From Maribacter sp. (GTDB lineage Bacteria > Bacteroidota > Bacteroidia > Flavobacteriales > Flavobacteriaceae), in NCBI GenBank assembly GCA_029287355.1, contig JARFRH010000061.1, positions 1 through 36,112 of the forward strand: DNA of 36,112 nt, read 5' to 3'. The position numbers and the translations under genes were made by a program. Numbering within the stretch: the stretch's first letter is position 1; every line of letters begins with the position of its first letter. The notes below the pieces were generated by a model, which saw nothing but the letters and a program-made list of their open reading frames with translations, had not been told where the DNA came from and searched no databases. Shown in pieces: positions 1 through 36,112 of this stretch.

Positions 1-1051
1 GCCTTACGCCACAGAACACATGTTCTGAAAGTTGTTTCAAAATTGGTTTTTTCTGCTCGCCCATACCCATAATGCCGCTCCACCTTCTGTCAATCTCGAA
101 ATTAGTGCCAGGCAGTATAATTTCTTTGAGGGCTAATTCCAGGTGGTTCATAATTACATCGGTTTGCCCGAAAACGGTAGTTTCCTCTCCTTTGATATCT
201 AAATTTCTACCTCCCCCGAAAAGGATTCGATTATCAATGTTTCTGAAATAGTAATAACCCTCATCAAGATGAAATGTGCCTTTAATATGGAGATTAGCGA
301 TAGGTTTTGTAATCAAAACTTGTGCTCGTGCCGGCTTTATCGGCTCATCAAGAAGTTTTGATGCAAAGCCATTGGTCGCTACAAATAAGTGATTGGTCTT
401 AAATTCCGTAATATCGGTCTTTACCGTTACATTATTTCCATCATCTTCAAAATCTTTGACTTCTGTAGAATTTAAGATAATGATATCGTTTTTTTGAGCT
501 AATTTCAAAAGATTCGTCATCATTTTTCCCGTGTCGATTTGGGCCTCAAATACATGGGTAACGTATTTCTCTTGAATATTCTTAAAACCGAATGTATTTC
601 CATAGGTTCTAAAAGGGCTTTCCCCAAAAACAGGACCTAAGAGTTCATTTACCTCAGCAAGCTTATCCAAACAATGCTCATATAGTAGATTATCCTTCTT
701 CAAAAACAATTCATGGCCGCCGTTTTGTTGAAAGCCGATATTGGGGTCTCCGAGGTTTTTTCGGAGTAATGCAATGCCTTCAAAACGTTTTTTAACCAAT
801 AGCACGGTTTCGTTCTCAGTATGGTGCTTTAAATCGGAGAGGACCTCTGAAATACTTCCGAAACAGGCAAAGCCGGCATTCTTTGTACTTGCTCCTTGAG
901 GCAATACTCCTTTTTCTAAAACCAATATTTTGGCCTTGGGGTAGTTTCTACGCAAGGTTAATGCACAATTCAGACCAACAATTCCGCTGCCCACTATGGT
1001 ATAATCAACATTTGTAAACCACGATTTATACTCCCAATAACTTAGATTCAT
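1..1051 (-). CDS. FAD-dependent oxidoreductase (DAO family), C-terminus cut by window edge
   Basis: The frame is open from an ATG at 1051 to the left edge (350 codons) with no stop, so the C-terminus is missing. Residues 18-26 read TIVGSGIVG, the Rossmann GxGxxG loop that binds the FAD ADP moiety. It is followed by a second strand ending in an acidic residue (LVLEKG), and AGFACFGS resembles the flavin-contacting segment of the D-amino-acid oxidase/glycine oxidase (DAO) superfamily. Later segments such as YYYFRNIDNRILFGGGR and the final CGVR fit the C-terminal part of that fold. No signal peptide is visible, so it is probably cytoplasmic. Family members oxidise amines or amino acids; the substrate cannot be read here. 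It is separated from accC by a terminator, so it is its own transcription unit. The DAO call is firm, the specific function unknown. Confidence 0.85.
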   Translation of the reverse strand, partial: MNLSYWEYKSWFTNVDYTIVGSGIVGLNCALTLRRNYPKAKILVLEKGVLPQGASTKNAGFACFGSISEVLSDLKHHTENETVLLVKKRFEGIALLRKNLGDPNIGFQQNGGHELFLKKDNLLYEHCLDKLAEVNELLGPVFGESPFRTYGNTFGFKNIQEKYVTHVFEAQIDTGKMMTNLLKLAQKNDIIILNSTEVKDFEDDGNNVTVKTDITEFKTNHLFVATNGFASKLLDEPIKPARAQVLITKPIANLHIKGTFHLDEGYYYFRNIDNRILFGGGRNLDIKGEETTVFGQTDVIMNHLELALKEIILPGTNFEIDRRWSGIMGMGEQKKPILKQLSEHVFCGVR

Positions 1052-1256
1052 AGCACTAAAATACAAACTAATAAAAGGCTGGATATTGAATTATTGAGTT
1101 CTATTGGGTGATTTAGTGATCGAAGATGGTAAAAACCCTGAAAAGACCGGGTAGTCGGTTTTAGTGCCGTTCATCGATCAATTGATTAAACCGTATTATG
1201 GATATAAATATGTATTTCATCGATTAACCACACAAAACATGGTATTCGCATCAATC

Positions 1257-1288
1257 AAAAACAAATAACCGACCAAATGGTCGGTTAT
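1257..1288 (-). terminator. Rho-independent terminator after accC
   Basis: Positions 1265-1275 and 1278-1288 are perfect 11-base inverted arms (ATAACCGACCA / TGGTCGGTTAT). Read on the minus strand the stem is followed by TTTGTTTTTG, a U-rich tail. It lies 45 bases past the accC stop and fits the end of the fatty-acid operon. The central bases must stay unpaired to form the loop. Confidence 0.8.
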
Positions 1289-1332
1289 CACATCAATTAA
1301 TACTCTGTTTTTTAAAGAAATTTTGGTTGCAT

Positions 1333-2682
1333 CTACTCCGATTCTGGTTTCATTTCGAAGTCTTCCATGAACTTCGTGGTATAATTTCCAGCGAGGTAAT
1401 CCGGGTGATCCATTAATTGCCTATGAAAAGGTATTGTCGTCTTTATTCCTTCAATGACAAATTCGTCTAGTGCACGTTTCATTTTATTGATCGCCTCTTC
1501 TCTAGTCTGTGCTGTAGTGATCAGTTTAGCAATCATAGAATCATAATGCGGCGGAATGCTATACCCGCTATACACATGTGTATCCATTCGAACACCATGT
1601 CCTCCTGGTGTATGCAAAGTAGTAATTCTGCCGGGGGAAGGTCTAAAGTTGTTATAAGGGTCCTCCGCATTGATCCTACATTCAATTGAATGTAGTTTCG
1701 GCAAGTAATTTTTGCCAGAAATTGGAACGCCTCCTGCCACTAAAATTTGTTCGCGAATCAAATCGTAATCCACTACTTGTTCTGTAATGGGGTGTTCTAC
1801 CTGAATACGCGTATTCATTTCCATAAAAAAGAAGTTCCTGTGCTTATCAACCAAGAATTCCACAGTACCCGCACCTTCATACTTGATGTACTCTGCTGCC
1901 TTAATTGCAGCCTCTCCCATCGCCTCTCTTAATTTATCGGTCATAAACGGAGAAGGTGTTTCTTCCGTCAACTTCTGATGTCTACGCTGTATAGAGCAAT
2001 CCCTTTCCGAAAGGTGACATGCCTTACCGTATTGGTCCCCTACAATCTGTATCTCTATATGGCGAGGTTCTTCGATGAGTTTTTCCATGTACATTCCACC
2101 ATTACCAAATGCGGCTGTAGCCTCCTGAACTGCGCTATCGTAAAGATCTTCCATTTTGTCCTCTGACCAAACGGCCCGCATTCCCTTACCACCGCCACCT
2201 GCAGTCGCCTTGATCATCACGGGGTAGCCCATTTTTTTAGCTATCTTTTTAGCTTCGGCAACGTTCTTCAAAATCCCGGGAGACCCGGGCACGCATGGCA
2301 CACCTGCCTCTTTCATAGTTGCCTTTGCCGTGGCTTTATCGCCCATTTTATCAATGTGCTCTCCTGAAGCTCCAATAAATTTAATTTGATGTTCCGAACA
2401 GATTTTGGAAAACTTCGAGTTTTCAGACAAAAATCCGTATCCAGGATGTATCGCATCAGCATTAGTGATCTCAGCTGCTGCGATAATATTTGGGATTTTA
2501 AGGTAAGATTCACTGCTTGGAGCCGGTCCAATACATACCGCCTCATCAGCAAATCGCACATGAAGGCTTTCCTCATCCGCCTTGGAATAAACCGCAACAG
2601 TCTTAATTCCCATCTCTTTACAGGTTCTTATGACCCGTAATGCGATTTCTCCCCTATTTGCAATCAATATTTTTTTGAACAT
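1333..2682 (-). CDS. accC: Acetyl-CoA carboxylase, biotin carboxylase subunit
   Basis: AccC carboxylates the biotin on AccB using ATP and bicarbonate, the first half-reaction of acetyl-CoA carboxylase in fatty acid synthesis. From the chosen start the protein is 449 residues, the same length as typical AccC, and begins [19 protein letters not shown] like the family; an in-frame ATG at 2700 would add only six unsupported residues. The ATP-grasp glycine-rich loop AGGGGKGM is at 161-168, the conserved [11 protein letters not shown] is near 227-237, and the catalytic [11 protein letters not shown] is near 288-298. It lies 81 bases downstream of accB on the same strand, as in many Bacteroidota. 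The carboxyltransferase subunits are not in this window. Confidence 0.97.
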
Positions 2683-2711
2683 AATGGTACCAAATTTCAA
2701 ATTTCAAGCAC

Positions 2712-2740
2712 CAAATTCCAAATGTCATCATTGGAATTTG
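2712..2740. repeat. Inverted repeat between accB and accC
   Basis: Ten-base perfect arms at 2712-2721 (CAAATTCCAA) and 2731-2740 (TTGGAATTTG) flank a 9-base loop in the 81-base gap between accB and accC. On the operon strand no U-run follows, so it does not look like a terminator. The neighbouring bases repeat AAATTTC-like words. It could be an mRNA stability or processing hairpin, or a chance AT-rich palindrome. Confidence 0.45.
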
Positions 2741-2763
2741 TTTTATGGAATATGGGTTTTAAC

Positions 2764-3279
2764 TTATGATGGGTCTACAAGAAATAAGGGTTGGTCAAAC
2801 TCAACTGGCGATGAATCATCGACCAATACCTTCACTATTTTACCGGAAACTTCTGATTCAATATCGTTAAATAACTTCATTGCCTCAATCACACAAAGCA
2901 CATCCCCTTTTGCTATTTCAGTACCTATTTCAACAAAAGAAGGCTTGTCTGGACCAGGTTTTCTATAAAAGGTGCCAATAATCGGAGACTTGATAGTGAT
3001 GTATTTAGACTCCTCATCCTCAGCCTTTTCAGCAGTTGTCTGGGCAGCTGCAACTACTGGTACCTCGGCTTGAACCTGTTGTGCCGGTGCCATTTGCGCC
3101 TGCCCTAGGGGTATTTGTTGTATAAACCCAGGTTCACTACCGGAAGAGTGTGTACCTGTTCGAATGGTAATCTTAAGGTCTTCCATTTCAAGCTTCACCT
3201 CACTGGCGCCCGACTTAGCCACAAATTTGATGAGGCTTTGAATTTCTTTAATATCCATAGCTGTTATTTTTTTACTCAT
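2764..3279 (-). CDS. accB: Acetyl-CoA carboxylase biotin carboxyl carrier protein
   Basis: AccB carries the biotin that shuttles carboxylate between AccC and the carboxyltransferase. The N-terminal region KEIQSLIKFVAKSGASEVKL is typical of AccB. An Ala/Pro/Gln-rich linker follows (about 60-90), then a C-terminal biotinyl domain. The biotinylation motif EAMKLFNDIE places the modified lysine at residue 135, with the expected flanking ITIKSPIIGTFYRKPGP. The start at 3279 leaves only four bases after the fabH stop, implying translational coupling. A second in-frame Met (MDIKEIQ, at 3258) is an equally plausible start and is close to where many relatives begin. Length 171 (or 164) residues is normal. 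Confidence 0.96.
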   Translation of the reverse strand: MSKKITAMDIKEIQSLIKFVAKSGASEVKLEMEDLKITIRTGTHSSGSEPGFIQQIPLGQAQMAPAQQVQAEVPVVAAAQTTAEKAEDEESKYITIKSPIIGTFYRKPGPDKPSFVEIGTEIAKGDVLCVIEAMKLFNDIESEVSGKIVKVLVDDSSPVEFDQPLFLVDPS

Positions 3280-3283
3280 TTAG

Positions 3284-4279
3284 TTAGTTATATGCCCATT
3301 TCAAATAAATCGACCCCCAAGTAAATCCGCCTCCGAAAGCGGCAAACACAAGATTGTCACCTTTTTTCAATTTGTCTTCGAAATCATACAAAAGTAAAGG
3401 TAAGGTTGCCGATGTAGTATTGCCATACCTCTCGATATTCATTAGAACTTTTGAAGCTTCAAGGCCCATGCGTTTAGCTGTTGCGTCTATTATTCTCTTA
3501 TTCGCCTGATGGGGTACAAGCCAAGCAACGTCAGTATTTTTCAAATTATTTCGAACCATTATTTTTTCAGCCACATCGGCCATATTCGATACTGCGAATT
3601 TAAAAACGGACTTGCCATCCTGAAAAATATAGTGCTGATTCGCATCTATCGTCTCATGAGAAGCAGGTAATAAAGACCCCCCGGCTTCCATGCCTAAGAA
3701 CTTTCTACCTGAGCCATCTGCCCTCAAGTATTCATCTTGAAGCCCTAGGCCTTCTCTATTTGGCTCGAACAGTACGGCTCCGGCTCCATCACCAAAAATG
3801 ATACAAGTGGTTCTGTCTTCATAATTTATTATGGAAGACATTTTATCCGCCCCGATTAGCAATACCTTTTTATAGCGGCCAGATTCAATATAGCTTGATG
3901 CGGTCGACATTCCGAATAGAAAACTCGAACAAGCTGCTAATAGATCATAGGCAAAAGCATTCGTTGCTCCTATTTCAGAGGCTACAAAAGCAGCCGTTGA
4001 GGCTACCATGCTATCGGGTGTGGCGGTAGCAACCATAATCAAGTCTATCTCATTAGCTTCAATACCCCTTTTCTTAAGCAAATCATTTGCAGCTTTGATA
4101 GCCAAAAAAGAAGACCCTTCACCTTCTTCTTTTTTTAGAATCCTTCTTTCCTTGATACCTGTACGGGTGGTAATCCATTCATCATTGGTATCGACCAATT
4201 CTTCCAACATTTGGTTGGTCATTACAAATTGGGGCACATAGCCCCCCACAGCCGTAATAGCTGCTCTTAGTTTGCTCAT
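3284..4279 (-). CDS. fabH: Beta-ketoacyl-ACP synthase III
   Basis: FabH condenses acetyl-CoA with malonyl-ACP to start fatty acid elongation. The 331-residue protein has the complete Cys-His-Asn catalytic set: Cys117 in LLAACSSF, His257 in VPHQANKRI and Asn287 in YGNTTSA. The glycine-rich GGGFTWGS near the C-terminus is also typical. Its neighbours rpmF upstream and accB/accC downstream match the conserved fatty-acid/ribosomal-protein cluster found in many bacteria. A hairpin terminator separates it from rpmF, so it may have its own promoter in the 232-base gap. Confidence 0.96.
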   Translation of the reverse strand: MSKLRAAITAVGGYVPQFVMTNQMLEELVDTNDEWITTRTGIKERRILKKEEGEGSSFLAIKAANDLLKKRGIEANEIDLIMVATATPDSMVASTAAFVASEIGATNAFAYDLLAACSSFLFGMSTASSYIESGRYKKVLLIGADKMSSIINYEDRTTCIIFGDGAGAVLFEPNREGLGLQDEYLRADGSGRKFLGMEAGGSLLPASHETIDANQHYIFQDGKSVFKFAVSNMADVAEKIMVRNNLKNTDVAWLVPHQANKRIIDATAKRMGLEASKVLMNIERYGNTTSATLPLLLYDFEDKLKKGDNLVFAAFGGGFTWGSIYLKWAYN

Positions 4280-4360
4280 ACTAAAGTTGATATTACCAAA
4301 AAACCATTAAAAATGGATCAAAAACGTCGAAAAATACAGATTTTATATGACTTTTAGCCT

Positions 4361-4390
4361 GAAAGTTATAGTTTTTAGAAAATTATGGAA
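4361..4390 (-). promoter_or_regulatory. Possible weak promoter for fabH-accBC
   Basis: On the minus strand TAACTTTC (4368-4361) matches the Bacteroidota -7 consensus TAnnTTTG at all but the last fixed base. A TTC lies 19 bases upstream (4390-4388) in place of the -33 TTG. It sits about 80 bases before fabH and after the rpmF terminator, where a promoter is needed. The match is imperfect in both boxes. Confidence 0.3.
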
Positions 4391-4455
4391 AATTCAGTAC
4401 TTTAAGAAAAGTATGGACAATATAGCTTCTTGGCTGACTTGATATGTTCTAAATA

Positions 4456-4488
4456 CTAAAAACCTCCCACTACTAAAAGTGAGAGGTT
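4456..4488 (-). terminator. Terminator between rpmF and fabH
   Basis: Arms at 4461-4471 and 4478-4488 pair over 11 bases with a single U-G wobble in the minus-strand RNA around a 6-base loop. They are followed on the minus strand by TTTTTAG. It lies 23 bases after the rpmF stop. In the plus direction the tail is a shorter T-run, so it is best read as ending or attenuating yceD-rpmF transcription before fabH. Confidence 0.7.
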
Positions 4489-4511
4489 TTGTATCTATTT
4501 GATTTGCAGTA

Positions 4512-4709
4512 TTATGCTTCCGCTTCCTCAGTTTTGTCAATCAATACTTGCCCTTTATAATATAGTTTTCCTTCGTGCCAATGTGCTCTATGGAACAAAT
4601 GCATTTCACCAGTTGCAGAATCGGTTGCCAAGGTGGGAGCCACTGCTTTATAGTGTGTTCTTCTCTTATCTCTTCTTGTTTTGGAAATTTTCCTTTTAGG
4701 ATGTGCCAT
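4512..4709 (-). CDS. rpmF: 50S ribosomal protein L32
   Basis: L32 is a small protein of the large ribosomal subunit. The 65-residue sequence opens [20 protein letters not shown], the basic N-terminus typical of L32, and continues with [11 protein letters not shown] and YYKGQVLI. It contains no cysteine, so it is the zinc-independent form. It starts eight bases after the DUF177 stop, the common yceD-rpmF pairing, and ends in an acidic EEAEA tail. Confidence 0.96.
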
Positions 4710-4717
4710 TTTACAAC

Positions 4718-5248
4718 TTATTTATCCGTTATTATATCTTTCAAAGCATCCCATCTGGGATCCGTATTATCTTTATTTTCCTTTTTATCTTTTGGTTGTA
4801 GCTCTTCAAGCTTCGTCAACGCTTCTGATTTAAGAGTTCCGTCCAATACTCCAGGGTGGACCCTCCTCTGAGGAACCGCCAATACTAACATCTCGTAAAT
4901 GTACTGTGCGATATCAACCTGATGTTCTCCATGGGGAATAGTCAATATCTCATCATCCTCATCATTGTATTCGTCACCAAATTTAACTACCAGTTCCAAA
5001 TTTGAGGAAATCGGTTGTTCATAAGGTTCGCCGCTGCTGTCACAATCAACATTTACCATGCCCTCTGCAACAAGCTCCAGCTCCAACATCATACTAAATT
5101 TGGTCATTAAAACCCTTAACCCGATGTTAGCCGAATTAAATTCAGTGTATTCAAAAGATTCAAAGAACTCATTTTCTATAACGTAATCAAACTCGTGTTT
5201 TCCCTGCTTCAATCCAGAGAAAGGAATAGTGAACTCCCTTTTTTTCAT
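4718..5248 (-). CDS. YceD family (DUF177) protein
   Basis: DUF177/YceD proteins are encoded next to rpmF in most bacteria and are linked to 23S rRNA accumulation. This 176-residue protein has an N-terminal sheet-rich half, an acidic loop near 93-104 ([11 protein letters not shown]) and the conserved C-terminal pattern QRRVHPG ... [10 protein letters not shown]. The usual paired-cysteine CxxC element is reduced to a single Cys in [14 protein letters not shown], as happens in some lineages, so metal binding there is doubtful. A well-formed promoter lies about 65 bases upstream, and rpmF follows after eight bases. Confidence 0.9.
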
Positions 5249-5312
5249 CGCAACACACTAATTTTATCCGTTAGCCATCAACAACTATAACATGATGTCG
5301 ACTAGGCGGGTG

Positions 5313-5342
5313 CAAAGATACTATTATTTTAATACTGTACAA
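5313..5342 (-). promoter_or_regulatory. Housekeeping promoter of yceD-rpmF
   Basis: On the minus strand a -33 TTG (5342-5340) is followed by exactly 19 bases and the -7 box TATCTTTG (5320-5313), a full match to the Bacteroidota RpoD consensus TTG-N19-TAnnTTTG. Transcription would start near 5307, giving a leader of about 60 bases before yceD. Inverted arms 5320-5328 and 5341-5349 (ACTATTATT / AATAATAGT) overlap the promoter. Confidence 0.8.
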
Positions 5343-5406
5343 TAATAGTCCAACGAAATAAAATGCTTTGTTTAGCCTTGCAAATGAAGAATGAAATTAC
5401 GGTCAT

Positions 5407-6453
5407 TTATCTTCTAACCCGCTGTTTCTGCAATACATTATCAGTGAGTTCACTAAATTCTGTGCGATTCTTGAAAATGCTGAGTGCGGTGAATACCGCT
5501 TCCTTAAAAGAACTATGATCTGCCTTACCTTTTCCGGCTATTTCATATGCAGTACCATGATCTGGTGAAGTGCGTATTTTGTTTAACCCTGCTGTATAAT
5601 TTACTCCTTTGCCAAATGAAAGTGTTTTAAAGGGAATAAGACCTTGGTCATGATAGGCCGCCAATATAGCGTCAAAATTCTTATAGCCATCAGTGCCGAA
5701 AAAACTATCGGCCGAATATGGACCATATACCAAATGCCCAGCATCGGACATTTCTTTGATGACCGGCTTTAGAATAGCTTCATCTTCCTGGCCTATGGTG
5801 CCATTATCACCACTATGGGGGTTGATTCCCAACAATGCCACTTTTGGTCGACGCACGCCGAAATCCATTTGAAGCGATTTTTCAATGGTCCGGACCTTTG
5901 TTCGAATCAAAATGGGATTAATGGCAGCCGGGGCGTCCTTGACAGCTACATGATCAGTCAATAAGCCTATTTTTAAATCATCCGTGACCATGAACATCAA
6001 GCTTTCCCCTTCCAGTTCTTGTGCAAGAAAATCAGTATGTCCTGGAAAATCGAAATCTTCCGATTGTATGTTATTCTTATTTATGGGCGCGGTTACAAGT
6101 ACATCGATCTCTCCATTTTTTAGTGCCTCGGTTGCTGCTCTTAAAGATTTTATAGCAAATTCACCAGCTTCCTTAGTGGCCTCGCCATATTGAAGATTCG
6201 GGATTTCTTTCCAGACATTGACCACATTGATTTTTCCCTTAAGTGCTTCAGAAGCACTTTGAATGCCATGGTAATTGATTTCAATGTTCAACGCCGATTT
6301 TTGAGCGGATATTGTCTTATTGGAGGCAAAAAAAATAGGAGTACAGAAGTCGAGCATTCGTGAATCTTCGAAGGTCTTCAAGGCCACTTCGCAACCGATT
6401 CCGTTTAAATCCCCGATGGAAATACCCAGCTTTATTTTTCCGTTTTCGTCCAT
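5407..6453 (-). CDS. pdxA: 4-hydroxythreonine-4-phosphate dehydrogenase
   Basis: PdxA oxidises 4-phosphohydroxy-L-threonine using NAD(P), in the DXP-dependent pathway to pyridoxal phosphate. From the chosen start (MDENGKIKLGISIGDLNGIG) it is 348 residues, normal for the Bacteroidota type. Metal ligands are His168 (LLTDHVA), His213 (NPHSGDNG) and His268 (AAYHDQG); the substrate-site GHTD is at 138-141. An in-frame ATG at 6483 would add ten residues lacking family support, and a -7 box at 6495-6488 would put the transcript start almost on it, so 6453 is preferred. It is divergent from ribE. The 158-base gap to yceD contains a promoter, so co-transcription with yceD is optional. Confidence 0.95.
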   Translation of the reverse strand: MDENGKIKLGISIGDLNGIGCEVALKTFEDSRMLDFCTPIFFASNKTISAQKSALNIEINYHGIQSASEALKGKINVVNVWKEIPNLQYGEATKEAGEFAIKSLRAATEALKNGEIDVLVTAPINKNNIQSEDFDFPGHTDFLAQELEGESLMFMVTDDLKIGLLTDHVAVKDAPAAINPILIRTKVRTIEKSLQMDFGVRRPKVALLGINPHSGDNGTIGQEDEAILKPVIKEMSDAGHLVYGPYSADSFFGTDGYKNFDAILAAYHDQGLIPFKTLSFGKGVNYTAGLNKIRTSPDHGTAYEIAGKGKADHSSFKEAVFTALSIFKNRTEFSELTDNVLQKQRVRR

Positions 6454-6462
6454 GTTATTCTT

Positions 6463-6470
6463 TACCTTTG
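6463..6470 (+). promoter_or_regulatory. -7 box in front of ribE
   Basis: TACCTTTG on the plus strand matches the Bacteroidota -7 consensus TAnnTTTG and would give a leader of about 36 bases to ribE. No clear -33 TTG is present at the usual distance. Confidence 0.45.
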
Positions 6471-6487
6471 TGAAGCGATACAATTTA

Positions 6488-6495
6488 CAAAACTA
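6488..6495 (-). promoter_or_regulatory. -7 box in front of pdxA
   Basis: Minus-strand TAGTTTTG matches TAnnTTTG. Transcription would start near 6482, leaving a leader of about 30 bases to the preferred pdxA start at 6453. There is no TTG at -33. The pdxA and ribE boxes are only 17 bases apart and divergent. Confidence 0.4.
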
Positions 6496-6512
6496 GGTAA
6501 TATAAACGGAAG

Positions 6513-7100
6513 ATGTTTACGGGAATAATCGAAACTTTGGGGGAAATCACTAAACTAGAACAAGATGGAGGCAATCTTCATATCACTATTAATTCAACCA
6601 TTTCACAAGAGCTTAAAATCGACCAAAGTGTTGCGCATAATGGGGTGTGTTTAACGGTGGTATCTTTAGACGGAAATACGTACACGGTAACCGCAATAGA
6701 AGAAACACTACAAAAAACGAGTCTGGGAAGTCTTACCGTTGGCAATAAGTTAAACTTGGAACGTGCCATGATTTTGGGAAGTCGTCTCGATGGCCATCTC
6801 GTTCAAGGCCATGTCGACCAGACTGGCGTTTGCACTTCTATAGAAGAAAAAAACGGCAGTTGGTTTTTTTCTTTTGAATATGAGGCGACAACAAATAATC
6901 CTACCATCGAAAAAGGTTCGATTACCATTGATGGTACAAGCTTAACAGTGGTTGATTCCGGGAAAAACACATTTAGCGTTGCCATTATACCCTATACCTA
7001 TGAGCATACGCGATTCAATACTTATAAGGTGGGCACCGTTGTCAATTTGGAATTTGATGTTATTGGTAAATATGTGGCGAAGTTGATGTCGGTTTCATGA
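6513..7100 (+). CDS. ribE: Riboflavin synthase, alpha subunit
   Basis: This enzyme dismutates two 6,7-dimethyl-8-ribityllumazine molecules to riboflavin. The 195-residue protein starts with the signature MFTGIIE and consists of two lumazine-binding repeats, each with the characteristic loop: NGVCLTVV near 47-54 and DGTSLTVV near 143-150. GHLVQGHVD near 94-102 is also typical. It is alone on the plus strand between pdxA and the TonB receptor, so it is probably monocistronic. The short leader leaves no room for an FMN riboswitch. Confidence 0.96.
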   Translation: MFTGIIETLGEITKLEQDGGNLHITINSTISQELKIDQSVAHNGVCLTVVSLDGNTYTVTAIEETLQKTSLGSLTVGNKLNLERAMILGSRLDGHLVQGHVDQTGVCTSIEEKNGSWFFSFEYEATTNNPTIEKGSITIDGTSLTVVDSGKNTFSVAIIPYTYEHTRFNTYKVGTVVNLEFDVIGKYVAKLMSVS

Positions 7101-7173
7101 TCGCTTTCAAAAGTACGGATGTTAATCGTTTGCCAAAAAGAAAGCAAAGACCGATTCTTTCCCCACAAGTATT

Positions 7174-9555
7174 TTAAAAATCCACTACCAATCCTATACT
7201 CGGTATGGGTTGGCCATTATCCTCGGCAAGACCAATCAGACTTCTCGGCGCTATCAAGGCTCCTGTTTCATCTCTATTGAGACCATATTCAGGTGGTTGC
7301 GGATTGCTCTGGCCCAAAATGTTCTGTACTTCAAAGAAGACGTCTAGAGATAGTTTGCTAAAGTTCCATTTTTTATCGATACGTACATCCAATTGGCTAA
7401 AAACACCTAGTTCATCCTCTCCTAAACGTGCATAATCCAAAACGATGTCAGGGTAGACTTCCAAAGTTCTTTCCTGGTCTGTAGGCACGAATGGCGTTCC
7501 ACCTGCAAAACGATAGCGGGAACTGATTTCCCAATTTCGTTTTAATTTATATCCGCCTACGAAAGACATGAGATGACGGCTATCCCAAACGGAGGGCAGA
7601 AATACATTTCGATCAAATCCTGTAAATTCACTAAAGAAATAGGTGTAAGAGAATATGCCGTAAAAATTATTGGTCAATTTTTGTTGAAACTGCAATTCTG
7701 CTCCATAGGTTCGCCCACGGCCAACCGAGGCAATTTCTTCATTACCCAATACCTCAAAACCGCCTCCTTTATTTGCAATGGAAACGCCATCTAAAACAGA
7801 AACAGGATAATCGTCATAATCCTTATAAAAAGCCTCAACGGAAATACTGGCAGCAGGGCCCAAAATACGCTGTATTCCCAAGACATAGTGGTCGCTTCTT
7901 GTATATTTTAAATTTTGATTTACAAGCTCCAAATTATTATTTCGAAAACCAAGCATGGTATAGGGCGGAATCTTGTAATATCGGCCTACTGATGCGTTCA
8001 ACTTCCAATTCTCCCTAAACTCATACGAGAGACCTAGACGCGGGGAAAGTGTACTTGCCAAACTATTACTGGTGAAACTATCCGCATCAGCTCTTACTCC
8101 AAAGGAAATGTCCAATTTATCATTAAAAAACGAATTCGTTGCATTGGTAAAAAGGCCATATTTAACAAAATCGATCTCTGTATTAAAGAGCAAATTATCG
8201 GTAGTATTTACCGTTTCATTTGTATAGTAGGAATTCTGTAAGTTCAGCCCTCCAGCAAGTTTCCAATCTCCAAAAAACTTTGTGATTTGGTATCGTAATT
8301 TCGTTTCTGCTTCCACGGCATCATTTCTAAATATAGTCCCTGTTTTGTTCTCGGTATCTTCATAGCGCGTAAATGTATTGGCCAAACGGTTGTTACTTAA
8401 GGTTGTCTGCATAAATCCGGAACCGTCTTTAAATCGGTTTTTCCATGTAAGACCAATGGTGTTGGAAGTTTGATCTATAAATGGGGCCTGCTCCAGCTGG
8501 GCCTGTTTTTCGGAATCGAATTCATCGGGCGGTGCCAAGGTGAAGTCGTCAATAGAACCCAAGCCGAGAAGGGTTATGGAATTGTAATCGTCTAATTCAT
8601 GGTCGATTTTATATTGATAGTCCCAATAATTTGGACGAAAAGGTAGACCGATGAGGGCAAAAAGTGCCTGCAAATAACTTCTTCTGGCTGAAACCAAAAA
8701 AGTTGTTTTTGACTGTTCATTGCCATTCTTGAACAATGGCCCCTCAAGTGTTAAGGCCGCCTCGCTAGCACTTACCCTGAAATTTCCTCCGAAAGAGCGA
8801 CTATTACCATTGCGCTGTCTAAATTGCAGTACTCCGGATAGTGGATTGTCATATTGTGCCCCAAAAGCGGAAGTTGAAAGGGTAACATCTTCAATGAAAG
8901 AAACGTTTAAAAGGCCTACGGGGCCACCGGCACTGCCTTGTGTGCTAAAATGATTGATATTCGGCACTTCCATCCCATCTAAATAATAAACGGTTTCGTT
9001 TGGCGCACCGCCGCGAATAATCAAGTCATTTCTAAAACCTCCGACCGAAGGGGAAACACCAGGCAATGTTTGGGCCACTTGAACCACATCATTATTACTT
9101 CCGGGATATGTTGCAATTTCAACAGCAGAAAGCGTTTGTGTTGACAAGGGTGTTTCTTTGGGCCTTCCTATTTTGGAATTGGTGACGACGACCTCCTCTA
9201 AATCCTCTGTTGCTTCTTCAAGAATAAAATTATAGGATAGATTCCCTTTGGATTTCACCAAGATGTTGAATTTCGTTTGAGTTTCAAACCCGAGATAACT
9301 AACCGTTAGATTATATGATGCAGGTATAATGTCTTCTAACAAATACTGCCCATATTCATTGGTAATCGTTCCTTTTTCAGTCCCATTCAAAAAAACGGAG
9401 GCTCCCGGTATCGGTTCGCCAACGGCATCGGTGACTTTACCAGATAAGGCCCCGGCTACTTGTGCTTTTACTTGAACCGCCATTAGCAAAAGAATAATGA
9501 GGCTTAATTTGGGAAGCCCTTTTGAAGTTGAAAAGGCTAGTTTTAAGGAAACCAT
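7174..9555 (-). CDS. TonB-dependent outer-membrane receptor with carboxypeptidase-like regulatory domain
   Basis: Outer-membrane beta-barrel transporter taking up a substrate by TonB energy. A signal peptide (about 1-31, ending VKA before QVAG) precedes a CarboxypepD_reg/CnaB-like domain (about 35-115, GKVTDAVGEPIPGASVFL). A plug domain follows (about 120-255; EEVVVTNSK, the DLIIRGG box, YYLDGMEVPN). The rest is a 22-strand-type barrel ending in the aromatic GLVVDF. At 793 residues it is shorter than SusC proteins (around 1000), and no SusD partner is adjacent, so glycan uptake is not implied; metal chelates or small ligands are possible. No other in-frame Met lies near the start. A perfect inverted repeat ends two bases before the ATG. 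Confidence 0.93.
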   Translation of the reverse strand: MVSLKLAFSTSKGLPKLSLIILLLMAVQVKAQVAGALSGKVTDAVGEPIPGASVFLNGTEKGTITNEYGQYLLEDIIPASYNLTVSYLGFETQTKFNILVKSKGNLSYNFILEEATEDLEEVVVTNSKIGRPKETPLSTQTLSAVEIATYPGSNNDVVQVAQTLPGVSPSVGGFRNDLIIRGGAPNETVYYLDGMEVPNINHFSTQGSAGGPVGLLNVSFIEDVTLSTSAFGAQYDNPLSGVLQFRQRNGNSRSFGGNFRVSASEAALTLEGPLFKNGNEQSKTTFLVSARRSYLQALFALIGLPFRPNYWDYQYKIDHELDDYNSITLLGLGSIDDFTLAPPDEFDSEKQAQLEQAPFIDQTSNTIGLTWKNRFKDGSGFMQTTLSNNRLANTFTRYEDTENKTGTIFRNDAVEAETKLRYQITKFFGDWKLAGGLNLQNSYYTNETVNTTDNLLFNTEIDFVKYGLFTNATNSFFNDKLDISFGVRADADSFTSNSLASTLSPRLGLSYEFRENWKLNASVGRYYKIPPYTMLGFRNNNLELVNQNLKYTRSDHYVLGIQRILGPAASISVEAFYKDYDDYPVSVLDGVSIANKGGGFEVLGNEEIASVGRGRTYGAELQFQQKLTNNFYGIFSYTYFFSEFTGFDRNVFLPSVWDSRHLMSFVGGYKLKRNWEISSRYRFAGGTPFVPTDQERTLEVYPDIVLDYARLGEDELGVFSQLDVRIDKKWNFSKLSLDVFFEVQNILGQSNPQPPEYGLNRDETGALIAPRSLIGLAEDNGQPIPSIGLVVDF

Positions 9556-9557
9556 TC

Positions 9558-9595
9558 ATATTGTTTAATATTATTGTTCAAATATTAAACAATAT
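9558..9595. repeat. Perfect 15-bp inverted repeat abutting the receptor start codon
   Basis: Arms 9558-9572 (ATATTGTTTAATATT) and 9581-9595 are exact reverse complements around an 8-base spacer, and the element ends two bases before the receptor ATG. In the mRNA it would form a hairpin covering the ribosome-binding region. In DNA it could be an operator overlapping a near-consensus -7 box (AATATTTG on the minus strand). Confidence 0.7.
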
Positions 9596-9667
9596 ATGAT
9601 TTTCATCTACAAGTACAGCATTAAAAATCTGTTAAAATACTCTTTTTGAATACAAGTCCAATTGGGA

Positions 9668-10060
9668 TTAAGCCTGATAGCTCAGCAAAACTTCGAGTGA
9701 CATATATTCCAATGCTTTTTCATGAGTTGCTTCTAGAACTACTCTTGGTGCCTTTCCCGCTTTTTGGGCCGCTACCCATCGCAACACACACAAGCACCAC
9801 TTATCGCCCGGTTTCAATCCTGCAAAGCCCCATTGTGGATTGGGAGTCGACAAATCATTACCCCGTAACTTGGTGAATTCCAAAAATTCTTCGGTCATTA
9901 TCGCACAAACCACATGGGTGCCATAATCTTCATCACCGGTTTTGCAAAATCCATCGCGATAAAACCCCGTCTTAGGTTCAAAACAACAAGATTGTAACGA
10001 ACCTCCCAAAACGTTATTCGGTATTTCAGACTTCGCATAGAAAAGTATGATATTCGGCAT
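9668..10060 (-). CDS. DUF2237 family protein
   Basis: A 130-residue protein matching the DUF2237 family along its whole length: NVLGGSLQSCCFEPKTGFYR, then GTHVVCAIMTEEFLEFTK, GNDLSTPNPQWGFAGLKPGD and KWCLCVLRW, with the C-terminal VVLEATHEKAL. The conserved cysteines (the CC pair and WCLC) are present and suggest metal or redox chemistry, but no function is established. Two upstream in-frame Mets would make it overlap the preceding gene. The start at 10060 lies ten bases after that gene's stop and fits the family length. It is last in the likely four-gene operon beginning with the symporter at 13587. Confidence 0.88.
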   Translation of the reverse strand: MPNIILFYAKSEIPNNVLGGSLQSCCFEPKTGFYRDGFCKTGDEDYGTHVVCAIMTEEFLEFTKLRGNDLSTPNPQWGFAGLKPGDKWCLCVLRWVAAQKAGKAPRVVLEATHEKALEYMSLEVLLSYQA

Positions 10061-10070
10061 ATGAAATAAA

Positions 10071-10721
10071 TTAAAGCTGCCCGTTTTTACAGGCATTGTA
10101 AAAGGTTGCCACTTCAATAGGATATTTGAATTCTTTCCTTTCAATCTTTTTGACTAAAGCAGGACAGTCATTTAAAAAACGGATCAAGCTTTTCCTTTTC
10201 AGTCCGAATAGCCCTTGAGTCACTCGAATCAGCTCATTGCCATCTCGTTTCTTGAATAAGTCGATTGTATCTATGTAGTCAGAATCCCCATCTTCAAATT
10301 CTAATTGGTAATACGTCAGATATCCCTTTTCTACAACCTTTAAAAATTGACGTTCACCCGAATTGGGAACCGATGCGTAGTTTTGATTTAGAAAATGCCC
10401 AGTTTCATTTATCCAAATACTTTCGAAAGTGCTTTGGCCTTTTTTATAAACCTTAATCTGTTTAGGTCCATATTTTGAAGTTCCCTTTCTACCTCTGAAT
10501 TTTATCTTTTTATAAAGTCGTGCAAACGGATGTGGTTTTCTGTCTTTTACAAGACCATATATGGTGTCCTGATTATTCAAAACAATAAAACCTTCTTCGT
10601 AATGCTTTTGTCCAAACATCGAAGAAGGCATTATGAATACTAAAAGAAGAATGCAAAGGTTGAATTCTTGGATGGAGCCGCTATTAAACTTTAATAAAAA
10701 CCTTTTTCTTGTATAGAACAT
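10071..10721 (-). CDS. Unknown secreted protein
   Basis: I do not recognise a named family. A hydrophobic segment (FNLCILLLVFIMPSSMFGQ) looks like a signal peptide with cleavage before QKHYEEG. The mature part (about 185 residues) opens EGFIVLNNQDTIYGLVKDR, a pattern seen in many uncharacterised Bacteroidota secreted proteins, and is rich in Lys, Phe and Tyr. The start is uncertain: ATGs at 10745 and 10721 both overlap the preceding gene (which ends at 10684), and no ATG lies between the overlap and the signal core. I chose 10721 because it gives a basic n-region (TRKR) before the hydrophobic core. It is co-directional with genes on both sides. Confidence 0.65.
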   Translation of the reverse strand: MFYTRKRFLLKFNSGSIQEFNLCILLLVFIMPSSMFGQKHYEEGFIVLNNQDTIYGLVKDRKPHPFARLYKKIKFRGRKGTSKYGPKQIKVYKKGQSTFESIWINETGHFLNQNYASVPNSGERQFLKVVEKGYLTYYQLEFEDGDSDYIDTIDLFKKRDGNELIRVTQGLFGLKRKSLIRFLNDCPALVKKIERKEFKYPIEVATFYNACKNGQL

Positions 10722-11769
10722 AAGCCAACAACATATAAAAGGCAACTACCGTTAACCCATATAAAAGGGAAGAAAGTTGCAATGACATAAAATCATGCAC
10801 ATATACCGTATCAAAAAGCCTGCCATGCAAAGATGTCTCCCCTACTTTGATCATTCCCATTATTTTACTGATAAAGCTTGACAAGAAATATAGTATGATG
10901 GCATTGGCACCGGCATATCTGAAAACACTTCCAAATTTGATTCCTTTTACATCCGTTAGATAATAAATCAGAGCCAAGACTAGATTCGCCCATCCGGCAG
11001 TTACGAGAACGAAACTACTTGTCCAAAGTGCTTTATTTATAGGAAATACTACATCCCAAAGGTGCCCCAAAATCAACATCGCCCCACCGATACCCATAAG
11101 AATCGTAGCTTTTTTTTCTAGTTTAGATGTCAAAATCAACCCTGTAAAAATTCCTAAGAGCGAACTAGCTATCGACGGAATAGTACTCAAAATACCTTCA
11201 GGGTCATAATCTACCTTATAGTTGTGAGTTCCTAAGACTTTAACATCTAGCCAGTTCGCTAAATTATTAGGCGCTCGCTCCAAAGTAGAAGCTACACCTT
11301 CAACCGGAATTAAAGTCATCAGAAGCCAATATCCAATCAAGAAAAAAACCGCAATGCCGATCAAAACCTTCCAATTAAAATTGAGGAATAGTATGGATGC
11401 AAAAAAGAATACGACACCAATACGCTGCAAAACGCCCGGAAATCGAATGTCAGCAAAATCTTTAAAAAATGGAAAACTAAGTGTAAATGCCCCAAGAAAA
11501 AGTCCAAGACCAATTAACTTTAAGGTACGAATCGTGATTTTTTTATAGGTGGCCGAACTGGTCACTTTATCCTTGTAAGCAAACACGATTGAAGTGCCCA
11601 CTATGAACAAGAAAAAGGGGAATACCAAATCTGTGGGCGTATAGCCATCCCATTCTGCATGCAGTAAGGGCGGAAATACCGCTGACCATGTACCGGGAGT
11701 ATTCACCAAAATCATCAAAACTATTGTCGCTCCTCTAAATATATCTACGGATAATATTCTTTCTTTCAT
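10684..11769 (-). CDS. NagX/HGSNAT-like membrane acyltransferase (DUF5009/DUF1624 type)
   Basis: A 361-residue integral membrane protein with about ten hydrophobic helices. It has the hallmark N-terminus of heparan-alpha-glucosaminide N-acetyltransferase relatives: SVDIFRGATIVLMILVNTPG, then LLHAEWDGYTPTDLVFPFFL followed by FIVGTSIVFA. Relatives include NagX, often found in N-acetylglucosamine-use loci, and human HGSNAT, which acetylates terminal glucosamine across a membrane. The His in LLHAEW aligns with the region proposed as catalytic in HGSNAT. It starts nine bases after the symporter stop, so the two are almost certainly co-transcribed. The substrate is not determined; an amino sugar is a reasonable guess. 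Confidence 0.88.
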   Translation of the reverse strand: MKERILSVDIFRGATIVLMILVNTPGTWSAVFPPLLHAEWDGYTPTDLVFPFFLFIVGTSIVFAYKDKVTSSATYKKITIRTLKLIGLGLFLGAFTLSFPFFKDFADIRFPGVLQRIGVVFFFASILFLNFNWKVLIGIAVFFLIGYWLLMTLIPVEGVASTLERAPNNLANWLDVKVLGTHNYKVDYDPEGILSTIPSIASSLLGIFTGLILTSKLEKKATILMGIGGAMLILGHLWDVVFPINKALWTSSFVLVTAGWANLVLALIYYLTDVKGIKFGSVFRYAGANAIILYFLSSFISKIMGMIKVGETSLHGRLFDTVYVHDFMSLQLSSLLYGLTVVAFYMLLAYVLYKKKVFIKV

Positions 11770-11778
11770 CGGCTACGA

Positions 11779-13587
11779 TTATAAGATGTTTTCTTTCATT
11801 CGATTCCAAACCTTTATTAATAGGAATCCGGAAATGGCCGCTACAGCAGTCAAAATAGCCGCTGAGGTCAAGAAGCCATAAATCCAATGACCGGTAGCGA
11901 ACATAATGGAATAAATAAGAATTACCCCTAAAAGCATGGCGATAATGCCCGAGGGTACACTCCATTTTTCTCCAGAATCAATCTCAACGTTATCTTCCTT
12001 GGCCTCCATAACTACTTTGCTCCATCCGGGTCCTCCTGGTTGTATTTTTTTGTAAAATGATTGTAACACCTCTTTGGATTCGGGTTTCGTTATAAAAGTC
12101 GCTGTTACCCAAATAGCCGTAGTAACCACCATTACAAAAGGTATTTCCCCCCAGTCGGGAAATATCCCTGACTCGGTTGCAAACAAAAATGCGCCAAAAG
12201 GTGTTGCTTTCAATGCTATGGATAAAATTCCTGAAGCGAACATCGCAGAAATTTCGGTCCAGGCATTAATCCGCCACCAAAACCAACGCAAAATAAATAT
12301 AAGCCCAGTTCCAGCACCAAAAAGCAAAAGCAATTCAAAAATTTGTTGTGCATTTTGCATTAACAGGGCAAGTAAAGCACTTAGTACCATTAAAATTATG
12401 GTGGAAATTCTACCCACGGCCACTAGCCTTTTTTCAGAAGCATTTGGATTAACCTGTTCCTTATAAAAATCAAATACAATATAGGAGGAGCCCCAATTCA
12501 ATTGGGTCGATATCGTACTCATATAGGCTGCTATCAAGGAAGCCAGCACTAGCCCCAAAAGACCACTAGGTAATTTGGTCAACATCGCCGAATAGGCCAA
12601 ATCGTGGCCCAATTTATCAGTGGGAACATTAGGAAATGCTTCGGCAATACTCGCGATATCAGGATATACCACCAAAGAAGCCAATGCTACCAAAATCCAT
12701 GGCCAAGGTCGCAAAGCATAGTGCATGATGTTGAAAAAGAAAGTTGCTCCAATGGCGTGATTCTCATTCTTAGCAGCTAACATTCGTTGTGCAATATAAC
12801 CCCCTCCGCCAGGTTCCCCACCCGGATACCAAGAACTCCACCATTGCACTGCCAAAGGAATAACAAGTAAGGTAATGACCATTTTACTGTCACTAAAATC
12901 AGGCAGTATATTCATTTTCGAGACGACCAATTCATTCGTCAACATTGCTTCAATACCCCCTACTTCTGGCATATTGACCAAATAATAGGCGGCACCTATA
13001 GCACCGGACATAGCTACAAAAAATAATAAAAAATCAGTATAGACCACTCCCTTAAAGCCCCCTAAAGCACTAAACACAACAGTAATAAGACCAGCTCCAA
13101 CTACAGTTTCCCAAGGTTCAAGCCCTAACATGATACCTCCTATTTTGATTGCGGCCAAGGTAACCGCGGACATGGTAATAACATTGAAAATAACCCCTAA
13201 ATAAATAGCCCTGAATTTTCTTAGGAAACTAGCAGGTTTGCCTCCATAGCGCAATGCGTAAAACTCTAAATCCGTTTTAACATTCGATCTTCTCCATAGT
13301 TTCGCATAAACAAAAACGGTCAACATCCCTGTAAGCAAGAAGCACATCCATCCCCAGTTACCGGAAACCCCGCTTGACCGCACTAAATCAGTAACCAAAT
13401 TCGGAGTGTCGGTAGAAAAAGTAGTCGCCACCATGGAAAGACCCAACAACCACCAAGGCATGGTTCTTCCGGAAAGAAAAAATTCGGAGGAATTTTTTCC
13501 TGATTTTTTAGAAACGTAAATTCCTATTCCTAAGACAATTGTGAAGAATACGATTATAAAACTATAATCGAGAGCACTTAATTCCAT
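11779..13587 (-). CDS. Sodium:solute symporter (SSS family)
   Basis: An inner-membrane secondary transporter of 602 residues with about 13-15 transmembrane segments. The N-terminal SKKSGKNSSEFFLSGRTMPWW followed by LLGLSMVATTFSTDTPNLV is characteristic of the SSS family: the FFLSGR motif, then the Na+-site helix with Ser/Thr. The extended C-terminus (WSKVVMEAKEDNVEIDSGEKW, then two helices) resembles Bacteroidota SSS members found in sugar and sialic-acid loci. It heads an operon with the NagX-like protein nine bases downstream, so its substrate may be a sugar or amino sugar; nothing in the sequence fixes this. It is divergent from the TauE-like gene across an 80-base gap. Confidence 0.92.
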   Translation of the reverse strand: MELSALDYSFIIVFFTIVLGIGIYVSKKSGKNSSEFFLSGRTMPWWLLGLSMVATTFSTDTPNLVTDLVRSSGVSGNWGWMCFLLTGMLTVFVYAKLWRRSNVKTDLEFYALRYGGKPASFLRKFRAIYLGVIFNVITMSAVTLAAIKIGGIMLGLEPWETVVGAGLITVVFSALGGFKGVVYTDFLLFFVAMSGAIGAAYYLVNMPEVGGIEAMLTNELVVSKMNILPDFSDSKMVITLLVIPLAVQWWSSWYPGGEPGGGGYIAQRMLAAKNENHAIGATFFFNIMHYALRPWPWILVALASLVVYPDIASIAEAFPNVPTDKLGHDLAYSAMLTKLPSGLLGLVLASLIAAYMSTISTQLNWGSSYIVFDFYKEQVNPNASEKRLVAVGRISTIILMVLSALLALLMQNAQQIFELLLLFGAGTGLIFILRWFWWRINAWTEISAMFASGILSIALKATPFGAFLFATESGIFPDWGEIPFVMVVTTAIWVTATFITKPESKEVLQSFYKKIQPGGPGWSKVVMEAKEDNVEIDSGEKWSVPSGIIAMLLGVILIYSIMFATGHWIYGFLTSAAILTAVAAISGFLLIKVWNRMKENIL

Positions 13588-13635
13588 AGTCGGTTTGATT
13601 GGTTCGTTAGCCTTTAAAGATAAAATAAATTAGTA

Positions 13636-13643
13636 TACTTTTG
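13636..13643 (+). promoter_or_regulatory. -7 box in front of the TauE/SafE-like gene
   Basis: TACTTTTG matches TAnnTTTG, and 19 bases upstream (13614-13616) is TTA, one base off the -33 TTG. The leader would be under 20 bases to the GTG start at 13668. Confidence 0.5.
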
Positions 13644-13667
13644 CCCTTTGTTCGCTAAACCTTACAT

Positions 13668-14423
13668 GTGATTTTATTGGGCACCTCAACTATTTCAACC
13701 ACCGCATGGGCCCTTGCCTTTATTGCGGCGATCGTCATAGGACTTTCCAAGGCAGGAATTAAGGGAATTGCAGTGGTGAATGTAACTTTAATGGCCTTGG
13801 CATTTGAAGCAAAAGAATCAACGGGCATTGTGGTTCCACTTCTGATTTTTGGTGATATTTTCGCTGTACTATATTATAACAGACATGCGAAGTGGTCGTA
13901 CATCTTTCGTTTTTTACCCTGGATTGTTTTTGGTATTATCATCGGTGTTTTTGTGGGGAACGACTTAAATGAATCTACCTTCAAAATAGGCATGGCCATT
14001 ATTATTTTGCTCAGTGTGGTGATGATGTATTGGTGGGATAAAAGAAAATCAAAAACGGTACCCACGCACTGGCTGTTTGCCGGTACTGTTGGAACCATGG
14101 CCGGCATTACTACTATGATAGGCAATCTTGGCGGTGCATTTACCAATATCTATTTTCTGGCCATGCGGGTACCAAAAAACGAATTTATAGGTACCGCAGC
14201 TTGGTTGTTTCTAATTGTAAATATATTGAAACTCCCATTGCACATTTTTGTTTGGGAAACCATAACGCTCGAAACTTTTATTTTTGATTTAAAGCTTATT
14301 CCAGGAATCGCTATTGGGATTTTCTTAGGAATCAGAATGGTAAAATTGATCAAGGAAGATTTCTATCGAAAAATGATTTTGGTGCTTACGGCCTTTGGCG
14401 CGGTGATGATTTTGTTTCGGTAA
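13668..14423 (+). CDS. TauE/SafE-type membrane permease
   Basis: A 251-residue membrane protein with about eight helices, matching the TauE/SafE (DUF81) family of sulfite/organosulfonate or related anion exporters. Two family repeats are visible, with SKAGIKGIAVVNVTLMAL near 27-44 and a second repeat around GTMAGITTMIGNLGGAFTNI. The start codon is GTG: an ATG two bases earlier reads directly into TGA, and an in-frame TAA at 13656 excludes an upstream start. The neighbours give no hint of the substrate. A small reverse-strand ORF and a strong hairpin follow. Confidence 0.88.
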   Translation: MILLGTSTISTTAWALAFIAAIVIGLSKAGIKGIAVVNVTLMALAFEAKESTGIVVPLLIFGDIFAVLYYNRHAKWSYIFRFLPWIVFGIIIGVFVGNDLNESTFKIGMAIIILLSVVMMYWWDKRKSKTVPTHWLFAGTVGTMAGITTMIGNLGGAFTNIYFLAMRVPKNEFIGTAAWLFLIVNILKLPLHIFVWETITLETFIFDLKLIPGIAIGIFLGIRMVKLIKEDFYRKMILVLTAFGAVMILFR

Positions 14424-14428
14424 AGGTT

Positions 14429-14629
14429 TTAGATAAATAGATGTTCATCAAAGTGGGCGTTTAATCGGTTGTCCATCTGACCTGCAACGTGATGCGCCAC
14501 TGCTCTTATTTGTTGAGGCTCTTGCCGTTCTTTTTTCAAAAAAGATTTCTTGAAACTCTTATGAATAGAGGCTAGAACAAAGTCGTGCCAGCTGTGAAAT
14601 GTTGTGTCGTCTTTATTGAAATCTTCCAT
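14429..14629 (-). CDS. Small hypothetical protein (66 residues)
   Basis: The ORF opens MEDFNKDDTTFHSWHDFVLA and ends FDEHLFI. The composition is protein-like: a basic stretch (HKSFKKSFLKKERQEPQ) followed by a helix with paired His (VAHHVAGQMDNRL). I do not recognise a family. It converges with the TauE-like gene with five bases between stops, and its ATG lies 15 bases inside a strong hairpin terminator, so its promoter is unclear. It could be a real lone small gene or a chance frame in the 3' region of the permease transcript. Confidence 0.45.
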   Translation of the reverse strand: MEDFNKDDTTFHSWHDFVLASIHKSFKKSFLKKERQEPQQIRAVAHHVAGQMDNRLNAHFDEHLFI

Positions 14630-14643
14630 GCATAACTATTTAA

Positions 14644-14669
14644 AAAAGGCCTTGTTTTCAAGGCCTTTT
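14644..14669. terminator. Strong bidirectional hairpin terminator
   Basis: Perfect 11-base arms AAAAGGCCTTG (14644-14654) and CAAGGCCTTTT (14659-14669) flank a TTTT loop, with A-rich and T-rich flanks on both strands. On the plus strand it would end the TauE-like transcript about 220 bases after its stop. On the minus strand it would shield the small ORF from upstream transcripts. Confidence 0.85.
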
Positions 14670-14772
14670 AAACACGCTCTAGTAACTAAAAACCCAACCT
14701 AAATCAAAATTTTATATTCTATTAAAATGCAATACTTAAATTATTTTAATAAAATTCCTTTTTACGTTTTAC

Positions 14773-15100
14773 TTACTTTAGCGACAAAGGTTTATACTTC
14801 ATGGTTAGTGTTAGTATAGCCTCTTGTATTTTTTGTTTTTTATTTAAATCATTTTTCGCCCAGTCTGAGAAATTTGTATTTGATTCAGCTTTTTCTTTGA
14901 GATAAATCCAATATGTTTTTAAGTGTATACATTGGCTTTTTAAATGTTCCCAGCCAAAGTGAATTAATCAATATCGGATGTATAAGTGTTCTTTTTTTTA
15001 AGATAAAAGCAGGCAGTACCAGATAAAGGGTAACAATGAATATCAAAACACTCATGGCAAAAAGACTCTCGGCCAAATATGGGATATCTATAAACTTCAT
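14773..15100 (-). pseudogene. Possible decayed gene in the 14670-15312 gene-poor gap
   Basis: The 640-base gap has no convincing intact gene. On the minus strand a frame from an ATG at 15100, preceded by a GAGAAG Shine-Dalgarno-like word, reads MKFIDIPYLAESLFAMSVLI. It continues as a clear membrane helix and ends at 14885. A different frame then reads 64 codons without a stop (14967-14776, stop at 14773): WEHLKSQCIHLKTYWIYLKE, then NTNFSDWAKNDLNKKQKIQE, ending KYKPLSLK. That is protein-like but has no plausible start. The two frames overlap and could be one gene broken by a frameshift. The family is not recognised. Alternatively the first frame is a genuine 71-residue membrane peptide. The rest of the gap is AT-rich with nothing I can assign. 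Confidence 0.3.
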
Positions 15101-15269
15101 GCTTCTCACTTGAATCGGCCTGTTCAATGTGAACCTGAACAAGTCCTAAAAAGTTTCTTTTTGAATTATTATTCCCTAAATCTAAAAAGTGAGCAACGAG
15201 TAGAAAGAAGAATGAACAATTTAATTTAAAGCATCGTTGAAATGCCAATTTCTTCGCTGAAATGCATTA

Positions 15270-15295
15270 TTGTAAGCTTTAACTTACAAATTTTT
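15270..15295. terminator. Hairpin downstream of the kinase operon
   Basis: Arms TTGTAAG (15270-15276) and CTTACAA (15283-15289) flank a 6-base loop, 24 bases past the receiver-domain stop. The T-run (15291-15295) follows on the plus strand, not on the operon strand, so it is only a weak candidate terminator for the minus-strand operon. Confidence 0.3.
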
Positions 15296-15312
15296 AAAAT
15301 TTAGTTGATTTC

Positions 15313-15852
15313 TCAGCCCTTGAAATGACCTACCGTCTTAAAAATGGTATCTAGAAAGACTTCTTTATCGAATGGCTTAATCATAACTTTGTTCATGCCA
15401 GCATGGAGGCATTTTTTGATATTCTCCGGATATCCATCGGCGGTTATCCCAATGATAGGAATATCTTTAATATTCTTGAACGGAAATTCCCTTATCAGTT
15501 TGGTAATCTGGTCTCCCGATATGTTGGGAAGATGCACATCCATAATGATGATATCATAGTTAGAACTCACTACTTCTTGCAGTACCAAGGCACCATCGTA
15601 AACAAGATCAATATGAAATCTGCCTGTACTCAACAAGCTTTTGAAGAGGGTAGTTTGCACCTGTAAATCATCTTCGACCAACAATAACCTAAGTTTTGGT
15701 CCGTCACTTATTTCCAACTTTCCGACACTGGTCTTGGGGCCTGCTACTTTGGTCCTTACCGAAGTAAGCAATTGATATTTCAACCCAAGATCAAAGTAAA
15801 ATTCGGAGCCTTGATCAATTTTTGACTTTATTTTGATCTTGCTGTCCATCAA
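15313..15852 (-). CDS. C-terminal part of hybrid histidine kinase: end of ATPase domain plus receiver domain
   Basis: This 179-residue segment continues the kinase at 15865-16854 in the same frame, separated only by TAG at 15867-15865. It begins inside the kinase ATPase domain (KIKSKIDQGSEFYFDL is the last strand of an HATPase domain), so it is not an independent protein by design. A linker follows, then a receiver domain from about residue 54 (LRLLLVEDD acidic pocket). The phospho-acceptor Asp105 is in IIIMDVHLPN, and the conserved Lys is in MIKPF near the end. The only nearby start is a TTG at 15852, four codons after the stop. If translated separately it would be a receiver with a useless kinase tail; if the stop is an error or suppressed, the full kinase is 513 residues. 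Confidence 0.88.
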   Translation of the reverse strand: MMDSKIKIKSKIDQGSEFYFDLGLKYQLLTSVRTKVAGPKTSVGKLEISDGPKLRLLLVEDDLQVQTTLFKSLLSTGRFHIDLVYDGALVLQEVVSSNYDIIIMDVHLPNISGDQITKLIREFPFKNIKDIPIIGITADGYPENIKKCLHAGMNKVMIKPFDKEVFLDTIFKTVGHFKG

Positions 15853-15864
15853 ATGTAGTAAGCC

Positions 15865-16854
15865 CTATGCAATAGCCAAACCCAAACCATTGCCAGCACT
15901 TTGGTTATTGGAATTCAATTGCTTAAAGATTTCAAAAATCACAGGAAAATCTTCAGGGCTGATTCCTATTCCAGTATCTTTTACTTGAAACCGTAAACTT
16001 ACGCGATTCGCCCTTTTCTGATTTAGCTTCACGTTTAGAGTCACTGTGCCTTTTTCAGTATATTTCAATGCATTGTCAAGTAAATTAGTCAATACCTGAA
16101 AAAGCCGAAGCCGATCCCCTTCCAGGATATCTGGAATGTCACCATCCCAAGAAGCGATGAAACTCAAGCCTTTTTCCTTCGCTTTTGCTTGATATGTAAA
16201 CTTGAGCAGTTCTAAAAAATCGACCAAATCGAACATTTTTGGAATAATGGTCAATCTTCCTGAATCAATCATGCTCATGCTAAGTATGTCTTCTAACAAC
16301 AACTTCAGATTGCTGTTCGAATCTTTTAGAAATCTCATCATTTGGCTTTGCTCCACATCCAATTTCGTGTCTTGCAATAAATCGGTAATCGCCATGATGC
16401 TGGTCAACGGATTTCTGAGTTCATGACTGAAATTTTGAATGAAACGATTCTTGAAGCGTTCCCTTTCTTCTAATTCAAGGTTCTTGATCACCGTAAGTTC
16501 CGTTTTGATTACCGATTCATTACGCGCTTGGGTTACCAACCGATATGAATTATAATGCTGTGTAAAATCGTGGATGATAAGAAGCAACCCCCCTTGCTTC
16601 TTGAGTATTTTAATATCTATTATGAAGAGACCTTCCTGTAATGAAAGATGTACACAATTTAAGTCAATTTCTTCCTCAGGACCTTCAAAAATTGCCCCCA
16701 AACTTTCAAAAAAAGGATGCAGCTCAAAAATGGAGCTTCCTGATTTCACATCAAAAAGAACTTGGTCACTTTCTTGAACAAATCCTTTTTGATCAACAAA
16801 AATGAACTGTGTGTTTTTATTGATATATAGTTCACGGTACTGCTCAAGCATCAT
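15865..16854 (-). CDS. Soluble hybrid histidine kinase, N-terminal part, interrupted by in-frame TAG
   Basis: A 329-residue product with no membrane segment. It has a PAS-like sensor region (about 1-105, FIFVDQKGFVQESD), then a HisKA domain with phospho-acceptor His144 in NFSHELRNPLT. The HATPase domain shows an N box (TNLLDNALKYT), G1 (DTGIGI), F box (FEIFKQL) and G2 (GNGLGLAIA). TAG then follows, where relatives usually have Lys or Arg before a GLLHLM-type helix; that helix is encoded in frame directly after the stop. Without the downstream part the ATPase fold lacks its last helix and strand. The ATG overlaps the GTPase gene end by 11 bases, so translation is coupled. The receiver domain follows in the same frame. 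Confidence 0.9.
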   Translation of the reverse strand: MMLEQYRELYINKNTQFIFVDQKGFVQESDQVLFDVKSGSSIFELHPFFESLGAIFEGPEEEIDLNCVHLSLQEGLFIIDIKILKKQGGLLLIIHDFTQHYNSYRLVTQARNESVIKTELTVIKNLELEERERFKNRFIQNFSHELRNPLTSIMAITDLLQDTKLDVEQSQMMRFLKDSNSNLKLLLEDILSMSMIDSGRLTIIPKMFDLVDFLELLKFTYQAKAKEKGLSFIASWDGDIPDILEGDRLRLFQVLTNLLDNALKYTEKGTVTLNVKLNQKRANRVSLRFQVKDTGIGISPEDFPVIFEIFKQLNSNNQSAGNGLGLAIA

Positions 16855-17347
16855 TGGCTAATTGGCTGGCCAGATTGGCGAACAGGTCGTTCACCGCATC
16901 GCCCGTTTTGGCACTTGTTAAAAAGTCTACCAAGATGCTATTTTCAACCAAAGTCGTTTTCAATTCATTAGCGTCGACCAAATCGATCTTATTGCCAACG
17001 ACCAATAAGGGCGTATTTGGAATTTTCGCGGAAACAATCTTTAAATCATCGTTCAGATGCTGAAAAGTAGAAGGCCTCGCGATGTCGAAAACAAAAACAA
17101 CACCATGTGTACCCAACAAATACGCTTTTCGGATTGATGCGATATCATCTGTACCCTCCAAATCCCATAAAATCATTGAAATAGTGTTGTCTGGAGAAAT
17201 CACTACCACCTTTTTTGTAATATGTACGCCAATGGTGACCTTATAATTATCGGAAAAAGTATCGGTAACGAATCTACGGATCAAGGAGGTTTTGCCAACA
17301 CCAAAATGACCAAGAACAACAATTTTCTTAGATTTTAGCATTGCCAA
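16844..17347 (-). CDS. Ras-superfamily small GTPase
   Basis: A 167-residue single-domain GTPase of the prokaryotic Ras/Rab/MglA-like type. All G motifs are visible: G1 GHFGVGKT (13-20), G2 Thr38 in KVTIG, G3 WDLEG (61-65), G4 NKID (119-122) and G5 TSAK (144-147). In G3 the usual DTAGQ is DLEGT, so the catalytic Gln of Ras is replaced by Thr and hydrolysis probably needs a partner. No membrane anchor or lipidation Cys is present at the C-terminus. The gene overlaps the upstream coiled-coil/longin gene by 20 bases and the downstream kinase by 11, implying a fixed-stoichiometry module. An in-frame Met at residue 3 is an alternative start. Confidence 0.9.
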   Translation of the reverse strand: MAMLKSKKIVVLGHFGVGKTSLIRRFVTDTFSDNYKVTIGVHITKKVVVISPDNTISMILWDLEGTDDIASIRKAYLLGTHGVVFVFDIARPSTFQHLNDDLKIVSAKIPNTPLLVVGNKIDLVDANELKTTLVENSILVDFLTSAKTGDAVNDLFANLASQLANDA

Positions 17348-18191
17348 AATATTTTCTCAATTCCTTTTCCAAACGTATTTTCCCCGCGGGTACAATACTA
17401 TTTTCGTTACTTGCGGTTTCGAAAATCAAATCTAGATTCATTGCCATATAACTATTATAGAAATCAAAAATGATATCCTGTAGTGCATTTTTAGACCGGG
17501 TTATGTAATTTCCAGAAATCACAACGGCAACAAAGTGAGTTGCAAAGCTTTGAATATGAATATGATATAACTCATATTCGATAAGTTCTAGATTTTGATT
17601 TTTTTGATTAAAGGCGTCCTCAACAAAAGATTTGATTGCAGTCAGCATTCCTGAGACCATTTCTTCGTCCATAGTTTGTGATTTGGCATAACTGGCCTTT
17701 AGAATACCCGAGTCTTTTTCGATAAGCAACACTTGTTCGATTTTGGTAGCTGCCAAATCACGCAGCATCAACCCCTCCTCATTGACCCCCGTTACAAAAG
17801 ACCGAAATTTTCTTTTCCACCGCTTCAAAAATCCTAACTGATCGTCTATTTTTTCAGAGAGCAGCTTAATTTCTTGTGCCACATACTTCTTCACCATTTT
17901 ACCTAAAATTGGGTAAATGGCATCTACAACTTCGTCTTTGCTGTTTTTGATTTCTTCCTTTAAAGTAGCTGTAATAACAGGACCCAATGTTGTAGGAATG
18001 CTGGCTTTGAATTCATCGATCTGCTGTTCGATAATTGGATCAACTCTCTCTGATAGTTTATTACGCTCGTTGAGCGTTTGTTCTAGTACCTCGATACGGG
18101 CTGAAATGCGTTGCTCGAACTCGTGCTCATCGGCAAAGAGAATGTCCTTGAGAATCTCAAGCTTGTCTTTTTCATCCATTTTAGGATACAT
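17328..18191 (-). CDS. Coiled-coil protein with C-terminal Roadblock/longin-like region
   Basis: A 287-residue soluble protein. The N-terminal 95 residues are charged and helical (ILKDILFADEHEFEQRISAR). The middle VVDAIYPILGKMVKKYVAQEI and the following basic WKRKFRSF resemble the N-terminal module that precedes OmpA domains in some cyanobacterial and proteobacterial proteins, although no OmpA domain is present here. About 145-255 looks like a Roadblock/longin-type domain: VEQVLLIEKDSGILKASY in pattern terms (here KIEQVLLIEKDSGIL), then MVSGMLTAIKSFVEDAF and FVAVVISGN. Such domains commonly bind or activate small GTPases, and the next gene is one, overlapping by 20 bases. A partner or GAP role is inference. 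A Met at residue 5 is an alternative start. Confidence 0.75.
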   Translation of the reverse strand: MYPKMDEKDKLEILKDILFADEHEFEQRISARIEVLEQTLNERNKLSERVDPIIEQQIDEFKASIPTTLGPVITATLKEEIKNSKDEVVDAIYPILGKMVKKYVAQEIKLLSEKIDDQLGFLKRWKRKFRSFVTGVNEEGLMLRDLAATKIEQVLLIEKDSGILKASYAKSQTMDEEMVSGMLTAIKSFVEDAFNQKNQNLELIEYELYHIHIQSFATHFVAVVISGNYITRSKNALQDIIFDFYNSYMAMNLDLIFETASNENSIVPAGKIRLEKELRKYFGNAKI

Positions 18192-18199
18192 CGCGTGTT

Positions 18200-18559
18200 C
18201 TATTTTGCAGCTATTTTTTCACCTAGATCCACCAATAACTTACCTAGCATTTTCTTATTTACCTTATCGGTTTCGATGGCATCGATTTTCTCTGAAAGAT
18301 TATGCTCTAATTCGGTAATACGAATATTGACATCTGTAGATACGTTGTCGAGTGTTGTAGTTAAGTCGGTGCGAATCTCTTCTATTAGATCTTCTAATAC
18401 CTTCTTTTTATCAAGTATATCTTTTTTTAGTGCCTCGAACTCCGTGTCGTAAGTTTGAATGGTTTCACCAAAAATCAGATTCTTGATGATATCGATCTTA
18501 GAGGCCGAACTCTCTATTTTATCCTCTAATTTGAACATAGGCTTGTTGTTTTTGGTCAT
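18200..18559 (-). CDS. Short coiled-coil protein
   Basis: A 119-residue protein, almost entirely charged amphipathic helix with heptad-like spacing (ALKKDILDKKKVLEDLIEEI, ITELEHNLSEKIDAIETDKV), so a coiled coil. No signal peptide or membrane segment. KIDIIKNLIFGETIQTYDTE near 21-40 resembles KLEILKDILFADEHEFEQRI in the next gene, suggesting the two share an N-terminal module. It is the first gene of the GTPase operon, with eight bases to the next gene. No known family is recognised; it may be a scaffold or targeting subunit. A second Met (residue 8) is an alternative start. Confidence 0.75.
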   Translation of the reverse strand: MTKNNKPMFKLEDKIESSASKIDIIKNLIFGETIQTYDTEFEALKKDILDKKKVLEDLIEEIRTDLTTTLDNVSTDVNIRITELEHNLSEKIDAIETDKVNKKMLGKLLVDLGEKIAAK

Positions 18560-18674
18560 AGTAATCTTTTTTTAGCAACTTACCCTAAGTAAGTCGTTAT
18601 CAAGGCTTAAAATTGGGGGATTGTAAAATACGATTTTTTAAAGATGTTCGGTTAATCTTGTGTATAAACTCTTT

Positions 18675-18682
18675 CAAAACTA
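18675..18682 (-). promoter_or_regulatory. -7 box upstream of the GTPase operon
   Basis: Minus-strand TAGTTTTG matches TAnnTTTG and would start transcription near 18668, about 110 bases before the first operon gene. No TTG is found 19 bases upstream. It lies between the operon and the long inverted repeat at 18709-18807. Confidence 0.35.
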
Positions 18683-18708
18683 ACTTCATTCCGATAATCG
18701 GCATTGTC

Positions 18709-18807
18709 CAAGATACAATTATAACCCAAAAAGAGCTATAAGAATATCCCGTTGGGCTTATGTTTTGTCTAACTTCCATTGACTTTTTGAGCAATAATTG
18801 TATCTTG
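18709..18807. repeat. Long inverted repeat (14-bp perfect arms, 71-base spacer)
   Basis: Arms 18709-18722 (CAAGATACAATTAT) and 18794-18807 are exact reverse complements. Inside them, four unpaired bases on each side lead to a second pair of 7-base arms, 18727-18733 (CAAAAAG) and 18783-18789, so the element can fold into a long interrupted hairpin. It occupies the 338-base region between the divergent GTPase operon and metalloprotease gene, which otherwise holds only a possible -7 box. It could be a structured RNA, a small MITE-like relic or an invertible segment. No flanking target duplication is obvious. Confidence 0.6.
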
Positions 18808-18897
18808 CCTTTCATCGATTAGGCCCTAATTATGTTAAATCGATGCACGACCCGACCCCAATTCATACGAAACACTTGATAGAAACGTTCGCTACAT

Positions 18898-21465
18898 ATG
18901 AGATTGTTCATGCTATTTTTGGGTCTTATTTTTTCTTTAAGCGCTTGTAGTACCCTTGGCCTTGCAGGTAAGAAAAACCCTGTTGCAACCCAAAGCACAA
19001 AATTATCCGACAAAGAAAAATCCTTCTCTGAGCTGATTCCCAAAGATGCTATTTCACAAGAAGGACTGTTCAATGTGCACCAAGTTGGTGAGAAATACTT
19101 CTTTGAAATTCCCGATAGTCTGCTGAATCGTGAAATCTTAGTGGTTACGCGGTTTATAAAAACACCTTCAGGTGCACGAAACTACGGTGGTGAGAAAATA
19201 GCTGAGAATACGATTGTTTTTGAAAAAGGGCCAACGCACAATATTTTTCTACGTATAGCGACCCTCGTAAGTGCCGCCAACGAAGACGACGCAATTTCCA
19301 AAGCCGTCAATAATTCGAATATCACGCCTATTCTCGAAGCCTTCGAAATAAAGGCTAGTAATAAAAAGAAAAACGCTCACTTGATAGAAGTGACGAACTT
19401 CTTGAACAGTGAAAACCCTTTGTTAGCCCTCAGTAATCAGCAGAAAGATGCCTATCGCCTTTTGGGTATCGAAAAAGACAAATCGTACATCAACGAAATC
19501 AACTCATTTCCCTTAAACACTGAAATTAAGACTGTCAAAACGTATAAGGCCAAATCGAGTAAGGAAAAACGCAAGAAGCAATTACCGGCAGCGGTTCTGG
19601 CTGGTGTGGTTACCTTGGAAATCAACAATTCATTTATTCTGCTTCCCAAAGAACCGATGCAAAAACGATATTTCGATGCTCGTGTCGGGTATTTCGCAAG
19701 TTCGTATTTAGAGTACGGCGATGACCAACAGAAGGTCGACAAAAACACCTACATCCACCGATGGCGATTGGAAGTGAAACCAGAAGATATCGACAAATGG
19801 AAACGAGGTGAGTTGGTTGAGCCTAAAAAACCTATTATTTATTATATCGACCCTGCAACTCCAAAGAAATGGAGGCCTTATCTGATACAAGGTATAAGTG
19901 ATTGGCAAATAGCTTTTGAACAAGCCGGGTTCAAAAATGCCATTGTTGGCATGGAATGGCCTGAGAACGATCAGACCATGAGTCTTGAAGATTCTCGTTT
20001 CTCGGTACTCCGTTATTTCGCTTCTCCTTCCAAAAATGCGTATGGCCCTAATATTGTTGATCCCCGTAGTGGCGAAATTTTAGAAAGCCACATTGGCTGG
20101 TATCACAACCTGCTGAATTTACTCCACAGCTGGTATATGGTTCAAGCAGGGGCCGTAGATGAAAGAGCACAGCAAATGGAATTCGATACTGAACTTATGG
20201 GGCAATTAGTTCGCTTTGTAAGCTCTCATGAAGTGGGCCATACTTTGGGGCTTCGTCATAATATGGGTGCAAGTTTCGCAACACCAACGGAAAAGTTGAG
20301 AGATGCCGAATGGCTTTCAAAAAACGGACATACCAGTTCGATAATGGACTATGCTCGTTTCAACTATGTAGCACAACCTGAAGATAACATTCCCGTAGAA
20401 AATTTGATGCCCCGTATTGGTGATTATGACAAATGGGCCATACAATGGGGATATTCTAGATTTCCGCAAGAATTAGAGGCTATAGAAGAGAAAGAGCTAT
20501 TAAGTCAAATGGTCGTCGATAGTGTTGGGAACAATCCCAGACTGTGGTTTGGTGGTGAAGGTCGCGATTTTGACCCAAGGTCTCAAACGGAAGACCTGGG
20601 TGACAATTCTATGGAAGCTAGTATGTATGGCATTCTCAACCTGCAGCGTATTGCACCTTGTATCAAAGAATGGGTAAAAGAAAATGAAAGTGACGATTAT
20701 GCCAACTTGGATCAAATCTATAAAGACCTCATCAATCAATACAGTGATTATATCTTTCACGTTTCCAAAAATATCGGGGGTATTTACGTGACGCCCAAAA
20801 CCATGGGTGAAGACGGAGAAGTGTATCGCCCAGTCCCTAAACAGACTCAAAAACAAGCTTTGGCCTTTCTGAACACCTATATCTTTAAAGAACCTAAGTG
20901 GTTGATGCGCAATGAAATTTTAAACGCCATACGCTCACCTCAATCAAAAGAAAGTGTAACGAAAACCATGGAAAGTGTTATGGTCAATTTATTAGGGGGA
21001 AGTAGGATAAGCCGAATGACCTTTATTTCTGAACGCTATGTTGATGAAAATCCCTATCGCCCTGAAGAGTATATCGATGACCTCAATCAATTAGTTTGGG
21101 GAGATATGAATGTTTTTTATCAGACTAATGCCTATAGGCGTAAACTACAGAAGTCGTATGTATCTAACATGATAGCACTATATAAACCTGATGTTACCGA
21201 AGGTCTTGTCGAGGGGCTATTGGCAAAACTTTCTAAGGGATATACTTCTAATACCGATGTACGATCTTTAGCCTTAGATAATCTGCTGACCCTTCAGGGG
21301 AAAATCAAAAGAACGCTACCTGTAATGACAGATAGGCTTACGATTGCCCATTTGAACTACCTGAAACGAGAAATCGAAGCTGTGGTAGGTGAAACGGATG
21401 ATGTCGATCCTTTGTTCATTCCTTTCAGCAAAGAAATTTCGATTAAAGAGGATAGCAAAGAATAG
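18898..21465 (+). CDS. Zinc-dependent metalloprotease lipoprotein (DUF5117/DUF4953 type)
   Basis: An 855-residue secreted lipoprotein: the N-terminal helix ends in the lipobox LSAC with Cys17. Residues 80-250 fit the DUF5118/DUF5117 part (GEKYFFEIPDSLLNREILVV, VVTLEINNSFILLP). The catalytic part carries the extended zinc motif HEVGHTLGLRH with His444, Glu445, His448 and His454, of the metzincin type. A Met-turn-like SSIMDYARFNYV follows about 35 residues later. Bacteroidota encode several such proteins, and their substrates are largely unknown. Its stop touches the stop of the convergent Kelch gene with no base between. No promoter matching consensus is evident upstream. Confidence 0.92.
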   Translation: MRLFMLFLGLIFSLSACSTLGLAGKKNPVATQSTKLSDKEKSFSELIPKDAISQEGLFNVHQVGEKYFFEIPDSLLNREILVVTRFIKTPSGARNYGGEKIAENTIVFEKGPTHNIFLRIATLVSAANEDDAISKAVNNSNITPILEAFEIKASNKKKNAHLIEVTNFLNSENPLLALSNQQKDAYRLLGIEKDKSYINEINSFPLNTEIKTVKTYKAKSSKEKRKKQLPAAVLAGVVTLEINNSFILLPKEPMQKRYFDARVGYFASSYLEYGDDQQKVDKNTYIHRWRLEVKPEDIDKWKRGELVEPKKPIIYYIDPATPKKWRPYLIQGISDWQIAFEQAGFKNAIVGMEWPENDQTMSLEDSRFSVLRYFASPSKNAYGPNIVDPRSGEILESHIGWYHNLLNLLHSWYMVQAGAVDERAQQMEFDTELMGQLVRFVSSHEVGHTLGLRHNMGASFATPTEKLRDAEWLSKNGHTSSIMDYARFNYVAQPEDNIPVENLMPRIGDYDKWAIQWGYSRFPQELEAIEEKELLSQMVVDSVGNNPRLWFGGEGRDFDPRSQTEDLGDNSMEASMYGILNLQRIAPCIKEWVKENESDDYANLDQIYKDLINQYSDYIFHVSKNIGGIYVTPKTMGEDGEVYRPVPKQTQKQALAFLNTYIFKEPKWLMRNEILNAIRSPQSKESVTKTMESVMVNLLGGSRISRMTFISERYVDENPYRPEEYIDDLNQLVWGDMNVFYQTNAYRRKLQKSYVSNMIALYKPDVTEGLVEGLLAKLSKGYTSNTDVRSLALDNLLTLQGKIKRTLPVMTDRLTIAHLNYLKREIEAVVGETDDVDPLFIPFSKEISIKEDSKE

Positions 21466-22521
21466 CTATTCTCCATACTTTTCCATAGTGAACAACTCAG
21501 GAGTACCGCCTCGATTACCACAGCCTGAGGCAATGTATAGCGCCCCTTGGTATTCCAATAAACCCGTTCCGTGCCGCCCTTCAATTAAAGAAGGCAACAC
21601 TTTCCACTCATTGGTCGTTAAATTCAAAGCCTCTACCTCAGCATGCGCTTTTTCTTGAGTCATAGATTCCCCACCAACAACCAAAACGTCACCTTCAAAG
21701 AGCGTGGCAGCATTCCCTGCTCTTTGTGTAGGAATGTCATTAGGTAAAGTTACCCATGTATTACTGGCAATATCATAGACGTCAACTTCAGCTATGGTGC
21801 CACCAAATGATTCATCAGGGATTATTCCTGTATTTCGTCCAGCAGGTGCAACAATTTTTCCATTGACCAAAACTGCTTGAAAATGGTCTCGGGCTCTGGG
21901 AGCGTCTGCCAGAGTTTCCCATTCTCCCGTTGCGGGATCGTATTGATCCAGCCAATTTTTATGGTCTCCGATATGGCCGTTTTTGATACCGCAGGCGACA
22001 TACACCTTTCCATTATGGAGTACATTTCCAGTCGACCCACGTCTTCGTTCCTCAGGAATCTCGTCTCCTTGACTCCATGTATCCGTAACCGAGTCATAGA
22101 TGTAGATGTGGGAGGTCGGTGTTTCATTTGGCCATCCACCGGTTAATGCTCCAATAATATAGATTTTACTATCAATGACAAGGGGTTGAAAATGATGTAA
22201 CTCTATTGGTGGCTCTGCTCCTGTTGACCAACTTTCAGTTTGGGTGTCGAAAATGCTCACGGCTCGTATAGCTCTCCCGCCTAACAAATAAAACTTATCG
22301 GCTACACGAACAAAAGCAGCCTCATGACGCTGTACAGGTTTACTATCATCTTTTGACATTACCGACAGCCATTGCAATGTTACTTCCTCATTCTCAGATT
22401 CAGGTTCGGTTTCCATTTCCGTTTCCGTTTCCAAATCTGTCATTGGTGTTTCAGTATTCGATTCTTCTTTACAATCGATAAATATCAAAAAACAGGCTAC
22501 GAAAAAAAATTTCTTTGTCAT
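21466..22521 (-). CDS. Kelch-repeat lipoprotein
   Basis: A 351-residue protein predicted as a lipoprotein: hydrophobic MTKKFFFVACFLIFIDC, with a lipobox-like FIDC at Cys17. An acidic low-complexity linker (ETETEMETEPESENEE, about 31-46) follows, then about five to six Kelch blades forming a beta-propeller. Repeats show the typical pattern of a GG/GA/AC turn, Y or V, then W at a fixed distance (FYLLGG ... TESWSTG; IYIIGA ... TDTWSQG; VYVACG ... TGEWETL; LVVGGE ... TNEWKVL). Kelch propellers serve in binding or in sugar isomerisation (NanM-like), but no active site can be assigned. It is divergent from the phosphatase-like gene. Confidence 0.9.
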   Translation of the reverse strand: MTKKFFFVACFLIFIDCKEESNTETPMTDLETETEMETEPESENEEVTLQWLSVMSKDDSKPVQRHEAAFVRVADKFYLLGGRAIRAVSIFDTQTESWSTGAEPPIELHHFQPLVIDSKIYIIGALTGGWPNETPTSHIYIYDSVTDTWSQGDEIPEERRRGSTGNVLHNGKVYVACGIKNGHIGDHKNWLDQYDPATGEWETLADAPRARDHFQAVLVNGKIVAPAGRNTGIIPDESFGGTIAEVDVYDIASNTWVTLPNDIPTQRAGNAATLFEGDVLVVGGESMTQEKAHAEVEALNLTTNEWKVLPSLIEGRHGTGLLEYQGALYIASGCGNRGGTPELFTMEKYGE

Positions 22522-22606
22522 TACTTCTAAGGTTATGTCTTATTTTTATAAGTATAAACTTATTATTTTTCTGCCAAATTAGAAAAATCGATATAAAATA
22601 AATGCT

Positions 22607-23680
22607 ATGTGCAGATTATTGGCAGCTTCCATCTGTCTTTTTCTCTTTTTGAACTCGTTCAATACTTTCTCGCAAGAAGATCCAAAGGTCGTTTTGGTTA
22701 CCCTGGACGGATTACGCTGGCAAGAACTGTTTTCAGGTGCGGATCCACTTTTAATTTCAAATACGGAATATGTAAGGGATACAACAGGATTGAAAAAACA
22801 CTTTTGGCGCGAAACAGCAACAGCGCGACGGGAAGTATTATTGCCTTTTCTTTGGAAGGAGGTAACAAGAATGGGACAACTTCATGGTAATCGTGATTTG
22901 GGAAGCAAGGTCGATTTGACCAACAAAATGTGGTTTTCGTATCCTGGTTATAACGAAATCTTATCGGGTAAAGCCGACGACGATAGAATCGATAGCAATG
23001 ACAAGATACCTAACCCTAATAAAACGATTTTGGAAATAGTCAATAAAGAGCCTAGGTATAAAGGCAAAGTTGCTGCTTTCGGCAGTTGGGATGTTTTCCC
23101 CTATATCATCAATGAGGAACGTTCAGGTGTCCCGGTCAACGCCGGATTCGAATTGGCGGTTGGAAATAATTTGACGGCACGCGAACAATTTTTAAATGAA
23201 TTACAGCCAAGGGTGCCAAGTCCATGGGGAACGGTTCGTCTAGATGCTTTTACCCATCATTATGCGGTAGAGCATATGAAAAAGAACCACCCCAAACTGG
23301 TTTATATTGCCTATGGTGAAACCGATGATTTTGCGCACGACGGCGATTACGAGGCCTACCTCAAATCGGCCCACAACACCGATACGCTGCTAAAACAGCT
23401 ATGGGAATTCACCCAAAACGATTCTTTTTATAAAGACCAAACCCTTTTCATTATTACCACAGACCATGGTAGAGGGGCGACGGACTTGAAAACATGGACA
23501 GGTCATGGCAGCAAAATAAAAGATGCGGGCAGTGTTTGGTTGATTCTTTTTGGCAAAAATGTTGCTCCAAGAAGTGAAATCAATGATAAAGAACAATTGT
23601 ATAGCAATCAAATTGCACCCACCATTTCGAAAATGCTCGGTTTACAAACGGCGGGAAAACTTTTGGAATTCCAAAATTGA
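22607..23680 (+). CDS. Secreted alkaline-phosphatase-superfamily hydrolase
   Basis: A 357-residue protein with an N-terminal signal peptide ending near FSQEDP. It shows the metal-ligand pattern of the alkaline phosphatase/phosphodiesterase/sulfatase superfamily: Asp34 in VTLDGLRW, Asp240/Asp241 and His244 in GETDDFAHDGD, Asp286-His287 in ITTDHGRG, and His300 in TGHGS. The nucleophile is probably Ser111 in MWFSYPGYNEIL, where the superfamily has Ser, Thr or a modified Cys/Ser. There is no sulfatase CxPxR signature, so phosphatase or phosphodiesterase activity is more likely than sulfatase. Substrate unknown. It lies 85 bases from the divergent Kelch gene. Confidence 0.88.
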   Translation: MCRLLAASICLFLFLNSFNTFSQEDPKVVLVTLDGLRWQELFSGADPLLISNTEYVRDTTGLKKHFWRETATARREVLLPFLWKEVTRMGQLHGNRDLGSKVDLTNKMWFSYPGYNEILSGKADDDRIDSNDKIPNPNKTILEIVNKEPRYKGKVAAFGSWDVFPYIINEERSGVPVNAGFELAVGNNLTAREQFLNELQPRVPSPWGTVRLDAFTHHYAVEHMKKNHPKLVYIAYGETDDFAHDGDYEAYLKSAHNTDTLLKQLWEFTQNDSFYKDQTLFIITTDHGRGATDLKTWTGHGSKIKDAGSVWLILFGKNVAPRSEINDKEQLYSNQIAPTISKMLGLQTAGKLLEFQN

Positions 23681-23721
23681 CGGATAAGACCATTGACTAG
23701 GAACCGTAAATTTCTGTTTTG

Positions 23722-23737
23722 GAATGGTGCGCCATTC
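23722..23737. terminator. Small hairpin between convergent genes
   Basis: GAATGG (23722-23727) and CCATTC (23732-23737) flank a TGCG loop in the 64-base gap between the convergent phosphatase-like and ABC ATPase genes. There is no strong T-run on either side, so this is a weak, possibly bidirectional terminator. Confidence 0.35.
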
Positions 23738-23744
23738 ATTTCAG

Positions 23745-24407
23745 CTAAATCATTCTTCCATCCAGTAAGTTGATCGTTCGCTTGCCGTATTCGGCGTTTT
23801 TTTCGGAGTGTGTTACCTGAATGATAGTAACACCCTCACTATTCAGTTGTTTGAACAGCTCCATGATATCTTCTCCTTGTTTAGAATTTAGGTTTCCCGT
23901 TGGCTCATCGGCCAAAATCAATTTTGGCTTGCTGATCAATGCTCTTGCGACACCTACCAATTGTTGTTGTCCACCGCTCAATTGCGCGGGGAATAGATCT
24001 TTCTTCCCAACGATATTGAAACGATCCAACATATCGGCGACCATGGCCTTTCGTTCCGAACCTGAAATTTTTTTATAAAGTAAAGGCATTTCCAGGTTTT
24101 CGTAGACCGTCAATTCATCGATCAAATGATAGGCCTGAAAGACAAACCCGATATACTGTTTGTACAAATTAGCTCGGTGTTTTTCTCTCAGTTGATGAAC
24201 GGGTTCGTCCAAAAAATTATATTCCCCTTCATCGAAGGTATCGAGCATGCCCATCACATTTAGCAGCGTGGATTTACCAGAACCTGATGGGCCCATGATG
24301 GAAATGAACTCTCCTTCTTCGACTTCAAGATTGATATCTTTTAGAAGAAAGACACGCTGCCCTCCTTGTTGTACCCATTTGAATATATTATTTAATTCTA
24401 AAAGCAT
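23745..24407 (-). CDS. ABC transporter ATP-binding protein (MacB/LolD type)
   Basis: A 220-residue nucleotide-binding subunit. Walker A is GPSGSGKST (about 39-47), the Q-loop is VFQAYHL, the ABC signature is LSGGQQQLVGVARAL, Walker B is LILADEPTGNLNS, and the switch His is in QVTHSE. The sequence type is that of MacB/LolD/FtsE-like ATPases, which act with FtsX-fold permeases and work mechanically on periplasmic partners rather than by classical transport. In the signature motif the usual QRVAIARA is changed to QLVGVARA. It is the last gene of the permease cluster, 24 bases after a permease relic, and is the only ATPase in the cluster within the window. Confidence 0.94.
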   Translation of the reverse strand: MLLELNNIFKWVQQGGQRVFLLKDINLEVEEGEFISIMGPSGSGKSTLLNVMGMLDTFDEGEYNFLDEPVHQLREKHRANLYKQYIGFVFQAYHLIDELTVYENLEMPLLYKKISGSERKAMVADMLDRFNIVGKKDLFPAQLSGGQQQLVGVARALISKPKLILADEPTGNLNSKQGEDIMELFKQLNSEGVTIIQVTHSEKNAEYGKRTINLLDGRMI

Positions 24408-24431
24408 AATTTTTTGTTTTGTTATTTTAAT

Positions 24432-24921
24432 TCATTCCTCCTTTAATGCCTCAGCGGCGGCTTTAGTAAGCACCAAGGTGTTCAGTTCGGTCAACGCGGT
24501 CTTGGGGTCGCCCACAAGTAAATTCAAACCGAAGAATTCAAAAAAGGTGGTGTCGGCAAAGGTCACCTTGAGTTCTTTCGTATTGGTACCTGTACCACTT
24601 TTTCTAATAAGGGCGCTCCCACGATCCCTAAATCTTACCGTAGACTCCACTTGAGAAAAATCTCTTTGCATTGTCGCTGCCATAGGCGCTGCTGATTCGG
24701 AAGCCTCAATTTCGGCCCCCTCCAAATTTAATATCGGTATCAATTCGATAAACTCGGTCAGCATCGGCGAACATTTGGTCAAAGCTTAGCTCGTCATAGA
24801 TATATAAAGTAATGAGCAAACCTCCGGCCATATCGATGGCGAGGCCGAAAGTGTTGAGAAAGGTAAAAAAGGGTTGCTTTTTTAGGCTTCTCCAGGCAAT
24901 TTTTAAATGATTTTTAAACAT
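24432..24921 (-). pseudogene. Truncated, frameshifted MacB-like permease relic
   Basis: The N-terminus (MFKNHLKIAWRSLKKQPFFT from 24921) is nearly identical to the intact permease starting at 34749. After DIKFGG the reading frame shifts: the relic has ten bases where the intact copy has nine (around 24714-24723), so the first frame ends GGRN-stop. The other frame continues GAEIEASESAAPMAATMQRD, matching GAEIRAAEAAAPMASAMQRD of the intact copy. After TKAAAE it jumps to ALKEE and stop, where the intact copy continues for over 600 residues. ALKEE resembles the extreme C-terminus of a sister permease (ALKDE), so a large internal deletion is likely. It also carries Asp where the copies have Gly (GLAIDMAGG). 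Confidence 0.85.
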
Positions 24922-24947
24922 GACGAGTGTTTTTGATTGATGTTATT

Positions 24948-27347
24948 TTATTCCGTACGCAAACTATTAACCGGGTTCGAATTTGCAGCCTTTATGGCCT
25001 GAAAGCTGACGGTAAGAATGGTAATCGCCAAAGCTCCCACAACGGCCAATACGAAAATCCACCACTCGAGAATGACCCGATACGGGTAATCTTGCAACCA
25101 GCCGTTCATGACATAGTAGGAAATAGGAATTGCGATAAAACAAGATATAATGACCAACTTTAAAAAGTCTTTGGAAAGCATTCTCCAAACATTAAAGACC
25201 GATGCGCCCAAGACCTTGCGCACCCCGATTTCTTTGGTACGCTGTTCCGCTACGAATGAGGTAAGGCCAAACAGGCCTAGACAACTTATCAGTATAGCCA
25301 AGGCCGTAAAAATTCCTGATAAGGTTCCGATCCGTTCCTCCGAAGCAAATTTTTCTCCGTATTCTGCGTCAACAAATTCATATTCGAAGGGTATGTCTGG
25401 AAAGTGCTCTTTAAAAACCCTCTCGATTACCGCTATATTTTGACTGGCACTCTGTTTAGGATTCAACCGAAGGTTATAATAACTCGAATTATCAAATCGA
25501 TCAAAAACATACAGCCCCTGTTTTACCGGTTCATAGGGCGATTGTGCAATCATATCTTGCACCACGCCAATGATTTTTAAGGGAGGGCTTGGATCTTCTT
25601 CATCATCGTCTTTTAAGAATTTACCAACCGGATTTTCCATCCCTAAATACTTTTTGGCGGTTTCATTGATAAGAATCGCCATCGAATCAGATGCAAAATC
25701 CCTGGAAAAATCCCTTCCTTCAACGATTTTGAGGTTCAGTGACTTTGCATATTCCGGGGAGACTTCCGTCCACGCCAAATCTTCTTGGAAACCTTCCGGT
25801 TTTCCCTCCCAGGTATACCCCCCTCGATTCGACCAAATTCTCGTGGTCGGGCTACTGGATGATGACATTTCGACAACGGCATTCGTATTCAAAAATTCAC
25901 TTCGCATCAAATCATACTTGCCATTGAAGTCTTGACTAAATGTTGGCACCTGTATTAATCCTTCCTTGTCATATCCAACGGGTCTGTTCTTGGCATGGTT
26001 GATCTGTTGCATGACGATGACGGTACCAATGATAAACGCCACTGAAACCGTAAATTGGAGCACGACCAATATTTTCCTTGGCAACCCTGCATATTTTCCG
26101 GCCTTAAACGTTCCTTTTAAGACGTCGACCGGTCGAAACGAGGAAAGATACAATGCCGGATAACTGCCTGCCACCAAGGCCGTAAACAAAATAAACAGCA
26201 ATGAACTCAACCAAAAAACACCACTGGCCCAAGGAAAGAATATCTCTTTCTTTGATAAATCGTTGAAGCCATTTAAGGAGATAAGGACTATTACGACAGC
26301 TATGAAAAAGGAAAATAACACGACTAAAAAAGATTCGCTCAAAAACTGGTTGATTAACTGATTCCTTTGCGAGCCTATCGATTTCCGTATACCGACTTCT
26401 TTGGCCCGTTTTTCCGATCTCGCTGTACTTAGGTTCATAAAATTGATACAGGCTAAAAGCAATACAAAGCCGCCGATAATGCCAAAAAGCCACACATATT
26501 TTATTCTGCCACCTGTCTGTTTTCCATTCTCAAAATTGCCCCGCAAATACCATTCTTTCATGGGGAAAAGGAAAATCTGCGGGTTAAATTCCGCGGTATC
26601 CTCATTCAAATCTTTCTTGACATTGTGAATCGTTTGGCTTACTTTTTCCATATCCCCATTGTCCTGAAGTTCTACGAACATTTGAAAGGAGTTGTTGCCC
26701 CATTGGTCTTCAGCCTCATTGACCCATTCCCTTGACGCAAGGTATTGTTTCCATGGAATGATATATTTCGTATCGTTAAAAGTGTTGTTTACGGGAATGT
26801 CCTTATAAACAGCAGTAACCATCAAATCATATTGGTTACTCACTTTTACGACTTTTCCTATGGGATCTAGGTCACCAAATAAGGCCCCGGCAGTATCTTC
26901 AGAAAGCATAATCGAATTCACCTCCCTAAGCCCATCTTTCTCCCCTTTGATGATTTGCAGATCTAACAGTTCAGGGGCTTCACTTTGCATGAAATTTCCG
27001 GAACGGGAAAGATTGGTCTCATTGTATTTCAGATAGAGATCACTCGTCCATGACGACATGATAAGGTGCTTGAAATTATCGCCATAACCATCTCGTAAGG
27101 CTTTTTCCAAAGGTCTCGGTATCGCGGGACCCGTACCTGTGCGCCCATTGAAGGTTTGGGATTGATAGACCTGTGCGATTTTCTCCTGGTTCTCAAAATG
27201 ACTATTATGCGAAAGTTCATCTACAACCCAAAGCCCAATAAGTAAAGTTACGGCCATACCTAAAGCAAGTCCCCCAATATTAATGGCAGTATAGCCTTTG
27301 TTCTTTATCAGATTTCTCCAGGCAATTTTAAGATAGTTTTTAAACAT
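24948..27347 (-). CDS. MacB-like ABC transporter permease (FtsX family), copy 1
   Basis: A 799-residue permease of two FtsX halves: N-terminal helix (about 20-42), a large periplasmic MacB core domain (43-270), three helices with the cytoplasmic loop RSEKRAKEVGIRKSIGS, then a second helix-periplasmic-helix unit. The second loop is AEQRTKEIGVRKVLGAS, and the protein ends NPVNSLRTE. The start at MFKNYLKIAWRNL is chosen because all sister genes begin there; an ATG 33 bases upstream adds an unmatched extension. Such permeases move lipoproteins, peptides or antibiotics, or transmit signals across the membrane; the substrate is unknown here. It precedes the relic and the ATPase, with 26 bases to the relic's start. 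Confidence 0.92.
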   Translation of the reverse strand: MFKNYLKIAWRNLIKNKGYTAINIGGLALGMAVTLLIGLWVVDELSHNSHFENQEKIAQVYQSQTFNGRTGTGPAIPRPLEKALRDGYGDNFKHLIMSSWTSDLYLKYNETNLSRSGNFMQSEAPELLDLQIIKGEKDGLREVNSIMLSEDTAGALFGDLDPIGKVVKVSNQYDLMVTAVYKDIPVNNTFNDTKYIIPWKQYLASREWVNEAEDQWGNNSFQMFVELQDNGDMEKVSQTIHNVKKDLNEDTAEFNPQIFLFPMKEWYLRGNFENGKQTGGRIKYVWLFGIIGGFVLLLACINFMNLSTARSEKRAKEVGIRKSIGSQRNQLINQFLSESFLVVLFSFFIAVVIVLISLNGFNDLSKKEIFFPWASGVFWLSSLLFILFTALVAGSYPALYLSSFRPVDVLKGTFKAGKYAGLPRKILVVLQFTVSVAFIIGTVIVMQQINHAKNRPVGYDKEGLIQVPTFSQDFNGKYDLMRSEFLNTNAVVEMSSSSSPTTRIWSNRGGYTWEGKPEGFQEDLAWTEVSPEYAKSLNLKIVEGRDFSRDFASDSMAILINETAKKYLGMENPVGKFLKDDDEEDPSPPLKIIGVVQDMIAQSPYEPVKQGLYVFDRFDNSSYYNLRLNPKQSASQNIAVIERVFKEHFPDIPFEYEFVDAEYGEKFASEERIGTLSGIFTALAILISCLGLFGLTSFVAEQRTKEIGVRKVLGASVFNVWRMLSKDFLKLVIISCFIAIPISYYVMNGWLQDYPYRVILEWWIFVLAVVGALAITILTVSFQAIKAANSNPVNSLRTE

Positions 27348-27426
27348 GATTGATCGATTTGATTGATTCCTAATTTTCAAAATTAAATCCCTCCCCTATT
27401 AAAGAGTCACTTTATGCTAAAAAGTT

Positions 27427-29841
27427 TCACTCTGTTCGTAAACTTTTTACAGGATTGGTCATTGATGCTTTGATAGATTGAAAACTTACGGTAACCAAGG
27501 CGATTCCGACAACAATAATTCCCACCAAAACAAAGGTCCACCAACTGATTCCAACACTATAGGCAAAACCTTGTAGCCACTGATCCATGACCCACCAAGC
27601 GATTGGGAAAGCGAACAATGTGGCGATCAACACTAATTTGATAAAGTCCTTCGAAATCATCCCTACAATGTCGGTTATGGTCGCGCCCATTACTTTTCGA
27701 ATGCCTATTTCGGCCTTCCTTCTAGCTACGGTCAAGGTGGCCAATCCGAATAATCCCATACATGCTATGAATATGGCAAGAATCGAAGCGATGTTGACAA
27801 CACTTTTTGACCGCAATTCATTCTGATATTGTGCAGACAAAGCTTCATCTAAAAAAGAATATTCGAATTCTTGCCCAGGATTTGTTTTTTCCCAGATGTT
27901 CTTCAAGGTCGCAATACTAGCTGTCATATTTTGCGCCTCAAGGCGCACTGAAACTCTTGGCTGGGTCGTGTGTTGTAATTCAACATTTTCAGTGTGCTTA
28001 AAAATTGGATCTAGATTAATGGTCAACAATAGCGGTTCTATATTGTTGTTCAAAGACTCGAAATTAAAGTCTTTCATCACCCCAAGAATTTTGATGTCGA
28101 ATTTGTCGTAAGGTTTACCAATCGGATTTTCAAGACCAAACCGCTTCACAAAGGTCTCGTTCACTAAGACTCCGTTTTGAGCGTCACTGGCATTCCCTAT
28201 AATAAAATCCCTTCCTTCGGTTATCTGAATATTGTGTGTTTGAAGAAACCCTGGATTCACAATGTTCACTGCAAATTCACGGTAGGTGTTTTTCTTATCG
28301 GTAAAACCTGCATTGACCCAACCATTCTCTGCAAAACTGAGGATCGACCAAGAAGCTTCGGCTACCTCGGGCTGCTTTTTGAGTTCGGCAACATACAATT
28401 CGGCAAAGGCATCAGCCTCTTCTCCTGACATATTGGTTGGCACCACCACTATGGCGTCTTTTTGATAGCCTAGGTCTTTGCTGACCAAAAAGTCTATTTG
28501 TCGACCGATCATCAAGGTACCAATGAGCATAACGATTGAAGCCACGAATTGTGTTATGACCAAGCTTTTCCCGAATAACCCCATCGAAGCACCTTTGACC
28601 ATTCTACTTCTCAGTACTTCAATAGGATTGTATTTCGAAAGCACTATGGAAGGATAGATTCCTGCAATCAGCGCAATAAATACCACCAAACCTAAGGTGA
28701 TAAGCCAAAAGCTTAGGTCAAAATCGATATAAAGCAGCTTACCCGTAAGGGAGTTAAAGGTTTCTTGAAACAAAAGGGCGAGAAATATACCAAGCGATAC
28801 CGCCATAAGGGTAATCAACAAAGCCTCACCCCAAAACTGGTGAACAATTTGCTTACGGAACGCCCCTAATGCTTTTCGCACACCCACTTCGGTCGCCCTT
28901 GAAAAAGAACGCCCAACGGCCAAGGTCACAAAGTTGATACACGCCAACAACAATATTAAAAACCCGATTGTGCCCATTACATAGGCATATTTCGGATTTG
29001 AAATGGGCTCGAGACCCGGTGGTAAGGAGGGGTCAAGGTGTATTTCGGTCATGGGTTGTAAATGCAGAAAAAACGTGCCTTCTTCATAATTGTCACCTAA
29101 ATATTGTTTGATGATCGTTGGGAATTTAGCTTCTAATTGTGCAGCAGACTGGTTGGGTTTTAACAACAGATATGATTCGACTACAACATTGAACCAACTT
29201 TCTCTTGCTCTTTCACTAAAAAACAAGGCTTCATTTTCAAGAGAAACCAACATGTCGAATTGAATGCTGGATTCTTGAGGAGGATTGGCCGCAATCGCAG
29301 CAACTTCAAAAAATTTGATTTCTTCATCAAACTCCACAGAAAGTGATTTGCCAATTGGATCTTCTTCTCCGAAATATTTTTTTGCCGAAGATTCTGAAAG
29401 GATAATCGAATTTGCACTAGAAAATGGGGCTGAAGTATTGCCTTCTATAAGCTCAAAATCAAATATTTGAAAAAAGGAAGGGTCAACTCCCCTAATTTCT
29501 TCGTTGAATTCCGAGTCACTTTTTTTAACAAGCGCATTAAAGCGATAAACCCGGCTACCATCTTCGATTTCTGGATAATTGTTTTTTAGCACATTCACCA
29601 TCGATATAGGTGTCGTTGTATTTACGAATTCCTCTTTAGGGCCGTAATTTTCATACTGCCATACCCTATAGATATTATCTGAATTCGAATGAAACCGATC
29701 ATAACTAAATTCATTTTTGACATACAGCGCTATCAAGATAAAGCAACATACTCCTACCGCTAATCCGGATATGTTTATTAGTGTATACCCTCGATTTTTA
29801 AAGAGGTTTCGCCAAGCGATTTTTAGATAGTTTTTAATCAT
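27427..29841 (-). CDS. MacB-like ABC transporter permease (FtsX family), copy 2
   Basis: An 804-residue permease with the double-FtsX architecture, beginning MIKNYLKIAWRNLFKNRGYT. It is the most divergent of the array: its cytoplasmic loops are GRSFSRATEVGVRKALGAF and ARRKAEIGIRKVMGATITD, and its periplasmic domains share little obvious sequence with the sisters, so it may bind a different partner. The C-terminus NPVKSLRTE is conserved. It is separated from copy 1 by 79 bases, the largest gap among the intact internal copies. Confidence 0.92.
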   Translation of the reverse strand: MIKNYLKIAWRNLFKNRGYTLINISGLAVGVCCFILIALYVKNEFSYDRFHSNSDNIYRVWQYENYGPKEEFVNTTTPISMVNVLKNNYPEIEDGSRVYRFNALVKKSDSEFNEEIRGVDPSFFQIFDFELIEGNTSAPFSSANSIILSESSAKKYFGEEDPIGKSLSVEFDEEIKFFEVAAIAANPPQESSIQFDMLVSLENEALFFSERARESWFNVVVESYLLLKPNQSAAQLEAKFPTIIKQYLGDNYEEGTFFLHLQPMTEIHLDPSLPPGLEPISNPKYAYVMGTIGFLILLLACINFVTLAVGRSFSRATEVGVRKALGAFRKQIVHQFWGEALLITLMAVSLGIFLALLFQETFNSLTGKLLYIDFDLSFWLITLGLVVFIALIAGIYPSIVLSKYNPIEVLRSRMVKGASMGLFGKSLVITQFVASIVMLIGTLMIGRQIDFLVSKDLGYQKDAIVVVPTNMSGEEADAFAELYVAELKKQPEVAEASWSILSFAENGWVNAGFTDKKNTYREFAVNIVNPGFLQTHNIQITEGRDFIIGNASDAQNGVLVNETFVKRFGLENPIGKPYDKFDIKILGVMKDFNFESLNNNIEPLLLTINLDPIFKHTENVELQHTTQPRVSVRLEAQNMTASIATLKNIWEKTNPGQEFEYSFLDEALSAQYQNELRSKSVVNIASILAIFIACMGLFGLATLTVARRKAEIGIRKVMGATITDIVGMISKDFIKLVLIATLFAFPIAWWVMDQWLQGFAYSVGISWWTFVLVGIIVVGIALVTVSFQSIKASMTNPVKSLRTE

Positions 29842-29884
29842 GATTTTTCGATTTATTGATTTGATGTCCTGATAGCTATCGGAA

Positions 29885-32284
29885 TTATTCGTCTTTCAGT
29901 GCGCTTACCGGATTCAATGTCGCGGCCCTAAAACTCTTCCAACCAATGGTGCCAAAGGCAATCAATAGCGTAATCAAAGCTGTTATAGTAAATAGCCCCC
30001 ATTGTATTTCGATTCGATAGGCAAATCCTTCCAGCCATTTATTCATTAGGTAATACCCAAGGGGGAAAGCGATGAAAAAAGAAAGAAACACCAGCTTTAA
30101 AAAGTCTTTTGAAAGCATGGCCACAATCTCGGAAACGCTAGATCCCAAAACCTTTCGGATACCAATTTCCTTGAACCGTTGTTCGGCCGTGAAAGTGACC
30201 AATCCGAAAAGTCCCAAACAGGCTACCAAAATGGTCAAGAGGGCGAAAACGTTTAGAAGGGTTCCCATTTTTTGTTCGTCGACATAGGTCTGTCGATACG
30301 ATTCATCTAATAGAGAGTAACCAAATGTTTCATCGGTATTGAAACGGTTCCAAAGTGTATTGGCATCTGATATCAGGCCGGCCATATCAGCAGATTTTGC
30401 CTTGATAATCAGTCCGCCAAAAGGTCTGTAAAACAAAAACAACGGGTCGATGGTCTGGTGTAAGGATTTGAAATGAAAATCTTTGATTACCCCCACTACG
30501 GTATGATCTCCGCTGCCGTCCGTTACTATTTTACCTATGGCGTTAGTGCCAAAACCTAAAACTTTTGCAGCGGTTTGGTTGATGATGACATTAGTGGAAT
30601 CGGTGCCGAACTCCTTTGAAAAATTTCGCCCTGCGACCAGCTCCATTCCCATGGTAGTTATGTAGTTTTCATCGATATTATAAACGGGCATGCGTCTATT
30701 AAACTCGCCATCGATATAGACTTGCGACATGTAATTATCCGTACTTCCTGCGGGAATGGAAGCAGCGTTCGTAATCGAAGCAACTTTAGGGTTCTTGAGC
30801 AGCTCATTTCTAAAGGCATCCCTATCGTTTCCAAGTAAATATGCCTCTCGGAGCACCAATAATTGGTCTCTATCATAACCGATATCCTTATTTTGGATAT
30901 ACTGCATTTGCTGGTTGACGACCAATGTCGCCAATATCAATCCGGCAGAAATGACAAACTGAAATATTACCAAGCCGCTGCGGAGGCCCTTATTTTTATT
31001 TCCTCCTAAGAACTTATTTTTCAATGCCGCTATTGGTTTGAAAGATGACAAAAAGAAAGCAGGATACCCTCCAGCCAAAAGGCTTATAAAAAGAGTCAAA
31101 AGCATTAGCGATACTAAAACGGTAGGCTGCCATAGAAAAGCGAGTTGTAATTCTTTCCCCGACAATTCATTGTAGAACGGAAGGGATACGAATACCATAC
31201 TAATCGCGAATACCATTGCCAATAGGGTGGCGATTAGGGATTCTGATAAAAATTGATAAAGCAACTGGTTTTTATTGGACCCCAAGACTTTACGAATGCC
31301 CACCTCTTTAGCTCGCTTCGCAGCAGTCGCTGTAGCGAGGTTCATAAAATTAATACACGCAATCAGCAACATAAAAAGGGCGATTGCACTAAAAATGTAG
31401 ACATACTTAATATCGCCACCCTGTTCTAAACGGCTATACGAGGAATTATCAGCGTATAAATGAATATCGGTCAACGGAAAAATGCGAAACCCTAATTGGT
31501 TTTCCTTGGTAAATTCTTCAAAGGGCACCCCCATTTCCTCCTGCATCTTAGACCCCATATACTTTTCTAGAATGTAGGGCAGCTTCGTTTCCAAATTTTT
31601 GGGTTCAGCACCTTCTTTGAGAAGTAAATAGGTATAGAAATCGCCTTTAAACCAAGAGTCGCTTTTGGCCTCATCAAGCCCCTTGATGGAGGCAAAAATA
31701 TCAAAGTGAAAGTGTGAGTTTTGAGGAACTTTATCAATAACACCAGTCACTCGAAAAGGTTGTTCTTCTCCCTCTATATAGAATAGTTTGCCGATAGCAT
31801 TCGTAGCGCCAAACAACTTTTCGGCTTCGGCTTTGGTGATTACCGCCGTATTTGGTTCTTGAAGTGGATTTCTAGCATCTCCTTCGATAATTGGAAGTGT
31901 GAATACATTGAAAAAATTATCATCTACAAAAGCGAAGCTGTCTTCACGATATGATTGATTTGCTACGATGATCTTCGGTGCTCCGATATTTCGGATGCGA
32001 GTTGCATCGAGCACTTCAGGGAATTCTTGTTTTAAGGTCTGCCCAACTGGGGCCATAACAGCGCCTTCCTTTATTTCTTCACCATTGACTTTTGCCCTGA
32101 AAACAACATTGACGATCTGATCAGCCTTTTCATTGTAGCGATCATAGCTTAGTTCATCGATTACAAAAAGCATAATAATCAAACATGAGGCTATGCCCAA
32201 GGCAAGACCCACGATGTTAATAGAAAAAATACCCTTGTTCTTTAGGATGTTCCGCCAAGCAATTTTTAGGTTGTTTTTGAACAT
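29885..32284 (-). CDS. MacB-like ABC transporter permease (FtsX family), copy 3
   Basis: A 799-residue permease starting MFKNNLKIAWRNILKNKGIF. Cytoplasmic loops are AAKRAKEVGIRKVLGSNKNQ and AEQRFKEIGIRKVLGSSVSE. The C-terminus is NPVSALKDE instead of the SLRTE of the other copies, which makes it the best match for the tail of the truncated relic. Two large periplasmic MacB-type domains lie at about 45-280 and 455-660. It is 43 bases upstream of copy 2 and 32 bases downstream of copy 4, consistent with one transcript. Confidence 0.92.
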   Translation of the reverse strand: MFKNNLKIAWRNILKNKGIFSINIVGLALGIASCLIIMLFVIDELSYDRYNEKADQIVNVVFRAKVNGEEIKEGAVMAPVGQTLKQEFPEVLDATRIRNIGAPKIIVANQSYREDSFAFVDDNFFNVFTLPIIEGDARNPLQEPNTAVITKAEAEKLFGATNAIGKLFYIEGEEQPFRVTGVIDKVPQNSHFHFDIFASIKGLDEAKSDSWFKGDFYTYLLLKEGAEPKNLETKLPYILEKYMGSKMQEEMGVPFEEFTKENQLGFRIFPLTDIHLYADNSSYSRLEQGGDIKYVYIFSAIALFMLLIACINFMNLATATAAKRAKEVGIRKVLGSNKNQLLYQFLSESLIATLLAMVFAISMVFVSLPFYNELSGKELQLAFLWQPTVLVSLMLLTLFISLLAGGYPAFFLSSFKPIAALKNKFLGGNKNKGLRSGLVIFQFVISAGLILATLVVNQQMQYIQNKDIGYDRDQLLVLREAYLLGNDRDAFRNELLKNPKVASITNAASIPAGSTDNYMSQVYIDGEFNRRMPVYNIDENYITTMGMELVAGRNFSKEFGTDSTNVIINQTAAKVLGFGTNAIGKIVTDGSGDHTVVGVIKDFHFKSLHQTIDPLFLFYRPFGGLIIKAKSADMAGLISDANTLWNRFNTDETFGYSLLDESYRQTYVDEQKMGTLLNVFALLTILVACLGLFGLVTFTAEQRFKEIGIRKVLGSSVSEIVAMLSKDFLKLVFLSFFIAFPLGYYLMNKWLEGFAYRIEIQWGLFTITALITLLIAFGTIGWKSFRAATLNPVSALKDE

Positions 32285-32316
32285 GATTCTCGTTTTCGAT
32301 GATTGATGTTATTCCT

Positions 32317-34749
32317 TCATTCTGTACGCAAACTTTTTATGGGATTCACTATCGCTGCTTTGATACTTTGATAACTTACAGTAATAATCGAGATGGCCAC
32401 AGCCAAAAAGGCGGCCAAAACAAAGATCCATATGCCAATCTCTATGCGATATGAAAAATCTTCAAGCCATTTATTCATGGCGAACCAGCCGATTGGCAAC
32501 GAAATAAGAATCGCGATACCTACCATTTTTAAAAAATCGGTGGTAAGACGATAGGTGATTTGTCCGATGCTGGCACCGAGAACCTTTCGTATTCCTATTT
32601 CCTTGGTGCGCTTTTGAGCGTTGAATGCAGCCAAGCCAAATAGACCTAGACAGGCAATCAAAATCGATAGAACTGTAAATACCATGAAAATTTTGCCCAA
32701 TCGTTGTTCGGCTTCGTAGGTTGTATTGAACGATTCGTCCATAAAGCGATAACTGAAGGGTTGGCCAGGAGCAAGTTTGTTCCACATCGCTTCAATAGCC
32801 CCAATAGTTTGTGAAAAATCATTGGCGCTCAATTTTACCGCCATGTTTTCGGAAGAGGGGTTCAAGAAAAGTCCGAGCGCTCCGATATTTTCCCTTAATG
32901 ATTCATAGTGAAAGTTTTTTACAACACCGATAACCTTGTAAAATTGGGGTCTTGACTGTTCAATATCTTGTGAAATCTGTGTTCCTATAACTTCTTTGGC
33001 ACTTAGCCCAAGAACGCTCAGGGTAGCCTCGTTTAGGATAACCGCCGTGGAATCAGTGGGATATTCCTTACTAAAGTTCCTTCCCGCAATCAGCTCCATA
33101 TTCAAGGTCGGAATATAATCATGGTCAACATCCCACGTTTGTATTTGAATGGCATTTTCTTGGGTCATTGCCCCTTCCTTAAAATAAGAGCTATTGGATC
33201 TTGCCGAAGGAGTTGGCAAGAAACTACTGATTGTGGCACTTTGAACTTGGCTTAAATTAAGGACTTCTTCTTTAAAGGCTTGCACTTGATTTCCAGCGGC
33301 AAAGGCATCATTTATCAGCAACACTTGGTCTTTGACAAAGCCAAGATCCTTATTTTGAATATACTTTAATTGTTGAAAAACGACTATCGTACTCACAATT
33401 AAAAAAACGGATATGGCGAATTGGAATACGACCAAACCATTTCGAATCCTTCCCGCCCCGACATTACTCTGATTTCCGCCTTTAAGTGTTTTTACGGGCA
33501 TGAACCGCGACATAAAAAATGCTGGGTAACTCCCAGAGAAAAGTCCTAGAAGTAGGGTTGCCATCAAAAGTATCAACCAGAAAAAGGGATTCGAAATTGG
33601 CAAGGAAACGGACTTTCCCGAAAGATCGTTAAAAAACGGAAGCGCGATGAGCGTAATAATTAGGGCCAGCAACAACGAGATGAAGGTGATCAAACCCGAT
33701 TCGGTCAAGAACTGTTGTATGAGGTCCCTCTTATTCGAGCCCAATGTTTTTCTAACACCCACTTCCTTTGCCCTTTTCAAGGAATGTGCCGTTGAAAGGT
33801 TCATAAAATTGACACTGGCAAGTACTATAAGAAAGAGGCCTATAAACGAAAGAATATAAACATTCTGAATGCTACTATTCGCACTCATCTCAGATTGACG
33901 ATTGGAATGTAAATGAATCGAGGTCAGTGCCATGGTGTGATACCTTAGGTAATTTCCTGATGCTTCAAAGGTCTCTTTTGTCATACCTGGAAAAAATTGC
34001 TGTGCCCAAGGAAGCATATACTGCTCCAACATGCCTTGTAACAATTCTTGAAACTTGGCTATATCAGCACCAGATATCAATTTGACGAACGTAAAGTAGT
34101 TTTGGCTTCCCCAATCATTCTCACGGGAATCTTCATAACCGGACATCGCCATAAAAACACTGTGGTCCCTCAACATAGAGTTTTTCGGCAAATCATCTAT
34201 TACCCCAGTTACCGTATAGGTATCTGTGTTGTTCAACAAAAGACTTTGCCCCAATGCATTTTGCACCCCAAAGTGCTTTTCAGCAGCCGTCTTGGTCATC
34301 ACCAAGGTGTTCGGCTCGGTCAAGGCGTTTTTTATATTGCCTACCAAGAGTTCGATTCCAAAAAAGTCAAAGAACGTGGAATCGACAAAGGTCACGTTGC
34401 GTTCTTTTGTGTTGGTCTCCGTACGGTTTTTTCTAATAAGTGCACTGCCCCGATTCCTGAATCGAATGGTCGATTCTACTTCCGAAAAATCCCTTTGCAT
34501 AGCGCTGGCCATAGGAGCAGCTGCCTCGGCAGCCCTTATTTCGGCGCCCCCAAATTTAATGTCGGTATCGATCCGGTAAATACGTTCCGCATCAACGAAC
34601 ATTTTATCGAAACTCAATTCGTCGTAGATGTACAAAGAAATTAATATTCCCCCGGCCATGCCGATGGCGAGTCCGAAGGTGTTCAGAAATGTAAAAAAGG
34701 GTTGCTTTTTTAGACTTCTCCAAGCGATTTTTATGTGGTTTTTGAACAT
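32317..34749 (-). CDS. MacB-like ABC transporter permease (FtsX family), copy 4
   Basis: An 810-residue permease starting MFKNHIKIAWRSLKKQPFFT; an ATG 30 bases upstream is rejected because sister genes all start at this motif. It is the closest relative of the truncated relic at 24432-24921. Loops are AHSLKRAKEVGVRKTLGSNK and AQKRTKEIGIRKVLGASIGQ, and the C-terminus is NPIKSLRTE. The periplasmic half contains GGAEIRAAEAAAPMASAMQR, shared only with the relic. The 269-base gap in front, with a palindrome, suggests that a promoter for copies 1-4 and the ATPase lies there. Confidence 0.92.
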   Translation of the reverse strand: MFKNHIKIAWRSLKKQPFFTFLNTFGLAIGMAGGILISLYIYDELSFDKMFVDAERIYRIDTDIKFGGAEIRAAEAAAPMASAMQRDFSEVESTIRFRNRGSALIRKNRTETNTKERNVTFVDSTFFDFFGIELLVGNIKNALTEPNTLVMTKTAAEKHFGVQNALGQSLLLNNTDTYTVTGVIDDLPKNSMLRDHSVFMAMSGYEDSRENDWGSQNYFTFVKLISGADIAKFQELLQGMLEQYMLPWAQQFFPGMTKETFEASGNYLRYHTMALTSIHLHSNRQSEMSANSSIQNVYILSFIGLFLIVLASVNFMNLSTAHSLKRAKEVGVRKTLGSNKRDLIQQFLTESGLITFISLLLALIITLIALPFFNDLSGKSVSLPISNPFFWLILLMATLLLGLFSGSYPAFFMSRFMPVKTLKGGNQSNVGAGRIRNGLVVFQFAISVFLIVSTIVVFQQLKYIQNKDLGFVKDQVLLINDAFAAGNQVQAFKEEVLNLSQVQSATISSFLPTPSARSNSSYFKEGAMTQENAIQIQTWDVDHDYIPTLNMELIAGRNFSKEYPTDSTAVILNEATLSVLGLSAKEVIGTQISQDIEQSRPQFYKVIGVVKNFHYESLRENIGALGLFLNPSSENMAVKLSANDFSQTIGAIEAMWNKLAPGQPFSYRFMDESFNTTYEAEQRLGKIFMVFTVLSILIACLGLFGLAAFNAQKRTKEIGIRKVLGASIGQITYRLTTDFLKMVGIAILISLPIGWFAMNKWLEDFSYRIEIGIWIFVLAAFLAVAISIITVSYQSIKAAIVNPIKSLRTE

Positions 34750-35018
34750 GATTCTCGTTTTTGATTGATATAAGAGCAATTGCGAAATCGACTTCTATGC
34801 CATGTTCTTACTGTTCTGAAAATCAATTTCTTACCTTAATAAAGGAATTTAAAATTTACCTCCACTGTAAACTATTTGGACAGGTCGTGTATAATATATT
34901 TACACGGCAGTAGCTGCTAATTTAAACATATGAAAGAATATTTCGCTCTAACTTCTTTCCATGGGTGGTTACTTTTTATTCCATTTTCTCTGGTTATCGG
35001 GCAATCTTGGTATTGATT
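34750..35018 (-). promoter_or_regulatory. Inter-permease region with palindrome CGTGTA-N9-TACACG
   Basis: This 269-base non-coding gap is much longer than the other gaps in the array. At 34886-34906 it holds a 21-base symmetric element, CGTGTA and TACACG around an AT-only 9-base centre, resembling a dimeric regulator's operator. The bases next to copy 4 (34750-34775) resemble the leader of copy 3 and of the relic (a GTTTTTGATTGAT-like word on the plus strand). No consensus -33/-7 pair was found. Confidence 0.35.
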
Positions 35019-36045
35019 TCATTCCGTCCGTAAGCTTTTTACAGGGTTGGCCATCGCTGATTTGATGGATTGAAATCCTACGGTCAATAGCGTTATCATC
35101 AAAGCAAAACCTCCTGCCAAAACAAACACCCACCATTGAATATCGATGCGATACGTAAAATCTTCCAGCCAACGTTGCATAAAATAGTAGGCAATTGGAG
35201 ACGCTATCAAAAATGCGATGCCAACCAGTTTTAGAAAGTCTCTGGTCAGTAGTTCTACTACAGAGTTGATACTTGCTCCTAAAACCTTACGTATACCGAT
35301 TTCTTTTTTCTTTTGTTCGGCGACAAAAGAGACTAGTCCAAAAAGACCTAAACAACTTATAAGAATAGCCAGAATAGTAAAAACCAACGAAATTTGACCA
35401 AGACGTTTTTCTTCTTTAAACAGTTTTTGAACCCCGTCATTTATAAAAGTATACTCGAATGGTGAGTACGGGTTTAACTCTTGCCAACTATTTTCAAGAC
35501 TAGACAACAGTGTCTCAAAATCTCTTGTTTGCGTTTTTAGAACAAGCCAATCTGGGGTATTATCCATAAAAAGTATCATAGGATCAATCGCATGCTTTAA
35601 AGAGGCAAAATGGTAATCCTCTGAAACACCTACAATTTCATACTCCATACTTCTTCCTTGGTTGACTCTAAGTAGTTTAGAAGAAATAGCATTTTCCATG
35701 GTAATACCGAAAGCCTCCAGCGTGGCCTTATTTACAATGATCTGTGTACTATCATTTTGCCTTAGAGGCCTTCCTGCCAAAAGTTTAGTTCCTACCGTAT
35801 TAAAATAATTTTCCGCTACACCGTTGTAATAAACAGACCTCATATTGTCAGGGTTTTCACCAGGTAGGTGTAAGCCCACATCCCCCATGACCCTCGCTGA
35901 GGGGTAATTATTGGTGCCCGAAACCTCCGAAACATCGGACAAAACCTTAAATTGTTCTTTAGTTGCGTTGAATCTATTTTTTACTTCTTGCGAGCCAAGT
36001 TTTATCGCTAGAACATTTTCCTTGCTAAATCCCATATCCTTGGAT
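35019..36045 (-). CDS. MacB-like ABC transporter permease, copy 5, N-terminus lost at contig end
   Basis: The C-terminal part (about 341 genuine residues) of a fifth double-FtsX permease. It begins inside SKDMGFSKENVLAIKLG, which aligns with NKDLGFVKDQVLLIN near residue 455 of copy 4, so over half the gene is missing. The second periplasmic domain, the loop AEQKKKEIGIRKVLGASINS, three helices and the C-terminus NPVKSLRTE are intact. The apparent ATG at 36062 and the first residues MCIRDR are translated transposon-adapter sequence and not part of the gene; genuine sequence ends about 36045. Confidence 0.93.
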
Positions 36046-36112
36046 CTGTCTCTTATACACATCTGACGCTGCCGACGACCTGTAGAGGGGGTAGAGCTGG
36101 GGGGGGGGGGTG
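36046..36112. other. Nextera transposon end, adapter and poly-G: sequencing artefact
   Basis: 36046-36064 is exactly the 19-base Tn5 mosaic end CTGTCTCTTATACACATCT. It is followed by GACGCTGCCGACGA (36065-36078), the Nextera read adapter. The remaining bases are index-like and then low-complexity G (a run of ten G near 36101-36110), as from two-colour Illumina base calling past the fragment end. This is untrimmed library sequence, not genome, so the contig ends at about 36045. Confidence 0.98.

Follow-up and report, generated by a model that had tools for sequence, protein, structure and literature searches.

A Maribacter operon that fits the Group 1 Rup neighbourhood, with a predicted Roadblock/longin domain in one fixed partner and a kinase interrupted in frame

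Small Ras-like GTPases are molecular switches that direct traffic in human cells. Such a GTPase is encoded within a tight gene cluster of a Maribacter sp. genome (assembly GCA_029287355.1), on a stretch of 36,112 nucleotides from contig JARFRH010000061.1 that we refer to in its entirety as the window. Its neighbours are two predicted helical proteins and a histidine kinase, which raises the question of what regulates this GTPase, and whether it acts on the kinase or the kinase acts on it.

A conserved operon around a Ras-like GTPase

The operon consists of four minus-strand genes, A, B, C and D. The original prediction of four near-touching genes was reproduced from the open frames, with the same coordinates and spacings of +8, -20 and -11. 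The features discussed here are:

18200..18559, minus strand: gene A, encoding a short, hydrophilic protein of 119 aa that is probably a coiled coil (open frame)
17328..18191, minus strand: gene B, 287 aa, helical N-terminus followed by a predicted Roadblock/longin domain (open frame; alignment A1 of 15 sequences)
17406..17810, minus strand: part of B modelled as a Roadblock/longin domain, residues 128-262 (hhalign, AF2, Foldseek, VIA-align)
16844..17347, minus strand: gene C, Ras-like, putatively Rup-type GTPase; its length is 167 aa with TTG as start codon and 165 aa with the ATG at 17341
17288..17311, minus strand: P-loop of C, GHFGVGKT (from the translation)
17150..17167, minus strand: switch II of C, WDLEGT, with Asp retained and no Gln after Gly (from the translation)
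15865..16854, minus strand: first part of gene D, with N-terminal module, HisKA and HATPase_c positions 1-80 of 111; 329 aa, then TAG
16528..16530, minus strand: codon of Gln109 of D, an invariant residue
16423..16425, minus strand: codon of His144 of D, the phospho-acceptor histidine, within the HisKA match
15865..15867, minus strand: in-frame TAG dividing D in the Maribacter sp. genome
15313..15864, minus strand: remainder of gene D past the TAG, 183 aa, with the end of the ATPase domain and a receiver (Response_reg)

This four-gene operon is real and conserved. The order A-B-C-D on one strand recurs in 14/14 fetched relatives and in 80/80 named loci, two sets that overlap by 10 and together make 84 distinct loci; short frames among the 80 (three of D, one of the GTPase) were scored as present. 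A lack of synteny in related genomes had been named beforehand as the outcome that would count against the module, and what we find is its conservation in every relative and locus. Gene A adjoins B in all 14 relatives and all 80 loci. It has no curated Pfam match, with weak coiled-coil-type matches only, and a hydropathy scan found no hydrophobic segment in it; from these matches it is a probable coiled coil. Promoter-like sites are not in excess (13 observed against a mean of 12.8 in shuffles), while terminator-like sites number 6 against 2.5. Most comparisons had reached saturation in dS, which made dN/dS unusable.

Gene C encodes a small, single-domain protein that matches Pfam Ras (E 5.9e-31), in agreement with its earlier description as a Ras-like GTPase. 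The third position of its P-loop is Phe in 79/80 loci, the remaining locus having no recognised motif, and one locus (L074) has a GTPase frame of only 79 aa. In switch II, Asp62 is invariant in 15/15 sequences of alignment A3. The Gln of switch II is absent in 14/14 relatives and in 74/80 loci; no such motif was found in one locus, and it reads WDLEGQ in five, so the absence of Gln is not strict.

These features correspond to a neighbourhood predicted from genomes in 2014 (Wuichet & Sogaard-Andersen, PMC4316618). As described in the excerpted text of that survey, Group 1 Rup combines a GTPase in which the switch-II Gln is mostly absent with two neighbours of uncharacterised nature and with an output protein whose N-terminal region holds an invariant Gln. 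One neighbour is a coiled-coil cytoplasmic protein; the other carries an unknown domain, often followed by a membrane helix and OmpA. The same excerpts report the switch-II (G3) Asp as present in Rup and absent in MglA proteins. C fits the Rup type by this Asp, and its placement in Group 1, by motif and gene neighbourhood, is putative. The cluster had been put forward as a system not previously recognised; going by the excerpted text of PMC4316618, its four genes instead fit a published one.

The predicted Roadblock/longin domain of gene B

No Pfam Roadblock or longin model reached the cut-off for B. The window's own B gave only sub-threshold matches to Sybindin and longin models, and the best Pfam match among 19 B members was Fuz_longin_1 (E 0.0012). 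Profile comparison was more informative. With hhalign, the B domain aligned with 19 Roadblock domains at 86.8% (E 4.3e-6). Decoys scored far lower, with 0/200 shuffled decoys near the B-domain score and a wrong-family decoy, the profile of C, reaching 14% over 14 columns. The best PDB sequence match of the B-domain profile, TRAPP BET5 (E 0.046), is suggestive only.

Structure prediction pointed the same way. An AF2 model of the B domain from 90 sequences was of moderate confidence (pLDDT 67.3, pTM 0.59); alignment A5 had 120 rows as found, some from repeated loci, of which 89 were kept once rows under 90 residues, and rows with 93% identity or more to one retained, had been removed. Searched with Foldseek, this model gave 19 matches at E <= 0.001, one of them to AP-2 and the other 18 to complexes of the Rag/Ragulator type, and VIA-align placed it with TRAPP (7u05_D, Z 11.4) and MglB (6izw_C, Z 9.0). 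A full-length AlphaFold2 model of B built on 15 sequences was poor (pLDDT 53.9, pTM 0.42) and was excluded from the fold search. By profile and structure comparison together with prediction, residues 128-262 of B are thus modelled as a Roadblock/longin fold. The original prediction had located a Roadblock/longin-like region at residues 145-255 and named an unrelated fold there as the contrary outcome; the fold we recover is the one it proposed. The first helix of the domain falls inside the profile alignment yet has pLDDT <50 in the model, which leaves the order of elements, Roadblock (helix first) or longin (helices last), ambiguous.

The context of this domain differs between lineages. In the window's lineage B is a short form without a membrane helix and without OmpA, and in hosts that include named strains of Maribacter, Cellulophaga, Kordia and Lacinutrix the entire module looks soluble. 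OmpA-fused homologues of B occur in 12/14 distant loci, all 12 with a hydrophobic helix, and in 3/14 distant loci A and B occur with no GTPase inside 17 kb. The envelope link suggested earlier is only indirectly supported by the OmpA fusions of distant relatives, the window's own B having no OmpA. Searches of two other classes with alignment A4 (183/195 and 168/197 genomes) were swamped by the OmpA part of A4: most of what they returned was OmpA, so they are uninformative on B.

In the excerpts of the 2014 survey, 0/121 Rup genes were coupled to an MglB homologue (PMC4316618). If the constant neighbour B has a Roadblock/longin fold, this gap would be filled and B would become a candidate Rup regulator.

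Gene D and its possible coupling to the GTPase

In addition to HisKA and HATPase_c, D carries a receiver in the part beyond the TAG (Response_reg, E 1.4e-19). A PAS domain had also been claimed for the kinase, but no Pfam PAS model matched the D N-terminal region at E <= 1, and the profile of this region matched neither the Roadblock profile (1.0%) nor the B-domain profile (0.5%). The claim of a soluble kinase fits better: in a crude scan the top 19-residue hydropathy of the window's D is 1.54, with no membrane segment seen, and among 23 D proteins only one (L026) reaches 2.11. Gln109 in the N-terminal module is invariant in all 23 of these proteins. Across 103 kinase rows, representing 93 distinct loci, it is Gln in 102 with a gap in one (92/93 distinct loci), and His144 is likewise conserved in 102 rows with one gap.

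What follows the Gln-bearing N-terminal module is variable: a kinase, a hybrid kinase, a hybrid kinase with Hpt or, in two distant loci, a sigma-54 activator filling the output slot. In profile comparison, the N-terminus of the sigma-54 activator scored 51% against the D N-terminal module, from two sequences, and 0.2% when OmpA-class kinases alone were used. Because the module recurs while the part after it varies, we favour a direction from C to D.

The reading that we prefer, at a probability of about 0.65, is that the operon represents a soluble, flavobacterial version of the Group 1 Rup module, wherein a GTPase state set on a scaffold gates D through its N-terminal module. A and B would form the scaffold. 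Its Roadblock/longin domains would bind C and either impose or sense whether GTP or GDP is bound. C in its GTP form would then dock on the N-terminal module of D, where Gln109 may complete the active site of C in trans, as proposed in 2014 according to the excerpted text (PMC4316618), and the state of the GTPase would switch the output of D on or off. In the OmpA-bearing form B could also report on the cell wall, an arm absent from the window's lineage. A link between the state of the GTPase and a phosphorelay, as originally suggested, would be plausible. If the model is true, GTPase switching would be tied to two-component and sigma-54 output within one operon.

Rival readings and related systems

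The kinase of this particular genome complicates the picture. An in-frame TAG ends D after 329 codons, and a receiver-bearing remainder of 183 codons continues in the same frame. The hybrid kinase of the original prediction thus stands in its domains (HisKA, HATPase_c and receiver) and falls as a single open frame, the TAG having been overlooked. D is a single frame of 500-514 aa in 14/14 relatives, and none of the other 102 rows has a stop in the column of the TAG. The stop probably disables or uncouples the kinase here, unless it is an assembly error, which is possible because the genome is a 353-contig draft. It could also mean that the operon is decaying, with D inactivated and the rest a relic. 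Short frames elsewhere agree with this (L052 with a D of 281 aa, L043 with one of 410 aa, and the GTPase of L074; a third short D among the 80 loci, of 391 aa in L060, lies at a contig end). However, the TAG apart, the frames of A, B and C and of the two parts of D are open, and the nearest relative shows 71.6% identity on both sides of the stop, so that with assembly error a possibility we regard decay as unlikely.

Signalling could also run the other way, with D as the sensor, its kinase altering the state of the GTPase, and the GTPase as the output, as posited for Streptomyces conservons. The excerpted section 18 of PMC4316618 draws the conservon analogy and posits GTPase output there, and a kinase, a Roadblock-type protein and a GTPase are adjacent in both systems, the actinobacterial conservon (CvnA-D) likewise having four genes. 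According to the same source, conservon GTPases belong to the MglA family and conservon kinases span the membrane and have a C-terminal LPxR motif. In contrast, C is Rup-type by its G3 Asp, and D is a soluble hybrid kinase with no membrane segment, unlike the membrane-spanning CvnA type. D carries its own receiver in the window's lineage and therefore has its own output, while the sigma-54 activator that takes its slot in two loci is not a kinase and could therefore phosphorylate nothing upstream. We consider this direction improbable. Still less favours the view that the operon is a standard MglA/MglB switch for polarity or gliding to which further genes have been added. The operon does place a GTPase beside a Roadblock-fold neighbour, and the domain of B shares the MglB fold, but B has a long helical N-terminus and was found only by profile and fold comparison; the Roadblock model PF03259 has no match in the genome at E <= 0.001. 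C keeps the switch-II Asp (WDLEGT), whereas two MglA-like genes recovered by a motif scan of 20 Roadblock loci carry TVPGQ, and the best solved relatives of C among the 60 matches listed are Rabs (Ypt6, Rab6, Ypt7/Rab7). No motility protein was recognised among the 20 other window proteins scanned, and nothing that we found points to the polarity or gliding role once suggested. We think an MglA/MglB switch very unlikely.

The operon resembles the published Group 1 Rup neighbourhood, as excerpted, in its Rup-type GTPase, probable coiled-coil neighbour, neighbour with an unknown domain and Gln-bearing output protein. It differs in that both the membrane helix and OmpA are absent from the window's B and that D is a soluble hybrid kinase, interrupted here. 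The Roadblock/longin fold predicted for the domain of B, the soluble form of B and the sigma-54 output of two distant loci are new here; among the matches listed, with subscription journals thinly covered, no study since the 2014 survey dealt with Group 1 Rup or with a longin domain in it.

Excerpts of two studies propose Rup as the nearest prokaryotic relatives of Rab, Ras, Rho and Ran (PMC4316618, PMC4915359). A more tentative reading, to which we give somewhat less than even odds as a whole, is that the operon is a working bacterial counterpart of the eukaryotic Rab-longin pair: a Rab-like Rup GTPase, a cryptic Roadblock/longin domain as its dedicated regulator, peptidoglycan-anchored via OmpA in some lineages and cytoplasmic here, and, as effector, an exchangeable output supplying the absent catalytic Gln in trans. 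If true, this would bear on the origin of Rab-longin pairs, and the pairing of a Rab-type GTPase with a longin-type domain would exist in a compact, directly testable bacterial operon. Compared with eukaryotic Rab and Rag GTPases and their longin/Roadblock partners (TRAPP, Ragulator, Mon1-Ccz1, Fuzzy-Inturned), C has Rabs as its best solved relatives among the matches listed, and the B domain aligns with chains of these complexes, a likeness of fold that says nothing of function. Unlike these sets, the present one is a bacterial operon with a two-component or sigma-54 output.

Operon layout, conservation and an interrupted kinase

The operon consists of four tightly packed genes, A to D, encoding a short protein, a Roadblock/longin-domain protein, a Ras-like GTPase and a hybrid histidine kinase. 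The coordinates confirm the spacings of +8, -20 and -11 given originally.

18200-18559, minus strand: gene A, 119 aa
17328-18191, minus strand: gene B, 287 aa
16844-17347, minus strand: gene C, 167 aa
16854 down to 15313, minus strand: gene D, interrupted by an in-frame TAG

The hybrid kinase of the original prediction has its kinase and receiver domains but lacks a single open frame. In this genome, D is interrupted by a TAG at 15865-15867, directly after codon 329, with 183 further codons open in the same frame. Ahead of the stop, Pfam finds HisKA together with positions 1-80 of the 111 in HATPase_c; the receiver domain comes after it. In each of the 14 fetched relatives D reads through as a single frame of 500-514 aa, and across 102 other kinase alignment rows the TAG position is occupied by K in 89, R in 7, S in 3, N in 2 and Q in 1. 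Because D shares 71.6% identity with its nearest relative both before and after the stop, the stop either arose recently or is an error in the assembly, a draft of 353 contigs. Short frames also occur in other copies, with D at 410 aa in locus L043 and 281 aa in L052, and the GTPase at 79 aa in L074.

B is present in 9/13 same-genus genomes, 3/22 others of the family and 2/23 of the order, and all 14 of these loci keep the A-B-C-D order on one strand. A scan of named genomes found 462 loci encoding a B relative, and the best 80, which are the closest to B rather than a sample of its whole range, come from Maribacter, Muriicola, Cellulophaga, Kordia, Lacinutrix, Algibacter, Sinomicrobium and others. 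All 80 retain A-B-C-D, bearing out the conserved synteny proposed as a check; ten of them are also among the 14 relatives, giving 84 distinct loci. In a phylum draw, B was found in 14 of 395 genomes, this one included. Some flanking genes of the window recur in 8 of 9 same-genus loci. At the five loci outside the genus they are absent save for three weak matches, so the module stays together in changing surroundings.

The neighboring gene, divergent to the operon (18898-21465, plus strand), is a DUF5118/DUF5117/DUF4953 metzincin-type gene that adjoins the operon in 5/9 same-genus loci. Further along (23745-36062, minus strand), related permease-type genes of the MacB_PCD/FtsX kind form an unusually long series, with four full-length ones in tandem plus one more, adjoined by one ABC ATPase (23745-24407).

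A Roadblock/longin protein beside a Rab-like GTPase

For B, Pfam gave longin-type matches below threshold only. We compared a profile of residues 128-262, built from 90 sequences, with one made from 19 Roadblock domains of the same phylum. The two matched with 86.8% probability (hhalign, E 4.3e-6, 80 columns), scoring 36.6 against 18.3 for the best of 200 column-shuffled decoys; a reversed profile reached 0.8%, and the wrong-family profiles of A and C reached 0.4% and 14% (over 14 columns). AlphaFold2, run on the 90-sequence alignment, predicted a helix, two strands, a helix, three strands and a helix (pLDDT 67.3, pTM 0.59). In a Foldseek search of solved structures with this model, 19 rows had E <= 0.001 (query TM-scores 0.45-0.58). 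Rag, Ragulator, GATOR1 or FLCN complexes account for 18 of these, counting 5x6v, whose title names no such complex, and AP-2 for one; MglB comes next (E 1.7e-3). In VIA-align the top matches are TRAPP subunits and an AP-3 chain (7u05_D, Z 11.4, 107 residues, 2.8 A; 3pr6, Z 11.3, 105 residues, 2.4 A), with MglB 6izw_C at Z 9.0 (98 residues, 3.0 A). Profile, predicted structure and fold comparisons thus agree on the Roadblock/longin region originally proposed for B. Since this fold adjoins a Ras-like GTPase, B is an obvious candidate regulator or scaffold, a shared fold alone being no proof of function.

For C, the Pfam Ras model (E 5.9e-31) outscores Arf (1.3e-15) by a wide margin, and the best solved relatives of C, among the best 60 of 912 matches, are Ypt6, Rab6 and Ypt7/Rab7. 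The switch II of C, WDLEGT, retains the Asp and is missing the catalytic Gln. The Gln is likewise missing in 74 of the 80 named loci (five have WDLEGQ, and the motif was unrecognised in one), in 14/14 relatives and in 11/11 distant GTPases. Two MglA-like genes picked up by scanning 20 Roadblock loci for motifs read TVPGQ, and no match to the Roadblock model was found in the window's genome at E <= 0.001. The third P-loop position, equivalent to Gly12 of Ras, is Phe in 79/80 loci, a further hint of an unusual hydrolysis mechanism.

Variation in B and in the output protein

The short form of B occurs at 87 distinct loci, this one included. Among 14 distant loci from the phylum draw, this genome excluded, B is short in two and ~590-640 aa with a terminal OmpA domain in 12; OmpA is in frame with B in none of the 80 named loci or 14 relatives. 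A hydrophobic helix separates the B domain from OmpA in 12/12 OmpA-bearing proteins (19-residue hydropathy 1.88-2.64, versus 1.07-1.71 in the 7/7 short B examined). The distant loci carry A in 13/14, the GTPase in 11/14 and a D-like kinase in 8/14. Nine OmpA loci have a GTPase nearby; five are colinear, and in four A-B and C-D point apart or lie on different strands, so that the module divides into two blocks. Three others (L136, L137, L141) encode A and OmpA-fused B with no recognisable GTPase or D-like kinase within the fetched 17 kb.

At two distant loci, the GTPase gene is followed by one for a sigma-54 activator that combines PAS, AAA+ and Fis-type HTH domains.

L132:10002-11753: sigma-54 activator in the output slot
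L133:4898-6679: sigma-54 activator in the output slot

Their first 135 residues resemble the D N-terminal module (hhalign 51%, E 1.5e-4, two sequences only), and both have Gln at the place aligned to that of D; when the profile was made from six OmpA-class kinases alone, there was no match to this N-terminus (0.2%). The same slot holds a 587-codon frame in L131, and the L130 kinase (4940-6850) has an Hpt domain after its receiver (Pfam, E 2.2e-6).

The PAS domain once assigned to D finds no Pfam match in its N-terminal region. Just after this region, Gln109 is conserved in 102/103 kinase rows, with a gap in L052 (92/93 with repeated loci removed). His144, by its place in HisKA, is the predicted phospho-acceptor.

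We envision that A and B form a scaffold whose Roadblock/longin domains bind C, and that GTP-bound C would engage the D N-terminal module, thereby switching output, while Gln109 may aid GTP hydrolysis. Where B bears OmpA, the cell wall may be the source of the input; this arm is absent in the window's lineage. Signaling runs more probably from GTPase to output than the reverse, because the recurring N-terminal module with its Gln is joined to varying outputs, one version being a sigma-54 activator. Our analysis found no support for the suggested role in polarity or gliding.

Relation to Group 1 Rup GTPases

Originally considered an unrecognised system, the operon fits a neighborhood published in 2014, that of the Group 1 Rup GTPases. 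As described by Wuichet and Sogaard-Andersen (2014, PMC4316618), these lack Gln in G3 and have three conserved neighbors. One is a cytoplasmic protein with a coiled coil, and another carries an unknown domain to which a membrane helix and OmpA are often appended. The third is the output protein, either a histidine kinase or a diguanylate cyclase/phosphodiesterase; its N-terminal region has an invariant Gln, for which a role in trans was put forward as a possibility. In the same study, none of 121 Rup genes was coupled to a homologue of MglB. Among the matches listed in our literature search, none reported experiments on Group 1 Rup. Longin domains are argued, in PMC3521125, to derive from MglB-like Roadblock domains, which lends interest to a bacterial Rab-like GTPase with a Roadblock/longin neighbor.

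The operon is a genuine conserved module of the published kind, locally in a soluble variant with a hybrid kinase. It matches the features listed above from the 2014 study, with A as the putative coiled coil and B as a short form. Added to that picture here are the assignment of the B domain to the Roadblock/longin fold, a B in short form and a sigma-54 activator as output.
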